A DNA stretch of 64,000 nt, from the NCBI RefSeq assembly GCF_014651375.1, contig NZ_BMWT01000002.1, positions 439,477 through 503,476 on the forward strand. The letters are read 5' to 3'. A model generated the notes under the pieces. It was not told the origin of the DNA, made no database searches, and worked only from the letters and a program-made list of their open reading frames with translations. The translations under genes were made by a program, and so were the position numbers. The first letter of the stretch is position 1. Every line of letters begins with the position of its first letter. This DNA comes from Tateyamaria omphalii (GTDB lineage Bacteria; Pseudomonadota; Alphaproteobacteria; Rhodobacterales; Rhodobacteraceae). This document shows, piece after piece, positions 1-64,000 of this stretch.

Positions 1-1
1 G

Positions 2-247
2 GCAGAGGGGCTGAGCCCTGCAGAACGGATGGAGATGATCCAGGGCATGGTCAGCGGCCTGTCCGATCGCCTCGCAACCGAAGGCGGACCCGTCGAGGAC
101 TGGGCACAACTTATCTCCGCCTTGGGTGTTCTGGGCCAAATGGATCAGGCCAACGCCATCCTGATCAATGCCCGCGAGGTTTTTGGTGACGACCCTCGCG
201 CCGCAGACGTTCTGAGCCGAACCGCTGACCGCATAGGGCTGGAATGA
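2..247 (+). CDS. ccmI: C-terminal end of cytochrome c biogenesis protein CcmI (5' truncated)
   Basis: The reading frame is open from base 2, so the gene starts before the window; about 81 C-terminal residues are visible. The segment around MIQGMVSGLSDRLATEGG, followed by a short TPR-like helical stretch (WAQLISALGVLGQMDQA), resembles the tail of alphaproteobacterial CcmI/CycH. CcmI is the membrane-anchored factor that binds apocytochrome c for haem ligation in the periplasm. Its stop codon overlaps the next start as ATGA, so it is probably translationally coupled to ruvX. The short visible part limits certainty. Confidence 0.7.
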   Translation, partial: AEGLSPAERMEMIQGMVSGLSDRLATEGGPVEDWAQLISALGVLGQMDQANAILINAREVFGDDPRAADVLSRTADRIGLE

Positions 248-720
248 TCACGGACGACACCGACGCGTTTTTGGCGGCACTGCCTCCGATGCAAGCCTTG
301 ATGGGGCTCGATCTTGGTGACAAGACCATTGGCGTTGCCGTGTCAGACACATTCTGGTCTGTTGCCACACCGCTTGAAACGGTTCGCCGCAAGAAGTTCG
401 GCGTCGATGCCGAACGCTTGCGCGCCCTTATTGGTGAACGGAACGTGGGCGGCCTCGTCTTAGGCCTGCCCCGCAACATGGATGGCAGCGAAGGCCCACG
501 TTGTCAGTCCACACGGGCCTTCGCGCGCAATTTTGAGAAGCTTTGGGATGGTCCCATCACCTTTTGGGATGAGCGGCTAAGCACCGTGGCTGCCGAAAAA
601 GCGCTTCTTGAGGCGGATACGACACGTAAACGTCGCGCCGAGGTCATTGATCACGTGGCCGCCGGATATATCTTGCAGGGACTGCTGGACAGGCTGGCGG
701 CGATGAAGAGGCAGGCATGA
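244..720 (+). CDS. ruvX: Holliday junction resolvase RuvX (YqgF family)
   Basis: This is a 158-residue protein of the usual RuvX/YqgF length. It is an RNase H-fold nuclease involved in Holliday-junction resolution and/or 16S rRNA 5' end maturation. Visible motifs are MGLDLGDKTIGVAVSD near residue 19 (first catalytic Asp), LVLGLPRNMDGSEG near residue 76 and WDERLST near residue 112, with a late Asp in VIDHVAAGYIL. The start overlaps the ccmI stop (ATGA) and the stop overlaps the next start in the same way, so the three genes form a compact operon. Confidence 0.93.
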   Translation: MITDDTDAFLAALPPMQALMGLDLGDKTIGVAVSDTFWSVATPLETVRRKKFGVDAERLRALIGERNVGGLVLGLPRNMDGSEGPRCQSTRAFARNFEKLWDGPITFWDERLSTVAAEKALLEADTTRKRRAEVIDHVAAGYILQGLLDRLAAMKRQA

Positions 721-959
721 CAGACGTTCCCCGTTCCCTTGTATGGAACCGCGAAGAAATCGAAAGCCCCTGCGTGCAGATCTGCGTCATTCATCCCGAG
801 ACGCGGCTGTGCACGGGCTGCGCCCGCTCGATCGATGAAATCGGTGGCTGGAGCAGAATGAGCGCAGACGAAAGACGCATCATCATGGCTGAACTGCCGA
901 AAAGGGACGCGGCGCCAAAGGGTCGGCGTGGTGGACGTGCTGCCCGGTTGAAGCGGTAG
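717..959 (+). CDS. DUF1289 family small cysteine-containing protein
   Basis: An 80-residue protein with the DUF1289 signature: SPCVQICVIHPETRLCTGCAR, then a helical EIGGWSRMSADERR segment. The four conserved cysteines suggest metal (zinc or Fe-S) binding, but the family has no settled function. The basic tail (KGRRGGRAARLKR) is typical of short members. It is translationally coupled to ruvX by an ATGA overlap. Confidence 0.88.
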   Translation: MTDVPRSLVWNREEIESPCVQICVIHPETRLCTGCARSIDEIGGWSRMSADERRIIMAELPKRDAAPKGRRGGRAARLKR

Positions 960-1034
960 CACAAAGTGACGCAAATCTGACCGCTCTTCGACGTGGGCGC
1001 GATCCAAAACACAACGGCCTCAGCATGCGTGTCG

Positions 1035-1778
1035 TCAGGCTTGGTTGAGCCAATCCGCGGGATTTGGGAATTCAGGTCGGAAAAATGCGATCATTCGCCC
1101 TGCGTCATCCGCCCCCTCCCACGGTGCTGTCCCATGCACGGCAAAGCGGTGGATCAGGAACGACTGGCCGGGCTTGGCCCGGATCGGAACCATCTCGCAG
1201 CTGTCAAAAACACTGCGCCGTGCCGCTTGGTAGGCGTCTGTTATGTCCACCTCACGCGGATCTTGGTCCGCAATGGCGTTCTGAAAGGCGTTCTGCATGA
1301 TCTTGTGACTGCCCTTCCATACGACTGTGGGCGCGGCGGGCACATCATTAAGCGGCAATCCAAGGATGTAGGCGTGGACTTCCCGGGCATAGCGCCTCCG
1401 CCTGGCTCCTTCGGGCAACAATCCATCGACATGCCCAGCCATACGTTTGATGCGAAACAGATGATTGGCTTCGCTTTGATCGGCATCACGTTTTGGGTAT
1501 CCTGGGTACACAATCGATACCTGGCCGAAATGCAAGGGCAATTCTGGCACTTGATTTTGCCAAGGACCGGCAAGAGGCACGCTGGAAACACCGCCATCCG
1601 CGTCGTTTGGCAAGACATCCACGCCGACAAACCACGTATCGCCGTGCCGTAGATTGCGAAGCCGAGTTTCCGGATCATTGACGAGCCCAGTGGCCACCGC
1701 TTCGGCAGCTGAGGCCCATCGCGCCGTGCGATCATCGTGATCAAAAACCACGAAGCCATCCGTATCGATCATCCCCAC
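1035..1778 (-). CDS. Conserved protein of unknown function, possibly phytanoyl-CoA dioxygenase-like
   Basis: A 247-residue protein with no signal peptide or membrane segment. I do not firmly recognise it. Spaced His/Asp-containing segments (VHAYILGLPLNDVP, VVWKGSHKIM, IHRFAVHGTAPWEG) and a late Arg (GRMIAFFRPEF) resemble the metal-binding and 2-oxoglutarate-binding layout of the phytanoyl-CoA dioxygenase (PhyH) superfamily, but this is only a suggestion. It overlaps the upstream TauE/SafE gene by 10 nt, so the two are probably co-translated. Confidence 0.7.
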   Translation of the reverse strand: MGMIDTDGFVVFDHDDRTARWASAAEAVATGLVNDPETRLRNLRHGDTWFVGVDVLPNDADGGVSSVPLAGPWQNQVPELPLHFGQVSIVYPGYPKRDADQSEANHLFRIKRMAGHVDGLLPEGARRRRYAREVHAYILGLPLNDVPAAPTVVWKGSHKIMQNAFQNAIADQDPREVDITDAYQAARRSVFDSCEMVPIRAKPGQSFLIHRFAVHGTAPWEGADDAGRMIAFFRPEFPNPADWLNQA

Positions 1779-2590
1779 AACGCCTTGCGCAACATATTCA
1801 GCGCAACCAACACAAGGAAAACGGCGAATACCCGTTTGAGAGGACCCGGATCCATCGCATGTGCCAACCGGACACCCAACGGCGCAGTCACCAAGGTCAT
1901 CGCGATGATAACCGCAAATGCGACAAGGTTTACGGCACCAATCGTGTAGGGTGGCACGGGCCCATCAAGCGACACCAGCAGAAACCCGATGACCGATGGG
2001 ACAGCGATCAAAACACCAAAGCCAGCTGCGGTAGCGACTGCGCGGTGGATCGGCACGGAAAACAGGCTCATCAACGGTACGCCAAAGCTGCCACCGCCAA
2101 TGCCCATCAGAACCGACAGAAATCCCATTCCCGGCGACAGAGCCGCCCTGCCCGCTCCGGTTGGCATGGCAGGCCCCAAACGCCAGCTTGCGCGGCCAAA
2201 CCCCATGTAAAGCCCGACGATCAAGGCAAGCACCCCGAAAATGGCTTGCAGTGTGGTGGTGCGCAACTGTGCCACCAACAGCATGCCAAGCACCGCCCCG
2301 ATCACGATGCCGGGTGCCCAGCTACGCAAGATGTCCCAATCAACGGCACCTTTCTTGTTATGGCTCATGACCGATCGAACGGACGTGACGATGATTGTGG
2401 CAAGAGATGTGGCCAGACACATCTGCATCAGGTCCGGCCCGCCATAGCCAAGCGTCTGAAATGCGTAGAAAAACGCGGGCACCAGAACGATACCGCCACC
2501 GACACCCAGCAGCCCCGCGAGTACACCGGCAAAGGCACCAATCACGGCCAACACGATCAACATCTGGATCAGAAGAATGGTGTCAGGCAT
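1769..2590 (-). CDS. TauE/SafE family sulfite/organosulfur-type exporter
   Basis: A 273-residue integral membrane protein with about eight hydrophobic segments and two glycine-rich repeats: FAGVLAGLLGVGGGIVLVPA near residue 19 and LMGIGGGSFGVPLMSL near residue 160. These are the hallmark of the TauE/SafE (DUF81) family. Members move sulfite, sulfoacetate or other organic anions across the inner membrane; the substrate here cannot be read from sequence. It lies just downstream of the dihydrouridine synthase on the same strand and overlaps the next gene by 10 nt. Confidence 0.88.
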   Translation of the reverse strand: MPDTILLIQMLIVLAVIGAFAGVLAGLLGVGGGIVLVPAFFYAFQTLGYGGPDLMQMCLATSLATIIVTSVRSVMSHNKKGAVDWDILRSWAPGIVIGAVLGMLLVAQLRTTTLQAIFGVLALIVGLYMGFGRASWRLGPAMPTGAGRAALSPGMGFLSVLMGIGGGSFGVPLMSLFSVPIHRAVATAAGFGVLIAVPSVIGFLLVSLDGPVPPYTIGAVNLVAFAVIIAMTLVTAPLGVRLAHAMDPGPLKRVFAVFLVLVALNMLRKALWG

Positions 2591-2619
2591 CGGCAGCTCC
2601 CGCTTAAGGTCGCGTGGTG

Positions 2620-3630
2620 CTACACCGCTTTCGCTTCGGGGGCCAGAGCGGTCACGTGCCCGAGGGCGGCTTCAACCAATTCCGGTCCTGCTCCGCCCTG
2701 CGTCGCACCTTCACTTAGAGTGCGCCGCCATCCACGCGCACCCGGGCGCCCTGCGAAAAGTCCCAGCATGTGACGGGTGATTTGATGCAGGCGACCGCCT
2801 TCGGACAGGTGCCTTTCGATATAAGGCAACATGGCCGCCACGGCGTGCTCTGCGGTGCTGTCACAACCCGATCCAAATATACGCCGGTCAGCCTGGGCCA
2901 GAACATCCACCGGCTGGTGATAGGCCGCTCGACCAACCATCACACCATCAAGTCCACTGTCGAGCAGTTCTTCGACCTGATCCAATGTCGCAATGCCACC
3001 GTTTATCGAAACGTGCAGGTTCGGAAACAGACCTTTCATCCGCTGCACCAGATCATAATCAAGCGGAGGAATGTCTCGGTTCTCTTTTGGGCTTAAGCCT
3101 TTAAGCCATGCTTTGCGGGCATGGATTGTCACCCGTTCGCACCCGGCCGCTACGATCCGCGACAGGAACTCAGGCAACACCTCTTCAGGGTCTTGGTCAT
3201 CTACGCCAATGCGACACTTCACGGTCACGGGCACATCGACTGTATCACGCATCGCCGTCACACACTCTGCAACCAGTCCCGGATCGCGCATCAAGACCGC
3301 CCCGAAAGTGCCGGATTGCACACGATCTGAAGGACACCCACAATTCAGATTGATCTCATCATACCCAGCTTCTGCGCCCAGGCGTGATGCCTGCGCGAGC
3401 TCTCGTGCATCGGACCCGCCCAATTGCAATGCAACAGGATGTTCTGCAGGATCATGATCCAACAGATGCAACGCGCCACCACGCACAAGCGCAGGCGCCG
3501 TCACCATCTCAGTGTACAGAAGCGCTTGCCCGCTGAGCTGACGATGCAGGTAGCGGCAATGGCGGTCTGTCCAATCCATCATCGGCGCTACCGACAGCCG
3601 GGCGTTTTTTGTCACATTTATGGGTTTCAT
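2620..3630 (-). CDS. dusA: tRNA-dihydrouridine(20/20a) synthase DusA
   Basis: A 336-residue flavoenzyme that reduces uridine to dihydrouridine in the tRNA D-loop. Motifs in order: LSVAPMMDWTDRHCRYLHR (N-terminal TIM-barrel start), NLNCGCPSDRVQSGTFGAVLM with the catalytic Cys near residue 98, VTVKCRIGVDD, TIHARKAWLKGLSPKENR and VSINGGI plus GVMVGRAAY near the FMN phosphate site. The AWLKGLSPKENR segment and the length favour DusA over DusB or DusC. Confidence 0.93.
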   Translation of the reverse strand: MKPINVTKNARLSVAPMMDWTDRHCRYLHRQLSGQALLYTEMVTAPALVRGGALHLLDHDPAEHPVALQLGGSDARELAQASRLGAEAGYDEINLNCGCPSDRVQSGTFGAVLMRDPGLVAECVTAMRDTVDVPVTVKCRIGVDDQDPEEVLPEFLSRIVAAGCERVTIHARKAWLKGLSPKENRDIPPLDYDLVQRMKGLFPNLHVSINGGIATLDQVEELLDSGLDGVMVGRAAYHQPVDVLAQADRRIFGSGCDSTAEHAVAAMLPYIERHLSEGGRLHQITRHMLGLFAGRPGARGWRRTLSEGATQGGAGPELVEAALGHVTALAPEAKAV

Positions 3631-3776
3631 GATTCAAGCGGGCGCTGACTTGTGTACGGGAGAGCCGCATGCTGCACCCTAACTGAAGGCTCCAATACAA
3701 TGCCAAGGGCACAACGCGCAAACGGAAAGCCAACACGAAGCACGCTGCCCACCATCAGTTCACAGCAGGCATCCGT

Positions 3777-3806
3777 AAAAAAAGCGGCGCCCTTGGAGGC
3801 GCCGCT
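3777..3806 (-). terminator. Intrinsic terminator of the SGNH-glycosidase-RTX gene
   Basis: A perfect 9-bp stem (AGCGGCGCC / GGCGCCGCT) with a 6-nt loop is followed on the minus strand by seven consecutive T (3783-3777). It lies about 30 nt after the stop of the RTX gene. This is a textbook rho-independent terminator and the cleanest in the window. Confidence 0.9.
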
Positions 3807-3837
3807 CAACCGCATGGTCATCCAAGATCGGAGTGCT

Positions 3838-6800
3838 TCAGAACAAGAAGTCTGCAGCGTCCAAATCAGACAGGTTTACACCGGACAATATGATCGAGTT
3901 TCCATTACCTGTATCAATCACAACATCCTGACCAACCTGCGTGGCCGCACCGGACGTCGCGCTGCCCAAGTTCAGATCAGCGACACTGTTGATTGTCGAA
4001 AGACCGCTGAAATCGATCCGCTCGAAGTTGTTCAACGCGTCGAAATCTCCGATCGTGTCATTGCCGTGCCCATCAACGAAGATGAACGTGTCGGCATTGA
4101 AACGACCGAACAGTTCGTCATCCCCTGAACCACCATTGATCGTATCGAAGCCGGAGCCACCATTTATGGTATCATTGTCGGCGCCGCCAAAGATGAGGTC
4201 GTCGCCGCCGCCGCCAAAGAAGTTGTCATTGCCAGCTTCACCGAACAGCGTGTCATTTCCGAAGTCACCAAACAGCCCGTCATTTTCTGTGCCGCCATAG
4301 GCGATATCATTGCCATTTCCGCCAAAGAGCCGGTCAAGCCCTTGGCCTCCGATCAAGGTGTCTTCGCCATCACGACCGTAGACATTGTCGGCCTGATCAC
4401 CACCATCGAGGAGATCGTTGCCGTCACCACCGTCAAGCATGTCAAAGCCACCTTGGCCAGCGATTGTATCGTCACCTGCCTCGCCCCAAAGCCCATCAAT
4501 GGACAGCCCGACATTTGTCCCGCCGAAGATGACATCATTGCCGGCACCCCCATAGGCGCGGTCGGCGGTTTCGCCACTCATAATGGTGTCGTCTCCATTC
4601 CCACCGAACAACTGGTCAAACCCTTGGCCACCTTCAATGCGATCGTTGCCGTCGCCACCAAAGAGAGAGTCGGCGCCGTTGTCACCCCTTAGGGTATCGT
4701 TGCCAGCGTCCCCCCGCATGGTGTCAAAACCGCCGCCACCGATCAGCATATCGTTGCCAGCGCCACCATCGATTTCGTCGTTGCCATTGGTGCCATTCAA
4801 CTGGACACCTGTGACACCTTCGGCCGTGCCAACAAATGCATCCGCCGCGCGGTCTTCTTCCCACCAGGCTGGATTGTTGATGTTGAAATCCAGGATCTGG
4901 TCCCAACGAACGCTTTCGTCTGTCAGGGTGCGCAAATGGCCCCAGCTTCCGTATTGGTTGGGTGTGTAGACGTCAACGAATGCGTTGAACATCGTTCCGC
5001 CTGCGTCGCGCCATCCTTCAAGAAGGATTTCGTACAGTTCGCCCATCTCGTCGGTATAGTTAAGATAGGTGAAGAAATCGGTCAGTTCCTGATTTCCGAC
5101 CCAAGAGCCAACACCAACAACGTGCGAACCACCTTCATACATCACAAGATCTAGGCCGTATTCCTCGGCCACACCCGCATGATAGGCGAAGACAGTGTTG
5201 ATAATGTGGGCAAGCGAGTTTTCGGTGTCACCTGTGACCGAACCATCTCGCAACTCTTGTATCGCAAGCTCGGTGGCGTAGTCATACCGATGTTCCGCGA
5301 TGTATGCATCACGGGCAGCACCGCTCAGACCCAGATTGTTGGCAGCCGTAACTGCGCGTGCTTCGCTTTCATCAATCCAGCCCAACACAATCCCGGCTTT
5401 TTCGTCATGCCCGAGCCCTGCGCTGAAATAGCCGGTGATCGCGTAGCTGTCGAAGAATGTGTACGGCGCAGGATTGTCGGGATTTTCCGACCGCCACAGC
5501 GTTCCGTTGAGCATATCCTGCTCAAGTCCCATCCAACCGGCCTGGAGGCCAAGAACCAGATCCAGACGTGCGTCAGCCTGATCGCCGAACACAGAGTCCC
5601 AGATTTGCGCCATTTCTGTCGCACGGAGCGTGGCGTACTGTGTCCAACCAAGGTCTGTACCCCAACGTTCGCGACCTTGCTCTTCGGCCCAGATGGCCTG
5701 CTCGAACTGCCAGTTCCAGACCTCGTTCGAAAACTCGACATAGGCGCGCAGATCTGGGTCTAGGTTCGCTTCGACATACTCTGCGAATTCGCGCATGTAT
5801 TCGTCAGTTGCGAGGTGAGGCATGTTAAACCAAGGGTCAGCACCAACCTGGTTTGCAAGTTCCACCATGATCTCAAGCGGAACGCCTTCGACGCCCCATG
5901 AAAAATCGTTCACCGAAGGGCGATCTGCCCATTCAGATTGTTCGGAATCGTTGGTTTCCATCCAATCCATGTAACGGAGCGAACGGAAGTCACCGATTTG
6001 TTCGAGCCAAAGCGGATTAAAAATCTCTCCGCTTTCATACGCTTCGATGTGATCCTCTTGAACAACCGACACATTGCGAATGTTGTTGCCGGTGCCATTT
6101 GGATCCGTGTCTTCGATCGTTACAAGAACCGGGCCCGGGCTCGGCGTGAAATCAAACCAGATCTCACCGTCGCCATATACAACGTTGCTTGCGCCACCGC
6201 CACTGATGACCAATTCACCTTCGCCTTCGTATGTGACGCGGTACCGCCCCGCAGTGTAGTCGGCAGTTTCCGCGGGCAGATCCGTGAGGATCAGTGACGA
6301 AATGGCCCCTACCCCGGGTGGCAGGTCAGTTGGCCACCCATTCTCATCAAGGTACCCGCCGGCCTCGAGCTGATCAAATGACCACCCGCCCCATTGACCT
6401 TCAATGTGTCCGATCCATTCCCGTCCCGTCTTCATCACATCAAGGAAAGGCTGCTGTACGGACCAGTCGTTCACACCGGCCAAGCCAATGGCAACCGAAG
6501 GGTTCAAGACTGCATCGCCGGGCAAATCAGGCGATGTTGGTGGTGTCGGTGGCTGTGGATTGGGCGTTGTAGGTGCGCCGCTCACGGTGACTGTAACCAT
6601 AGCGGTATCCGTATCACCGTTTGCATCTGTAATGGTGTATGAGAATGTGTCTTCCCCGGAGAAATCGGCATCAGGCGTGTACACAAGCTGTCCCGCCTCG
6701 ATATTCACGGAGCCATTCGCCGCGTCACCAACAGCCGAAATGGAAATGCCATCACCGTCCCGGTCGACATCATTGGCGAGCACGTCGATCATGACAGCAT

Positions 6801-7689
6801 CGCCTTCATCAGTCGCTGCCGCGTCCTCGTTCGCGTCCGGGTCGAGATCAACTGGCGGAGGGGGTGTCACGCCGCCACCGCCACCATCTGCAGTAACGCC
6901 GGATCCTTCATAGGTTGTTACGGTGTTCCACGCGATCTCTTGGAGTGCCTCGGCCATTGCCTCGGTTGGAACACCGGAAATCCCAGCCAGCTCAATCGGC
7001 AAGTTCCGTGGATCATCACCATAGATCGTGGCGTACTGAACCATGGTCACGAAGTAAGTGCCAAGATCGTTCGGGTGGATATCATCCGAAAAGAGCTGGT
7101 TGATGCTGGTAAGGCCCGGCACAAGACCAGCCTCGATCCGATCATGCAGCATACCCATCGCCTGACCAACCGGGATCAGCATAACCTCGGGTTGCCCTGG
7201 CGCGAGGCCTGAGTTCACACTGTCAACAATGCTTTCCCAACGGGCCAGATCATTATCAATTCGATCACGCCAAGGGATGTGGTCTTCGGTGTCATGCGGA
7301 ACCGCGATACCCGTACCACTGTTCAGCGAGTGCCATGTTTCATACACATAGACGCGTGCGTCAGGATTGTTCGATACAGCCAAATCATAATAGTTGCGGG
7401 CGTACGTATTCGTGTCCGAGAACCTAAGATGGTTCAAGAGCGGCAGCCCTTCGGTCATCACAAGAACATCGTAGTTGCCACTGGGCAAAACCTCACGTGC
7501 ATTCACACCTTGTGCGTCAGCTCCGTGTTGCCATTGCCAAGTAAGGGGGGCGCCGTTGATAACCTGTGCATCAACATCACCCGTACCCCCCCTGCTGCCT
7601 GCAGCAGCATCCACCATGTTGGGCATTGTTGGCCCAACAAGACTATGGCCAATGAACAAAACATCGGCGTTCATATCATACTGACTCAT
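3838..7689 (-). CDS. Secreted multidomain RTX protein: SGNH-like hydrolase + cadherin-like + glycosidase-like + calcium-binding repeats
   Basis: A 1283-residue protein read from ATG 7689, which has AGAGGA-type spacing and matches the paralogue at 39228; an in-frame ATG at 7716 is the alternative. Domain 1 (about 10-250) is SGNH-like: VLFIGHSLVG with candidate Ser16, a YETWHS motif, and DDIHPND with candidate Asp202/His205. Domain 2 (about 285-370) is a cadherin-like/tandem-95 repeat. Domain 3 (about 400-930) looks like a clan-A (beta/alpha)8 glycosidase, with EFSNEVWNW (candidate acid/base Glu656) and VMYEGGSH (candidate nucleophile Glu852). Domain 4 (about 960-1190) carries GGxGxDxLxGGxGxD calcium-binding nonapeptides and the C-terminal DTFIF/IGDFD tail of type I secretion substrates. 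No Sec signal is seen, as expected. It probably acts outside the cell on an acylated polysaccharide. Overall function is inferred. Confidence 0.88.
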   Translation of the reverse strand: MSQYDMNADVLFIGHSLVGPTMPNMVDAAAGSRGGTGDVDAQVINGAPLTWQWQHGADAQGVNAREVLPSGNYDVLVMTEGLPLLNHLRFSDTNTYARNYYDLAVSNNPDARVYVYETWHSLNSGTGIAVPHDTEDHIPWRDRIDNDLARWESIVDSVNSGLAPGQPEVMLIPVGQAMGMLHDRIEAGLVPGLTSINQLFSDDIHPNDLGTYFVTMVQYATIYGDDPRNLPIELAGISGVPTEAMAEALQEIAWNTVTTYEGSGVTADGGGGGVTPPPPVDLDPDANEDAAATDEGDAVMIDVLANDVDRDGDGISISAVGDAANGSVNIEAGQLVYTPDADFSGEDTFSYTITDANGDTDTAMVTVTVSGAPTTPNPQPPTPPTSPDLPGDAVLNPSVAIGLAGVNDWSVQQPFLDVMKTGREWIGHIEGQWGGWSFDQLEAGGYLDENGWPTDLPPGVGAISSLILTDLPAETADYTAGRYRVTYEGEGELVISGGGASNVVYGDGEIWFDFTPSPGPVLVTIEDTDPNGTGNNIRNVSVVQEDHIEAYESGEIFNPLWLEQIGDFRSLRYMDWMETNDSEQSEWADRPSVNDFSWGVEGVPLEIMVELANQVGADPWFNMPHLATDEYMREFAEYVEANLDPDLRAYVEFSNEVWNWQFEQAIWAEEQGRERWGTDLGWTQYATLRATEMAQIWDSVFGDQADARLDLVLGLQAGWMGLEQDMLNGTLWRSENPDNPAPYTFFDSYAITGYFSAGLGHDEKAGIVLGWIDESEARAVTAANNLGLSGAARDAYIAEHRYDYATELAIQELRDGSVTGDTENSLAHIINTVFAYHAGVAEEYGLDLVMYEGGSHVVGVGSWVGNQELTDFFTYLNYTDEMGELYEILLEGWRDAGGTMFNAFVDVYTPNQYGSWGHLRTLTDESVRWDQILDFNINNPAWWEEDRAADAFVGTAEGVTGVQLNGTNGNDEIDGGAGNDMLIGGGGFDTMRGDAGNDTLRGDNGADSLFGGDGNDRIEGGQGFDQLFGGNGDDTIMSGETADRAYGGAGNDVIFGGTNVGLSIDGLWGEAGDDTIAGQGGFDMLDGGDGNDLLDGGDQADNVYGRDGEDTLIGGQGLDRLFGGNGNDIAYGGTENDGLFGDFGNDTLFGEAGNDNFFGGGGDDLIFGGADNDTINGGSGFDTINGGSGDDELFGRFNADTFIFVDGHGNDTIGDFDALNNFERIDFSGLSTINSVADLNLGSATSGAATQVGQDVVIDTGNGNSIILSGVNLSDLDAADFLF

Positions 7690-7853
7690 GCTCTCTGCAT
7701 CCTCTGAACAGTCCATACCGAAGGAGCTCGGCGCAATTCGCGAGCGTCCGTGTTAGCGTTAAAGTTGGAATATTTTTTGACGTGAATGTGGCAGCCAAAA
7801 GGGCATGCTGCCGCTCCACGACATCAATCGGTCTTGATCAGAAAATCAGGTAG

Positions 7854-7881
7854 ATCGCTCGCACGAAATAAAGCGAGTGAT
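7854..7881. promoter_or_regulatory. Inverted repeat upstream of the RTX gene
   Basis: ATCGCTCGC and GCGAGTGAT form a 9-bp stem (one G-T pair) around a 10-nt A-rich loop. It lies about 165 nt upstream of the RTX start. It could be an operator or a hairpin; there is no T-run to support a terminator. Confidence 0.35.
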
Positions 7882-8551
7882 ATGTACGCTTAGATTAGAC
7901 GTTCTTCATCTGGTACCTGCACGTTTGGTTTCTTGCCTCGGGGTTCGTTACCAGTCGGGTCCGCATGCCTCAATGAGGACAGCCAGACCGTCTCGGATAG
8001 CGGCAGATTCCTGCCATTTTTACGGATTACCGCTCATTCCTTGCCTCTTTCTGCTGCTCTGAACGTCGATTGAATTCGCGTCCGTATTTTTGCCTACGGT
8101 AAAGTAGGGTGATCGTCATTCAAGACAAATCTTTTAACGCAGGTAAGATCACAGGAGCGCGCAGGCGCGCTGTATCTACTGTCAGATGGCGGATCCCTGA
8201 CCGATGCAGAGATAGATTCAAGCCGACACTTTGTCATCGATGGATACCAACGCGCCGCGGCCCGCTCTCCCCCCCCCTGATGACATGCTTTGATCTTGGT
8301 CGTGCAAAGACCGGGCGATTCGCTCAAGCCAAGCAGTTTATTGCATTTGGCGAGACCGGAGGTTGAAACAATCGCGTTTGACGAGTGGCAATGACCTCAG
8401 GCGCCATACAATGCTGCCAAAAACTACAACCTTCACTTGTGCACAATAGTACCAGCAACTGCGACCAAAACGCGGATTCAGGCGATATGTGGACAAATTT
8501 GCCCCAAATAAGGGCAGCTCAATCCAGCCTTACTAGCAAGGGTTGTTTTTA

Positions 8552-8566
8552 TTAAAATTCTATTAA
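8552..8566. promoter_or_regulatory. Candidate CtrA box 1 (TTAA-N7-TTAA)
   Basis: TTAA at 8552-8555 and TTAA at 8563-8566 are separated by exactly 7 nt, and the second half is followed by C. This matches the alphaproteobacterial CtrA consensus TTAA-N7-TTAAC. It sits about 165 bp upstream of the sugar transferase start, in an AT-rich stretch. Confidence 0.5.
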
Positions 8567-8589
8567 CACCCCCTTGGGGATCGTATAAA
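8563..8589 (+). promoter_or_regulatory. Weak sigma-70-like promoter candidate
   Basis: TTAACA (8563-8568) and TATAAA (8584-8589) could be -35 and -10 elements, but the spacer is only 15 nt. The -35 candidate overlaps CtrA box 1, a placement that would allow direct control by CtrA. Position and spacing are by eye only. Confidence 0.3.
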
Positions 8590-8639
8590 GTCTGTCAGGT
8601 GAGCGGGTTTTCGCTCGAGTAAACAGTGAACGAGATTGA

Positions 8640-8654
8640 TTAAAGTCATTTTAA
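8640..8654. promoter_or_regulatory. Candidate CtrA box 2 (TTAA-N7-TTAA)
   Basis: A second exact TTAA-N7-TTAA (8640-8643 and 8651-8654) lies 88 bp after box 1 and about 77 bp before the sugar transferase start. Two such palindromes within about 100 bp of one promoter region are unlikely by chance, even in AT-rich DNA. Confidence 0.5.
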
Positions 8655-8657
8655 GTG

Positions 8658-8687
8658 CCGCCGGAGCGCGCAAGCGTTTCCCGGCGG
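8658..8687 (+). promoter_or_regulatory. 5' leader hairpin before the exopolysaccharide operon
   Basis: A 7-bp stem (CCGCCGG/CCGGCGG) encloses a smaller CGC-GCAA-GCG stem with a GNRA-type tetraloop. A short T-run (ATTTT) follows about 10 nt later, before the sugar transferase start. It could be a leader attenuator or an mRNA-stability element. Confidence 0.35.
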
Positions 8688-8730
8688 AGATCTAAATTTT
8701 GTGTGTAAATTGGTATCTGGGGGTTTGGTT

Positions 8731-9453
8731 ATGAAAACTAAACGACGAAATTCGATTTTAGGCGTCGGTTACAGTGCTGCAACATCAAGTGGCGTAGCCA
8801 GTGTACATGGTCGTACAGACCGATCATCAGCAGATCGAGGGAACGGGATCTATGCGGCTGGCTTCAAGCGTGTGCTTGATGTGACAGTTGTATTGATGGC
8901 GATGCCCTTCGTTCTGCCGTGGATTGCACTCGCAGCTCTTGGGATTGCTCTGAGCGACGGCGCGAACCCATTCTATTCGCAAGACCGCGTCGGTCGGGAC
9001 GGTCGAGTGTTCCGCATGTGGAAGCTTCGGAGCATGGTTCCGAATGCAAAGAAACTGTTGGAAGCACATCTCGGTGCAAACCCGGATGCGCGGCGCGAAT
9101 GGGACGCTTATCAAAAGCTACGTCACGATCCCAGGATCACGCCTATCGGACGTATCATTCGCAAGACTTCGATCGATGAACTGCCGCAGTTGTTTAACGT
9201 TCTGATCGGGGACATGAGCCTCGTCGGGCCGCGACCGATTATGACTGAGCAGAAGCGGCTGTATCCCGGGTCTGCGTACTTCCGTCTGCGCCCAGGCATT
9301 ACCGGGTTCTGGCAGGTGTCGGACCGCAACGATTCCACTTTTGCTGAGCGGGCACATTTCGACACCCGTTACGAAAATGAGTGTACGTTCATAGTGGATC
9401 TCAGCATTATGGCACGCACTGTTTCAGTGGTCGTCAAAGCAAACGGGCACTGA
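8731..9453 (+). CDS. ExoY-like undecaprenyl-phosphate sugar-1-phosphate transferase (initiating glycosyltransferase)
   Basis: A 240-residue protein starting at ATG 8731 (a GTG at 8701 is possible but lies in the leader). It carries one membrane helix (VLDVTVVLMAMPFVLPWIALAAL, split here only for description) and the bacterial sugar transferase domain: KRVLDV, FYSQDRVGRDGRVFRMWKLR, RKTSIDELPQLFNVL, DMSLVGPRP and LRPGITGFWQV. These enzymes move a hexose-1-phosphate from a UDP-sugar to undecaprenyl phosphate at the inner membrane, the first step of repeat-unit assembly. The single-helix short form resembles ExoY rather than WbaP. It leads the rightward export gene group, downstream of the candidate CtrA boxes. 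Confidence 0.9.
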   Translation: MKTKRRNSILGVGYSAATSSGVASVHGRTDRSSADRGNGIYAAGFKRVLDVTVVLMAMPFVLPWIALAALGIALSDGANPFYSQDRVGRDGRVFRMWKLRSMVPNAKKLLEAHLGANPDARREWDAYQKLRHDPRITPIGRIIRKTSIDELPQLFNVLIGDMSLVGPRPIMTEQKRLYPGSAYFRLRPGITGFWQVSDRNDSTFAERAHFDTRYENECTFIVDLSIMARTVSVVVKANGH

Positions 9454-9523
9454 CGTGCATACGCGGGGCGCATTGCAGTTTCGCTAAGTGTCGCTATAGG
9501 GTGACTCCTGAACATATTCTGAC

Positions 9524-9552
9524 GTTTCAGGGCGCATACAGCGCCCTGAAAC
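9524..9552 (+). terminator. Strong intercistronic hairpin between sugar transferase and wza-like gene
   Basis: A perfect 12-bp stem (GTTTCAGGGCGC/GCGCCCTGAAAC) with a 5-nt loop lies between the two genes. No T-run follows, so it may act as an attenuator, RNA-stability element or processing site rather than a full intrinsic terminator. Confidence 0.6.
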
Positions 9553-9619
9553 CTCTCAAATCGTGATACAAACAGTGACGGCCTGCGAAAGACGGGGCGC
9601 ATTGATCGAGGGATTGAGC

Positions 9620-10234
9620 ATGACAATACGGCGTCTCATTTTGCTGTCCGCTTGGTTTTTGACGTGCATCACCTCATCGGTGATGGCACAAAACTACCGG
9701 ATCAAATCAGGTGACACTATCCTGATCGAAGTGTCAGAAGACACAACGCTGAACCGCGAATTGTTGGTGACACCCGGTGGAATGATCACTTTTCCACCCG
9801 TTGGTCAGGTTCGCGCCAGTGGTCGTACTCTGAAGCAGATTGAAAGCGCGCTCTCAACTGCACTGCGTCCAAACTTTGCAGAGACACCCAATGTGTTCGT
9901 ATCGCTGCGGGCACTCCGTCCTCGCATTCCGCGCGAACCGCCGCTGCCCGAAGAAACAATGACTGTCTACGTGACCGGCGAAATGAACACGCCAGGCGCC
10001 CTGCAAGTCCGCCTGAAAACCTCCCTATTGCAACTTGTGGCCGCTGCTGGCGGACCCACCCGCTTCGCAGCGACAAACCGCATTCAATTGCGCCGCGCCG
10101 ACCCCAAAACCGGTCAAGAACGGCTGTACCAATTCGACATCGAGCAAGTGTTGAAGGGCCGCGGCTCGGCCCCTGCATTCCTCGTCAAGGAAGGTGATGT
10201 TCTGATAGTTCCTGAACGGCGCCTGTTCGAATAG
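9620..10234 (+). CDS. Wza-like polysaccharide export periplasmic protein (Poly_export + SLBB)
   Basis: A 204-residue protein read from ATG 9620, which has GAGGGA upstream; an earlier ATG at 9563 gives an unlikely leader. Residues 1-23 form a Sec signal ending SSVMA before QNYRI. The Poly_export domain follows (YRIKSGDTILIEVSED, ELLVTPGGMITFPPVGQVRA), then one SLBB-like beta-grasp domain (MTVYVTGEMNTPGALQV, LLQLVAAAGG) and VKEGDVLIVPE. No lipobox cysteine is seen at the signal cleavage site, unlike E. coli Wza. It would form the periplasmic or outer-membrane exit channel with the GumC-like protein encoded at 11583-13151. Confidence 0.9.
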   Translation: MTIRRLILLSAWFLTCITSSVMAQNYRIKSGDTILIEVSEDTTLNRELLVTPGGMITFPPVGQVRASGRTLKQIESALSTALRPNFAETPNVFVSLRALRPRIPREPPLPEETMTVYVTGEMNTPGALQVRLKTSLLQLVAAAGGPTRFAATNRIQLRRADPKTGQERLYQFDIEQVLKGRGSAPAFLVKEGDVLIVPERRLFE

Positions 10235-10246
10235 GACCATAGGCTG

Positions 10247-11563
10247 GTGGCGGACAATGTGATCATCGGCTGGCGCAGGGCACTGGGTCTTTCGGCCTTG
10301 TTTGGTCTCGCACCAGCGGCGGCAGTACCGCAGGACCTTGGTCCGGGTGGCCTGCAATATCGTTTCACCGCCGCGCAAAGTTTCACTGCGGAAACCGATT
10401 TTGCACTCCAGTCATTGGGTTCGGGTGGTGCAGGGTTCGGCGCAACCGAGCTCGCCTTCGGCATCTCGAGCGAAACACGCACCCAAAGAATTGCTCTGAC
10501 CGCTGGTACGACGTTCAGATTGGCCCCATCATTCACGCAACCGGGGTCGAATGATGCGTCTGACCCGTTTGTTCAATTCGACTACCGTCGCGATGCAGCC
10601 CGTTCAGGTTTGCAATTCTCTGCAAGCCACATGCGCGATGCGATTGCTTTCACCGACGTGTACACCGGCGTCATCGGGGATGACGGTACATTGCTGCCAT
10701 TGAGCGCTCCCGATGACTTTGAAGGTGCGGGTACGCGCAGCACATCCGTCGTCACGGCCCGAATGGACACGGGGCGTGATATGCCCTTGGCCTTTGATTT
10801 TGGCGTTTCGGCCATCCTGACGGAGTATTCTGAAACCACGGACCCAGACCTCGAAGACAGCTTGAGCGTATCTGCAGATATCGGCGCCCGCCTGGCCCTT
10901 TCCTCTGCTGTAACGGGGCGGTTTCGATTGGAAGTCGCATCAAGAGAAGAAGATGATCTCGCCGACACCAGGTCAGAGAGCACAAGCCTTTTGTTTGGTG
11001 TTGATTACGAACCGACATCCACTTTCAGCCTGTCGGCAGAACTGGGACCAATCTGGGAGCAGGAACGTTCGTTTGGCATCACCACTGATGACACAGGGCT
11101 GACCGGATCACTGTCCGCTGTCTGGTCCCTGCCCCAGTCTGAACTCAGCCTGTCATTCTCGGGAAGTGACGTGGCCGACGACAGTTCTTTTGCGACGTCG
11201 CTTGATTGGTCCCGAACAAACCGCAATGGGCTTTTCGTTGCGCGCGCCAGCTATGACGTCGCCCCGGGCGATGCCACTGACCCCGAGGAAACCACAGCTT
11301 TTCTGGGCATGGGGTATCTTTTTGAACTGAACTCACTGTCACAACTGGGGCTGGCCCTTGCGTTCAGTTCAACCGATACTGAAGGCGATCCCCGAAGCGA
11401 ACCCTCCTTTTCAATTGGCGCCAGCTACCGTCGCGATCTTGGTCGCAATACTGCGTTACACACAGGCTACGAGTTCAGAACAAGAGACGAGATTCTTGAT
11501 GGCTCTTCGTCGTCACACAGCATCTTCATGCGGGTGACCTTTGATACCGAAGGGCTCTTCTAG
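10247..11563 (+). CDS. Outer-membrane beta-barrel protein of the exopolysaccharide locus
   Basis: A 438-residue protein with a probable signal (RRALGLSALFGLAPAAAVPQ) and a long series of alternating amphipathic strands ending in an aromatic residue (MRVTFDTEGLF), the C-terminal signature of an outer-membrane barrel. It resembles the beta-barrel proteins found in Wza/Wzc-type loci, but the exact family is not certain. The start is GTG 10247 (GTG 10259 is an alternative). It follows the wza-like gene by 12 nt and is convergent with the chain-length gene, 19 nt away. Confidence 0.75.
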   Translation: MADNVIIGWRRALGLSALFGLAPAAAVPQDLGPGGLQYRFTAAQSFTAETDFALQSLGSGGAGFGATELAFGISSETRTQRIALTAGTTFRLAPSFTQPGSNDASDPFVQFDYRRDAARSGLQFSASHMRDAIAFTDVYTGVIGDDGTLLPLSAPDDFEGAGTRSTSVVTARMDTGRDMPLAFDFGVSAILTEYSETTDPDLEDSLSVSADIGARLALSSAVTGRFRLEVASREEDDLADTRSESTSLLFGVDYEPTSTFSLSAELGPIWEQERSFGITTDDTGLTGSLSAVWSLPQSELSLSFSGSDVADDSSFATSLDWSRTNRNGLFVARASYDVAPGDATDPEETTAFLGMGYLFELNSLSQLGLALAFSSTDTEGDPRSEPSFSIGASYRRDLGRNTALHTGYEFRTRDEILDGSSSSHSIFMRVTFDTEGLF

Positions 11564-11582
11564 TCCCTACCCTTTTGGGGCC

Positions 11583-13151
11583 TCAGTTCGATGCGGTTCC
11601 CAGCAACTCCAAACCATCATTCGTCACATCCGTCACGATGGCCTCGAAGTTTGGGCTGATCTGGGTCCCCAGGTACAAAACGCCGATGCAGAACAGCACG
11701 AACAGCGCCGCACTGACCAACTGTCGACCAAACCCCAGAGCGCTTCCCCCGGTACTGCGTATCTCGGGAATAGACACAACTGGCATAAGTCCCGTTCGGT
11801 TTGCCACGGCATGGGTGGTCCGGAGAACCGGGTTCATCAGCTCTAGCAGGAAGCCGATCACAAGCGCCAACAGGCCGGACACGCCAACGCCCAACAGCAT
11901 GGTACGCGTTCGACTTGGGCCAACTGGAAACTCTGGCACAATTGCTGGTTCCAGCAACCTCATACTGTCCGACTGCCGTGCCTCGATCAGCATCTGCGCA
12001 TTCTCCGCCTCCGCCAACTGGCTCGTGGCCACCGCATAACGCTCTTGGACGCGGGTCAGTTCCAGCGTCAAAGACCCCAGCTCGATCTCAACACTCGGCG
12101 CTTCGGCCATCGCGATCTGCAAATTGGCCAAACGTTCGGATATGATCTCTTTCTGGCCATTCAGAAGCTCAATCTGGCTGTCTATGTCTGCCAGAAAACG
12201 CTCTCGCGCCTCGGCGCGTAGCGCATCCGCACGCCCATTAAGGACTTCAATTTGCGCTTCCAACCGTGCGATATCGGGGTTGGTCGGAGCGAGCAAGCGA
12301 CGCGCCTGTGCCAACTCGATTTCAAGGGTACGCAATTCTGCTTCAAGTGTCGTAACGGGGCTATCAGCCGAAGCGCCCAAGCCTGCGGTGCTCAAAACTG
12401 ACCGTGTCCCAAACGTATCGAACACGCGCCGCTCTCGCTGCAGTTCCTGTACTTCCCGTTCGATGGTCAGAAGACTTTCCTGCAACCGCTGGGACTCATC
12501 GCGGCGGAATTCCTGCCCCTCGGGCAGCGCTTCCTGGTTGCGCTGCTTAAAGCTTGAAATTTGCGCCTCGATTTCACGGCTTTCCTTTGCAATCCGCACC
12601 TCCTGCTCTTGAAAGAAAAGCAGCGTTTCGCTGGTCCGTTCTGCGACCGACCGGAAAGTGTCATCGACAACGCGCCGTGCAAATTCGTTGGCAAGATCGG
12701 CAACGATCAATGGATCGTTCAACCGCACAGTGATCAGCATCGCAGACAGTCGTCCATCGGATCCAAAGCCACCAGATTGAACAGCTGCAACCTGCTGGAA
12801 CGTGGTCGCCTCGCGCAATGCTGCTACACGTTCGACCATCGTCAGTTCACCCATATCAGTGAACAGACCATACCGTTCGATTATCTCGGTCAAACTCTCA
12901 CGCGCCATCAGGCGCTGTTCGATCAGCTGCACCTGCCGCGCACCGCTGTTGGGCTGAACCGTTATCCCTGCGTCCCCCCCAGGGGTATTTGGTGTGTCAA
13001 ATTCGATGACCGCCGTTGTTTCGTAGACGCGCGTCATTTCGACAACAACGATCATCGTTGCAACAACACCGAGGAAAAACACGGCTGCCATCACCCAGAA
13101 ACGGCGCAGGACCATCCCAATGAAATCACCGAAAGACTGAATCGGTCCCAT
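11583..13151 (-). CDS. GumC/Wzz-type polysaccharide chain-length and export protein
   Basis: A 522-residue inner-membrane protein. It has an N-terminal Wzz segment with a helix at about residues 17-38 (WVMAAVFFLGVVATMIVV), a long periplasmic coiled-coil region of about 300 residues (rich in EAQIEVLNGRADALR-type heptads), and a second helix near residue 420 (TMLLGVGVSGLLALVIGFLLE). A third hydrophobic stretch lies near 485. There is no fused kinase domain; the CpsD-like partner is the gene immediately upstream, 3 nt away. Members set chain length and couple polymer assembly to the Wza channel. Confidence 0.88.
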   Translation of the reverse strand: MGPIQSFGDFIGMVLRRFWVMAAVFFLGVVATMIVVVEMTRVYETTAVIEFDTPNTPGGDAGITVQPNSGARQVQLIEQRLMARESLTEIIERYGLFTDMGELTMVERVAALREATTFQQVAAVQSGGFGSDGRLSAMLITVRLNDPLIVADLANEFARRVVDDTFRSVAERTSETLLFFQEQEVRIAKESREIEAQISSFKQRNQEALPEGQEFRRDESQRLQESLLTIEREVQELQRERRVFDTFGTRSVLSTAGLGASADSPVTTLEAELRTLEIELAQARRLLAPTNPDIARLEAQIEVLNGRADALRAEARERFLADIDSQIELLNGQKEIISERLANLQIAMAEAPSVEIELGSLTLELTRVQERYAVATSQLAEAENAQMLIEARQSDSMRLLEPAIVPEFPVGPSRTRTMLLGVGVSGLLALVIGFLLELMNPVLRTTHAVANRTGLMPVVSIPEIRSTGGSALGFGRQLVSAALFVLFCIGVLYLGTQISPNFEAIVTDVTNDGLELLGTASN

Positions 13152-13154
13152 GGA

Positions 13155-13964
13155 TCAAGCTCCCTTGCCGCGATTAAGTACAACGCCAATCAAGCGGGTT
13201 CGGTCCTTCAGCAGCGTTTCAACAGCTGTGATTTCGTTCGCCTTCGTGCGTTGGCCGTCAGCGACAAGCAACACACCACCCAATTGCGGGGCAAGTGCGA
13301 TCAATTCGTCGCTGCGCAGGATCGGAGACGTATCCGCAATGATGACATCAGGCTGCAGAACCTGCCGCACCTGATCAATAATGCCACCGTTCGAAACGTT
13401 CTGGAGCCGTTCGCTCGCATCATTGATCGCGTGCGTCGTGTAGCCAAGCGCAAGGTTTTCACCAAGCCGGACAACTTTCCTGGGAATATCCATTGTGCCA
13501 CCAAACGCACTGAAATCATCAACGGTTTCCGGCACCCCCAGACGTTTCGCCAATGAAGGATGCCCCAAGTTGAGATCCAAGAGTACAGTGCGCAGGTTTT
13601 TCTGTTTGGCCATGGAGAAGGCCAGGTTCATAGCCAGAAACGAACTTCCGCACCCCGCTGTCGCACTGGACACGGCAAAAGCATCGAACTCATGTGTCTT
13701 CATCGCTTGCAGAAGTTGCGTCCGAAGCATCGCGATAGGCTGCGATGCAGCCTCTGATGTTTGAAGTGCTACGATCCGTTGGCGCCGCAAAATAGCGGGA
13801 GACGGAACTGACAGTTCAAGTTGGGACCAGATGTCGTTTGTCAAAGGTCGCCTGATGTCCTGTTTGGGCATCCGTTTTTCATCGTTGCTTCCATTTACTC
13901 GGCTAGCGCTGCGGCGAAACTCAATACCCGATGCCGCACCAGGGTCTCTAAATAGGTCCGTCAT
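13155..13964 (-). CDS. CpsD/CapB-like P-loop partner of the chain-length protein, with degenerate Walker A
   Basis: A 269-residue protein from ATG 13964 (GTG 13973 is an alternative). It resembles BY-kinase/MinD-like ATPases: SSATAGCGSSFLAMNLAF at the P-loop, VLLDLNLGHPSLAKRLG at the Walker A' position and VIIADTSPILRSDE at the Walker B position. The P-loop reads G-C-G-S-S, where G-x-G-K-[ST] is expected, so the ATP-binding lysine is missing; I checked this on the minus-strand codons. There is also no tyrosine-rich C-terminal tail (it ends NRGKGA). It may be a non-catalytic regulator of the adjacent GumC-like protein. Confidence 0.85.
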   Translation of the reverse strand: MTDLFRDPGAASGIEFRRSASRVNGSNDEKRMPKQDIRRPLTNDIWSQLELSVPSPAILRRQRIVALQTSEAASQPIAMLRTQLLQAMKTHEFDAFAVSSATAGCGSSFLAMNLAFSMAKQKNLRTVLLDLNLGHPSLAKRLGVPETVDDFSAFGGTMDIPRKVVRLGENLALGYTTHAINDASERLQNVSNGGIIDQVRQVLQPDVIIADTSPILRSDELIALAPQLGGVLLVADGQRTKANEITAVETLLKDRTRLIGVVLNRGKGA

Positions 13965-14152
13965 GCGAAACACCCGCTTCCCGTCTTTCCCCTTCCCTCG
14001 CGGTTGAGTTCACCATGCAAAATGCACACCCCGCTTTGCCCGCGGGCGTAACGCGCACCCTTCCCCGGGATGAACGCCACATCTTTGTAAAACGTTACAG
14101 CCAAATGCCGTTTCGGCCAAGTCGCAAGGAAAAAAGCGTTAATCATGTAATC

Positions 14153-16261
14153 TCAGAACCCAAACAAGTTTGCCTGTGAAATCGACCGTTCGATGAAGGT
14201 CTGCTTGTCGGATTCGGGACGCCAGCCAAGCACGTCCTTGGCCTTGGCGTTCACAAAGGGGGACAGATGCGCGCGGCTCTTCCAATCCGCGAGGGATGGT
14301 CGGATCAGCCCAGACTTTCGTAGCGCGTATTTCTTGAGAAGGTGTTTGAATGCATCCGAGGCGTAGAATGCGAGCAGGTTTCCGGAGCTGACCCGGATAC
14401 GCGCACCAAGCGCATCATGAATTGCATCGAAGTAGCCGCGCGCCGACAGCATCGGTTCACCAATCAAGTTGAAGGACTGTCCAACAGCAGCGTCAGTGTC
14501 GATCATTCGGACCAAGCCGTCGACCACATCATCGTTGAGCACGAAAGGCAGAATGTTGCGGCCATGGCCCCAGATACGGACAGCACCCGCACCATGCCAC
14601 CGCCCAATACCCCAGTGTTGAAGCGGCCCCCCCTCGCCGACAACGATTCCCGGGCGTGCAATCACCAGCGGCAACTCCCGATCACGGTGCATTGCCATCA
14701 ACTGGCGTTCGCATTCAGCCTTCGACCGCGCATAGAGATTGCGGTCTGACATGTCCTCTGGGAACTCGACATCCTCGGTGATTTTCCGTGCGGGATCACT
14801 CATATCGTAGCTGGCAATCGTGCCGGTGTAGACCAACCGCTTGACCCCAGCGGCAAGCGCCGCGTCGGCGACACCAGTTGCCACGCCAACATCGTTCTTC
14901 AGGCAGTCTTCCCAAGTTTTGTCGAGCGATTTGGCCAGATTGAACACCACATTGATGCCCTGCATCGCTTCGGTCAGGGCGGCTGTGTCGTGTAATGATA
15001 CGCCAACGGTTTCCACAGTATCCGGCAAATCCGGGAAGGGTCCCGTCCGGCCACGGCTGACAACGCGCACATCGTGGCCGTCACGCACCAAGCGACGTGT
15101 TAGTGCACGTCCAATGAAACCCGTCCCTCCAATCACCATTGCAGTTGGTTTAGGTTTGCGCGTTTGCACCGTCGGCGCCGCAGGTTTGAGTTTTTCGTCG
15201 GGCAGCAGCGCCAATGCATCATCGAGGGCTTGCATGACGGTCACGGCCGTATCGCCAGAGAAGCGTTGATCCGGTTTTTGCGAATTGCCAAGGCTGTTGT
15301 AGATCGCCGCGTTCATGCCGCGGAAACTCAATCCATATGGCGACTTGGCATTTAGCGATCCGAGTTGCCGCGTGGCGTTTCGCATGCCTTCACGCAGGTG
15401 CTGCCAGCCCATGTCACTCTGCCGCCTCAGCGGATTGATCACCAGGTCTGATGCGTTTTCCCTATCGACGATCAATGTGTCCGCTGCATAGTCGAACCGT
15501 GCCCGACCCGAAGACCCACGAACGGTAACGGACCGATCATCAACCGTTTCGACAAGGGCGATGTCAAACGTCAGGTTGACATGCCCTGCCCGCGCCAGAA
15601 TACGCCAGCCTTGGGGGCGTGTATCCTCTCCCGGCAAGTCAATAGGATGCGAGAGCTCGGCGTGCAGAATGTCCGGCTTGCCAAAGAGATCTACCGCAAA
15701 CCCCATTAGGTGCGGCCCAAGTTCCAGCAACAGGTTCTTGGGTTCACGCAGCAACCAAATACCAAACGGCCCGGACCGCAGCGGCGCGAGTGGAAAACAC
15801 CATTTGATATCAACGCCTGACACTCGGCCCAGATCACCCTTCTGCATCATCTGCTTCAATCGGGCATAGGCAGGCATTCCAAGAAAGTTGTGACCCGCAT
15901 GAAAGCGGCGATCTGCCTTTTGCGCGGCCGCTTCTATTTCCCGGGTCTCGGTTGCGCTCTCGGCGACAGGCTTTTCTACAAGAACGTGCAATCCGCCCTG
16001 CAAACACTGAATAGCAAGCGAATGATGAAGGTGCGGCGGCGTGAGGATGTGAACGGCGTCACAGGTTCCGCTCGCGATCAGATCGGCAACAGAGGTAAAC
16101 GCCGCAATACCATACCCTTCGGCAAAGCCGCGCGCCGCACCCTCGGACACATCGCACACAGCAGCAAGTGTGACGCCGCTGGTCGCACGGAGCGCATCAG
16201 CATGCCATGTCGCAATATAGCCTGCACCGATAAGCCCCACCCGGGTATTGCCGTTCGCCAT
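14153..16261 (-). CDS. Fused Gfo/Idh/MocA oxidoreductase and NAD-dependent epimerase (SDR)
   Basis: A 702-residue fusion. The N-terminal half (about 5-345) is a Gfo/Idh/MocA oxidoreductase: VGLIGAGYIATWHADAL nucleotide-binding loop and HVLVEKPVAES with the conserved EKP lysine. After a proline-rich linker, the C-terminal half (about 372-695) is an extended SDR: AMVIGGTGFIGRALTRRL, VYTGTIASYD and NLYARSKAECE with the YxxxK pair. It probably performs linked redox or epimerase steps on a nucleotide sugar or lipid-linked sugar. It is last in a five-gene leftward operon whose members overlap or nearly touch. The same operon also has a separate oxidoreductase and a separate SDR gene. Confidence 0.88.
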   Translation of the reverse strand: MANGNTRVGLIGAGYIATWHADALRATSGVTLAAVCDVSEGAARGFAEGYGIAAFTSVADLIASGTCDAVHILTPPHLHHSLAIQCLQGGLHVLVEKPVAESATETREIEAAAQKADRRFHAGHNFLGMPAYARLKQMMQKGDLGRVSGVDIKWCFPLAPLRSGPFGIWLLREPKNLLLELGPHLMGFAVDLFGKPDILHAELSHPIDLPGEDTRPQGWRILARAGHVNLTFDIALVETVDDRSVTVRGSSGRARFDYAADTLIVDRENASDLVINPLRRQSDMGWQHLREGMRNATRQLGSLNAKSPYGLSFRGMNAAIYNSLGNSQKPDQRFSGDTAVTVMQALDDALALLPDEKLKPAAPTVQTRKPKPTAMVIGGTGFIGRALTRRLVRDGHDVRVVSRGRTGPFPDLPDTVETVGVSLHDTAALTEAMQGINVVFNLAKSLDKTWEDCLKNDVGVATGVADAALAAGVKRLVYTGTIASYDMSDPARKITEDVEFPEDMSDRNLYARSKAECERQLMAMHRDRELPLVIARPGIVVGEGGPLQHWGIGRWHGAGAVRIWGHGRNILPFVLNDDVVDGLVRMIDTDAAVGQSFNLIGEPMLSARGYFDAIHDALGARIRVSSGNLLAFYASDAFKHLLKKYALRKSGLIRPSLADWKSRAHLSPFVNAKAKDVLGWRPESDKQTFIERSISQANLFGF

Positions 16262-16273
16262 GTCGTAAACCTC

Positions 16274-17245
16274 TTATTTGTACTCGATAATGCGCATTTG
16301 CGCCTGACGCAGGCGTCGCCAATGAAAGACAGCCATCCCGATGACATTCGGGAATTTGGACAATGTCAGCAGAACGGCGTGACGCTGCGCTTCTGCGCGT
16401 GGCAAGCTCTCTCGTACAAGACCTTGTACCGTGCGCACATAGCTTAGCCCGTAGGCCGCCAGTGCAAGGATCAAAATCCACCAGCTAAAAAAGCCACCGA
16501 TGATGGCGATCAACGGAAGAACCAGACCATAAACGAGAACACGGCGGCGTTCGCTGACGAAGTAATCTGGGTGCAGGTATCCAACTTGCGCAAACCCATG
16601 CCCGGTTCGGATCGCCCGCTGCCACCATTGGCCAAAGCGGGTCATCGCGGCATCGTGGCGGGTCATGTCCATCGGGATCCGCTCAAGCCTCCATCCGGCC
16701 TTGCGCAGCCGTGTGCAAAACTCATCATCCTCCGCCGCGATCACGGTGGGGTCGAACCCTCCAACTGCCGAAACGGCCTTCGCGCGTACCATCATGTCGC
16801 CACCACACGCCAAGATCTCGCCCGCGGGTCGATGCCATTCAAAATCGCAAAGTTGATTGTACAGCGATGCATCCCGGTGAATTTCGCACCGCCAACCCGT
16901 CACAAGACCCAACTGGGGGTCAGCTTCCAGATGCGCGCGTGCGGCATCAATCCAGCCCTCGACCAATCGGCAGTCACCATCAATAAACTGCACAATATCT
17001 GGCTTGGGACTAGAGGCCATCAGCGCGTCGAAACCAGCGTTGCGCGCACGGGCCGCGGTGAAGGGGACACTCATATCCAATTCCACGACTTCCGCGCCGG
17101 CTTGTTTCGCGGCATCGACACTGCCATCGGTGGAACCACTGTCGACATAGACAACGCGGCGCGCAGCCCCCTCCAACGACGCAAGGCCCGCGACAAGGCG
17201 TTCGCCTTCATTCCGACCAATCAAAACAACATCGACGGGTGTCAT
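16274..17245 (-). CDS. Glycosyltransferase family 2 with C-terminal membrane segments
   Basis: A 323-residue enzyme with a GT-A fold: VVLIGRNEGERL at the N-terminus, YVDSGSTDGS, FIDGDCRL as the DxD-type metal site near residue 93, and IAAEDDEFCTRLRKAGW as the acceptor or base region. Two hydrophobic segments near residues 235-275 would anchor it to the inner membrane. It is expected to add a sugar to the lipid-linked repeat unit on the cytoplasmic side. It overlaps the upstream GT4 gene by 4 nt. Confidence 0.88.
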   Translation of the reverse strand: MTPVDVVLIGRNEGERLVAGLASLEGAARRVVYVDSGSTDGSVDAAKQAGAEVVELDMSVPFTAARARNAGFDALMASSPKPDIVQFIDGDCRLVEGWIDAARAHLEADPQLGLVTGWRCEIHRDASLYNQLCDFEWHRPAGEILACGGDMMVRAKAVSAVGGFDPTVIAAEDDEFCTRLRKAGWRLERIPMDMTRHDAAMTRFGQWWQRAIRTGHGFAQVGYLHPDYFVSERRRVLVYGLVLPLIAIIGGFFSWWILILALAAYGLSYVRTVQGLVRESLPRAEAQRHAVLLTLSKFPNVIGMAVFHWRRLRQAQMRIIEYK

Positions 17246-18495
17246 GTGATGGCCTCGGGGCGTTTCTCGATGGTGCCACTGTCCATAGCGTAGTTTTCAA
17301 TGATCTGCGACAGCCAAGCGGCTTCCTTGCGCATGTCATACCCGACACTGACTTTGCTGCGCCCAGCTGCTCCTAGCGAGCGACGTTTGTCGGGTTCAGA
17401 CAGCAGTTCCGACAAGGCTTCAACCAAGGCATCTGCGTCCCCCGGAGCGACCAACCGCCCGTTCTTACCATCCTCGACCAGTTCGGGCACGCCTGCAATC
17501 TGCGTGGTTACGACGGGGACCTGCGCTGCCATAGCCTCCATCAACACAACTGGTACACCTTCGGCAAAACTTGGCAAAACAAACACGTCCGTCCGGGCCA
17601 GCTCGGCCGCGACCTCATCTTGCGACTGATACCCCAAAAACGAAACCACGTCGTTTAAGCCTTCGGCTCTGGCACGTGCCTCCAATGAGGCGCGGTCTGG
17701 TCCATCACCGATCAATGTGAGGTGCAATTCGGGATGCAGGTCGCGGAGACGACCTATTGCATCAAACAGCACCGGCACACCCTTCACCCCGGCAAGCCGC
17801 CCGACGAACAACAGGCGGTGGCCGTCATGTGATGGCGGGTCCGCGTACCGTTCCGGATCGATACCACAATGGACGATGTGAAAACGCGACCAATGGTTGG
17901 CATCCGAGAAACACATCAACTGCGATCGGCAAAATTCACTGATACAGGCAACAAAGCGGGCGTTTGCCGCCTTTTGATCAATGCGCCAGTGATGTGGTTC
18001 GAAAAAGATGTCCGGTCCGTGAATGGTGAAACTGTACGGCAAACCGCTCAGTGCGTTGACCAGCATCGCGACAGTGCAGGAGGCCTTGGCAATATGGTTG
18101 TGCAGATGTTCGACGCCTTCATCGGCCAGATGGGCCGCCAGCACACCTGCCTCGGCGAAGTAGAACAGCTGAAAAAGCCGTCCCCGCACGCCTTTGGGAG
18201 CCGTTGACCACGACAGCCGAAGGGCAGAGAGATATCGGCCCGGTGTTTTCATCCAGCGCAAATGCGCCCTGATCAACGTTACAGGATTCTTGGCTGTCTG
18301 AAGAACCTGAAACGTTCGGGCGTGTTCAGCGCGCTGCTCTGGGCCAACCAAATGTTCGGGCCCTGTCCGACGAATTGAGCACGTTACCACCTCGTGCCCC
18401 AGTTCCCGCAAGGCAGCCACTTCGCGTTGAATGAAGGTGTCGGACGCGCGAGGGTATTCACCCGTAAGGTAGGCAAGCTTGGACAACCGGCTCAT
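17242..18495 (-). CDS. Glycosyltransferase family 4 (GT-B, colanic-acid type)
   Basis: A 417-residue GT-B enzyme. The N-terminal acceptor domain starts KLAYLTGEYPRASDTFIQRE. The C-terminal donor domain has HRLLFVGRLAGVKGVPVL, LTLIGDGPDR and the retaining EX7E motif in FAEGVPVVLMEAMAAQ. The N-terminal pattern resembles WcaL/AmsK-type colanic acid transferases. Donor and acceptor cannot be read from sequence. It overlaps its neighbours by 4 nt on both sides, indicating one leftward operon. Confidence 0.9.
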   Translation of the reverse strand: MSRLSKLAYLTGEYPRASDTFIQREVAALRELGHEVVTCSIRRTGPEHLVGPEQRAEHARTFQVLQTAKNPVTLIRAHLRWMKTPGRYLSALRLSWSTAPKGVRGRLFQLFYFAEAGVLAAHLADEGVEHLHNHIAKASCTVAMLVNALSGLPYSFTIHGPDIFFEPHHWRIDQKAANARFVACISEFCRSQLMCFSDANHWSRFHIVHCGIDPERYADPPSHDGHRLLFVGRLAGVKGVPVLFDAIGRLRDLHPELHLTLIGDGPDRASLEARARAEGLNDVVSFLGYQSQDEVAAELARTDVFVLPSFAEGVPVVLMEAMAAQVPVVTTQIAGVPELVEDGKNGRLVAPGDADALVEALSELLSEPDKRRSLGAAGRSKVSVGYDMRKEAAWLSQIIENYAMDSGTIEKRPEAIT

Positions 18496-19463
18496 TGTTG
18501 TGCCTCGCTCAAGGCATCACCCATCAGGGTTTCAAACGGAGCTGATTGGGTGAACCCAAGACTGCTGTGCAGCGCTGTATTCGAGTACCGCATCGGCCCC
18601 ATGCGCCAGCGCAGAACAGCTGACCTGAGCAGGCCCGGCCTGTTGCGCCAAATTGGTCCGACGACGCGGCCAACGGCATCCAAAACACGCCAATGCACGG
18701 GAACAACAAATCGTGGCCAGCCAGATTCAGCGAACGCTTTCAGGAAACGGTACCGATCCGGGCGGTCATCATCGACAACATTCAATACCACTGCGCCATC
18801 AAAAGCCGCAGCATCGGCAATTGAACGTGCCACATGCTTGACATGAGCAAGCGGCAGTTCACCGGCACCGCCAAGGCGCAACAACACCGGCCCTAACCCG
18901 GCGCCGACATGAGCGTTCCATGCTCTGCCCGGCCCATACACGATACCTGGCCTTAGAACCGTCAGATCAACTCCAGAAAGTTCTGCACAAACAGCTTCCT
19001 GCTCAAGCTTGCCACGCACGTAGGCATCCCGGGCCAATGCCGGTGTCTCAAGCGGAGTAACTTCGTCAAGGATGCGCTTGGCATCAACAGCCAGCGGATC
19101 ATACACCGCCAAGGAACTGACGAGAACCAGCCGGGATAATCCGGATTGGGCGACGGCGTCGCACAGATGACGCGTACCTTCGACAGTGTCACGTGCTTGG
19201 CGTTCCGCGCTGCCCGACATGGCTGCGGCGCAATGAACGACCGTTTCAACGTTTTCCAGCGCGTTTACAATCACGGGCACGCAATTTGCGTCGGCCAAAT
19301 CGGCGCGCACTGGATAAATGCCCGCGTCACCTGCCCATGTTGACGGCAGTGCAGTTCGATAAAGGGCGACAACCGCATGGCCGCGCGCGCGCAGTTCAGC
19401 AAGGGTTGCGGCACCGACAAACCCGGTGGCACCGGTCAACAGAACTGTGCCTAGAGCGCCCAT
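18492..19463 (-). CDS. NAD-dependent epimerase/dehydratase (extended SDR)
   Basis: A 323-residue sugar-nucleotide-type SDR: VLLTGATGFVGAATLAELRARG at the NAD site, VVHCAAAMSG, LVSSLAVYDP and the YVRGKLEQE segment at the YxxxK position, then LRPGIVYGPG. It probably modifies a sugar precursor for the polymer. It overlaps the upstream Gfo/Idh-type gene by 13 nt, so the pair parallels the two halves of the 702-residue fusion in the same operon. Confidence 0.87.
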   Translation of the reverse strand: MGALGTVLLTGATGFVGAATLAELRARGHAVVALYRTALPSTWAGDAGIYPVRADLADANCVPVIVNALENVETVVHCAAAMSGSAERQARDTVEGTRHLCDAVAQSGLSRLVLVSSLAVYDPLAVDAKRILDEVTPLETPALARDAYVRGKLEQEAVCAELSGVDLTVLRPGIVYGPGRAWNAHVGAGLGPVLLRLGGAGELPLAHVKHVARSIADAAAFDGAVVLNVVDDDRPDRYRFLKAFAESGWPRFVVPVHWRVLDAVGRVVGPIWRNRPGLLRSAVLRWRMGPMRYSNTALHSSLGFTQSAPFETLMGDALSEAQQ

Positions 19464-20578
19464 GGCATCGGCTCCATCCGCTCTGCTGTTGTCGTCATCA
19501 ACTGTGCACCACCCGTCTGGCCAGCATTCTGCATGGCCAACGTCACTTCGGTCATATGCAATGCGTGGTCGTTTGACAGTCGTGAGCTTCGCCCCGTTTT
19601 GATCGCTTCAAGGATTTCAGCGGGGCCAAGCATGAAGTTCATGGCCGCCGCACCCCAACGTTTGACCTTTGGATGGGTCGTACCCGGAATCCGGATGCGG
19701 CGCTTGAATGGAAGCTCCATGAGGCGGCGGCGCAGGGTCACACGCTTCGCGAAATGCACCTTGGCACCATTGTCCCAGGCAGCATCGCACCCCAACACTC
19801 CCCTATCGCCGATAATGCGGATCGAATGATCATGCGGTGCCACGATCGAACAAGTCAGACGCGCGACAGGACCGTTTTTGAAAAACAGGGTAGCAGTCGC
19901 AAAATCCGGAGCCATAGGCCCCTGTCCGGTCTTGTCTGGTATCGTCTCGGCAGACGCAGCAGTGACGCTTTGCACGGATCCAAACCACGATATCAACCAG
20001 CTCAGATAATAGCCCGCATGTTCAAGTGTGCACCCCACGCGAAACTCATCTTCATAAGGCCAAGGCGCGCCGCTCTCTGACATCCATTTGCTATATGCGG
20101 CCTGTGGCACAAAGCCGTCATCAAGCTCGGCATAGATCAACCGCGGTGTGCCCGCGACATCATGTCGAAGTGCGTGCCCCAGCGTCTGCGCGGCCTCGCC
20201 CAGAACGGAACAAGGCGCGGATGCAAGCATAAGAGACTTTTCCTCAGCCAAGGCATGCAACGCCTTTGCATCATCCAAATCCGTGGCCAGCGGTTTTTCA
20301 GAGTAAACATGAAAACCGGCCTCGAGACATGTACGGTTTACCTCGAAATGTGCTTCGGGATTGGTCAAATTCAGAATCAAGCCATCGCGTGGATGAGCAT
20401 CCAACAGCGACGCCAGATCGGGTTGAGAAGGCACGTTCCAATGCGCGCAAAAAGCGGAAAGGCGCGCGGAATCGCGGTCATAGACTCCCATGACCTCAAT
20501 GCCGTCCATGGCTTGAAGTGAGCGCATGTAGAGGTCGGCGACGAAACCGCACCCGATCAGGGACACCATATGTGTCAT
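19451..20578 (-). CDS. Gfo/Idh/MocA family oxidoreductase
   Basis: A 375-residue NAD(P)-dependent sugar oxidoreductase. The nucleotide-binding loop is VSLIGCGFVADLYMRSL and the catalytic-lysine segment is HVYSEKPLATDLDD. The C-terminal half has the mixed-sheet substrate domain typical of the family. It is the first gene of the five-gene leftward operon (20578 to 14153), with about 200 nt of upstream DNA holding a GTGCTC/GAGCAC inverted repeat close to the start codon. Confidence 0.87.
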   Translation of the reverse strand: MTHMVSLIGCGFVADLYMRSLQAMDGIEVMGVYDRDSARLSAFCAHWNVPSQPDLASLLDAHPRDGLILNLTNPEAHFEVNRTCLEAGFHVYSEKPLATDLDDAKALHALAEEKSLMLASAPCSVLGEAAQTLGHALRHDVAGTPRLIYAELDDGFVPQAAYSKWMSESGAPWPYEDEFRVGCTLEHAGYYLSWLISWFGSVQSVTAASAETIPDKTGQGPMAPDFATATLFFKNGPVARLTCSIVAPHDHSIRIIGDRGVLGCDAAWDNGAKVHFAKRVTLRRRLMELPFKRRIRIPGTTHPKVKRWGAAAMNFMLGPAEILEAIKTGRSSRLSNDHALHMTEVTLAMQNAGQTGGAQLMTTTAERMEPMPWAL

Positions 20579-20778
20579 TCAAAGTGCTCCCGAGCATGGG
20601 GCAGGCTCTCCCGAGCACGTCCTGGAGAAATGATAAACTGCATCAAATTTTTCAATCAAAATAAATTGGCACAATTACGGCACCAGCACGGCATTTAGTA
20701 CAATGACGTCGCGAGAATGGACTGCGACAGAAACACTTTTTGGCCTCAATGATGCAAAGTTACAACACCACCAAACAA

Positions 20779-21543
20779 TTACACTCTTTGGTTGTTGCGT
20801 TGAGAAATCGCCGAATATGCAAGCTTGGGTAGAATGGCAATGCATCGTGCATATCGCATGGCCAGACGGCGCGGGCTGCGTGCTGCGCGCCAAAGCCATT
20901 CCATGGACATCCGTCTGACCCACGCAGGCGCACGGGTTTGGTGCCCAGCAAGAAAGTCAATGCCAGCTCCGATGGAAGCGAAACCGATGTCAGGTGCGCG
21001 GCGGCGCCCAAAAGCAGCAAAACGTTCTTGCTTGGGCGCACCAAGAGCAACAAAGCACAAACCGACCTCTGTTTTTGCAAGCAGATCGAGTATTCTGGCG
21101 GCGTCTTCGCCTTCCGGGTCAAAACCAAAAGGTGGGGCGATTGTGTGCCTGATATCAATGTCAGGCACCTGCTGCTTCACTGCAATTGCTGCTGCTTTCA
21201 ATGCGGCTTCCGTGCTGCCAACAAAAGCCACCGGAACCTCATATCGTGCCGCCATTTTTAACAGTGGCAACATCAGATCAGACCCGGGCAGAAGTTCAAT
21301 TTGGCTACCCGCCAAACGAGAAAGCCAAACAATCGGATTTCCATCTGCGGTAACAAACTCATGTTGCGCATATGCGTCCTGAAAAGCCTTGTCGCTGTTC
21401 AATTTCACCACATGGTCGAGGTTCAGCGTCGCTAAAGCGAACCCTTGTCGACTGTCGAAACACTGGCCAACCGCTGTTTCCAAATCCTGACTCGACGGAA
21501 TCGTGATTTTAACGCTATGATCGCCTGCACTAAATTTAATCAT
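20779..21543 (-). CDS. WecG/TagA/CpsF family glycosyltransferase
   Basis: A 254-residue enzyme from ATG 21543; the frame stays open further upstream but that part lacks family similarity and would run into the divergent gene. Family motifs are ATLNLDHVVKLN, FVTADGNPIVWLSRL (the catalytic-type Asp region) and LCFVALGAPKQERF. Members transfer N-acetylmannosamine-type sugars to lipid-linked acceptors. It is divergent from the acyltransferase gene, with a 94-bp promoter gap. Confidence 0.9.
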   Translation of the reverse strand: MIKFSAGDHSVKITIPSSQDLETAVGQCFDSRQGFALATLNLDHVVKLNSDKAFQDAYAQHEFVTADGNPIVWLSRLAGSQIELLPGSDLMLPLLKMAARYEVPVAFVGSTEAALKAAAIAVKQQVPDIDIRHTIAPPFGFDPEGEDAARILDLLAKTEVGLCFVALGAPKQERFAAFGRRRAPDIGFASIGAGIDFLAGHQTRAPAWVRRMSMEWLWRAARSPRRLAMRYARCIAILPKLAYSAISQRNNQRV

Positions 21544-21637
21544 CGCTAACCATCTGGTTGTAAGAGAACAAAGAAATTGCGGATCGAACCGCCCGTCCGG
21601 GTCGTTCGATCTTGAATACTGGTAGTAGGGATTAGTC

Positions 21638-22612
21638 TTGTTGTCGAGTTTTGCAGATAACGTCCAAACGCAAGCGACCACCTATGAGGACCGCCTCGCG
21701 TCGTTCGATCTGCTGCGTTTTCTTGCTTCTTTCGGCATTGTTTGGGCGCACACTCTGGGCGCAAGTCGCCCGCTCCTTGCATCGGTGGGATACGAGGCGC
21801 TTTCGCTCTTTTGCATCCTCATTGCATATTTTTCAGTGAAGTCGGTTCAGGGCAGTAAACGCTCTTCAAACCCCGGAAAGAATCCGCAAACTTCGCGCAC
21901 CTGGCTTTTGCATCTTCGTGTTGGAAGACTTGCCATTCCGTGGCTGTTCTGGTGTGCGTTCTACCTGCTCGTTACCGCGATGATCGCCGGTGACTTTTGG
22001 TCTATTTTCATCATCGAAGACCCCCTGTCGCTGCTTGTGGGCCCGTTGGTCCATCTTTGGTTCTTGCCGTTCGCCCTAATCGCGTCCGGCGGCGTACTGA
22101 TACTGACGCGTCGTCTGAACACATCTCGCCGTGTCGCCGTGGGATCTGTCATTTCAGCCATTGTGAGTGTTGCCCTTTACCGGGTCCATGATCTTGGGCT
22201 GGCGCCTGTTCCCTTTGCTCAATGGGCTTTCGCAATACCGTGTTTCCTGTTTGGCACCTTGGTTGCGTTGGGTGAACGTCATGGCTCTGAAGCCTACGCA
22301 TGGGTGCTCTTTGTGCTGGTCTGCCTCGTCTTCCTCCCGAATGAGGAACTCTTATGGCCCGTCCACCTGTTGATCACCGTCATGATTTTTGGCGCTGCCA
22401 AGGTGGTTCGGATTTCTTCGAATGCCGCGCTTGTTCAGCTTGGGTCACTGGCCATGGGAATCTACCTGATCCACCCATTCTTTATGGCAGTGGTGTTCAA
22501 ATTTCTCGGAACAGAGATGGACCCCATACTGACGGCAATCGCTGTTTTTGCGCTCTCAGCCATTGCTATTCAGGTGATGCAACGCCTTCCGGGCATAAAA
22601 CGCGTGGTGTAA
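21638..22612 (+). CDS. Acyltransferase family 3 (AT3) membrane protein
   Basis: A 324-residue integral membrane protein with about ten hydrophobic segments. The start is TTG 21638, supported by TAGGG about 7 nt upstream. The N-terminal FDLLRFLASFGIVWAHT has the conserved Arg/His region of AT3 O-acyltransferases such as OafA and ExoZ, which transfer acetyl or longer acyl groups to surface sugars. It lacks the SGNH extension that many AT3 proteins carry; two SGNH-like proteins are encoded in the operon downstream and may fill that role. It is coupled to the polymerase gene, 3 nt away. Confidence 0.82.
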   Translation: MLSSFADNVQTQATTYEDRLASFDLLRFLASFGIVWAHTLGASRPLLASVGYEALSLFCILIAYFSVKSVQGSKRSSNPGKNPQTSRTWLLHLRVGRLAIPWLFWCAFYLLVTAMIAGDFWSIFIIEDPLSLLVGPLVHLWFLPFALIASGGVLILTRRLNTSRRVAVGSVISAIVSVALYRVHDLGLAPVPFAQWAFAIPCFLFGTLVALGERHGSEAYAWVLFVLVCLVFLPNEELLWPVHLLITVMIFGAAKVVRISSNAALVQLGSLAMGIYLIHPFFMAVVFKFLGTEMDPILTAIAVFALSAIAIQVMQRLPGIKRVV

Positions 22613-22615
22613 CCA

Positions 22616-24010
22616 GTGATTGCAATTGCGTTCCTGGCCTTGTTCATCTGGCCAGTCGTAATCGTTCAGATGTTCAAACGCATGTCCGTTGAGCGTGCAC
22701 TCATTTGGTCCTTGATGCTGGGCTATTTGTTTCTGCCGCCCGTGATCGCGATTGATCTGCCGCTGATACCCGCATTGGACAAGGCCACCATTCCCGCAAT
22801 CACAGCATTCACTTGCCTGTTTATGCTGGGACACAAGGTCACCTTTCTACTGCCGAACCCGATCGCCCGCGCATTGCTGATCGCGTTTGTCTTTACGCCG
22901 ATCGGAACGGTCATGACAAACCGCGAACCCATTCTCTTCGCAAACGGGACGTTTCTGCCGGGCCTGCAACCCCGCGATGCCATTTCGATGGTGATCAATC
23001 AGGGCCTGCACCTGCTGCCATTGTTTATGGGGCAAGCTGTTCTGCGTTCCGAAACCGCATTGAAGGAACTGGTGCGCGCATTCTTTATTGGGGGGATGAT
23101 TTACGCCATTCCAGTCCTGATTGAGGTGCGCTTGGCACCGCAGTTGAATACTTGGATTTACGGCTTCTTTCAGCACTCATTCGATCAGATGATGCGGTGG
23201 GGTGGTTTCCGACCCATTGTGTTTCTCACGCACGCGCTGTGGGTTGCATTGTTCATTTTGATGTCAACGTTGGCGGCCTTATCGCTCGCACGAAATGCTA
23301 CCCCCCAAGACCGCCCGAGATATGTTGCGGCGGCCGTTTTTCTGATGGTCGTGTTGGCATTGTGCAAAAGCCTGGGGTCGTTGGTGTACCTACTGATGTT
23401 CGCACCAGTTATGCTGCTGGCAACACGCAAGACGATGATTGCCATTGCGACAATTATTGCCGGTGTCATGCTGCTGTACCCTATTTTGCGCGGCGCAGGC
23501 TACGTGCCGGTCGACCAGATTGTTGACCAGTTCACACGGATAAACGCGGATCGGGCAGGCTCTTTGGCGTTCCGCCTCGAAAACGAGGGTTTGTTGCTTG
23601 AACACGCGTTCCAGAAGCCTTGGTTCGGCTGGGGCGGATGGGATCGAAATTTTGTGCTTGATCCCAATACCGGACGCGTCATGACAATCGCTGATGGCCA
23701 ATGGGTGATTATCATCGGGATTTTTGGATGGGCTGGTTACATTGTGGAGTTCGGACTGCTCACCCTGCCCGTCTTCCTGCTGTTCCTCAACACCCGGCAC
23801 ATGCAGAACAGCGATGTGTCACCCTGGTTGGCGACGCTTGCGTTGATGCACGGAATAAACATGCTGGACATGTTGCCAAACGCCACTCTCATCCCATTGA
23901 CGTGGTTGGTATGCGGCGCTCTTCTCGGCTACCTTAAAGAACGAGAGCACGCGACCGCACCAGAACCGTTGACCACCGCAATCCCGGTCGCGCGTCGCAC
24001 ATTGATCTGA
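22616..24010 (+). CDS. Wzy-like polysaccharide polymerase / O-antigen ligase-type membrane protein
   Basis: A 464-residue polytopic membrane protein with roughly 11-12 hydrophobic segments and one larger periplasmic loop at about residues 300-365 (FRLENEGLLLEHAFQKPWFGWG). This layout matches Wzy/WaaL-type proteins, whose primary sequences are poorly conserved. The start is GTG 22616. In this locus, with ExoY, GumC, Wza and a flippase, it is the best candidate for the repeat-unit polymerase. The assignment rests on topology and context more than on motifs. Confidence 0.75.
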   Translation: MIAIAFLALFIWPVVIVQMFKRMSVERALIWSLMLGYLFLPPVIAIDLPLIPALDKATIPAITAFTCLFMLGHKVTFLLPNPIARALLIAFVFTPIGTVMTNREPILFANGTFLPGLQPRDAISMVINQGLHLLPLFMGQAVLRSETALKELVRAFFIGGMIYAIPVLIEVRLAPQLNTWIYGFFQHSFDQMMRWGGFRPIVFLTHALWVALFILMSTLAALSLARNATPQDRPRYVAAAVFLMVVLALCKSLGSLVYLLMFAPVMLLATRKTMIAIATIIAGVMLLYPILRGAGYVPVDQIVDQFTRINADRAGSLAFRLENEGLLLEHAFQKPWFGWGGWDRNFVLDPNTGRVMTIADGQWVIIIGIFGWAGYIVEFGLLTLPVFLLFLNTRHMQNSDVSPWLATLALMHGINMLDMLPNATLIPLTWLVCGALLGYLKEREHATAPEPLTTAIPVARRTLI

Positions 24011-24015
24011 GGAAG

Positions 24016-25080
24016 ATGATGCACGACGCTTCAAAGGATGCACTAGGTCAATCTCCAATCATGGTGGATTTGGCGATATTCGCGCATAATGAAGCGTCGG
24101 GTATCACCGCGACCATCAAAGCCTTGGCTGAGCAGTCCATCCTCGCGCATGCCGAAATTGATTTTCGGGTCCTGGTTCTGGCCAATGGCTGTACAGATGG
24201 AACGGCAGAGGTCGCCCAGAATGCCGTCAGTGCCGCGGGCTTCGGTGACGATGTCGAAGTGCATGACCTTGCAAGGGGCGGCAAGTCCCGCACTTGGAAC
24301 CGCTTCGTCCATGATTTCAGCCGTAGGGACTGTGCCGTTCTTCTGTTCTGTGATGCCGATATCTTGCTGCCTGACACGGAAGCCTTGACCAAACTGGTCA
24401 AGTGCCTGTCCGGCAATCGCAACTTGCGTGCGATCACCAGCCGCCCCGTCAAAGACCTCCAGCACGTTGATCGTCAGTTGAACCTGACCGAGCGTATGAT
24501 CTCTGCCGGTGGCGGAACCTTGGACAATTGGAACGAAGCCATCTGCGGGCAGCTCTACGGTTTGCGTGCAGACATCGCCCGCTCCTTTCATTTGCCTGCC
24601 GGACTGCCGGTCGAAGATGGATTTGTCCGCGCCATGGTGTTGACGGATTTGTTTTCGGAACTGGAAAACCTGACTTACATCGATGGTGCCGATACGTTTC
24701 ATGTGTATGAGTCCGAGCGCACATTGCGCGGTCTCATCAGACATCAAACGCGGATCGTAATAGGGGGAGCGGTGAATGCCAAAGCATTCGCACGGCTGGG
24801 ACCTTTGGATGCTTCTTCGATACAAACCCAGCTCAGACAAGCCGCCGAAGACGAATCATGGCTGCAAGATGTAGTCGCCGATGGCTCTCCGTCATGGCCA
24901 GATGGATGGGTGCCTCTCCACTTTCTGGTCAAGAGACTGGCCGCAACTAGCTTTCCATCCAGCTTGAAGGGCCGCATCAGAACAATCGCAATCGCGATCG
25001 CTGGTCTCGTTCTGGATACAATCGTATACGTAGCCGCCCAATTGAGGATGGCCCGAGGACAAGGGGTTGGGTTTTGGTGA
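24016..25080 (+). CDS. Glycosyltransferase family 2
   Basis: A 354-residue GT-A enzyme: VDLAIFAHNEASGITATIKAL, LVLANGCTDGTAEVA, LLFCDADILLP (DxD) and GLPVEDGFVRAMVL. A short hydrophobic segment near the C-terminus (IAIAIAGLVLDTIVYVAA) may attach it to the membrane. It starts 5 nt after the polymerase gene with GAGGAAG upstream, so AT3, polymerase and GT2 form one operon. A weak hairpin with a T-run follows at 25159-25178. Confidence 0.87.
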   Translation: MMHDASKDALGQSPIMVDLAIFAHNEASGITATIKALAEQSILAHAEIDFRVLVLANGCTDGTAEVAQNAVSAAGFGDDVEVHDLARGGKSRTWNRFVHDFSRRDCAVLLFCDADILLPDTEALTKLVKCLSGNRNLRAITSRPVKDLQHVDRQLNLTERMISAGGGTLDNWNEAICGQLYGLRADIARSFHLPAGLPVEDGFVRAMVLTDLFSELENLTYIDGADTFHVYESERTLRGLIRHQTRIVIGGAVNAKAFARLGPLDASSIQTQLRQAAEDESWLQDVVADGSPSWPDGWVPLHFLVKRLAATSFPSSLKGRIRTIAIAIAGLVLDTIVYVAAQLRMARGQGVGFW

Positions 25081-25296
25081 GAGAACGCCTATTAAGTAGC
25101 CGTAAACAAACCAAAATACACCTTATGCGAGAATAAGACAGATCAGCGTTTTATCTTGAACACACTACCGTGTTTTTTGTCCGCTGTGGCGTTTTGGGCG
25201 TAGGTCATGTAAGGTAGTTTCATTTAGAATTACGTAAAATGGCTGCCTCTTTTTTTTGCGGGGTGTACAAGCCGATTTTTATTGGAGTGTAGTTTT
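25081..25296. other. AT-rich intergenic region before the PKS-NRPS operon
   Basis: About 216 nt, clearly richer in A+T than its flanks. It includes the weak terminator-like hairpin, an ATTACGTAAAAT stretch near 25228, an eight-T run near 25250 and the ribosome site GGAGTG at 25284. It probably holds the main promoter of the 15.6-kb biosynthetic operon. I could not place a convincing -35/-10 pair. Confidence 0.6.
25159..25178 (+). terminator. Weak intrinsic terminator candidate after the GT2 gene
   Basis: AACAC (25159-25163) pairs with GTGTT (25170-25174) around a 6-nt loop and is followed by TTTT. The stem is short, so termination is probably partial. Confidence 0.4.
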
Positions 25297-28200
25297 GTGA
25301 CTAGTGGGTATGACTCTGGCTCGACAGATTCGAGCAATCACATCGCAATCGTCGGTATGGCAGCGCACCTGCCAGGCAGCGCTACACTGCATCAGTATTG
25401 GTCCAACCTGCGCGATGGCTTGGAAAGCATACGACAGTACAGCCAGGAAGACTTGCTGGCAAATGGCGAAGATCGCGCTCGCCTGCTCCATCGCAATTAC
25501 GTCCCGGCTGCCGCACCTTTGGATCGGTTCGCCGACTTTGACGCTGGTTTCTTTGGGCTCAGCCCAAAAGAGGCGGCAATCATGGACCCGCAACATCGCC
25601 AGTTCCTCGAGGTGGCGTGGGAAGCCTTGGAAACAGCAGGCCATCCCCCGGAAAAATTTGACGGTCCAATCGGAGTCTATGCGGGCTGCGGTATGGGCAG
25701 CTATTTCTATTTCAATGTTTGCTCGAACTCGGCATTGGTCGACGACGTTGGTATGTTCCTGTTGCGCCACACGGGCAACGACAAGGACTTCCTCGCTACG
25801 CGGGTCAGTCACGCCTTTGACCTCAAGGGTCCAAGCGTGAATGTCCAAACCGCGTGTTCCACATCGCTTGTCGCCATTCACTACGCTGTTCAAAGCCTGC
25901 AATCCGGAGAAACCGATCTGGCGCTGGCCGGTGGATCAACCATCGAATTGCCCCAAGGCCGTGGTTACATCTACGAAGACGGTGAAATCCTGTCGCCTGA
26001 CGGGCACTGCCATGCGTTCGACCATCGCGCACAGGGCACGGTGTTTGGCAGTGGTGCAGGCGTTGTGGCCTTGCGTCGTCTTGAGGATGCCATCGCCGAT
26101 GGGGATCACATCTATGCGGTGATCCGCGGCACAGCCATCAACAATGATGGCGCCGCCAAGGCCGGATACCTGGCGCCAAGTGTGGATGGACAATCCGCGG
26201 CGGTCGCCGAAGCGCTGGCCATGGCAGACACGCCAGCGGAAACGATTGACTACGTAGAATGCCACGGCACGGGTACAAACCTGGGCGACCCCATTGAAAT
26301 CGCAGCCCTGACGCAAGCGTACCGAGAAGGCACCGATCTTTCGGGATACTGCCGCGTTGGCTCGGTTAAAACGAACATTGGTCACCTCGACACCGCAGCG
26401 GGTGTCGCGAGCACGATCAAGGTGGCACTTGCGCTTGAAAATGAGCAAATCCCGCCAAGCTTGGGCTATGAGCGCCCAAACCCAACCATCGATTTCGAAA
26501 CCAGCCCGTTTCTGGTCAATGACAAGCTGACGGATTGGGTCAGCACGTCCGGGCCACGCCGCGCCGGTGTGAATTCGTTGGGCGTGGGTGGAACCAACGC
26601 GCACGCCATTCTCGAACAGGCCCCTGCCCCGGCCGCACATGAACCAAGCGATTGGCCAACACACATCCTGACCCTCTCGGCCCGTTCAACGGCAGCCCTT
26701 GATCAAGCCTCGGCCAATCTTGCGGCACATTTGCGGTCGAATCCTGATCAACCGCTGGAGGACGTGGCCTTCACGCTCAAGGAAGGTCGCCGGGCATTCG
26801 AAAAGCGTCGGGTCGTTGTTGCCGATACACATGAAGAGGCTGCCGACCTGCTAGAACGTGCCGACCTGCGCAGGGTGTTCACACACACTGATGTCGGGGA
26901 AGATGCCGACGTCGTCTTCATGTTCCCTGGGGGTGGGGCACAATATGTCGGGATGGCTCGAAACCTCTACGAGACGGAGCCGGTTTTTGCCGATTGGATG
27001 GATCAAGGCCTCGATATTCTGGATGGCAAGATCGACTATGACATTCGCGGCCTTTGGTTGGCGGAAGGTCCCGCAGCGATAGATGCCGAGGAAAAGCTGA
27101 AAACGCCATCGATCCAGTTGCCGCTGATCATGATCACGGAATACGCGCTGGCGCAGCTGTGGATGTCGTGGGGCGTGATGCCAACGGCCCTGATCGGTCA
27201 CAGCATGGGCGAGAACACCGCGGCATGCCTGAGTGGTGTCATGTCATTCGAGGACTGTATCGGTCTGGTCCATTTGCGCGGAACGCTCTTTGACCGTGTC
27301 CCACCGGGCGGCATGCTCAGCGTTCCACTGTCAGAAGACGAGTTGCGTGCCGAAGTCGGCAATGACCTGGACGTTGCCAGTGTCAACGCACCCGGGCTGT
27401 CCGTGGTATCGGGTCCGGATGGGAAACTGGCCGAACTCGCAGCGAAACTGGCGGAACGCGAGATCGAGGCGCAGCGCGTGCCGATCAATATCGCTGCGCA
27501 TTCACGTATGCTCGATCCGATCCTGCCCGAGTTTGAGGCCTACTTGCGCTCCATCCAGTTGAACGCGCCAACGATCCCGATCATGTCGAACAGGTCCGGT
27601 CAGGAGTTGACAGTCGAGGACGCAATCGATCCGACCTATTGGGTCAAACACCTGCGAAACTGCGTTCTGTTTGCCGATGGGATCGTAACGCTCGCGGAAA
27701 AACGCGACCGCGTCTACCTGGAAGTCGGCCCTGGCAAGACACTCAGCTCTTTGGCCAAAGCCAGTGGCAAAGTGGAAGCACAGGCGGTTCTGAACTCGCT
27801 GCGTCACCCGGACGAAGATATCGCGGATGACGTGTTCTTTCTGCAGACCCTCGGCCGCCTTTGGGGCACAGGGATCGACATCGACTGGGACCAGATATGG
27901 GGAGAGGCCAAGCGGCGGCGTGTGCCGCTGCCCACCTACCCGTTCCAACGCAAGACATACTATATCGAGCCAGCCGAGGGCGCGCGCGCCGAGATTGATC
28001 CACCGCTGATGAAGATAGAAGGGATTGAGGATTGGGGGTATGCGCCCACGTGGCTGCCCCGTACCGCCCCCTGTCAGGTGGATGTTGCACATGATCTGTC
28101 GCAAGCCGAAAAACACGTCTGGCTGGTGTTCTGCGACAAAGCCGGGCTTGGAACGCGCTGTATCGCGCCACTCCGGGCGGCTGGTCACACTGTGATCGAA

Positions 28201-31200
28201 GTTTGGGCCGGCGACAATTTCGTACAAACAGGCGAGACGTCTTACACTCTTGCACCCGAACGTGGGCGTGAGGGGTATGACCTGCTGTTCGCCAGCTTGA
28301 TGCAACGTGGCATTGCACCCAACCGTATTGCCCATTTCTGGCTGGTCACAAGGGAAGAAGAATTCCGCCCAGGATCAAGCTTCTTCCATCGCAATATCGA
28401 ACAGGGCTTTTACAGCTTGATGTTCATCGCACAGGCTGTGAGCGAAGAAGGCTTGCCAACGCCGATCCAGATGACAGTTGCAACCAGCGGCGCTGTGCAA
28501 ATCCGGGACGAAGCGCTGCCTTACCCTGAAAAAGCAACATTGGCGGGTCCGACGCGGGTCATCCCACGAGAGCTGCCGGGCGTGACATGCCGGTCCATCG
28601 ACATCACGCTGCCAGAAGCGCCACAGGGACGTTGGCGCAAGAAGGTGCCCGACGATGGTCTGGACGCAACAGCACAAGTGTTGCTTGAAGAAATGCTCGC
28701 TGAACCCGGCCAATCGGACGCAGCAGTACGCAATGGACGTCGCTACGAACTCAGTATCCAGAAGACACCGATGGATCCTGTCGAGAATTTGACCGACGCC
28801 GCACCGGACGCAGGTGTATGGCTCATTACTGGCGGCTTCGGCGGGATTGGCCTGACTGTTGGGGCGCAGTTGGCACGCCACACGAAGGCCAAGCTGGTTC
28901 TGGTGTCGCGTGGCGAACTTCCCGACCGCGTCAACTGGGACCGCGAAATTCGCGACCGGCATCCCGGAGACACGACGCGTCAACGCATCGAAGCCGTCAA
29001 GCAGCTAGAAGCCGATGGTGCTGACGTCATGACCGTTTCAGCGGATGTGTGCAACGTGACCCAGATGCAGGCAGCTATCGCAGCTGCTACGGAGCGCTTT
29101 GGCCCCATCGATGGCGTCATCCACGCAGCCGGAGCCATCAATGACGCACCACTTCTGACGAAAGATGTCAGTTCGGTGGAAAACGTGTTCTCTGCCAAGG
29201 TCCACGGTACGCAAGTTCTGGATGGGTTGTTCCCCGATGGATCCATAAAGGTGATGGTGCTGTTCTCATCGACCAGCACCGTTACCGCACCGGCAGGTCA
29301 GATTGATTACGTCGCCGCGAACGAATACCTGAATGCCTATGCAAAGGCGCGCAGTGGTGACGCAACCCGGGTGTTGGCCATCAACTGGGGTATCTGGAAA
29401 GATGTCGGCATGGCAGCCGAGGCGATGGCGGAACGTCAGGGTGACGTGCCGGAAGAAGAATACCGTCCTGTACAACTGCCGCTATTTGACGAAACCGGCT
29501 TCGACGCCACCGGCAACCGTGTCTATACTGCTGAATACACGCCTTCGGAACGCTGGATCCTCGATGAACACCGAACAATAGACGGTGCCGCGCTGGTGCC
29601 TGGAACCGGTTACATAGAACTCATTGCAGAGGCACTGCGCGGCAATGGGGAGGCAGGTGCATTTGAAATACGCGATCTGTACTTTTTCTCGCCGCTCCAA
29701 GTCGATGACGACACGCGTCGCGAGGTCCGTTTGAGCCTTGCACGGAGTGACGAAGGGTATCAGGTTGAGATCAGAAGCGATGTCCAGATGGATGGTCGCA
29801 CAGGCTACCACCTGAATGCACAAGCAACCGTCGCAATTGGTCACTTACCAACACCGGGTCAGATTGACCTGGCAACGATCAGGGCCCGAATGGACCGGGT
29901 TGAGAATGCGGCGCCCGGCAACACTCTGAAGTCGCTGCAAGAGGCAAACTTGCTGTTCGGCCCCCGGTGGCGCGTGCTTCAAAGCACGGCATATGGTCAG
30001 GATGAAGGCATTGCCGAGCTTACCTTGCCCAGCGCGTTCCGCTCCGATCTGAATGCTGGGGTCGAGGTGCACCCTGCCATTCTTGACCTCGCTACAGGTT
30101 GGGCAATGGAGCTCGTGCCGGGCTATGACCCGTCGCATCTTTGGGTGCCCGTTTCCTACGGTTCGGTTGCAATCCATGGGCCACTGCCTGCAACCATTCG
30201 CAGCTGGGTTCGTATTTCGAGCGAAGACTGCGGCGATGGTTCCGCCGCGTTTGATGTGACATTGACCGACACAGATGGCCTTGTGGTGATGGAGATCAAA
30301 GACTTCTCTATTCACCGGATCGAGGCAACGACAGCATTACAAACGACGAAGGCTGACACCAGTAGCATCCTCTTCCTGGACGATCCACAAGCAGAACATC
30401 GCGCACTTTCGCCCGCAGAAGAACGGCTGGCGCATAATCTGAGCCAAGGCATCGAACCAGCCGAAGGTGCTGAGGCCTTTGCACGTGCGCTGGCGCAGTC
30501 GCGGCCCCAGATCATCGTGTCCTCGCTGGATCCGGTAGGTTTGCACCGTCAGGTGGGCGCGTTGGCCGACACCGATACAGGCGAAGACAAAGCGTTCCAA
30601 CGCCCTGAAATTGAAAGCGATTTCGTTGCTCCGCGTAACGATATCGAACGTACTCTGGCCGGTTTCTGGCAAAGCTTGCTGGGGATTGAAACGATCGGCG
30701 TGGATGATAGTTTCTTCGACCTTGGCGGGCATTCCCTGATCGCCGTGCGATTGTTTGCAATGGTCAAAAAGACATATCGCGTGGAGTTCCCCATCTCTGT
30801 GCTTTTTGAATCTCCAACAATCGCCAGTATCTCGGAGCGGATTGCCGAACGTATTGGACATGACGGTACTGATGGCACTCCGGAAGCAGGTGACGACGCC
30901 TCCAAAGTACGGTCCGCACCAACCCAACGCAGATTCACGCATCTTGTGCCCATGCATAGCGGTGAAGGCGGTCAGAAGACGCCCTTCTTCCTGGTTGCAG
31001 GTATGTTTGGCAACGTGCTCAACCTGCGTCACCTCGCCAACATTATTGGGGCGGGCCGGCCATTCTTCGGGCTGCAAGCCAGAGGGCTTTACGGCGATGA
31101 CGCACCGCATGACACGCTGCAGGAAGCAGCCTCGGACTACATTGCCGAAATGCGGCAGGTGCAGCCAAATGGTCCATACCTGATTGGCGGTTTCTCAGGT

Positions 31201-31785
31201 GGTGGCCTGACCGCTTACGAGATGGCACATCAATTGGAAGAAGCTGGCGAGCAGGTCGATCTTGTTGTCATGCTCGACACGCCACTGCCATTGCGCCCAC
31301 CCTTATCCCGACAAGACAAGGCAATGGTCAAGCTGGGACACTTCCGCGAGAAAGGTCTGGGATACCTGATCGAGTGGGCCAAAGACCGCTACGCATGGGA
31401 AATGCGCAGGTTCCGCCCACAAGAGGAAGCGCCTGTTGATGCCCAATTCCATGACCAGGCCATTGAAGCAGCATTCATGAACGCACTGCCCCGCTACGAG
31501 CTGAAACGGTGGCATGGCAACGTTGTTCTGTTCCGTCCGCCACTGCAGAAACGGTGGAAGGTGTCTGGTGGACGCTATGTAACTGCAGACAAGGAATACG
31601 TTTACGATGACAATGATTGGGGACCATGGCTGGATAATCTGGCCGTGATCGAAGTGCCCGGAGATCACGACTCGATGGTGCTTGAACCCAATGTCAGGGT
31701 CCTCGCCGCGGAGATGCGACGTTGCATCGAAGAAGCCGAGGCGCTCTCAGTACTGTCAGTCCAAACACCAAAGGCAGCGGAGTGA
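25297..31785 (+). CDS. Single-module type I polyketide synthase (KS-AT-KR-DH-ACP-TE)
   Basis: A 2162-residue enzyme from GTG 25297 (GGAG 9 nt upstream; an in-frame TTG at 25282 is less likely). KS about 14-430: Cys187 in QTACSTSL, then VECHGTGT and KTNIGHL. AT about 540-840: Ser636 in GHSMGE; the specificity loop reads AAHS instead of malonyl-type HAFH or methylmalonyl-type YASH. KR about 1165-1400: TGGFGGIG, Tyr1338 in DYVAANEYLN. DH about 1410-1690: His1425 in EHRTIDGAALVPG and HPAILD. ACP: Ser1813 in LGGHSL. TE: Ser1967 in GFSGGG, His2124. No ER is seen. KR lies before DH, the reverse of the usual order. It should make a beta-hydroxy or enoyl product released by its own TE. It heads an operon with glycosyltransferases, so the acyl chain may decorate a sugar polymer or lipid. 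Confidence 0.93.
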   Translation: MTSGYDSGSTDSSNHIAIVGMAAHLPGSATLHQYWSNLRDGLESIRQYSQEDLLANGEDRARLLHRNYVPAAAPLDRFADFDAGFFGLSPKEAAIMDPQHRQFLEVAWEALETAGHPPEKFDGPIGVYAGCGMGSYFYFNVCSNSALVDDVGMFLLRHTGNDKDFLATRVSHAFDLKGPSVNVQTACSTSLVAIHYAVQSLQSGETDLALAGGSTIELPQGRGYIYEDGEILSPDGHCHAFDHRAQGTVFGSGAGVVALRRLEDAIADGDHIYAVIRGTAINNDGAAKAGYLAPSVDGQSAAVAEALAMADTPAETIDYVECHGTGTNLGDPIEIAALTQAYREGTDLSGYCRVGSVKTNIGHLDTAAGVASTIKVALALENEQIPPSLGYERPNPTIDFETSPFLVNDKLTDWVSTSGPRRAGVNSLGVGGTNAHAILEQAPAPAAHEPSDWPTHILTLSARSTAALDQASANLAAHLRSNPDQPLEDVAFTLKEGRRAFEKRRVVVADTHEEAADLLERADLRRVFTHTDVGEDADVVFMFPGGGAQYVGMARNLYETEPVFADWMDQGLDILDGKIDYDIRGLWLAEGPAAIDAEEKLKTPSIQLPLIMITEYALAQLWMSWGVMPTALIGHSMGENTAACLSGVMSFEDCIGLVHLRGTLFDRVPPGGMLSVPLSEDELRAEVGNDLDVASVNAPGLSVVSGPDGKLAELAAKLAEREIEAQRVPINIAAHSRMLDPILPEFEAYLRSIQLNAPTIPIMSNRSGQELTVEDAIDPTYWVKHLRNCVLFADGIVTLAEKRDRVYLEVGPGKTLSSLAKASGKVEAQAVLNSLRHPDEDIADDVFFLQTLGRLWGTGIDIDWDQIWGEAKRRRVPLPTYPFQRKTYYIEPAEGARAEIDPPLMKIEGIEDWGYAPTWLPRTAPCQVDVAHDLSQAEKHVWLVFCDKAGLGTRCIAPLRAAGHTVIEVWAGDNFVQTGETSYTLAPERGREGYDLLFASLMQRGIAPNRIAHFWLVTREEEFRPGSSFFHRNIEQGFYSLMFIAQAVSEEGLPTPIQMTVATSGAVQIRDEALPYPEKATLAGPTRVIPRELPGVTCRSIDITLPEAPQGRWRKKVPDDGLDATAQVLLEEMLAEPGQSDAAVRNGRRYELSIQKTPMDPVENLTDAAPDAGVWLITGGFGGIGLTVGAQLARHTKAKLVLVSRGELPDRVNWDREIRDRHPGDTTRQRIEAVKQLEADGADVMTVSADVCNVTQMQAAIAAATERFGPIDGVIHAAGAINDAPLLTKDVSSVENVFSAKVHGTQVLDGLFPDGSIKVMVLFSSTSTVTAPAGQIDYVAANEYLNAYAKARSGDATRVLAINWGIWKDVGMAAEAMAERQGDVPEEEYRPVQLPLFDETGFDATGNRVYTAEYTPSERWILDEHRTIDGAALVPGTGYIELIAEALRGNGEAGAFEIRDLYFFSPLQVDDDTRREVRLSLARSDEGYQVEIRSDVQMDGRTGYHLNAQATVAIGHLPTPGQIDLATIRARMDRVENAAPGNTLKSLQEANLLFGPRWRVLQSTAYGQDEGIAELTLPSAFRSDLNAGVEVHPAILDLATGWAMELVPGYDPSHLWVPVSYGSVAIHGPLPATIRSWVRISSEDCGDGSAAFDVTLTDTDGLVVMEIKDFSIHRIEATTALQTTKADTSSILFLDDPQAEHRALSPAEERLAHNLSQGIEPAEGAEAFARALAQSRPQIIVSSLDPVGLHRQVGALADTDTGEDKAFQRPEIESDFVAPRNDIERTLAGFWQSLLGIETIGVDDSFFDLGGHSLIAVRLFAMVKKTYRVEFPISVLFESPTIASISERIAERIGHDGTDGTPEAGDDASKVRSAPTQRRFTHLVPMHSGEGGQKTPFFLVAGMFGNVLNLRHLANIIGAGRPFFGLQARGLYGDDAPHDTLQEAASDYIAEMRQVQPNGPYLIGGFSGGGLTAYEMAHQLEEAGEQVDLVVMLDTPLPLRPPLSRQDKAMVKLGHFREKGLGYLIEWAKDRYAWEMRRFRPQEEAPVDAQFHDQAIEAAFMNALPRYELKRWHGNVVLFRPPLQKRWKVSGGRYVTADKEYVYDDNDWGPWLDNLAVIEVPGDHDSMVLEPNVRVLAAEMRRCIEEAEALSVLSVQTPKAAE

Positions 31786-31788
31786 AAC

Positions 31789-32790
31789 ATGGCTGACCCT
31801 CGCCTTCTTGTTGTTGTCCTGAATTTTCGCACGCCAGAAATGACGCTGCGCGCGGCCGAAGCAGCCTTGCGTGAGATGGAAGGTTTGTCGGCCGAAATGG
31901 TCATTGTCGACAACGAGTCCGGAGACGGATCGTTGGAAACGATGCGAACCGAAGCAGAGGCACGCGGTTGGACTGGAAATAGCCTTGTTCGTGTTGTCGG
32001 CTCGGGCCGAAACGGTGGCTTTGGCGCTGGCAACAATTTTGGCATTCGCCAACACATGTCTGACGGATCGATCCCGGATTTTGTGTATTGCCTAAACTCC
32101 GACGCCTTTCCCGATACCGGCGCGATCAAGGCGCTACTGGATGCAATTCAAGCCGACCCTCTGATCGGCATGGCGGGCAGCTATATTCATGGACCCGACG
32201 GGGTGCCGCACGAAACAACATTCCGCTTTCCGTCGATTGCCGGAGAGTTGGAGGGGGCCGCTCGTACAGGACCGATCAGTCGACTTCTCAAGAACTCCAT
32301 CGTGGCGCTCCCTGTTCCGGAGCAAAGCCGTCAGGTGGATTGGCTGGCAGGCGCCAGCGTTATGATGCGCCAGTCGATGCTGGATAAAATCGGCCTCTTC
32401 GATGAAACTTTTTTCCTCTATTTTGAAGAAACGGATCTGTGCAGACGGGCACATCTTGCCGGGTACAAGACCGTCTACATCCGCGAAAGCGAAGTGACGC
32501 ATATCGGATCAGTTTCCACCGGAATGAAGACGTGGGACCGGGTGCCCAGCTACTGGTTCGACTCGCGACGCTACTATTTCATCAAAAACCACGGTCGTCT
32601 TTATGCGACGATCGCGACCCTTGCCCATGTAACCGGAGCATTGATCTGGCGGCTTCGATGCGCCCTTTCACGGCGAAAAACGGATGATCCAAACCGCTTT
32701 CTCGCTGATCTTGTGCAGCACAGTCTCAGCACACAACCGCGTACAAAACACCATGCCGGACAAACTGCCGAAGTGACGACCAGTGACTAA
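31789..32790 (+). CDS. Glycosyltransferase family 2 (rhamnosyltransferase-like)
   Basis: A 333-residue GT-A enzyme located between the PKS and NRPS genes, 3 nt after the PKS stop. Motifs: LLVVVLNFRTPEMTL, VIVDNESGDGS, FVYCLNSDAFP (DxD-like region), VDWLAGASVMMRQ and FFLYFEETDLCRRA. This arrangement is typical of WbbL/RfbF-type rhamnosyltransferases, but the donor sugar is not proven. Its position inside the operon ties sugar transfer directly to the polyketide and peptide steps. Confidence 0.88.
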   Translation: MADPRLLVVVLNFRTPEMTLRAAEAALREMEGLSAEMVIVDNESGDGSLETMRTEAEARGWTGNSLVRVVGSGRNGGFGAGNNFGIRQHMSDGSIPDFVYCLNSDAFPDTGAIKALLDAIQADPLIGMAGSYIHGPDGVPHETTFRFPSIAGELEGAARTGPISRLLKNSIVALPVPEQSRQVDWLAGASVMMRQSMLDKIGLFDETFFLYFEETDLCRRAHLAGYKTVYIRESEVTHIGSVSTGMKTWDRVPSYWFDSRRYYFIKNHGRLYATIATLAHVTGALIWRLRCALSRRKTDDPNRFLADLVQHSLSTQPRTKHHAGQTAEVTTSD

Positions 32791-32817
32791 AGTTCTTTTG
32801 ATAACAGTGGTATTTTA

Positions 32818-35800
32818 ATGATGACCTTTTCTTCCATCCTGATCGGCGATGAGTCCCTACTCGTCCAGTGCGGAGAAATCCTTCGCGACCGCAATCACAC
32901 AATCGGCGCTGTTGTCACGCGTTCGCCTGCAATTGCAGATTGGGCACGCAATCAAGGTATTCGAACAGAAGAACCGGGGCGCGATCTGGCACAGCGCCTG
33001 TCAGGCCTCTCGGTAGACTGGCTTTTCAGTATAGCGAACCTGTCGCTGATCCCGCAGGACGTGCTTGCATTGCCAAGCAAGGGGGCGGTCAATTTCCATG
33101 ATGGTCCCTTGCCCGCATATGCGGGACTGAATGTTCCGGTATGGGCGCTGCTCAATGGTGAAACACAGCATGGCATCACGTGGCACATGATCACTGCCGG
33201 CGTCGACCGCGGCGACGTGGTGATGCGCAATTCGTTTGGAATTGAACCCGACGAAACCGCTTTCAGTCTCAATGCAAAATGCTTTGCTGCCGCAATCGAA
33301 AGCTTTACGCCACTTGTCGAAGCCATCGAAACAGACAGCTTGGCGCCAGAAGTGCAGGACTTCACAAATCGGACGGTTTACGCGCGTGCTGACAGGCCCG
33401 CAGGCGCTGGCCGCGTCGATTTCAACTGGCCGGCTCAAAAGATCGCGCAGATGGTCCGCGCGCTGGATCATGGGACCTATCGAAACCCGCTGACGACAGC
33501 CAAAGTCGATCTGGGCACACGTATCGCAAGTATCGGCTCTGCCAAGGTTGAAACGATTGATGTCGCCACCCCCGGCACCGTTGTGTCAGTCCATAGCGAC
33601 GCAATTGTTGTCGCGACGGTCGACGGAGGCATCGCATTGTCGGGCTTTTCTGACTCGTCTGGTACACCAATTCCCCTGTCCGATGTTGCCAAACCAGGCG
33701 ATATTCTTCCAACGCTGGACGACGTGGACATCTTGACCAATGCCTTGGCACAAGCAGCATCAGATGAAGCGCGCGTGTCTCAGTTGCTCACAGATCCCTT
33801 GCCGTCATCAACTGGGCTTGCAGGTGTAGCCACGCCGCAGCAGGTCGTCGCGCATTTACAAATCAAACTTGCCCACACACCGGAAACAGCACAGCTTGCC
33901 GGTCTCGTAGCCGCCGCTGCGCTGAACAGCACAGCAGAGGATGCCATAGACATCGCTTATGCAACTGATCCCGCACCCTGCCCTGCAGGGTATCTGAGCG
34001 ATTGGGTGCCATTGCGCCTGAAAGCTGGTGGAGATGTTACGTTTGCCACTCTGACCCAGAAAACGGCGGCTCAACTTGAACGCACCCGGGCTCATCCCGC
34101 CTTTCCTCTCGACATCGTTGTCCGCGATCCAGGCATCAGTGCAATCACGTCACCGGAACTTGGCCTGAGTGAAGCAAGCAAGGGTAACCTTATTGTCGGA
34201 ACTGCGCTGACGGTTCACATTTCGGATGGCGGCATGTCGCTGTTTTATGACAGCACTCGGGTGGATGCTGAAACTGCTCAGCTCTTCGCTGGCCGAATTG
34301 AAACAATCGCTGCCGCAGTTACGCAGGACGGCGAGATCGCCGTTGCTTCCATCCAAACGCTTTCGGGGCATGAACGGGAGTTGGTGACCCACGGCTGGAA
34401 CCAAACCGACGCAGATTATGATCGCGGCCTGACGATGCATGCCGCCTTCGAAGCGCAAGTGGCGCGCACACCTGACGCCACGGCCCTTGTCTTTGATGAC
34501 AAGAGTATGACCTACGCCGCTCTGGATGCGCGCGCGAACCAGTTGGCGCAGGTTCTGTGTGACATGGGCGCAGGTCCCGGGACATTTGTAGGATTGCACC
34601 TTGATCGTTCCATTGAGCTTGTCGTTGCAGGTTTGGCCATTCTGAAATCCGGCGCAGCCTATGTGCCACTTGATCCGGCCTATCCCGCTGACCGTGTTGC
34701 GCTGTATGTAGAAGACAGTGGTGCCCGGATTATCGTTACATCTCAAGCGCTGCACGATCAGGTGCCTGCGGGTAGCGCAGAGACCATTTTGATCGACGCC
34801 GACCCGCGCATCGACGCTGCACCGTCCAGCTCGGTTGACACGCGCGTTACGGCGAGCGACCCGGCCTATCTGATCTACACTTCGGGTTCGACCGGGCGAC
34901 CAAAGGGCGTTGTGCTTGAGCATCGCAATGCCGCGAACTTCTTTTGCGGCATGGACGCGCGGGTTCCGCACGAAGCATCCAGCACATGGCTGGCGGTCAC
35001 AAGCCTCAGCTTCGACATCTCTGTTCTCGAACTGTTTTACACACTTGCCCGTGGCTTCAAGGTTGTCATCGCCAGTGATGAGGCCCGCCTGACACCTTCG
35101 GACGGGACTACACGTTCTGAAAACGGCATGGATTTCAGCCTGTTCTACTGGGGCAATGACGATGGCGTTGGGCCCAAGAAATACGAGCTCCTGCTTGAAG
35201 GCGCCAAATTTGCAGATGAACACGGCTTCTGCGCCGTCTGGACGCCGGAACGGCACTTTGCCGCGTTCGGTGGCCCCTACCCCAACCCATCCGTCACCGG
35301 TGCAGCCGTTGCAGCCGTGACTAAAAACATTGGGGTCCGCGCAGGCAGCTGCGTTGCACCGCTGCACCATACAGCACGCATCGCGGAAGAATGGGCTGTG
35401 ATCGACAACCTGTCCAACGGTCGCGCGGGCTTGGCCATCGCATCCGGCTGGCAGCCGGACGACTTCCTGCTGCGCCCAGAAAACATGCCCCCCAACAACA
35501 AGCCCGCCATGCTGGAAGCCATCGAAACCCTCCGTAAGCTCTGGCGCGGCGAGCCTGTGGCATTCGATCGCCCGCTCGGCGGCACCATCGACATCGTTAC
35601 CCAACCACGTCCTGTGTCCAAGGAAGTACCCATCTGGGTCACAACCGCTGGCAACCCTGAAACATGGAAGGAAGCCGGTCGGATCGGTGCGAACGTTCTT
35701 ACGCACCTGCTGGGCCAAAGCATCGAAGAGGTCGCAGACAAGATCAAAATCTACCACGCGGCGCTCCGCGAGGTTGGCCGCAATCCCGCAGACCATACCG

Positions 35801-37497
35801 TCACGTTGATGCTGCACACGTTCCTCACGGATGATCGCGAAGTTGCACGTGAAATTGCCCGCGAGCCGATGAAGGACTACCTGCGCAGTGCGGCCGCCTT
35901 GATCAAACAATATGCCTGGGCTTTTCCGGCGTTCAAGAAGCCGCAAGGTGTTTCCAACCCCATGGAAATCGATCTTGGGTCGATGGACGAGGAGGAAATG
36001 GACGCCATCCTTGAGTTCGCCTTCCGCCGGTACTTTGAAGACTCGGGTCTGTTCGGGACGGTCGAAGACGCCGTACAGCGGGTCGAGGAGCTGAAGCAGA
36101 TCGGCGTGAACGAAATCGCCTGCCTGATCGACTACGGCATTTCGGTTCCTCAAGTGATGGAGGGGCTGAAACCACTGGCCAGAGTTCTGGAACAAACCAA
36201 CGTCGGAGCCGAAATCGACGAAGCAGACTTCTCGCTTGCCGCGCAGATCCGTCGCCACAAGGTCACCCATCTGCAATGCACGCCATCCATGGCGCGTTTG
36301 CTTTTGGCCGATCCGGGGGCCCGGATGGCACTGGGACGTGTCGAAAACATCATGATTGGTGGCGAAGCGTTGAGCGGAAAGCTGGCGCGTGAACTGTCGG
36401 ACATCAATGGCAGACCAATTCAGAACATGTACGGGCCGACGGAAACCACAATCTGGTCGTCGACTGAAATGACCAAAGGCGACGAAGCAACCGTCAATAT
36501 CGGTTTGCCGATCGCCAATACGCAATTCTATGTGCTTGATGCACAGGAACGGCCCGTGCCGATCGGTGTTCCGGGTGAGTTGTATATCGGCGGCGACGGC
36601 GTTGCGCGTGAGTACTGGCAACGTCCCGACCTGACGGCCGAACGGTTCCGCCCAGATCCTTTCGCCAAGGCCGAAGGTGCCCGAATGTATCGCACCGGGG
36701 ATCTTGTGAAATGGCGTCCGGATGGCCGTGTGGATTTCCTGGGCCGAGCCGACAACCAGCTCAAGATACGCGGATACCGTATCGAGTTGGGAGAGATTGA
36801 AGCGCTTCTTGATGCCCAACCGGGCATCAAGCAATCCGTGGTTGTCGCCCGAGAAGACAACTCAGGCTCGGTTCAGTTGGTCGCATACCTTGTTGCCGAG
36901 GGTCGCATCGCCATACCCGCGTTGCGGAGCGCGCTTTCGGGCAAACTGCCAGAATTCATGGTTCCGGCGCAGTATATGCAGCTTGATACATTCCCCCTGA
37001 CTCCGAACAAAAAGGTCGATCGCAAGGCCTTGCCGGTACACGTGCAGGCGGAGGCGGAGTCTACTGAAACGGCGGCGCCACAACCAGAGGCCGCACCGTC
37101 GGCAGCCCCGATTGGTAACGCTGTTTCGACCCAAGATGTCGAAGAGCAAATTGCCGCCGTTTGGAAGCGGGTCCTTGGAATTCCAAACGTGACAACCAAA
37201 GACAATTTCTTTTCGCTTGGAGGCCACTCGCTTTTGGCCGTCCAGGTGCATCGCGAGTTGAAAAGTGTATTGGGCCCGGGAAAGCTGAGTATCACCGACA
37301 TCTTCCGCTTTCCAACGTTGGGCGCCCTATCCAAGCACATTGCGCCGGAACCAGCTGCCGCGCCCGCATCGCCGGGCACCCCAACCGCTGCAGCAACAAG
37401 CGCAGAGCAAGGCACCGCACAAAGCCGTGCCCAGATGCGGGAGAACGCGATGTCGCGTCGTCGCGCGATGCGCGCAAATCGAAAGGCGGGAGCGTGA
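32818..37497 (+). CDS. NRPS-like enzyme: formyltransferase - condensation remnant - adenylation domain split by luciferase-like monooxygenase - PCP
   Basis: A 1559-residue protein. Residues 1-190 are a formyltransferase (methionyl-tRNA formyltransferase fold) with triad Asn92/His94 in VNFHDGPLP and Asp130 in GVDRGD; its C-terminal domain is about 195-290. Residues about 335-515 look like the C-terminal lobe of a condensation domain without HHxxxDG. Adenylation: TSGSTGRPKG near 687, SFDISVLE at about 731. A 350-residue FMN luciferase-like monooxygenase (about 770-1125, MupA/Atu3671-type) then interrupts it, before YGPTETT at 1205, YRTGDLVKW and NKKVDRKAL. My hand-read specificity code is D-I-L-Q-M-G-M-I-W-K, close to the published glycine code DILQLGLIWK. 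PCP: Ser1471 in LGGHSL. There is no TE. The likely product is a PCP-bound, N-formylated, oxidised glycine-type unit; release and acceptor are unknown. Confidence 0.92.
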   Translation: MMTFSSILIGDESLLVQCGEILRDRNHTIGAVVTRSPAIADWARNQGIRTEEPGRDLAQRLSGLSVDWLFSIANLSLIPQDVLALPSKGAVNFHDGPLPAYAGLNVPVWALLNGETQHGITWHMITAGVDRGDVVMRNSFGIEPDETAFSLNAKCFAAAIESFTPLVEAIETDSLAPEVQDFTNRTVYARADRPAGAGRVDFNWPAQKIAQMVRALDHGTYRNPLTTAKVDLGTRIASIGSAKVETIDVATPGTVVSVHSDAIVVATVDGGIALSGFSDSSGTPIPLSDVAKPGDILPTLDDVDILTNALAQAASDEARVSQLLTDPLPSSTGLAGVATPQQVVAHLQIKLAHTPETAQLAGLVAAAALNSTAEDAIDIAYATDPAPCPAGYLSDWVPLRLKAGGDVTFATLTQKTAAQLERTRAHPAFPLDIVVRDPGISAITSPELGLSEASKGNLIVGTALTVHISDGGMSLFYDSTRVDAETAQLFAGRIETIAAAVTQDGEIAVASIQTLSGHERELVTHGWNQTDADYDRGLTMHAAFEAQVARTPDATALVFDDKSMTYAALDARANQLAQVLCDMGAGPGTFVGLHLDRSIELVVAGLAILKSGAAYVPLDPAYPADRVALYVEDSGARIIVTSQALHDQVPAGSAETILIDADPRIDAAPSSSVDTRVTASDPAYLIYTSGSTGRPKGVVLEHRNAANFFCGMDARVPHEASSTWLAVTSLSFDISVLELFYTLARGFKVVIASDEARLTPSDGTTRSENGMDFSLFYWGNDDGVGPKKYELLLEGAKFADEHGFCAVWTPERHFAAFGGPYPNPSVTGAAVAAVTKNIGVRAGSCVAPLHHTARIAEEWAVIDNLSNGRAGLAIASGWQPDDFLLRPENMPPNNKPAMLEAIETLRKLWRGEPVAFDRPLGGTIDIVTQPRPVSKEVPIWVTTAGNPETWKEAGRIGANVLTHLLGQSIEEVADKIKIYHAALREVGRNPADHTVTLMLHTFLTDDREVAREIAREPMKDYLRSAAALIKQYAWAFPAFKKPQGVSNPMEIDLGSMDEEEMDAILEFAFRRYFEDSGLFGTVEDAVQRVEELKQIGVNEIACLIDYGISVPQVMEGLKPLARVLEQTNVGAEIDEADFSLAAQIRRHKVTHLQCTPSMARLLLADPGARMALGRVENIMIGGEALSGKLARELSDINGRPIQNMYGPTETTIWSSTEMTKGDEATVNIGLPIANTQFYVLDAQERPVPIGVPGELYIGGDGVAREYWQRPDLTAERFRPDPFAKAEGARMYRTGDLVKWRPDGRVDFLGRADNQLKIRGYRIELGEIEALLDAQPGIKQSVVVAREDNSGSVQLVAYLVAEGRIAIPALRSALSGKLPEFMVPAQYMQLDTFPLTPNKKVDRKALPVHVQAEAESTETAAPQPEAAPSAAPIGNAVSTQDVEEQIAAVWKRVLGIPNVTTKDNFFSLGGHSLLAVQVHRELKSVLGPGKLSITDIFRFPTLGALSKHIAPEPAAAPASPGTPTAAATSAEQGTAQSRAQMRENAMSRRRAMRANRKAGA

Positions 37498-38231
37498 TGA
37501 CTGAGGAATTGGATATCGCAGTTCTTGGTCAGCTCACCCGGGACCTGGTTGGTTCAGAAGTGTCAGTGGGCTACTCCGAACCGCAGCGCGGGAAAGAGGC
37601 GGACCTGATGGCCCCGGAACGCACGAGCATTGCCGGAATGGTGCCCAAACGTCTCCGCGAGTTTGCTGCCGGTCGCGCGGCCGTGCGCATGGCTGCCTTG
37701 GCACATGGCGACCAACCCTTTCCTCTGCCCATGGGGGCCGACCGTGCACCTCAATGGCCTGATGGGGTGATTGGCAGCATCGCACACACTGACAAAGCGT
37801 GTCTGGCCATTGTCAGCAGAGGCAAAAGCCTTGCGTCAATCGGCATTGATCTTGAACACGAACGTAGCCTGCCGCCAGCAGTGGCCGATGCAATTTCATG
37901 CCGCGCCGACCGTTGCAAAGGCCATACGGCCCAGCAGGAGCTGGGTGACCGGTATGACAGCGTTCTCTTTTCTGCCAAGGAAGCCGCTTACAAGTGTCAG
38001 TACCCTTTGTCGGGTACATTGATCGGCTTTGATGCGATGTCGATCCGGCTGTCCCCCGAGGATGGAACCTTTGTCGCCCAATTTGAGCAATCAGTTGGCG
38101 CATTTGATGCAGGTATGACCTTCAATGGTCGCTTTGCCTTTTGCGGTGGTCACGTTGTTACCACCGCTTGGATCACGAGCGCAGAATGGCTCGCTATCTC
38201 AGAGCATGGCTCAGGCATCGCCTATGGCTAG
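37497..38231 (+). CDS. 4'-phosphopantetheinyl transferase (EntD type)
   Basis: A 244-residue enzyme that loads the phosphopantetheine arm onto carrier proteins. Motifs: GSIAHTDKACLAIV, SIGIDLEHERSLP (Mg-binding Asp/Glu) and FSAKEAAYKCQYP. These match EntD-like members. The start ATG 37497 overlaps the NRPS stop by one base (TGATG). It should activate both the PKS ACP and the NRPS PCP of this operon. Confidence 0.93.
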   Translation: MTEELDIAVLGQLTRDLVGSEVSVGYSEPQRGKEADLMAPERTSIAGMVPKRLREFAAGRAAVRMAALAHGDQPFPLPMGADRAPQWPDGVIGSIAHTDKACLAIVSRGKSLASIGIDLEHERSLPPAVADAISCRADRCKGHTAQQELGDRYDSVLFSAKEAAYKCQYPLSGTLIGFDAMSIRLSPEDGTFVAQFEQSVGAFDAGMTFNGRFAFCGGHVVTTAWITSAEWLAISEHGSGIAYG

Positions 38232-39231
38232 CCGCAGGCGCATGGTTGCTGTTCCGCTTGCGCTTCTGGGTCTCGCGGCTTTGGGGTCGGCGGCCTATCT
38301 GTGGCGGTCAGCCACGCCGCCTGTGGCGCCACCACCCGGCCTGACCGCTTCCGAAATGCAGACGCTGTATGCAGCGCCCCCCACTCCGCTAACAGGTCAG
38401 GTTCGGGGTTTTCATATTGGCCACAGTCTGGTGGCACGAGACATGCCATCCATGCTTGCCCAACTTGCCGGTGGGGACTACGCCTATGAAAGCCAGCTGG
38501 GATGGGGAACGCCTTTGCGTGCCCATTGGGATCCGAAGGAAAAGATCAATGGCTTTGACGCGGAAAACGATCATCCCCTGTATCGTGACGCTCATGAGGC
38601 CGTTGACAGCGGGGACTACGACGCCCTGATCCTGACCGAGATGGTCGAGATACGTGAGGCCATCATGTACTTCCAAAGCTGGGAATACCTGCAAAAGTGG
38701 ACGAACCGCGCGCGTGAGGCAAAGCCTGACGTCAGAATTTTCTTCTATGAAACATGGTCAAACACGGACGACCCAGAGGGATGGCTAAATCGCCTTGACC
38801 TGGACCTCAACCGCTACTGGCTCGACGGTATCTTGCGTCCTGCCCTCGCAGAAAGTGATGCCCAAGGCGCGATCCATGTGATCCCCGGTGGGCAGGTGAT
38901 GGCGGCATTCCTGCGCGCGGTTGGGGCGACGAGTGGGTTGCCTGACGTTTCAGATGTCAATGACCTGATGACCGACACCATCCACTTCAACGATCTGGGC
39001 GCATATCTGATGGCCCTCACCCACTACGCCGTCATCTTCGGCCGCTCGCCAGAAGGCTTGCCGCATACTCTCAACCGAAGCGACGGAACACCTGCAACTG
39101 CACCAAGCGCGGAAACCGCCGCGTTGATGCAGAAAGTTGTCTGGGAGGTTGTCACCTCAACCCCACTAACCGGTGTCGTTGGCACCGACACAACTCCATT
39201 GGTCTTGAGCGAAGGGAAGGTTTCGCAATGA
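38224..39231 (+). CDS. Membrane-anchored SGNH-hydrolase-like protein
   Basis: A 335-residue protein from ATG 38224, which overlaps the previous stop (ATG 38206 is an alternative). An N-terminal membrane anchor (MVAVPLALLGLAALGSAAYLW) precedes a periplasmic SGNH-like domain: GFHIGHSLVARDMPSML (candidate Ser), FFYETWSN and DTIHFNDLGAYLMAL (candidate Asp/His dyad). It shares these three motifs with the next gene and with the RTX protein. It may act as the acyl- or aminoacyl-transferring or removing esterase for the polymer in the periplasm. It lacks the classical GDS sequence; block I reads GHS. Confidence 0.8.
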   Translation: MASRRRMVAVPLALLGLAALGSAAYLWRSATPPVAPPPGLTASEMQTLYAAPPTPLTGQVRGFHIGHSLVARDMPSMLAQLAGGDYAYESQLGWGTPLRAHWDPKEKINGFDAENDHPLYRDAHEAVDSGDYDALILTEMVEIREAIMYFQSWEYLQKWTNRAREAKPDVRIFFYETWSNTDDPEGWLNRLDLDLNRYWLDGILRPALAESDAQGAIHVIPGGQVMAAFLRAVGATSGLPDVSDVNDLMTDTIHFNDLGAYLMALTHYAVIFGRSPEGLPHTLNRSDGTPATAPSAETAALMQKVVWEVVTSTPLTGVVGTDTTPLVLSEGKVSQ

Positions 39232-40025
39232 GCTTGAAAGACATCGCACTCGATATCCTTTTCATTGGGCACTCCCTTGTCGGCCCGACGATGCCCGACA
39301 TGCTGGAAAACGCCGTATCCGCCATGGGCGGCACCGGTCAGGTGGAAGCGCAGATCATCAACGGTGCACCACTGGGTTACAACTGGGAACATGGCGCAGG
39401 CGCTGAAGGCGTGAATGCGAGGGCGGTTCTACCCTCCGGTGACTTCGAGGTTCTGGTCGTAACCGAAGGATTGCCGCTGGCGCCAGTGTCGGATTTCTGG
39501 CGCACGGCTGATGTGACCTATGACTACTATCAGGTTGCCACTGCCTCAAACCCATCCACGCAGGTGTTCATCTACGAAACCTGGCATAGTATCCTCAGCG
39601 GAACGGGCGCCACTATTGACGATGACCCCGGTCAGAACATCCCCTGGCGGACGCGGATCAATGACGATCTGCAAGTCTGGCAAGGGTTTGTCAGCGATGT
39701 AAATGCGCGCTTGGCACCCAACGCTCCCCCGGTACGTCTTATCCCCGCGGGTCAGGCGATGGGTCTGTTGAACGACCGCATCAAGGCGGGTCAGGTTCCG
39801 GGGTTGTCGGACATTTCGGACATTTTCACCGACGACATCCATCCAAACGGAATCGGAAACTACTTTGTGACCATGGTGATGTACGCGGCCATCTACGGCG
39901 CCGACCCGGATCCTCTGCCTCCAAGGCTCGGCGGGCAACCGGCCCCGTCCCCAGCATTGGCTGATGCTTTGCAAGAGATTGCCTGGGAAGCCGTGCGGGA
40001 AACCCCCGGCACGGGGCTGAATTAG
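39228..40025 (+). CDS. SGNH-hydrolase-like protein, close paralogue of the RTX protein N-terminal domain
   Basis: A 265-residue single-domain protein, start overlapping the previous stop by 4 nt. LDILFIGHSLVGPTMPDM, AQIINGAPLGYNWEHGA, VFIYETWHSILSGTG and DDIHPNGIGNYFVTMVMYAA align across the full length with the first 250 residues of the RTX protein at 3838-7689; by eye about half the residues are identical. No signal peptide or anchor is seen, so it may be cytoplasmic and could act on carrier-bound or lipid-linked intermediates. The catalytic Ser, Asp and His candidates are all present. Confidence 0.82.
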   Translation: MSLKDIALDILFIGHSLVGPTMPDMLENAVSAMGGTGQVEAQIINGAPLGYNWEHGAGAEGVNARAVLPSGDFEVLVVTEGLPLAPVSDFWRTADVTYDYYQVATASNPSTQVFIYETWHSILSGTGATIDDDPGQNIPWRTRINDDLQVWQGFVSDVNARLAPNAPPVRLIPAGQAMGLLNDRIKAGQVPGLSDISDIFTDDIHPNGIGNYFVTMVMYAAIYGADPDPLPPRLGGQPAPSPALADALQEIAWEAVRETPGTGLN

Positions 40026-40035
40026 GCACACCCCC

Positions 40036-40866
40036 ATGGCGACGATTATCATCCCTGCTAACAACGAAGAAGCCTATCTCGGGGCATGCTTGGACGCCTT
40101 GCTGGCATCCGATCCTACGCCTGACGTGGTGTGCGTAATTGTTGCTGCCAACGCCTGCACAGATGACACCGTGACGCTTGCCCAATCCCGCTCGACCGAT
40201 TTCCAGAAAAAGGGATGGGTTCTGCATGTGCTTGACCTGGCTCAACCCGGCAAGCTGAATGCCTTGAACGTGGCTGATGCACGCGCCGCCGACGGCCCGA
40301 GAATCTATCTGGACGCTGATGTCATCGTGACACCGCCGCTTCTGGCGCAACTTCTGGAAAAACTCGACCGATCCGACCCGACCTATGCCAGCGGAACACT
40401 TCGGATCAAACCAACCGGCGGGCTTGTTTGGCATGCCTACGCACGGTTCTGGGCCTCAGTTCCGTTCATGAGCCAGGGCGTTCCAGGCTGCGGATTGTTT
40501 GCCGTAAATGAAGCTGGACGGTCCAAGTGGGGACTGTTTCCCGACATCATCTCGGACGATACTTATGTCCGTCTCCTGTTCAAACCCGAAGAACGGCATA
40601 GCGTCGAGGCCAGCTACGACTGGCCGATCGTTTCAGGCTTCAAACGACTGGTAAAGGTGCGGCGCAGGCAGGACCGCGGTGTCGCTGAGATAGAAGAACG
40701 CTACCCCGAGCTGCTCGATAACGACGACAAGTTGCCGATGGGGACGACGGGGCTGTTGCAGCGTTTCCTGCGTAACCCGCTTGGTTTCATGGCGTATTGT
40801 TCCGTGGCATTGGCAGTACGTTACATGCCCGCGGCCGCAGAAACGGAGTGGGCGCGAGGACGTTAA
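40036..40866 (+). CDS. Glycosyltransferase family 2
   Basis: A 276-residue GT-A enzyme: ATIIIPANNEEAYLGACLDAL, VIVAANACTDDTVTLA, IYLDADVIVTPPLL (DxD) and FPDIISDDTYVRLLF (acceptor-site acidic pair). It is the last gene of the rightward PKS-NRPS operon, 10 nt after the SGNH gene, and its end overlaps the convergent gene by 4 nt. The acceptor is unknown. Confidence 0.86.
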   Translation: MATIIIPANNEEAYLGACLDALLASDPTPDVVCVIVAANACTDDTVTLAQSRSTDFQKKGWVLHVLDLAQPGKLNALNVADARAADGPRIYLDADVIVTPPLLAQLLEKLDRSDPTYASGTLRIKPTGGLVWHAYARFWASVPFMSQGVPGCGLFAVNEAGRSKWGLFPDIISDDTYVRLLFKPEERHSVEASYDWPIVSGFKRLVKVRRRQDRGVAEIEERYPELLDNDDKLPMGTTGLLQRFLRNPLGFMAYCSVALAVRYMPAAAETEWARGR

Positions 40867-41669
40867 ACAGGGACCAGATTATTCCAACCACACAGCGCCG
40901 CATAGCGTGCAGGATCTGCGTCAGTGGGTTGTGCCATTGCTTGCCGCCACTTGCGGGACCGGATGTTGCCCAAACGGGATTTGTAAAGATGCAGACCATG
41001 ACGCGAAATCTTGGTGATCGGAGTGCGCAGCGGGAGCGCGTCGCGCCACTTGCGCTGCATGAAGCCATACGCCTCGGAATAGTCATCTCCAAGCTGGTCG
41101 TGGTACCCGTCGTTATGCACCAAGGGCAAGGCCGCTGCATAAGCGGCTCTGTTCGCTTGGCGCGCAGACGCCACGATATCCGTGCCGTACAGGTGAAAGT
41201 TGGGCAATCCGGGATCAAAGCGAAGCCCGCTGTCACGACGCAGGATAATGACAAGTTCATCATAGGACTGCACGGGTTGCGGCGTTTCTGGCACCGACCC
41301 GACGATACGCCCCAAGGATGTCGACCAGACAGGGCCATATTCCGCCCCGGTCAGGCCAATGCCAAACGCGCCCAGCACGGCCCAGTTGGGATCAATGGCA
41401 TCCACTTCGGCAATTCGTTGCCGCAACAATTCATCCCAGCCATGCGGAAAGTAAACGTCGTGGTGAGCAAAGATGACAATCGAAGCAGTCGTGTTGTCCA
41501 ACGCAGTGTTGTACGCAATCGACGCGGAGGGTGCATCACGCACAATTTCGGTTCCAACGATACCGTCCTTGATCATAGGCGAGCGCAGAAGGTTGTCATT
41601 CAAGATCGTGTCGTTGTTCGTTGCGACAGCAACAATGAAGTCGTGGTCAGAAGTTGTTTTTTTGATCAT
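40863..41669 (-). CDS. StrF-like glycosyltransferase-family protein
   Basis: A 268-residue protein resembling the StrF/GT2-like family: FIVAVATNNDTILNDNLLRS, YNTALDNTTASIVIFAHHDVYFPHGWDE (quoted here in parts of one region), LYGTDIVASARQANR and LVHNDGYHDQLGDDYSEAYGF. The HHDVY stretch is at the position of the DxD metal site in these atypical GT-A proteins. It is convergent with the preceding gene and divergent from the flippase gene, so it has its own promoter in the 125-nt gap at 41670-41794. Confidence 0.75.
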   Translation of the reverse strand: MIKKTTSDHDFIVAVATNNDTILNDNLLRSPMIKDGIVGTEIVRDAPSASIAYNTALDNTTASIVIFAHHDVYFPHGWDELLRQRIAEVDAIDPNWAVLGAFGIGLTGAEYGPVWSTSLGRIVGSVPETPQPVQSYDELVIILRRDSGLRFDPGLPNFHLYGTDIVASARQANRAAYAAALPLVHNDGYHDQLGDDYSEAYGFMQRKWRDALPLRTPITKISRHGLHLYKSRLGNIRSRKWRQAMAQPTDADPARYAALCGWNNLVPV

Positions 41670-41794
41670 AAGTCTAGTCTAAAATATTGTTACTCTTGCG
41701 CACGGACACAGCGCTCGTCCAAGACTATTAACGGCTCAAACGCACGAAAGATACGCGTAAAGCATCGGCGCATCTCAACCGGATTGGTATATTC

Positions 41795-43165
41795 ATGAGG
41801 TTATCGCTCAGGTTTCTGCGCGGACAGGAAGTGTTCGCGCGCGTGGTGCAAAGCTCCGCTCTCACCGCATCAAGCTATGCGATCACGCAAGCCTTGCGAT
41901 TAGGCTCCAACCTTATTCTGACGCGGCTCCTGTTTCCGGAAGCGTTTGGACTGATGGCACTCGTGTCTGTCTTTCTGGTCGGTCTGCAGATGTTTTCGGA
42001 TGTCGGGCTGGGACCGGCCATTGCCCAGAACAAACGCGGCGACGATCCGCTGTTCCTCGATACAGCTTGGACGATCCAAATTGTGCGCGGCGTACTGCTT
42101 TGGATTTGCACCTGTTTGCTCGCCCTGCCCGCTGCGGCCTTTTTCGATGAACCGTCACTTGGGTACATTCTGCCCGTTGCGGGGCTTACTCTTTTGATCG
42201 CTGGGTTCAACCCCACTCGCATTGAAACCGCCTACCGGCATCTTCAGATCAAACGGGTCATCGCACTTGATCTGACAGCGCAAATCATTGGGATGGTCTG
42301 CATCGTTGGACTGGCTTGGTACATGCGTTCCGTATGGGCGCTTGTTCTCGGTGCGATCGTCGGCAGTATGGCCAAACTTGTTTTGATGTACATTTGGCTG
42401 CCCGGCGAAAACAATCGCCTGCGGTGGGAACGATCCGCGGGCCACGACCTGATTCACTTTGGGAAATGGATATTTTTCAGCACGGCGTGCGGGTTCCTGC
42501 TGGCGCAAGGGGACAAGGCCATTTTGGGCAAGTATCTGCCCCTGGACGCATTGGGCATCTACAATATTGGGTTCTTCCTCGCATCCTTCCCTGTGCTTCT
42601 CGTGGATATGATCGTCGCGCGCGTGCTTATCCCGCTTTATCGTGAAGCACCGCCCGCCGAGTCTGTCGAAAACTATAACCGTGTCAGAAAGATGCGTTTT
42701 GGCCTGACGGGCGTCGCCCTCAGCGGCATCCTGCTCTTTGCATTTTCCGGCGTCTCCCTGGTCAATTTCCTGTATGATGATCGCTATGCAGCCGCCGGTG
42801 CAATTGTCGTCGTCATAGCTTCCGTGCAAGCGATCATGGTGATTGGAAAGACATATGATCAGGCCGCGCTCGCAGCCGGCGATTCAAGGGTATTCTTCTA
42901 CCTGCAACTTGCCCGCGCCATCATCCAGACAACGCTGTTTTTGATTGGTGCAGAATATGGTGGATTGCTTGGTGCCTTGGCGGGTTTGGCCATCGCCTAC
43001 ACTCTCATACACCCGATGATCATTGTGATCGCACGACGATTTGGCGTTTGGGACCCGTTGCACGATTTAGTTTATTTTTTGATTGGTCTCAGCCTAGGAG
43101 CACTGGCGATCTGGCTGCATCTCGACGAGGTTTTAACTCTCGCCCTGCTTTCCGCCGACGGCTAG
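41795..43165 (+). CDS. Wzx-like polysaccharide flippase (MOP superfamily)
   Basis: A 456-residue polytopic protein with about 12 membrane segments and the MOP/Wzx start pattern (SYAITQALRLGSNLILTRLL), FSDVGLGPAIAQ and an internal FGKWIFFSTACGFLLAQGD repeat start. Such proteins flip undecaprenyl-linked repeat units to the periplasm, completing a Wzx/Wzy-type pathway with the initiating transferase, polymerase and export genes. It overlaps a small convergent gene at its 3' end. Confidence 0.88.
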   Translation: MRLSLRFLRGQEVFARVVQSSALTASSYAITQALRLGSNLILTRLLFPEAFGLMALVSVFLVGLQMFSDVGLGPAIAQNKRGDDPLFLDTAWTIQIVRGVLLWICTCLLALPAAAFFDEPSLGYILPVAGLTLLIAGFNPTRIETAYRHLQIKRVIALDLTAQIIGMVCIVGLAWYMRSVWALVLGAIVGSMAKLVLMYIWLPGENNRLRWERSAGHDLIHFGKWIFFSTACGFLLAQGDKAILGKYLPLDALGIYNIGFFLASFPVLLVDMIVARVLIPLYREAPPAESVENYNRVRKMRFGLTGVALSGILLFAFSGVSLVNFLYDDRYAAAGAIVVVIASVQAIMVIGKTYDQAALAAGDSRVFFYLQLARAIIQTTLFLIGAEYGGLLGALAGLAIAYTLIHPMIIVIARRFGVWDPLHDLVYFLIGLSLGALAIWLHLDEVLTLALLSADG

Positions 43166-43354
43166 AACACCGGCAACTGCTTTGGACACGGCCTGACTGC
43201 TTAGAAAGCTCCAGAGGGCAATCAATGTCATACCGATCATGCCACCCAAGCAATACGACGCAAAGGTTGCGAGTATCCCCCACTCGAAAAAAATTGAGGC
43301 AGAGGCCGCAGCAAAGGAGCACACAAAACCGGCGACCAAATACAGCGCAATCAT
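43133..43354 (-). CDS. Small hydrophobic membrane protein (73 residues)
   Basis: Read from ATG 43354, with GGGGGTGG just upstream (GTG 43360 is the alternative). It contains two clear hydrophobic helices (IALYLVAGFVCSFAAASASI and SYCLGGMIGMTLIALWSFL) separated by a short loop, and a short polar tail. The 3' end overlaps the flippase 3' end by 33 nt. No family is recognised. The sustained two-helix pattern and ribosome site argue for a real gene; its place at the locus edge suggests a small accessory protein. Confidence 0.55.
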   Translation of the reverse strand: MIALYLVAGFVCSFAAASASIFFEWGILATFASYCLGGMIGMTLIALWSFLSSQAVSKAVAGVLAVGGKQGES

Positions 43355-43684
43355 GTCCACCCCCGTGATTCAACGTAAGCTAGAAGTTTTATACTTCCAC
43401 TACCGCATAATTGGTACCACTTTTCTTTGTGTCCACAACAAATCTCGCGCTAGGCGAGTGTCTGCCGAGAAAACTCCGTAAAATTACGTACCTTTCGCTC
43501 AAATGAGGGCAAGGACACACATGCGGAAAGCATGACTTGGCGGCAAGAGAGCTGTTTTCGTCGCAGACCGAAACCTAAACGCCACATCACGTTTGCATTC
43601 AGCACCAACTGAAATCGCACATCTTCTTTGCATCCAACTCACAGCAAGGCGTTCCACAACCGCGACAAATGCCGAACCCAAAGC
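43355..43684. other. Intergenic region between the polysaccharide locus and the TRAP operon
   Basis: About 330 nt lying upstream of the small leftward membrane gene and beyond the 3' end of the leftward TRAP operon. It contains a CTCGC/GCGAG hairpin at 43444-43458 and an AT-rich GTAAAATTACGTA stretch near 43478. A run downstream of that repeats the TTACGTA-type sequence seen before the PKS gene. I see no gene in it. Confidence 0.55.
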
Positions 43685-45082
43685 CTACGCCAAAGATGGC
43701 AGCCACAGTACAATAGCCGGGAATGCGACCAACAACGCGATTGTAATGGCGTCAGCAATAAAGAAAGGCGTGACGCCCTTGAATACGTCCTGCACGCTCA
43801 GGTCATCCCGCACACCAGCCACGACAAAGCAGTTCAGGCCAATGGGGGGCGTGATCAAACAGAATTCGGCCATCTTGACCACCAGAATACCGAACCAGAT
43901 TGCACACATCGGTCCGGACATACCAAAGGTGCTGTCCTCTGCACTCACGAATTCACCACCGTTCAATGCCATCACCGCAGGATAGACGACGGGCAAAGTC
44001 AAAAGCAGCATTCCGATGGCGTCCATGAACATGCCCAGAACTGCATAGGCCAAAAGGATACAAACCAGAATCAGCATGGGCGACACGGTCAGCGACGTTA
44101 TCCAGTCCGAGAATGCCCCCGGCAGATCAGCGAAACCCAGGAAGCGAACGTAAATCAAAACGCCCCATATGATGGTGAAGATCATCACCGTCAGCTTGGC
44201 CGTCTCGATAAGTGCATCCTTCAATTCGCTCCAGCGCATGCCGCGATAGAGTGCCATCAAAAACACGATGAAGGCGCCAACCGCCCCACCTTCTGTTGGT
44301 GTGCCCCACGCATCTCCAAACGGGTTGTAAACAAAGAAGATGATGATCACGACAACAGCCACGATAGGCAGCGCAGGCGGCAGAGCCAGCAAGCGCTCCT
44401 TCCATGTGAAGCCGGACACAGGCGGCCCAACGGTTTTGAAAATGACCGCAATACCGATGATCAGAATGGCGTAGACAAAGGCGGAAAATGCGCCGGGGAT
44501 AAAACCGGCCAACAGCAGCTTGCCGACATCCTGCTCAACGATGATCGCGTAGATCACAAGGATAGCAGACGGCGGGATCAACGACGCCAGCGTGCCACCG
44601 GCCGCAACAACACCAGCCGCGAATTGCTTATTATATCCGATCTTGAGCATCTCAGGGATCGCTATGCGGGCAAACACGGCCGCCGTCGCAACCGAGGCTC
44701 CGGAGACAGCGGCAAAGCCCGCGGTCGAGAACACGGTAGACACGGCCAAGCCGCCGGGAACCCAGGCAATCCACTTCTTGGCGGCGTCGAAAAGGGCCGT
44801 GGTGAGTTTAGCGTAATACGCCAGATACCCGATCAGGATAAAAGTCGGGATCAAGCTCAGCGCATGTGCCGACACCTTGGAATGCGGCACTTGGCCAGCG
44901 ACCTTGACGCTGATTTCCAGCGCCTTTCCAAAGCGTTCCGGCGCGTAGTCAAAGCCGTTCCAGCGCAACCAGACAAGGCCGACAAAGCCCGCCAGACCAG
45001 CTGCAAACGCAACACGCATCCCCAGAAAGACAAGACAAAGCATACCGCCTGTGACCCACAGGCCAATTGTAATCGGGTCCAT
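43685..45082 (-). CDS. TRAP transporter large permease (DctM type)
   Basis: A 465-residue membrane protein with about 12 hydrophobic segments. Motifs such as FILIGYLAYYAKLT, FAAVSGASVATAAVFARIAIPEM and AAGGTLASLIPPSAILVIYAII are typical of DctM/SiaM-type large subunits. It uses a sodium or proton gradient to import an organic anion delivered by the binding protein. Its start overlaps the DctQ stop by one base (TGATG). The substrate is not readable from sequence. Confidence 0.92.
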   Translation of the reverse strand: MDPITIGLWVTGGMLCLVFLGMRVAFAAGLAGFVGLVWLRWNGFDYAPERFGKALEISVKVAGQVPHSKVSAHALSLIPTFILIGYLAYYAKLTTALFDAAKKWIAWVPGGLAVSTVFSTAGFAAVSGASVATAAVFARIAIPEMLKIGYNKQFAAGVVAAGGTLASLIPPSAILVIYAIIVEQDVGKLLLAGFIPGAFSAFVYAILIIGIAVIFKTVGPPVSGFTWKERLLALPPALPIVAVVVIIIFFVYNPFGDAWGTPTEGGAVGAFIVFLMALYRGMRWSELKDALIETAKLTVMIFTIIWGVLIYVRFLGFADLPGAFSDWITSLTVSPMLILVCILLAYAVLGMFMDAIGMLLLTLPVVYPAVMALNGGEFVSAEDSTFGMSGPMCAIWFGILVVKMAEFCLITPPIGLNCFVVAGVRDDLSVQDVFKGVTPFFIADAITIALLVAFPAIVLWLPSLA

Positions 45083-45711
45083 CAGTCTGCTCCGTCCAGG
45101 GCTTCAGCTTCCGCCCGCGCTTGCGCGGCAACACTCTGGATCAAGGGCACCGCGACTGGGCGCTCAAGGTTCAGCCAAAAGGCACGTGCATAGCCAACCG
45201 CTTGCAACACCAATCGAGCGCACAGCACCGCAAACGCAATAGGCACAATCAGTTTCGATGGCCAGATCGGCAACGAAATATCGATGGAGCTGTCGCGGCT
45301 GCAGAACGGGCGCGCGCAGTCAAAGGACCGGTCGAAATGGGCCCAAGCGCCCCACACCAGCGCAATCATGAGAACAAGGATCAGGAGGACCATGATCAAC
45401 TCAATCAACCACAGAAGGCGTCGCCGCATGGCTCCGATGATAATGTCCATGCGAATATGCCCGCCGTTTCGCTGGACGTAGGACACTCCCATGATTGCAA
45501 TCAGGGGCATCAGCATTTCGATCAGGTCGACATATCCCATCAGGGGGGCTTCGAAAAACTCCCGACCAGTGACCGAGTAGGCGGCAAGGAACATGAGGGA
45601 AAAAGCGGCCAGGCCGCTCAACAAGGCCATGACCCGCTCAATAGGTAACAGCGCTTTGTCCAAACGGCTGAGTACGCTGGAATCTTCCAGCACTGTGGAT
45701 GCACCTGCCAT
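45082..45711 (-). CDS. TRAP transporter small permease (DctQ type)
   Basis: A 209-residue four-helix protein with the DctQ pattern: LDKALLPIERVMALLSGLAA, FLAAYSVTGREFFEAPLMGY, GGHIRMDIIIGAMRRR and a C-terminal hydrophobic helix. It is longer than the classic 160-170 residues because of a periplasmic loop between helices 3 and 4 (SFDCARPFCSRDSSIDI). It partners the DctM and DctP proteins of this operon. Confidence 0.9.
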   Translation of the reverse strand: MAGASTVLEDSSVLSRLDKALLPIERVMALLSGLAAFSLMFLAAYSVTGREFFEAPLMGYVDLIEMLMPLIAIMGVSYVQRNGGHIRMDIIIGAMRRRLLWLIELIMVLLILVLMIALVWGAWAHFDRSFDCARPFCSRDSSIDISLPIWPSKLIVPIAFAVLCARLVLQAVGYARAFWLNLERPVAVPLIQSVAAQARAEAEALDGAD

Positions 45712-45736
45712 CCCTGCCCCCTGTTGTTATGTGCGA

Positions 45737-45760
45737 GAGGCGGGTCGCTTGACCCGCCTC
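45737..45760 (-). terminator. Intercistronic hairpin between TRAP binding-protein gene and permease genes
   Basis: A perfect 10-bp stem (GAGGCGGGTC/GACCCGCCTC) with a 4-nt loop lies in the 57-nt gap after dctP. There is no T-run. The likely role is to protect the upstream dctP transcript or partly stop transcription, giving more binding protein than permease. Confidence 0.65.
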
Positions 45761-45768
45761 TTCATGGC

Positions 45769-46785
45769 TTAGCTGCCACCTTTGGCGTCAGCGAGTGTCT
45801 TAACGACCAGGTCATACAGCTCTTGGCCCGGCAGGCCCTGCGCTTCCATGTCTGCGATCCACGCGTCACGGGCCGGATCCGCCGCAATCGACCGGAACTC
45901 GGCAATCACCGCTTCGTCGATTTCGACTTTCTGCACACCCTTTTCTTCCAGAACACTGTCCCAACGCTCAAGCAACTCGGCGTAGTTGGACAAATAGTGA
46001 TCAATCGCCTCGGAAACCGAGCTGTCGAGCGCGGCCTTGTGTTCGTCCGACAGGCTGTCATAGGCGTCGATGTTCACCACCACAGGGCAGTTCACGGTGC
46101 CGGGGTTCAGGTTGGCTGTCCACCAGTCCGCCTGGTTGATCGTGCCAAAGGACAGGTGCGCGTGCTGAGCGAATGCCACCGTGTCCACAACGCCGGATTC
46201 CATTGCCTGGTAAGCCTCGGTCGCTGTCACAGATGTCGGCACGCCGCCCACGCTTTCAAAGGCTTTGCCCAGACCGCCGGTCGCGCGCACCCGCATACCA
46301 TCGAAATCAGACAATGTCGTTTTGGGCTCGCCCGTCCCCACCAGATTGTATTGCGGCATCGGCGATGTCATCAGAAGACGCGCGTTCCACTGCTCCATCT
46401 CTTCCACGGCAGCAGGGTGTTGATAAACGGCGGTCGCGACAGCCACTTCCTGCTCCAGGTTTTCAACGCCAAGGAACGGCAATTCCAAAACGGTGATCAC
46501 GCGGTTCTTGTCACGGTGATAGCCTGCGCAGAACTGCGCCATCTCGAACGCGCCGATGGATATGCCATCAAGGTTTTCGCGGTTCTTGGACAAACCACCG
46601 TAGCTGATGTTCATGGTGAATTCGCCGTTTGTCTTTTCAGACACCAGCTCGGCCAGTTTTTCGACATGCTCGGTAAAGGCGCGACGCTTGCCCCAAACCG
46701 ATACGTTCCACTCTGTAGCGGCGGCTTCGAGCGCAAATGTACATGATACAGCGGCAACAATGCCGCCTACTGCGAATTTGTTCAT
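45769..46785 (-). CDS. TRAP transporter periplasmic substrate-binding protein (DctP type)
   Basis: A 338-residue protein with a signal peptide (VGGIVAAVSCTFALEAAATE, cleavage near residue 23-24). The DctP fold motifs are WGKRRAFTEHVEKLAELVSE, DGISIGAFEMAQFC, ELPFLGVENLEQEVA and MRVRATGGLGKAFESVGGVP, where the Arg of VRATGG normally pairs with a ligand carboxylate. It is the first gene of the leftward TRAP operon. Confidence 0.92.
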   Translation of the reverse strand: MNKFAVGGIVAAVSCTFALEAAATEWNVSVWGKRRAFTEHVEKLAELVSEKTNGEFTMNISYGGLSKNRENLDGISIGAFEMAQFCAGYHRDKNRVITVLELPFLGVENLEQEVAVATAVYQHPAAVEEMEQWNARLLMTSPMPQYNLVGTGEPKTTLSDFDGMRVRATGGLGKAFESVGGVPTSVTATEAYQAMESGVVDTVAFAQHAHLSFGTINQADWWTANLNPGTVNCPVVVNIDAYDSLSDEHKAALDSSVSEAIDHYLSNYAELLERWDSVLEEKGVQKVEIDEAVIAEFRSIAADPARDAWIADMEAQGLPGQELYDLVVKTLADAKGGS

Positions 46786-47222
46786 GATGTTTCTCCCTTG
46801 ATGCGGGACCTGACGGCCCGCTTAGCGTGGAAGCTAGCGTGGCGACCTCGCCATGCCAAGGGGCTGTAAACCGGCCACACGCCAGCTTGATTCTCAAACA
46901 CCGACCGTCGCTGCAATGCAGCAAGCACTTTATCGCAGCTTCTTAAGTGCGCGGTGCGAGTATGCAGGAGGCCGATCCTTGAAAGACATAAGCAAGGAAA
47001 GCCCGTAAATAATTGAAGTTTATAAGTTTTACCACTCACCCTAATCACAACACACGGCCCCGGGCTGACCCATACAACCAACGTCCCATTTATTTCCTTC
47101 TGCTCTGCATTGCGTATTATCAGCAATAGAGGGAGGAGGCCGCACGCACGGTCACGTTGCCATCGAAGATGGCGCGGGAATTTTGCGTACCTCCGACAAA
47201 GACAGGACGACCCGGAGGAACC
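46786..47222. other. Divergent intergenic region, TRAP operon / acetyl-CoA synthetase
   Basis: About 437 nt between the leftward dctP and rightward acsA starts. It includes a GCGGG/CCCGC imperfect hairpin near 46803-46823 on the dctP side and the strong AGGAGG-type site just before acsA. AT-rich patches near 46980-47050 and 47090-47125 could hold promoters, but no convincing -35/-10 pair was found. No gene seen. Confidence 0.55.
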
Positions 47223-49175
47223 ATGCCCGACACAAAAACACACGCGCCGCATCCCGATCTGGCCGCCAACGCGCACGTAGACGCAGCGCGCTATGACGAG
47301 ATGTATGCCGCATCCATCAGCGATCCGGCGGCTTTTTGGGGTGAACATGGAAAACGGGTGGACTGGATGACACCTTACACTCAGGTCAAGGACGTATCCT
47401 ATGACTTCGGGAACGTGTCGATCAATTGGTATGCTGACGGGACGCTGAATGTCTCCGCCAACTGCATCGACCGGCACCTTGCAACACGGGGCAATCAGAC
47501 GGCGATCATTTGGGAACCCGACGATCCGAATGATGCGGCTAAACACATCACCTATGCCGAATTGCACGCTGAAACGTGCAAGATGGCCAACGTGCTGAAA
47601 GGGCTTGGCGTCAAGAAGGGCGACCGGGTGGTGATCTACATGCCGATGATCCCCGAGGCCGCCTATGCCATGCTCGCTTGCGCACGTATCGGCGCCATCC
47701 ATTCCATCGTGTTTGCGGGATTCTCACCTGACGCGCTGGCGGCCCGGGTCTCCGGTTGCGATGCCAAGGTGGTCATCACCGCCGACGGGGCGCCGCGCGG
47801 CGGGCGCGTGACCAACCTGAAAGACAACGTCAATCAAGCGCTGATCAATGTGATCAATGACACCAAGTGCCTGGTGGTGCAGCGCACGAGCCAGCAAGTT
47901 GCATGGCGCGACGGGCTGGATCATTGGCTGCACGAAGAGGCAGCAAACGTCTCGGCAGATTGTCCGCCGGAGGAGATGGGCGCTGAGGACCCGCTGTTCA
48001 TTCTCTACACCTCGGGCTCGACCGGGCAGCCCAAGGGCGTTGTCCATACAACAGGCGGTTATCTGGTCTACGCCTCCCTGACACACGAGATTACCTTCGA
48101 CTACAAGGACGGTGAAATCTACTGGTGCACGGCGGATGTGGGTTGGGTGACGGGCCACAGCTATATCGTCTATGGTCCTCTGGCGAACGGCGCCACAACC
48201 CTGATGTTCGAAGGCGTACCCACCTACCCTGACGCCAGCCGCTTCTGGCAGGTCTGCGACAAGCACAAGGTGGCACAGTTCTACACCGCTCCAACCGCCA
48301 TTCGCGCCCTTATGGGCCAAGGCAATGACTACGTGACCAAATGCGATCTGAGCAGCCTTCGAATACTGGGTACGGTTGGCGAACCAATCAATCCCGAAGC
48401 GTGGAACTGGTATAATGAAGTGGTCGGCGGCGGACGTTGCCCTATCGTGGACACTTGGTGGCAGACCGAAACGGGTGGCCACCTCATGACGCCTCTGCCC
48501 GGCGCCCATGCGACCAAACCAGGCGCAGCGATGAAACCGTTCTTCGGGATCAAGCCCTTGGTTCTTGAACCTACCTCAGGCGATATCATCGAAGGCGATG
48601 GCGTCGAGGGAGTGCTTGTGATCGCCGACAGTTGGCCGGGTCAGATGCGCACGGTCTGGGGAGACCATGACCGGTTCGAGAAAACCTATTTCTCCGACTA
48701 CAAAGGCTATTACTTCACAGGCGACGGATGCCGTCGAGACGAAGACGGTGATTACTGGATCACCGGCCGCGTCGACGACGTGATCAACGTGTCAGGTCAC
48801 CGTATGGGCACAGCCGAAGTGGAGAGCGCGCTGGTGGCTCATGCCAAGGTGGCTGAGGCAGCCGTGGTCGGCTACCCCCATGACATCAAGGGTCAGGGCA
48901 TCTATTGCTATGTGACCTTGATGAACAACGAGGAACCGACCGAAGAGTTGCGCAAAGAGCTGCGCACATGGGTTCGGTCGGAAATTGGGCCCATCGCATC
49001 CCCAGACCTCATCCAATGGGCGCCCGGACTGCCAAAAACACGTTCAGGCAAGATCATGCGCCGCATCCTCCGCAAGATTGCGGAGGACGATTTTGGTGCA
49101 TTGGGCGACACATCGACCCTCGCCGATCCGTCGGTGGTTGAGGACCTGATCGAAAACAGAATGAACAAAGGTTAA
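47223..49175 (+). CDS. acsA: Acetyl-CoA synthetase (AMP-forming)
   Basis: A 650-residue enzyme of the typical Acs length, converting acetate, ATP and CoA to acetyl-CoA. The start is ATG 47223, with GGAGGAA directly upstream. Motifs: [40 protein letters not shown] (P-loop), [27 protein letters not shown] (hinge) and [11 protein letters not shown] with the lysine that is acetylated in regulated Acs enzymes. A terminator-like hairpin follows the stop. Confidence 0.96.
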
Positions 49176-49182
49176 CGCACAC

Positions 49183-49203
49183 GGGGCCGCTTCATGCAGC
49201 CCC
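49183..49203 (+). terminator. Terminator-like hairpin after acsA
   Basis: GGGGC(C)GC pairs with GC(A)GCCCC around a TTCAT loop: seven pairs with one mismatch, starting 8 nt after the acsA stop. The downstream tract is CTCTC rather than poly-T, so termination may need Rho. Confidence 0.5.
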
Positions 49204-49287
49204 TCTCAACTTGCTGATCACGCAAAGTTACTTGCATTTTACGCCAAACCACTGGCTTGCTGAAACAAATGCAGCCACACTGGCACC

Positions 49288-50295
49288 ATGACTGCAGCGC
49301 AAGAAACCTACTACAAGATCGCCCGGACAACCGAGCAGCTGTGCGGGCTGCTACAGGTGGACCCGGTCGCCGTGATGCGGCGCATGCGGTTTCCAGCGGA
49401 TTTTCTGCATAACGAGGGGCGCGGTGTATCTGCGGCAGATTACTTTGCGGGATGGAATGCAATCATTGCGGAAGCTGACCGCGAAGACACCCCGCTCATG
49501 CTCGGTCGTGCCTATGCGCGCGGGCCGTTCAACCCGGCCTTCTTTGCCTTCACGTGCAGCCCCAACGTCGCCGTTGGATTGGAACGGTTGTCGCTGTTCA
49601 AACCCCTCACCGGTCCACTTGTTCTCAGGCTGAAGCGGACGCCATCGCAGGCCCTTGAGATTCACAAGTCCTCGAACCAGCCCACCCTGCCCCTGCCCGC
49701 GACCTTTGCAGCAACGGAACTGGTCTTTCTGACCGAGGCCATGCGCGCCTGCACGGGTCATCATGTGGTCCCGCAGGCCGCTCGCCTACCAGAACGGCTG
49801 GCCTGCCATGACGCATTGGAAGAGTTCATAGGTATTCCCATCGAAACTGGTGGGGCGAACAAGATGATCCTCGCGCCGGATGATGCAGACCGCAAGTTGC
49901 TGTCAGCAGATCCAGCGCAATGGGCGCAGCTTGAACCCGCGTTCAAACGCCAGATGCAATTGCAGACCTCGGAACAAGCGATAACAGCGCGTTTGCGCGC
50001 AACACTGGCGGAAATGCTGCCCGCTGGCGAAGCCACCATCGACGCGGCAGCGCGACGCATGCGGTTGAGCACCCGTAGCCTGCAAAGGCATCTGCGCGAC
50101 GAAGGCACGCGATTTCAAAAGGTCCTCGACACCACACGCGCAGATCTGGCGCGCGATTACCTGACCTCAACCGAATTGAACGTGGCCGAAATCAGTTACT
50201 TGCTGGCCTATCGCGACCCGAACTCCTTCTACCGCGCCTTCAACACATGGACAGGCCAAACACCGCAATCCGTACGCGCCGCTGCCAACAGCTAG
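49288..50295 (+). CDS. AraC family transcriptional regulator
   Basis: A 335-residue protein with an N-terminal OruR/ArgR-type arabinose-binding-like domain (about 20-200) and a C-terminal double HTH: TIDAAARRMRLSTRSLQRHL (first HTH), ARDYLTSTELNVAEISYLLA and YRDPNSFYRAFNTWTGQTP (second HTH). Its stop overlaps the convergent FAD monooxygenase gene by 4 nt. It may control that three-gene leftward operon or acsA; neither is shown by sequence. Confidence 0.9.
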   Translation: MTAAQETYYKIARTTEQLCGLLQVDPVAVMRRMRFPADFLHNEGRGVSAADYFAGWNAIIAEADREDTPLMLGRAYARGPFNPAFFAFTCSPNVAVGLERLSLFKPLTGPLVLRLKRTPSQALEIHKSSNQPTLPLPATFAATELVFLTEAMRACTGHHVVPQAARLPERLACHDALEEFIGIPIETGGANKMILAPDDADRKLLSADPAQWAQLEPAFKRQMQLQTSEQAITARLRATLAEMLPAGEATIDAAARRMRLSTRSLQRHLRDEGTRFQKVLDTTRADLARDYLTSTELNVAEISYLLAYRDPNSFYRAFNTWTGQTPQSVRAAANS

Positions 50296-51467
50296 ACCGC
50301 CTGCGTTGCATCATACCGATACACCCAGTCCTGGCGCGCATGTATCAGTCCTGGCGCGATGCGTGCGCCAAGTGCCATTGGTCCGTAGAATCCAATACTG
50401 CCCAGCGGAGTAGCTTTGTGGAACATGCGTGCATTGGCGGCTGATCCGGTCTGGATACGTGCGGTTCGCTCAATACGCAGGTCAAAATAGCGCTGCAATC
50501 CGTCCCCAATCGATGCAGTATCTTCCAACACTGCCGCAAGCGTCCACGCATCCTCGAACGCCTGCACCGCTCCCTGCGCCATGGAGGGCAACATTGGATG
50601 GGCAGCGTCACCTAAGAGGGTAACCTTCCCTTCGTGCCAGCGGGGCAATGGCGTCCGATCAAACAAGGCCCAGCGGTTCAAGACAGGTGCTTTTGCAATC
50701 AGCCCCAAAACAATTGGATGCCAACCATCAAAAACCGCCATTGCATCATCCCGACTGCCTTCGATCCGCCAGCCTTCAGGCGCCGGTTCAGGTTGTTCAA
50801 CCATGCCCACAAAGTTGGCCAGAGTACCGGCGCGCAACCGCGTGGTAACGGCGTGGCGTTTGTCACCCGCCCAGACGCAGGCGGTTGGTGATGGTGGTAG
50901 CTCCAACGCATCAACGGGCACCACAGCGCGCCAAGCAATATTACCGGTGTATCGTGGCTTGTCGGGACCAAGCATTTGCTCACGGATAACCGAATGCAGT
51001 CCGTCAGCCCCAACAACAAGATCACCCGAGGCGCGGCTGCCGTCATTGAAAACAACAGCGCCTTCCGGATCATATCCCGAAACGCCCAGGCCAGTCTGCA
51101 CAGCGTCCGGTGACAGTTCATTCAAACGCGCCGCCAACGCATCCACCAAATCGGCGCGGTGGATATGTATGTATGGCGCACCCCAACGCTGCGCCGCGTA
51201 TCCTTTCATCGGCAAAGAAAACACCTGACGGCCTGATACACCCAAACGCATCTCGATCGCTTCGGGCTCAAAGAGTGTCTGTGCCAGATGTTCTGACACG
51301 CCCAGCGCCTCAAGCACATGCCACCCGTTGGGCGAAATCTGCAGCCCGGCACCAATTTCGGTGAGCGCCGGGGCCTGCTCGAACACCGACACGTCCCATC
51401 CCCGCAAACGGAGGGCAATTGCTGCGGACAGGCCGCCTATACCGCCACCAACGATCAATGCCTTCAT
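50292..51467 (-). CDS. FAD-dependent monooxygenase (aromatic hydroxylase, salicylate hydroxylase-like)
   Basis: A 391-residue flavoprotein monooxygenase. Motifs: LIVGGGIGGLSAAIALRLRG (FAD ADP site), DLVVGADGLHSVIRE (DG motif for NAD(P)H) and VTLLGDAAHPMLPSMAQGA (GD motif). Length and motifs match class A single-component enzymes such as salicylate or 6-hydroxynicotinate hydroxylases. Its start overlaps the upstream CoA-transferase stop by 4 nt. Together with its neighbours it suggests oxidation of an aromatic or heterocyclic acid; the substrate is unknown. Confidence 0.9.
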   Translation of the reverse strand: MKALIVGGGIGGLSAAIALRLRGWDVSVFEQAPALTEIGAGLQISPNGWHVLEALGVSEHLAQTLFEPEAIEMRLGVSGRQVFSLPMKGYAAQRWGAPYIHIHRADLVDALAARLNELSPDAVQTGLGVSGYDPEGAVVFNDGSRASGDLVVGADGLHSVIREQMLGPDKPRYTGNIAWRAVVPVDALELPPSPTACVWAGDKRHAVTTRLRAGTLANFVGMVEQPEPAPEGWRIEGSRDDAMAVFDGWHPIVLGLIAKAPVLNRWALFDRTPLPRWHEGKVTLLGDAAHPMLPSMAQGAVQAFEDAWTLAAVLEDTASIGDGLQRYFDLRIERTARIQTGSAANARMFHKATPLGSIGFYGPMALGARIAPGLIHARQDWVYRYDATQAV

Positions 51468-52582
51468 GTCAGCACTCCGTCCGTCCGCAGCGCATCAATA
51501 CTGGTCCGATCGTAACCAAGCTCGGACAACACCGTCTCAGCATCCTGCCCGGGTGCCGTCGACGGCCTTGGATGGCGCGGTGGAGTGTCGCTCAGACGAG
51601 GCGCGGGTGCGGCTTGCCAAACGTCGCCAACGGACACGTACGTATGGCGGCCCGCCATTTGCGGGTCATGCCGCGCCTCCTCCATCGACAGGACGGGTGC
51701 AACGCAAGCGTCAGTCCCTGCAAAGACATCAGCCCATTCATCGCGCGAGCGCTTTGCAAACAAGGAAGAGAACGTGTCGGTCAATGCTGGCCATCCGCTT
51801 CGATCATTCTGATTGGGCAGTCTGGCCGGGTTCAGTTCCAGCCCCGCAAGCAAGGCAGCATAAAACTGCGGCTCCAAAGCAGCGACGGCGACGTCACGCC
51901 CGTCAGCACAGCGGTAGCAGCGATAGAATGGCGCGCCACCATCCAACCAGTTTTGCCCGGGCTGATCCGTCCAAAACCCGTTGGCCATAAAGCCATGCAG
52001 CAACCCCATCATTGCTGGCACGCCATCAACCATCGCCGCGTCAACCACTTGACCCTTTCCCGTCCTGCCCCGTGCGATGACGGCAGAAAGAATCCCGAAC
52101 ACCAAAAACATGGCACCGCCACCATAGTCCGCAATCAGGTTCAATGGCGGGCGCGGTGGTGCATCAGCTGTCGCCATCAGGCTGAGCACCCCCGTTTGCG
52201 CCAGATAGGTCAGGTCGTGCCCGGCTGACTGCGCCAGTGGGCCGTCCTGCCCCCATCCGGTCATGCGACCATAGATCAGCCTGTCCGGAGCGTCGTCCGG
52301 CCCCAAACCAAGACGCTCCATCACGCCCGGGCGAAAGCCTTCGATCAGAATATCAGCTTTTGCAAGCAAGTCGCACGCAACACCTCGGCCCTTGTCGGAT
52401 TTCAAATTCAACGCAATCGACCGCTTGTTGCGCCGGTTTACATCGCATGGGTCCGCAGGACCGGAGGCCCGATCAACCACCACAACATCCGCGCCCATAT
52501 CCGCCAGAAGCTGCCCCGCCAAAGGCGCCGGGCCAAGCCCGGCAAACTCGATCACTTTCAACCCGTGCAGCGGTCCTGTCAT
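51464..52582 (-). CDS. Family III CoA transferase (CaiB/BaiF, AMACR-like)
   Basis: A 372-residue protein: GLKVIEFAGLGPAPLAGQLL at the N-terminus, DVVVVDRASG, KSIALNL-type stretch (NKRSIALNLKSDKG) and LDGGAPFYRCYRCADGRDVA, which closely matches alpha-methylacyl-CoA racemase subgroup members. It could racemise a branched acyl-CoA or move CoA between acids. It overlaps both neighbours by 4 nt. Confidence 0.9.
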   Translation of the reverse strand: MTGPLHGLKVIEFAGLGPAPLAGQLLADMGADVVVVDRASGPADPCDVNRRNKRSIALNLKSDKGRGVACDLLAKADILIEGFRPGVMERLGLGPDDAPDRLIYGRMTGWGQDGPLAQSAGHDLTYLAQTGVLSLMATADAPPRPPLNLIADYGGGAMFLVFGILSAVIARGRTGKGQVVDAAMVDGVPAMMGLLHGFMANGFWTDQPGQNWLDGGAPFYRCYRCADGRDVAVAALEPQFYAALLAGLELNPARLPNQNDRSGWPALTDTFSSLFAKRSRDEWADVFAGTDACVAPVLSMEEARHDPQMAGRHTYVSVGDVWQAAPAPRLSDTPPRHPRPSTAPGQDAETVLSELGYDRTSIDALRTDGVLT

Positions 52583-53817
52583 CCACGGGCCTCAATCGTG
52601 CCATCTGCAACCCAACCGTCGAAGATCGCCAGCGCTGCATCCACAAATGCATCATCATTGATGTGAGCGGCGATCTCGGTGAAGCCCAGCGGCTCAGTGA
52701 TCACAGCGCGCATTTCGTCACAAAAAGCGGCCAACCCCTCGGGATCATGCGCGGGTTGGCCCGGGCGATCCCATTCCTCGATCCCGCCGGATGGAAGGAT
52801 CACATGCGCGGGGGTGTCGTTGGCCTTAAGCCGCTTGGCAATCTCTCGTGCGGTCGCCCGCCGTTCTTCTGTGTTGAAGGCGGAGCATTTGATCAATCGG
52901 TTGTGTGCGTGGAACGGCCGGTCGCGATACTGCTCCGGGATCTCCTGCCAGCCCGCAAAGTCAATCAGGTCAAGACAACCCGGTGCAACGATACGCGGAA
53001 TGCCCGCACGCCCAGCATTCAGCATGCGATCTTCACCTCCATTCACCACGGACCCCGCCATCAGATTGCCAAGCTCAGACAAGGCGAAATCCATGACGCA
53101 CACGAAACCACCCTCGCGGGCAATGCTTTCAAACGCCATGCCGCCCATGCCAGTGGCATGAAAGATCGCAACCTCGCACCCCCGCGCCTCCAGCTCTGGC
53201 TTCAGGCGCTTCATGTAGCGCAGACAAGATGAGCCAAGGGAGGTCATGCCAACCATCGGACGGTCCGCAGTTGGTGGCTCAACTGCCCGCGCAGCGCCCA
53301 GAACAGCCCCTGCCGCCTGGCTAAGCGACGCCTTGCAGACCGAGTTCAGACCATAAAGTCCGCCCGCCCAGAGGATCATCTGAATGTCTGCCGACAACCG
53401 ATCTGTTGGAATGACAGGCGAAAAGCTGACTGTGGAGACCACATATTTGGGCACCCCCAATGGCAACGCCTGACAAACATCCAGCGCCACATCCGTGCCC
53501 ATGGAGCCGCCCAAAATGACCACACCGTCAAACCGCCCCTGATCCAGCAAGGATCGCGCCAATGCGCTCGCCCCACGTGCCATGATCTGCATGGCCGTGT
53601 TTTCATCGCCGCTGTCGATCACCGCTTGAATGGTCGTGCCTGCCGCCTCTGCTACGTCGGATTTCGAGACATCGACCGGCTGCACGGGATCACCCAGAAC
53701 AGAGATGTCCATCGCCAACACGCCACCGCCCATGGCCGTGATACGTTCGGCCATATAGGCCAATTCATCATTCTTAGTGTCGTATGTCCCGACAACCAAA
53801 ATGGTTTTGTCCGCCAT
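52579..53817 (-). CDS. Tm-1-like ATP-binding protein (UPF0261 family)
   Basis: A 412-residue protein from ATG 53817, with AAGGGA upstream; an earlier GTG/ATG-type start would add an unconserved leader. Family motifs: TILVVGTYDTKNDELAYMAE, FDGVVILGGSMGTDVALDV, MTSLGSSCLRYMKRLKPELE and IFHATGMGGMAFESIAREGG. The Tm-1 fold binds ATP, but the metabolic role is not settled. Its usual partner, a TIM-barrel phosphoenolpyruvate-hydrolase-like protein, is absent; a CoA transferase follows instead. Confidence 0.9.
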   Translation of the reverse strand: MADKTILVVGTYDTKNDELAYMAERITAMGGGVLAMDISVLGDPVQPVDVSKSDVAEAAGTTIQAVIDSGDENTAMQIMARGASALARSLLDQGRFDGVVILGGSMGTDVALDVCQALPLGVPKYVVSTVSFSPVIPTDRLSADIQMILWAGGLYGLNSVCKASLSQAAGAVLGAARAVEPPTADRPMVGMTSLGSSCLRYMKRLKPELEARGCEVAIFHATGMGGMAFESIAREGGFVCVMDFALSELGNLMAGSVVNGGEDRMLNAGRAGIPRIVAPGCLDLIDFAGWQEIPEQYRDRPFHAHNRLIKCSAFNTEERRATAREIAKRLKANDTPAHVILPSGGIEEWDRPGQPAHDPEGLAAFCDEMRAVITEPLGFTEIAAHINDDAFVDAALAIFDGWVADGTIEARG

Positions 53818-53961
53818 GCGAGCATTCCCTTGCCATGCTAGGACATGCAATCACAGGCGATCAAACAGGGAAACCGCAAAAGCGCCACGACACATGCATT
53901 GGCAAGTGCTCATCACAACAGCAACTGTTTGATGGATGAATACGTGACCGTCAGCGTGACA

Positions 53962-54966
53962 TCAGTCCAACGACACGGTCGCCCAAACAAGGTCGTGATC
54001 AGATAACGGTTGGCCAGCCTCCGACACTGATGTCCTGACACCACAATCCATGCAGTCCAATCCGCGACCAGCGATCCAATCAAGCTTCATCTGCCGGTCA
54101 GGATGCGGGGTAATCAAGCTGGGCCTTGTTGTCATGCCGTCCGCCGTAAACTCCCACGAATAGCCACGGTTCTCAGCGAGGGAAAAGAGCGTTTCCTTCT
54201 GCCAATCGAAGTCAGGCGGCATATGGTTTCCGGTGTTCAAATCACCACCGATCAAAACCGGGCCAGACGGGGCAAAGGCATCGATGGCATCCAGCAGGAT
54301 CTCAAACTGAATGTGCCTGTGCGCTGCATCCGCATTGCTTTCCAGATGCGTAGACACAACCGTAAGTGATCCCATCTCAGTTGGCAGTTCCGCCAACAGG
54401 GCCATACGACCACCGACACGCGGCTGTTCGGGATCTGACGCTCCGCTGTCGCCTGCAAACCAGTGGCCATGATCGTCAAGCCGAACCATCGCTGTCCGGT
54501 CAAACGGGACCGCCGACAGGATCGCATTGCCGTGCCAACCCAGCGTATTAAAATCGTCGGTGCACATTGTCAGTTCGGTCGGGCCGCCCAGCCCCAACTC
54601 ATGGAATTCCACACCAAAGGCGTAAGCCATCGACATCGCTTCGGCAAAGTTCTCGGTCGTGTGGCGCTGCCCCGTGCGCGCCATACCGTGATCCACCTCT
54701 GACAACAGGATGATATCGGGTTTGATCGGTTCAAGGTGCTCAGCGCAGGCGTCCGGGAAAAGGCACCGCTCTACATTCCAGGCGGCAACTGTAAGTTCAT
54801 CAGGCAATTTTGCGCGCTGCGCCCGGCCCCCCCATTGGACGGCATTCATCGCAGGCAGGTTGTTCAACAACTGCCGATGTGCATCCGAAGTGCGCGGGGC
54901 AGATAGAATGTGCTCCCGCTGCGCATCGCTCACCGGGTCAAGAACCGTCCGAACTTTGGTGATCAT
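53962..54966 (-). CDS. Endonuclease/exonuclease/phosphatase (EEP) family hydrolase
   Basis: A 334-residue EEP-fold protein. Motifs: [15 protein letters not shown] (metal-binding Asn), [14 protein letters not shown] (metal-binding Glu), [23 protein letters not shown] and [13 protein letters not shown] (catalytic His). Similar folds include sphingomyelinases, inositol phosphatases and nucleases. It is the last gene of the ugp operon, overlapping ugpC by 4 nt, so it may be a phosphodiesterase acting on imported glycerophosphodiesters. Confidence 0.85.
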
Positions 54967-56012
54967 ATCGCTTTACCGGTCTCCGGTTGGAACAGGCGGA
55001 TCGCGTCCGGATTGATTTGCAGCTTAACCTCACCGGTTGTCGCCGTGGTATCTTTGCCAACGTGCACCGTAAAGGGATGCCCGGCCAAACGACCGTGGAG
55101 CAGGCGATGGGCTCCCAGCTCTTCGACGATTTCGATCGTGAAAGGCGTTGGACCGGCCGCGTCTATAACGACGTCTTCGGGACGAATGCCCATGGTGACC
55201 GGGCCGGTGTAATCTTGCTTTGCCGGAGCAGTCAGCGCGGCGCTGCCGTTCAATTTGATCTCGCCGTTTTCCAGTTGGGCATCCATCAGGTTCATCGGGG
55301 GTGCCCCCATGAAGGAAGCAACAAATTTCGAAGCCGGATTGTGATAGATTTCTGCAGGCGTGCCGATCTGCTCAATCTCACCACCGTTCAGAACAATGAT
55401 GCGATCCGCCATGGTCATAGCCTCGACCTGGTCATGGGTCACATAGATGGACGTTACACCAAGACGGCGCTGCAGGGCTTTGATCTCGATCCGCATCTGG
55501 TTCCGCAATTTGGCGTCCAGGTTGGACAAAGGTTCGTCGAACAGAAACAGGGCCGGATCACGCACCACTGCGCGGCCCATGGCCACGCGCTGCCTCTGAC
55601 CGCCGGACAGTTGCGATGGCTTACGATCCAGCAGCGCACCAAGGTCGAGCATCTTTGCCGCGTCCTGCACTTTTGCATCGATCTCTGCGGCAGAAGTACC
55701 CCGGTTCTTGAGGCCATAGCCGATGTTCTTGCGCACAGTCATATGCGGATAGAGCGCATAGTTTTGAAACACCATTGCGACATCACGATCCGCCGGATCA
55801 ACGTCGTTGACTTGACGATCTCCGATGGAAAGCGACCCGGCCGTTATGTCCTCAAGGCCCGCAACCATGCGCAAAAGCGTCGACTTGCCACAGCCCGAAG
55901 GCCCCACAAGAACAACAAACTCTCCGTCCTCGATGTCAAAGCTGCATGGTTTCACCGCTTCAAATCCGTTCGGGTAGGTTTTGCCAACCCCGTCTAACTT
56001 AACTTGTGCCAT
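54963..56012 (-). CDS. ugpC: sn-Glycerol-3-phosphate ABC importer ATP-binding protein UgpC
   Basis: A 349-residue CUT1-type ATPase from ATG 56012 (TAGGA upstream). Walker [14 protein letters not shown]-loop [10 protein letters not shown], signature [14 protein letters not shown], Walker [17 protein letters not shown] and switch His in VTHDQVEAM. The C-terminal MalK-like regulatory domain includes [11 protein letters not shown]. It energises the UgpAE permease. It could in principle also serve other CUT1 importers, which often share ATPases. Confidence 0.9.
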
Positions 56013-56023
56013 TGGCAATGTTC

Positions 56024-56896
56024 CTACTTGTCTGACTCGGTCAGGCCCTTGACGAACCAACTTTGGAAGAAAATGACGATCAGGACGGGCGGCAGCATTG
56101 CGATGATCGCAAGCGCGAGAGCCTGACCATATTCCGGGATGGAGTTCGCATCGATCATTGTCTGATAGATCTGCTTGATGCCCCGGACGAGGGTGAACAG
56201 CCCTTCGTCAGTGGTGATGAGCGTGGGCCACAGATACTGGTTCCATCCGAATACAAACATGATGATGAAGATCGCAGCGATCATGGTTTGCGACAGGGGG
56301 ACCAGAATATCGATGAAGAATTTCACCGGACCTGCCCCATCAATCCTTGCCGCCTCGGCCAACTCTTCGGGGACGGATCGGAAGAACTGTCGGAAAAAGA
56401 ACGTGCCCGTGGCCGAAGCAATCAGCGGCACGATCAGTCCAGTATATGTGTTGGCAAGGTCAAGCCTCTGAATGGCCTCGTAAGAAGGCAGGATGCGCAC
56501 CTCCAACGGCAAAAGCAGCGTTGTGAAGATGATCCAGAAAGCGAATGTCGCAAAGCGAAGCCGGAAATAGACAAGCGCATAGGCAGCCATCATGGAAATG
56601 ATGATCTTGCCGATGGCAAAGCCCAGTCCAAGGATCAGTGAGTTCTTGAGCATCACCATACCGTCGATGGTGGCGGTAAAGCCCCCTTTTTCAAAGAGAG
56701 CCTTTGAATAGTTTTCCCCAAGGTGACTTCCCGGGGTAAACATGATGCCTTCGCGCGCAATCTGGACCGCGCTGTGGCTGGACGTAATGAATGCCAGCAC
56801 CACGGGTACAAGCATGAAAAGCGCCCCCAGAATGAGGATCGTGTGGTCGAATACGGGCGCCCATCTAAAGGGCTTGCGGGTCTGTGTGCGTGCCAT
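56024..56896 (-). CDS. ugpE: sn-Glycerol-3-phosphate ABC importer permease UgpE
   Basis: A 290-residue permease with six hydrophobic segments and the EAA loop [20 protein letters not shown] that contacts the ATPase. Its N-terminus and six-helix layout fit the CUT1 MalG/UgpE group. It lies 11 nt after ugpC's start side and 10 nt from ugpA within one leftward operon. Confidence 0.9.
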
Positions 56897-56906
56897 GACG
56901 TTGACC

Positions 56907-57788
56907 TCAGCTATAGTGAATGCGGCGTTCGATCAGCCGGAACTGAAAGACGGTAAGAACAAGGACCAGAACCATCAGGATCACGGATTGGGCCGACGAG
57001 CCGCCCAAATCGTTCCCGCGGAAACCGTCCATATACACCTTGTAAACAAGGGTCATCGGGTTGTTGCCCGGCTCACCCTTCACTAGCGTGTCGATGATGC
57101 CAAAGGTATCGAAGAGCGCGTAGGTGATATTGATGATCAACAGGAAGAACCCTGTTGGCGCCAGCAGCGGGAATGTAATGTCCCAAAACCTGCGAACGCC
57201 CGAGCGATTGTCGATCATGGCAGCTTCACGCACCGCTCTGGGTATGGATTGAAGACCCGACAGGAAGAAGATGAAGTTGACCGGGATTTGCTTCCAGACC
57301 GAAACGATAATGAAGGCCGTCGCAGTTGAATTGTAGTCCACCAGGATTTTGTAGTCCCAGCCCAGCGCCTTGAAGAAATCTGTTATAGGCCCGGTGTGCT
57401 GGTGAAACAGCATGATGCCCATGAAACCCGCCACTGGCGGCGCCACGGCATAGACCCACATCAGAAGCGTGCGGTAGCTTTTTGCGCCCCGAATGACCTT
57501 GTCCGCCTTCACCGCAAGCAACAGCGCGATGGACAGCGAGAAGAAGGTCACAAGGGCCGTGAACACCACGGTAAACCAGGCAATCCGCATGTATTCCGAA
57601 TTGGCTGTCAGGTCGGTGTAGTTTTCAAAACCCACAAAAGTCGATCCAAAACCGAACGGATCCTGAAGGTAGAAAGAAGACTGAACCGCCCAGCCCGCTG
57701 GCCAATAGAAAAATATCGCGATGATCGAAAGCTGCGGTAAAAGCAGCGCCACAGGCAGCCAAATGCTGGTGAACCCGGCTCGTTTCAT
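56907..57788 (-). CDS. ugpA: sn-Glycerol-3-phosphate ABC importer permease UgpA
   Basis: A 293-residue permease from ATG 57788 (AAAGGGA upstream); the longer frame would add a basic unconserved leader that covers the intercistronic hairpin. Six hydrophobic segments and the EAA loop PRAVREAAMIDNRSGVRRFW are visible. It partners UgpE. The ugpB gene is separated from it by a strong hairpin. Confidence 0.9.
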   Translation of the reverse strand: MKRAGFTSIWLPVALLLPQLSIIAIFFYWPAGWAVQSSFYLQDPFGFGSTFVGFENYTDLTANSEYMRIAWFTVVFTALVTFFSLSIALLLAVKADKVIRGAKSYRTLLMWVYAVAPPVAGFMGIMLFHQHTGPITDFFKALGWDYKILVDYNSTATAFIIVSVWKQIPVNFIFFLSGLQSIPRAVREAAMIDNRSGVRRFWDITFPLLAPTGFFLLIINITYALFDTFGIIDTLVKGEPGNNPMTLVYKVYMDGFRGNDLGGSSAQSVILMVLVLVLTVFQFRLIERRIHYS

Positions 57789-57810
57789 TCGGAATCCCTT
57801 TTGCAGAAAA

Positions 57811-57837
57811 GCGGCGACCGCGAGAAACGGTCGCCGC
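57811..57837 (-). terminator. Intercistronic attenuator hairpin between ugpB and ugpA
   Basis: A perfect 10-bp stem (GCGGCGACCG/CGGTCGCCGC) with a 7-nt loop is followed on the minus strand by TTTT. It lies between the binding-protein gene and the permease genes. It probably causes partial termination so that UgpB exceeds the membrane parts. Confidence 0.75.
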
Positions 57838-57855
57838 CGATATGAAACGCGATGC

Positions 57856-59160
57856 TTAGCCTTGCGTTTTGGCGAAGCGCTCCAAGAGCTTGTTGGATTC
57901 CGCCTCGATCGTGGCAAAACCGCTTTCGACATCCGTTTCACCGGTCAGGATACGGCCGTATTCGCGGTTCATCACGTCACGGATTTGAACATAGAAGCCC
58001 ATGCGGTAGCCGCGTGTGAATTCGCCCGCAGGCAGTGAAAGCTGCTGGATACCAACCTCGGCCGCCGGGAATTTCTCGTAGTGACCGTCAGCCTTGGCAG
58101 CTTCATAAGCAGCTTCAGTGATCGGCACATAGCCGGTCGCCTGATGCCAGAAATACTGCGTGTCGGACGATGTCAGGTAACGGAAGAATTCTGCAGCGGC
58201 CTTGTTCTCCTCAGCAGATTGGCCGGACATCGCAAACAGGGCCGCGCCACCGATAAAGGTTTGTGTGGGTTCGGTTGTCACAGCTTCCCAATAGGGCAGC
58301 ATTGTCGCCGAAAAATCAAAGCCCAGATCCTTGGCCAACAATCCACCGAACGAGCCCGAGGACCCAAGCCACATCGCGACATTTCCATCTTCAAACGGCT
58401 TGGCATTGTCTCCCCATCCGGTGCCGTACCATTCAAACAAACCCTGCTCTTTCCAGTCTACCAATGCAGAAAAATGTGCCTTGATAGCCGGGTTGTTGAT
58501 CATGATCTGCGTGTCGTTGCTGTCGTATCCGTTGTTGCTGGACGCGAACTGCAGGTTGTGCCGGGAAAAGAAGTTCTCGGTGAAAATCCACGGCAGGTGC
58601 GATTGGCTCAGCGGAATGTAACCCGCCTCTTTCAACGCCGGAGCGGTGACATTGGCAAACTCTTCCCATGTCGCGGGCGGGGTCACACCGGCTTTTTCAA
58701 GCGCCTGTATGTTGTAGTACATGATGGGCGTGGAAGAGTTGAACGGCATGCCGATCATCTTGCCATCGCTATCCGCGTAGAAATACCGCACACCGGCAAT
58801 GTAGTCATTGATGTCGAAATCGATGCCATTGTCCGCCAGTAGATCCTGCACCGGGATGGTCGCACCTTGCGCACCGATAACGGTGGCGGCCCCGGCATCA
58901 AACACCTGAATGATGTTGGGCTGTTCACCTGCACGGAAGGCAGCGATGCCAGCAGTCAATGTTTCTTCATAGGAACCTTTGAAAACGGGCGTGATCTTGT
59001 ATTCGTCCTGGCTTGCGTTGAAACCAGCGGCAACTTGGTTGACCGTCTCTCCGAGCTGGCCACCCATCGCATGCCAGAACGTGATTTCGGTTTCGGCCAA
59101 AGCCGCTTGACCTGCGAATACGGCGCTGACAGCGACCGCTCCAAGTTTAAAAAAGTTCAT
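57856..59160 (-). CDS. ugpB: sn-Glycerol-3-phosphate-binding protein UgpB
   Basis: A 434-residue binding protein from ATG 59160, with a signal peptide (FKLGAVAVSAVFAGQAALAE). It matches E. coli UgpB closely: FWHAMGGQLGETVNQVAAGF, VFKGSYEETLTAGIAAFRAG, NIIQVFDAGAATVIGAQGA and MPFNSSTPIMYYNIQALEKA. It captures glycerol-3-phosphate or glycerophosphodiesters in the periplasm. It is the first gene of the operon, facing the lacI-type regulator across a 250-nt gap. Confidence 0.92.
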   Translation of the reverse strand: MNFFKLGAVAVSAVFAGQAALAETEITFWHAMGGQLGETVNQVAAGFNASQDEYKITPVFKGSYEETLTAGIAAFRAGEQPNIIQVFDAGAATVIGAQGATIPVQDLLADNGIDFDINDYIAGVRYFYADSDGKMIGMPFNSSTPIMYYNIQALEKAGVTPPATWEEFANVTAPALKEAGYIPLSQSHLPWIFTENFFSRHNLQFASSNNGYDSNDTQIMINNPAIKAHFSALVDWKEQGLFEWYGTGWGDNAKPFEDGNVAMWLGSSGSFGGLLAKDLGFDFSATMLPYWEAVTTEPTQTFIGGAALFAMSGQSAEENKAAAEFFRYLTSSDTQYFWHQATGYVPITEAAYEAAKADGHYEKFPAAEVGIQQLSLPAGEFTRGYRMGFYVQIRDVMNREYGRILTGETDVESGFATIEAESNKLLERFAKTQG

Positions 59161-59246
59161 TACATTGCTCCGTGTCGTCGGACTATTTGGCTTTAGCAAC
59201 TTGTGTCTTGACCGCATTGTCCTCGGCAGACGCAAGTGCTGTTTCA

Positions 59247-59315
59247 GTTACATGGACTACACTGCCCTATGTCGCACAGAATGTGCACACGTGTTCAGTA
59301 CGAGTTAAATGTAAC
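59247..59315. promoter_or_regulatory. Candidate operator cluster between ugpB and the LacI-type regulator
   Basis: The divergent gap holds a perfect ACACGTGT palindrome (59287-59294), whose central CG fits LacI-family operators. It is flanked by an inverted 7-mer pair, GTTACAT (59247-59253) and ATGTAAC (59309-59315). TTCAGT also occurs twice (59243 and 59294). These are plausible sites for the adjacent regulator. Confidence 0.4.
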
Positions 59316-59410
59316 GGTGATGCTACGGTTTCACTTCCGTATTGCAAAGAATTTCTTACAACGAGAAGGTGTACCTGAACGCCCCAAACTGCCGCAAAAC
59401 GCTTGTTAAT

Positions 59411-60394
59411 ATGGCCAAACGCAAACGTATTACTGCTCAAATGGTTGCCGATCGCGCGGGCGTTTCCCGATCCGCGGTGTCACGCGCATTCACCAAAGGC
59501 AGCTACCTGGAAGAATCAAAGCGCCAAAAAATCTTGGAAATCGCGACTGAGATTGGGTACCAACCCAACGCCCTCGCAGCCGGACTTCAAGGTGGACGGT
59601 CTCGTCTGGTTGCGGTGATCGAGGGCGACGTGCGCAACGCGCATGATACCGCGGTGATCAGCCAACTGTGCAGCGCGCTCAATGCAAACGGCTTTTGGCC
59701 GATTCTTGTCAGCGTGACCCGGATGAACGGCGGTGCCGACGCTCTGGCCTTTCCTCTGGACGCACTTATCGTCCGCGGCGGCAGCATGTCAGAAGACCTT
59801 GTTCACCGATGTGCCAAACTCGGGGTGCCAATGATCTGCTATGGACGCCCCACCGAAGAGCTCAACATCGACTCGGCCTACTGCAAGAACCGGACGGGAA
59901 TGGAATTGGCGGCCGAATTGCTGGTCTCCAAAGGCCGGCGCGCGTTTGGCTATGTCGGCGGACCAGACCAGTTCTATTCCTCCATGCAACGGCGAAAGGG
60001 GGTCTTGAACGTACTCGAAAGGGCCAACCTAAGTCTGGAAGCCGAGGTGGTCAGTGATTTTTCCGTGGACGGTGGTTTTGCCGCAGCACGCAGCTTGCTT
60101 ATGGCAAACACTCACTTGGATGCATTGATCTGCGCCAACGACGCCATGGCGATCGGCGCGCTTGGGGCAGCGCATACGCTTGGGATCGCCGTACCAGACA
60201 GGTTGTCCGTGGTTGGCTTCGATGATGCCGACATGGCGGATTGGCAGATCACGCAATTGACCACGGTACGGAACCCGCTTGAGACAACCGTTCAGGAAAT
60301 CCTCAAACTGCTTGTTGATCGGATTGACAATCCTGACAGAGAGTGTCGGACGATCCGGGTAGAGCCACAACTTATCCTTCGCGGAACGCATTAA
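59411..60394 (+). CDS. LacI family transcriptional regulator
   Basis: A 327-residue repressor from ATG 59411; the longer frame has an unconserved leader. The N-terminal HTH reads ITAQMVADRAGVSRSAVSRA with the hinge helix QPNALAAGLQGG. A periplasmic-binding-like effector domain follows (ALICANDAMAIGALGAAHTL, DRLSVVGFDDADMADW). Its divergent placement suggests it controls ugpBAEC. Confidence 0.92.
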   Translation: MAKRKRITAQMVADRAGVSRSAVSRAFTKGSYLEESKRQKILEIATEIGYQPNALAAGLQGGRSRLVAVIEGDVRNAHDTAVISQLCSALNANGFWPILVSVTRMNGGADALAFPLDALIVRGGSMSEDLVHRCAKLGVPMICYGRPTEELNIDSAYCKNRTGMELAAELLVSKGRRAFGYVGGPDQFYSSMQRRKGVLNVLERANLSLEAEVVSDFSVDGGFAAARSLLMANTHLDALICANDAMAIGALGAAHTLGIAVPDRLSVVGFDDADMADWQITQLTTVRNPLETTVQEILKLLVDRIDNPDRECRTIRVEPQLILRGTH

Positions 60395-60601
60395 CCCACC
60401 GGTGTTGATGGTATCGTCAACGGCATGACCACGGCCCGAACACGCTGACCGTTCGTGCCAAACGCTTGAATGCAGCGCGCCGCAATACCCTTTGGGAGCA
60501 TATCGGCGCTCTGAATAACCGACCTGCAACCCTGAAGGGTGGCACATCGCGCACCCGGCCCTATCTTTTTGATTACCGACGCTCAGCACGGAGACTTAGG
60601 C

Positions 60602-61066
60602 ATGGCAATTTCACTCAAGCTCAACGGAAAAACCAACGAAGTGGAGGCGGAACCCGGCACGCCACTCCTGTGGGTCATACGCGACGAACTTAACATGACA
60701 GGCACGAAATTCGGATGCGGTGTAGCCTCTTGCGGCGCGTGTACAGTGCACCTGAACGGCGAACCTGTCCGGTCTTGCCAAACCTACATCGAAGACGTGG
60801 AAGGTGCAGAAATCACGACCATCGAAGCCGTCGGTGAAAACCCAATTGGAGCGGCCGTGCAGCAGGCCTGGGTGGAATTGGACGTCGTGCAATGCGGCTA
60901 CTGCCAGTCCGGGCAAGTCATGTCTGCCGTCGGCCTCTTGTCCGAGAACCCACGGCCATCGGCCGAGGAAATTGATGATTACATGTACGGCAACGCCTGC
61001 CGTTGCGCCACGTACCAACGTATCCGCGCGGGCATTCAACGCGCCGCAGAAATCCTGGAGGCTTGA
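60602..61066 (+). CDS. Molybdenum hydroxylase 2Fe-2S subunit (isoquinoline 1-oxidoreductase alpha-like)
   Basis: A 154-residue protein from ATG 60602 (GGAG upstream). It carries a plant-ferredoxin cluster site (KFGCGVASCGACTVHLNG ... SCQT) and a second [2Fe-2S] site (VQCGYCQSGQ ... NACRCATYQRI), as in IorA and the xanthine oxidase small subunit. It passes electrons from the molybdenum subunit encoded next. It starts after the lacI-type gene and is 2 nt from the large subunit. Confidence 0.93.
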   Translation: MAISLKLNGKTNEVEAEPGTPLLWVIRDELNMTGTKFGCGVASCGACTVHLNGEPVRSCQTYIEDVEGAEITTIEAVGENPIGAAVQQAWVELDVVQCGYCQSGQVMSAVGLLSENPRPSAEEIDDYMYGNACRCATYQRIRAGIQRAAEILEA

Positions 61067-61068
61067 TC

Positions 61069-63249
61069 ATGACCGTAAACACATCTCGCCGTGGTTTTCT
61101 GAAGGGTGCCGCAGCCGCAGGCGCCGTTCTGGTCGTGGGCGTTCGCCCTGACGGTGCACTTGCCGCCTCGAGCAACCCATCGATGCTAACACCTTTCGTT
61201 CAGATTGATACTAACGGGTCGGTAACGGCCATCATCAAGCACTTTGAAATGGGTCAGGGTCCGTCGACGGGGCTGACAACACTGATCGCCGAGGAAATGG
61301 GCCTGTCGATGGACCAGATCGGCTATGATTTTGCTCCATCCAACCCACAAGTCTACAACAACACCCTCTTCGGCCCCATGCAGGGCACAGGCGGCTCGAC
61401 CGCCATGGCCAATTCCTATCTGCAGTATCGCCAGGCGGGGGCCGCTGCGCGCGAGATGCTTCTACAGGCCGCGGCGGATACATGGAGTGTGGACCCAAGC
61501 ACGCTCAGCATCGAAGACGGTGTTATTTCGGGTCCGGCGAATGCTGCACCTCTCGGTCAATTTGTGGAAGCAGCCGCTGCTCTTGATGCGCCGGCAGAAC
61601 CGCGTCTCAAGGATCCATCCGAGTTTCGCCTGATCGGTAATCCGGGTGTCCGCCGCCTCGACAGTGCCGCCAAGGGCAACGGGACAGCGATGTTCGCCAT
61701 GGACATACGGCGTCCGAACCAGATGGTCGCCATGATTGCCCGCCCCGAGCAGCAACGCGCCACCGCCATCAGCGTAGATGCCAGCGGTGCCGAAGGGATC
61801 AAGGGGTTCATCAACGCTGCGATCCTGCCCAATCAGGCTGGTGTGGCTGTCTTTGCCGAAAACACATGGGCTGCCATGCAGGCGCGCGATGCACTTTCAA
61901 TCGAGTGGGACACGTCAAACGCGGAAACCCGCAGCTCCGACCAGATCGAGACAGACATACGCGCCGCACTTGAGGCCGAGCCAACCTTCAATGTAAACGG
62001 GGCCGACGTGACCGCCGTGCAAGCCGCGATTGACGGGGCGGACACTGTGGTTGAGGAAACCTTCTATTTCCCCCTGCTTGCACATGCGCCGATGGAGCCG
62101 CTCAACTGCACCATCGAACAGACCGACGACGGCGGCATTCTGCTGCATGACGGGTGCCAGATTCCAACGATCCCCCATGGTGCGATTGCCCAAATCTTCG
62201 ACCTGGCCTTCGAAAAAGTGCAGATCAAGACCGTGCTCGCAGGTGGATCATTCGGGCGCCGTGCAACGCCAAGCGCCGACTACCAGGTCGAAGCCGCCCT
62301 AGCCTTCTCGCTCACCGACCGCTCCCGTCCCGTGCATCTGGTCTGGTCGCGCGAGGATGACCTGCGTTCAGGCTACTACCGTCCAGCCTTTGGACACAAA
62401 GTGCGGGTCGGCTTGAACGGATCGGGTAACATCGTCGGCTGGGAACACCGCGTCGCTGGCCAATCGATCATGAAAGGCACGCCATTCGAATCCTTCGCCG
62501 TGCATGACGGCGTCGATCACTCCTCGATCGAAGGGACTTCAGACAGCCCCTACCAGATCCCGGGCGCGGCCTTTGGTCTGACAGACACAGAAAAGGCCAC
62601 CAGCACGCTATGGTGGCGGGCTGTCGGCCACACGCACACGGCCTATGTCATGGAAGTCATGATGGATATGGCTGCCAAGGCGGCTGGCATTGATCCCGTT
62701 GAGTTCCGGTTGGCATACCTGACCGGTGACGAAGCAGACCAGGCCCGCAAAGCAGGCGTCTTGAAACTGGCCGCCGAGAAAGCGAACTGGGGCAATCCCG
62801 CCGAAGGACGCAGCCAAGGCATCGCCGTGCACAAATCCTTTGGCTCCTACGTGGCAGAAGTCGTGGAAGTCTCCGGCAATGCCGACGACGGGATCAGGAT
62901 TGAAAAGGTCACCTGCGCTGTTGATTGCGGCATCGCGGTGAACCCCGACGTCATCAAGGCACAGATGGAAGGTGGGATTGGCTACGGCATCGGCCATAAC
63001 ATGCGTGACAAGATCACCCTGACGGACGGTGTCGTAGACCAGTTCAACTTCCCAGACTACGAGCCGCTGCGGATCACCGATATCGGTGAGATCGACGTGC
63101 ATATCGTGCCGTCCGCCGAAGCGCCCACAGGTGTCGGTGAACCCGGCACGCCACCCGCCGCCCCGGCGCTTGCCAACGCCATTGCGGCCGCCAGCGATCT
63201 GCGCGTCGCAGCGCTTCCGATGGAAGACAACGGCGTGTTCTTCGCCTGA
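61069..63249 (+). CDS. Molybdenum hydroxylase large subunit (isoquinoline 1-oxidoreductase beta-like), Tat-exported
   Basis: A 726-residue protein from ATG 61069 (GGAGG upstream). It starts with a twin-arginine signal (TSRRGFLKGAAAAGAVLVVG) and continues into the molybdopterin-cytosine-dinucleotide-binding domains: HFEMGQGPSTGLTTLIAEEM, MQGTGGSTAMANSY, LLAHAPMEPLNCT and GVGEPGTPPAAPALANAI with the catalytic-type Glu of the xanthine oxidase family. There is no FAD subunit gene nearby, so electrons probably go to a membrane or periplasmic acceptor. The substrate may be an aldehyde or N-heterocycle. Confidence 0.93.
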   Translation: MTVNTSRRGFLKGAAAAGAVLVVGVRPDGALAASSNPSMLTPFVQIDTNGSVTAIIKHFEMGQGPSTGLTTLIAEEMGLSMDQIGYDFAPSNPQVYNNTLFGPMQGTGGSTAMANSYLQYRQAGAAAREMLLQAAADTWSVDPSTLSIEDGVISGPANAAPLGQFVEAAAALDAPAEPRLKDPSEFRLIGNPGVRRLDSAAKGNGTAMFAMDIRRPNQMVAMIARPEQQRATAISVDASGAEGIKGFINAAILPNQAGVAVFAENTWAAMQARDALSIEWDTSNAETRSSDQIETDIRAALEAEPTFNVNGADVTAVQAAIDGADTVVEETFYFPLLAHAPMEPLNCTIEQTDDGGILLHDGCQIPTIPHGAIAQIFDLAFEKVQIKTVLAGGSFGRRATPSADYQVEAALAFSLTDRSRPVHLVWSREDDLRSGYYRPAFGHKVRVGLNGSGNIVGWEHRVAGQSIMKGTPFESFAVHDGVDHSSIEGTSDSPYQIPGAAFGLTDTEKATSTLWWRAVGHTHTAYVMEVMMDMAAKAAGIDPVEFRLAYLTGDEADQARKAGVLKLAAEKANWGNPAEGRSQGIAVHKSFGSYVAEVVEVSGNADDGIRIEKVTCAVDCGIAVNPDVIKAQMEGGIGYGIGHNMRDKITLTDGVVDQFNFPDYEPLRITDIGEIDVHIVPSAEAPTGVGEPGTPPAAPALANAIAAASDLRVAALPMEDNGVFFA

Positions 63250-63254
63250 CTTTA

Positions 63255-63278
63255 ACCCCCGGCGTCCGCGCCGGGGGT
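63255..63278 (+). terminator. Terminator-like hairpin after the molybdenum hydroxylase genes
   Basis: A perfect 10-bp stem (ACCCCCGGCG/CGCCGGGGGT) with a 4-nt TCCG loop sits 5 nt after the stop. The tail is CACTCTCTCTT rather than poly-T. It very probably ends or stabilises this transcript. Confidence 0.65.
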
Positions 63279-63344
63279 CACTCTCTCTTGCCCTTCCGGC
63301 CGCTATGCCCATGATGGCACCAAACAGAAGGACAGGAGACGCAT

Positions 63345-64000
63345 ATGCCCCACACCACCGCCGTCATCGGCCTTGGCTCTATGGGCTACGGCATTGCGCA
63401 ATCCTGCCTTGCCGCCGGGCATACCACACACGGCTTCGACATTGCCCCGGCACAAGTCGAACGGTTCCGTGCAGAAGGCGGCGCTGTTGGGGAACTCACC
63501 GAAATCGCGGACACGCTCGATGCCGTCATTGTGGTTGTCCTCAACGCAGCCCAAACCGAAGCGGTCCTGTTCAGAGAGGCCGGGATCGTGCCGCACTTGA
63601 AACCTGGTACTGTCGTGATGGCGTGCGCAACAGTCCCGCCCGACTTCGCAAAAGACATGGAAGCGCGCTGCAACGCGCACAACATCCACTACCTCGACGC
63701 ACCGATCTCGGGCGGGTCTGTGAAGGCCGCGCAAGGTGCGCTTTCCATCATGGCATCTGGCACAGCGGATGCCTTTACAGCCGCGAAACCCATCCTTGAG
63801 GCAACTGCGGAAACCGTCTTTGAACTGGGGGATCATGCAGGCCCCGGCTCGGCCATGAAAGCTGTCAACCAATTGCTGGCGGGCGTCCACATCGCCACGA
63901 TGGCCGAGGCGCTGACATTTGGCATGACCCAAGGGGTTACTCCCGAACAGTTTGTCGAGGTGATCTCGAAATGCGCAGGCTCCAGCTGGATGTTGGAAAA
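63345..64000 (+). CDS. NAD-dependent 3-hydroxyacid dehydrogenase (HIBADH/threonate dehydrogenase-like), 3' truncated
   Basis: The gene runs off the window; about 218 residues are visible from ATG 63345 (GGAG upstream). N-terminal Rossmann domain: TTAVIGLGSMGYGIAQSCL; DAPISGGSVKAAQGALSIMA (substrate loop); GSAMKAVNQLLAG with the catalytic Lys; then SKCAGSSWMLEN. The GSSWM(F/L)EN ending resembles L-threonate dehydrogenase (LtnD) more than classical 3-hydroxyisobutyrate dehydrogenase, but this is a family-level guess. Confidence 0.88.
   Translation, partial: MPHTTAVIGLGSMGYGIAQSCLAAGHTTHGFDIAPAQVERFRAEGGAVGELTEIADTLDAVIVVVLNAAQTEAVLFREAGIVPHLKPGTVVMACATVPPDFAKDMEARCNAHNIHYLDAPISGGSVKAAQGALSIMASGTADAFTAAKPILEATAETVFELGDHAGPGSAMKAVNQLLAGVHIATMAEALTFGMTQGVTPEQFVEVISKCAGSSWMLE

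Follow-up and report, generated by a model that had tools for sequence, protein, structure and literature searches.

A conserved PKS-NRPS cassette within an exopolysaccharide locus of Tateyamaria omphalii and its possible role in glycine-based decoration of a surface polymer

The window analysed here is a 64,000-nucleotide stretch of the Tateyamaria omphalii genome. It carries seven tightly packed genes on the + strand (25282/25297-40866) for a one-module PKS, a GT2 glycosyltransferase, an NRPS-like enzyme, a phosphopantetheinyl transferase (PPTase), two SGNH proteins and a second GT2. This run had been proposed in the first-pass annotation, and all seven genes were recovered on the + strand. 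The genes and their domains are as follows.

25282..31785, +, type I PKS of 2167 aa (KS, AT, structural KR, KR, DH, ACP, TE), start TTG 25282 or GTG 25297
25336..26631, +, KS domain of the PKS (Pfam)
26914..27873, +, AT domain of the PKS, motif IAAHS
28813..29403, +, KR domain of the PKS
29506..30330, +, DH domain of the PKS, missing from the natural variant G085
30652..30843, +, ACP of the PKS
31060..31731, +, TE domain of the PKS, putative release or transfer step
31789..32790, +, GT2c glycosyltransferase of 333 aa, between the PKS and NRPS genes
32818..37497, +, NRPS-like enzyme of 1559 aa (formyltransferase, condensation C-lobe, A(LLM), PCP)
32818..33708, +, formyltransferase domain of the NRPS-like enzyme (N92, H94, D130)
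33751..34428, +, C-terminal half of a condensation domain, HHxxxDG half missing (hhalign and weak Pfam match)
34435..35094, +, adenylation domain, part one (a1-a4)
35134..36186, +, luciferase-like FMN monooxygenase (LLM) between a4 and a5 (TIGR04020)
36232..37032, +, adenylation domain, part two, giving with part one the pocket DILQMGMIWK
37144..37341, +, PCP domain of the NRPS-like enzyme (Ser 1471)
37497..38231, +, 4'-phosphopantetheinyl transferase
38224..39231, +, SGNH protein 1, ORF from 38125 with ATG 38224 the likely start, N-terminal hydrophobic segment by eye
39228..40025, +, SGNH protein 2, whose relatives carry an additional, fused glycosidase-like domain
40036..40866, +, GT2d glycosyltransferase

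The PKS and GT2c genes are 3 nt apart and GT2c is followed after 27 nt by the NRPS gene, whose stop shares the single base 37497 with the PPTase ATG. The SGNH1 start at 38224 makes that gene overlap the PPTase gene, the two SGNH genes overlap by 4 nt, and 10 nt separate SGNH2 from GT2d. A long antisense ORF beneath the NRPS gene (34150-36834, -) was dropped as a shadow of coding bias. The following genes for exopolysaccharide (EPS) production flank the cassette, together with several further glycosyltransferase genes.

3838..7716, -, RTX protein with SGNH domain and glycosidase-like domain, with relatives in the same EPS loci
8701..9453, +, ExoY-type initiating sugar transferase
9563..10234, +, Wza-type polysaccharide export protein
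11583..13973, -, split Wzc-type chain-length regulator and kinase-like protein (two genes), Wzz and ParA-type matches below Pfam cut-off
20779..21681, -, WecG/TagA/CpsF glycosyltransferase, which tracks the cassette across genomes
21638..22612, +, AT3-type (PF01757) membrane acyltransferase
22616..24010, +, Wzy-like polymerase (Wzy_C E 0.013, below Pfam cut-off)
24016..25080, +, GT2b glycosyltransferase
41795..43165, +, Wzx flippase

The initiating sugar transferase, Wzx and the export protein exceeded the Pfam cut-offs; the Wzy, Wzc and kinase matches stayed below them, and gene order and conservation agree with a Wzy/Wzc assignment. With that shading, the earlier placement of the PKS and NRPS genes inside an EPS locus of the Wzx/Wzy type was borne out. 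The locus resembles Wzx/Wzy-type EPS loci in its initiating transferase, flippase, export protein and glycosyltransferases, with weaker Wzy and Wzc matches, and differs from ordinary ones in the carrier-protein assembly line built into it. Capsule loci of RcGTA were considered as a counterpart and set aside, as the portion of PMC10218006 consulted describes no PKS.

The core of the cassette (PKS, GT, NRPS and PPTase) matches a conserved orphan cluster of Roseobacter, as outlined in the relevant sections of PMC4337385 and PMC5014874 (with Martens et al. cited there), and all four genes so defined lie together at the window locus. The cluster is present in 28 of 57 Roseobacter genomes (PMC4337385, PMC5014874), and PMC4337385 calls for work on what it makes and does. 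Locus L052 of our set belongs to Ruegeria sp. ANG-S4, one of the strains in PMC4337385, and so gives an indirect tie to the genes first described. The annotation's statement that no system with this exact gene set had been described therefore has to be revised for the four-gene core. The cluster descriptions in these sections give no product, domain chemistry or polysaccharide link, and the string 'saccharide' is absent from the main texts of both papers. Similarly, NRPS-like/T1PKS hybrid clusters were reported in 18 of 37 Rhodobacteraceae species, including one of Roseibaca domitiana with an NRPS gene of 4527 nt and a PKS gene of 6333 nt about 1 kb apart, and the part of that paper concerned with them considers that they might yield antibiotics or antitumour agents (PMC10584327); it contains no word starting with 'exopolysaccharide', 'saccharide' or 'glycosyltransferase'. 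No polysaccharide link for the four-gene core was found in the literature searched, which did not cover the original 2007 description. What is new here is thus the polysaccharide link and the predicted chemistry, the four-gene core itself being already known.

Among 394 genomes of the family, the NRPS-like protein occurred in 142. The PKS was found in 139 of these 142 genomes versus 5 of the 252 others, and GT2c in 134 of 142 versus 2 of 252; both GT2c exceptions, G085 and G097, have a cassette without the LLM. WecG accompanied the NRPS-like protein in 46 of 46 genomes and occurred in 4 of 78 that lack this protein (G085 and G097 are among those 4). Seven WecG genes were unlinked to the cassette, five of which may be so only because contigs end. 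We then drew a systematic sample by taking every fifth match row of a whole-genome search (26 genomes). It contained the PKS in 26, PPTase in 25, GT2c in 24, Wzc1 in 22, Wzx in 21, WecG in 21 and Wzy in 17 genomes, each assignment being the best match among the proteins of the window, which means that weak classes (GT4, for example) may lump different enzymes together. At least two of seven EPS markers accompanied the cassette in 23 of the 26 sampled genomes; among 20 named loci, 18 had that many. These 20 were counted out of 32, leaving aside L041, L051 and L053 (short), L068 and the distant L050, L062-L067 and L069. Outside these counts, L041, L051, L053 and L068 likewise carry NRPS-like and GT2c genes.

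Furthermore, the order PKS-GT2-NRPS-PPTase recurs across genera, and at E 0.001 WecG and Wzx each had one match in the 4.75 Mb genome, both inside the window. These two results indicate that the arrangement is more than chance. Beyond the family, PKS and NRPS-like genes lie in EPS surroundings in G901, G1004, G673 and plasmids of Aminobacter and Shinella, as they also do on a Ruegeria conchae plasmid (four plasmid records were examined among 28). The test suggested in the first-pass annotation, co-occurrence of the NRPS-like gene with EPS genes, was thus strongly positive, with a few exceptions (G217, G276, G292 and G185 among them), and we regard the EPS linkage of the cassette as well supported.

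The residues of the NRPS-like enzyme were compared in 54 rows, namely the window, the 26 sampled and 20 named loci, and a further seven made up of L050 plus six pairs of stretches, with L009-L037 outside this set. In its N-terminal formyltransferase domain, N, H and D are kept in 53, 52 and 54 of the 54 rows, respectively, and a fold comparison ranked ArnA and Fmt first. In G097 the formyltransferase motif is degenerate. The region behind it aligned by hhalign (98.5% probability) with columns 203-481 of a 483-column condensation template, which had been assembled from 28 stretches selected for an HHxxxDG motif, of which a few are probably spurious; a weak Pfam condensation match falls at the same place. 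The assignment rests on hhalign because the VIA-align rows barely tested that region. A condensation domain lacking its HHxxxDG half is well supported, and the complete, peptide-feeding domain of the myxothiazol type was not found, only the C-terminal half. The adenylation pocket reads DILQ[MLFYV]G[ML][IV]WK in 54 of 54 rows, one of them gapped at the last position. By the customary pocket positions and glycine signature, these residues make glycine a well-supported predicted substrate, and the glycine-type pocket is retained in G085, G097 and G144. A text search of the literature did not return the glycine signature. The LLM insertion scored 476 bits against TIGR04020 (cut-off 244), and its nearest solved relative is the PuwE monooxygenase (6ket, E 2.9e-104), presumably part of a lipopeptide synthetase. 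The formyl-aminoacyl unit envisaged in the first-pass annotation thus gains backing from the conserved N/H/D residues and the glycine-type pocket.

Two known systems each share part of this arrangement. The formyltransferase with N/H/D residues ahead of an A-PCP unit is the trait of the initiation module of the linear gramicidin synthetase LgrA (6mfz and others), which differs in showing no monooxygenase insertion in the alignment and only weak formyltransferase similarity (23 bits). A glycine-type adenylation domain interrupted by a monooxygenase between a4 and a5 is the trait of the glycine modules of the myxothiazol and melithiazol synthetases; where PMC10204066 treats these modules, the enzyme hydroxylates glycine and the module ends a chain, whereas here a half condensation domain stands with a formyltransferase in front.

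In the PKS, the residues KS C/H/H, AT S, KR S/Y, DH H/D, ACP S and TE S/H are kept in all covering rows of a 51-row alignment, and the Ser beside the KR Ser is replaced by Ala in 8 rows. The AT carries the motif IAAHS in place of the usual HAFH or YASH. One PKS module gives no indication of a long polyketide chain, although the module may be used repeatedly. For SGNH1, Pfam gave DUF4886 at E 0.00093 and 18.7 bits, under the cut-off of 26.7, and SGNH2 had no Pfam match. A fused relative of SGNH2 was modelled with a mean pLDDT of 64.7 overall, the glycosidase-like part poorly; the SGNH part is well modelled and folds like GDSL/SGNH esterases, and S51, N82, D235 and H238 are invariant across 13 rows. 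With this fold and its Ser, Asn and Asp-x-x-His residues, the model of the fused relative indicates that the SGNH2 type belongs to the SGNH/GDSL superfamily, to which SGNH1 is provisionally assigned by its similarity to this relative. Relatives of SGNH1 and GT2d occur in 10 and 17 of the 26 sampled loci, respectively.

Given these domains and surroundings, we lean slightly towards the cassette being an acyl-modification branch of the EPS pathway. The PPTase would prime both carrier domains, and the adenylation domain would load glycine onto the PCP, where the formyltransferase could N-formylate it; a formyltransferase standing where a condensation domain would have its catalytic half points to a starter module. 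The LLM may oxidise the carrier-bound glycine at its alpha carbon, judging from its position and the myxothiazol and melithiazol modules. The starter would then pass to the PKS module, whose domains are those for adding, reducing and dehydrating an extender unit. This flow from NRPS to PKS is suggested by the NRPS-then-PKS gene order of some relatives and runs opposite to the usual Rhodobacteraceae order, PKS-GT2-NRPS. The TE would release the short acyl chain or transfer it to a sugar of the lipid-linked repeat unit, GT2c would glycosylate the acyl unit or make its acceptor, and Wzx, Wzy, Wzc and Wza would flip, polymerise and export the decorated polymer, with the SGNH proteins possibly trimming or moving ester groups. 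Most likely, therefore, an N-formylated, oxidised glycine starter is extended by the PKS, released and used to decorate the EPS; the acyl group and its attachment to the polymer are the predicted parts of this scheme.

A possible, though rather unlikely, variant keeps the same EPS branch and has the oxidised N-formylglycine cleaved as in myxothiazol release, which would leave a glyoxylyl thioester as PKS starter (plus formamide) and hence a final group without nitrogen. The a4-a5 monooxygenase and glycine pocket do match the myxothiazol/melithiazol arrangement, in which, as described for these modules in PMC10204066, cleavage leaves a glyoxyl thioester. Against cleavage, the same account has hydroxyglycine kept in solanimycin B, and the two EPS cassettes without a monooxygenase (G085 and G097) retain the glycine pocket, so glycine itself can serve. 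Three further candidates for cassettes without the LLM (G244, G155 and G147) were dropped, as their contigs end inside the gene.

It is unlikely that the product is instead a free diffusible small molecule (a signal, antimicrobial or metallophore) whose genes share regulation with EPS genes, for example in biofilms. The cluster is classed under secondary metabolites in the parts of PMC10584327, PMC5014874 and PMC4337385 that deal with it. In G144 and on an Aliiroseovarius plasmid, the module sits within an ordinary NRPS/PKS line, so the module alone does not define an EPS enzyme. Likewise, none of the seven EPS markers lies within 40 kb in G217 and G276 or within 20 kb in G185, G292 has a Wza-type gene only, GT2c is missing in G185, G217 and G292, and G731 and the Acidimicrobiales locus L050 have no match to window EPS proteins in 34 and 25 kb. 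On the other hand, WecG tracks the cassette as described above, and the EPS context appears in two orders. A first clustering of unassigned ORFs gave groups that were antisense shadows; a filtered clustering of other ORFs found no further neighbour family common to more than 6 of 46 loci, so that, at the depth of this test, the cassette is not accompanied by its own exporter or resistance gene.

An iterating PKS that builds a long acyl chain, glycosylated by GT2c, as lipid anchor of the polysaccharide or as a glycolipid is quite improbable, since the PKS has no ER domain in the Pfam search, the starter pocket is glycine-type and G085 has lost the DH while retaining the locus, even though one PKS module adjoins a glycosyltransferase, the KR and DH active residues are kept, and the rkp-1 region of the Sinorhizobium meliloti K antigen, with its fatty-acid-synthase-like PKS, is what we take to be a precedent.

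Returning to the acyl-modification reading, the usual joint presence of cassette and EPS gene set in the related genomes sampled suggests a role for this long-unexplained cluster. We consider it about an even chance that a surface polysaccharide of Rhodobacteraceae and some Hyphomicrobiales carries, or is in part composed of, a polyketide unit started from glycine (e.g., N-formyl-oxyglycyl with one extender added). An NRPS-PKS pair originating in secondary metabolism would make this unit on carrier proteins, with the monooxygenase, dehydratase and formyltransferase steps varying by species and glycine fixed. Once the four-gene core is linked to one EPS pathway and glycine is predicted as its building block, the core becomes a question that polymer chemistry can test. 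If the proposal is true, clusters counted as secondary metabolism in the Roseobacter lineage would serve cell-surface chemistry, which would bear on biofilms and life on algae and animals, and a carrier-protein route would be added to known polysaccharide modification.

All seven plus-strand, nearly touching genes described in the first-pass annotation were present in the window. Based on Pfam and NCBIfam, the PKS contains KS, AT, KR, DH, ACP, and TE domains, and the NRPS-like protein contains formyltransferase, adenylation, luciferase-like monooxygenase, and carrier domains; the other five genes encode a GT2 (GT2c), a PPTase, two SGNH-like proteins (SGNH1 and SGNH2), and a second GT2 (GT2d). 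Flanking genes encode an ExoY-type transferase, a Wza-type protein, a split Wzc (Wzc1 and Wzc2), WecG, an AT3 acyltransferase, a Wzy-like protein, and Wzx, as well as more glycosyltransferases and sugar-modifying enzymes. A search of the organism's own 4.75 Mb genome found no second match to WecG or Wzx at an E-value of 0.001, and one remote ExoY relative. An open antisense frame of 894 codons (34150-36834, minus strand) beneath the NRPS gene is probably a by-product of codon use. A separate adenylation-domain gene set in the same genome (contig C9 of G000, L002-L006) is possibly another NRPS cluster.

The annotation had known of no described system with this gene set, but the four-gene core (PKS, GT2c, NRPS-like enzyme, and PPTase) corresponds to a known orphan cluster. 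In published work, it is conserved in the Roseobacter lineage with an uncharacterised product (28 of 57 genomes in PMC4337385; likewise PMC5014874), NRPS-like/T1PKS hybrids occur in 18 of 37 species (PMC10584327), and Phaeobacter inhibens has the PKS Inhi_1972 and the NRPS Inhi_1974 (PMC4062626). The available parts of these four papers contain no link between the cluster and a polysaccharide, and the string 'saccharide' is absent from PMC4337385 and PMC5014874.

The NRPS-like protein had matches in 142 of 394 Rhodobacteraceae genomes (393 genera; E-value of 1e-150 or better), and its named relatives include Ruegeria, Phaeobacter, Gemmobacter, Pararhodobacter, and Paracoccus denitrificans. Class-wide sampling gave 7 matches in 385 genomes (1e-200) and phylum-wide sampling 11 in 299, of which 5 and 7, respectively, belonged to the same family, counting the window's own genome. 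To examine gene neighbourhoods, we took every fifth row of the family match list (26 genomes, approximately 40 kb around each cassette, shorter at contig ends) and assigned gene classes by best hit. Counts were PKS 26/26, PPTase 25/26, and GT2c 24/26 for the core; GT4 21/26, GT2a 18/26, GT2d 17/26, RTX 16/26, and SGNH1 10/26 for other classes; and Wzc1 22/26, Wzx 21/26, WecG 21/26, Wzc2 19/26, Wzy 17/26, ExoY 13/26, and Wza 1/26 for seven EPS markers. At least two of these seven EPS markers were found in 23 of the 26 loci; one locus had a single marker (G292), and two had none within the stretch sampled (G217 and G276). Twenty named loci all had at least one marker, and 18 had at least two. 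The genes and their EPS setting are real and widely conserved.

Phylogenetic profiles agreed: GT2c was present in 134 of 142 family genomes that carry the NRPS-like gene versus 2 of 252 that do not; the corresponding figures were 139 of 142 versus 5 of 252 for PKS, and 46 of 46 versus 4 of 78 for WecG (G077, G085, G097, and G104), although Fisher values for these profiles are only indicative because related genomes are not independent. The 124 genomes of the WecG search were taken as G000-G123, judging from 70 named in the match list. Among the 46, WecG lay within 25 kb in 39, farther away on the same contig in 2, and on another contig in 5, which may partly reflect broken assemblies. Both GT2c-positive genomes lacking an NRPS-like match (G085 and G097) were scored so because their cassette form, without the monooxygenase, fell below the NRPS threshold, and three of the five PKS-positive ones (G022, G258, and G355) had partial PKS matches of 41-44% identity. 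PKS was missed in G147, G273, and G359, and GT2c in G118, G158, G216, and G273, all assemblies of 300 to 540 contigs. GT2c was also missed in G144, which has an ordinary NRPS/PKS line, and in G185, G217, and G292, where PKS and NRPS genes adjoin and EPS genes nearby are few or absent. GT2c and EPS surroundings therefore tend to be absent together. In the fetched loci of G185 (L153) and G217 (L148 with L136/L137), PKS and NRPS-like genes adjoin without GT2c, and recognisable EPS genes are absent within the stretch.

Outside the family, PKS and NRPS-like genes lie among ExoY, WecG, and GT4 genes in G901 and G1004 (the latter also with a Wzx-type gene), and near a Wzz-type gene and sugar genes in G673. 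Aminobacter and Shinella plasmids, from another order, carry PKS, NRPS-like, and PPTase genes within EPS loci, with no GT2c between. No match to the window's EPS proteins was found nearby in G731 or L050. In G731 (L082/L083), the pair adjoins genes for a TPP-dependent enzyme and a glutathione S-transferase, not EPS genes. L050, an Acidimicrobiales MAG far outside Proteobacteria, has an NRPS-like relative over nearly the full length (41% identity), with no PKS beside it within the available stretch. Within the family, a Ruegeria conchae plasmid (L159, NZ_CP081104.1) carries the cassette close to dTDP-rhamnose genes and a gene annotated as exosortase XrtD (VPLPA-CTERM), which may link EPS to exosortase sorting.

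Accessory proteins of the locus may act on the polymer. The SGNH part of a fused SGNH2 relative resembles GDSL esterases (best E-value of 1.9e-4), and the SGNH proteins are candidates for action on polymer ester groups. SGNH2 relatives are fused to a second domain, which also follows the SGNH domain in the following protein, whose relatives sit within the same EPS loci:
3838-7716, minus strand: RTX protein composed of an SGNH domain, a cadherin-like domain, one carrying glycosidase-like E motifs (recognised by eye), and calcium-binding repeats

The cassette has natural variants. Two EPS-located cassettes lack the monooxygenase in the NRPS-like enzyme:
L146, 4177-13828: cassette of G085
L147, 6193-16515: cassette of G097
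In both, GT2c, the glycine pocket, and EPS genes nearby are retained; the PKS of G085 is without its DH as well, and the formyltransferase motif of G097 is degenerate. What stays constant in these samples is therefore glycine, and the remaining steps vary. In G144 and on an Aliiroseovarius sp. M344 plasmid (L162, NZ_CP081154.1), the same module belongs to a larger NRPS/PKS line and sits ahead of its PKS parts; on the plasmid, a 9.2 kb NRPS/PKS gene comes after a stand-alone form of the module, and EPS genes are absent within the stretch shown. The PKS follows the NRPS-like gene in both G673 and G731. These arrangements support a flow from the NRPS-like starter to the PKS. The structure proposed for the resulting group, how it is attached, and what GT2c does are inferences. 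What is new here is a predicted glycine starter, formylated and oxidised, and evidence that the core usually belongs to one EPS pathway.
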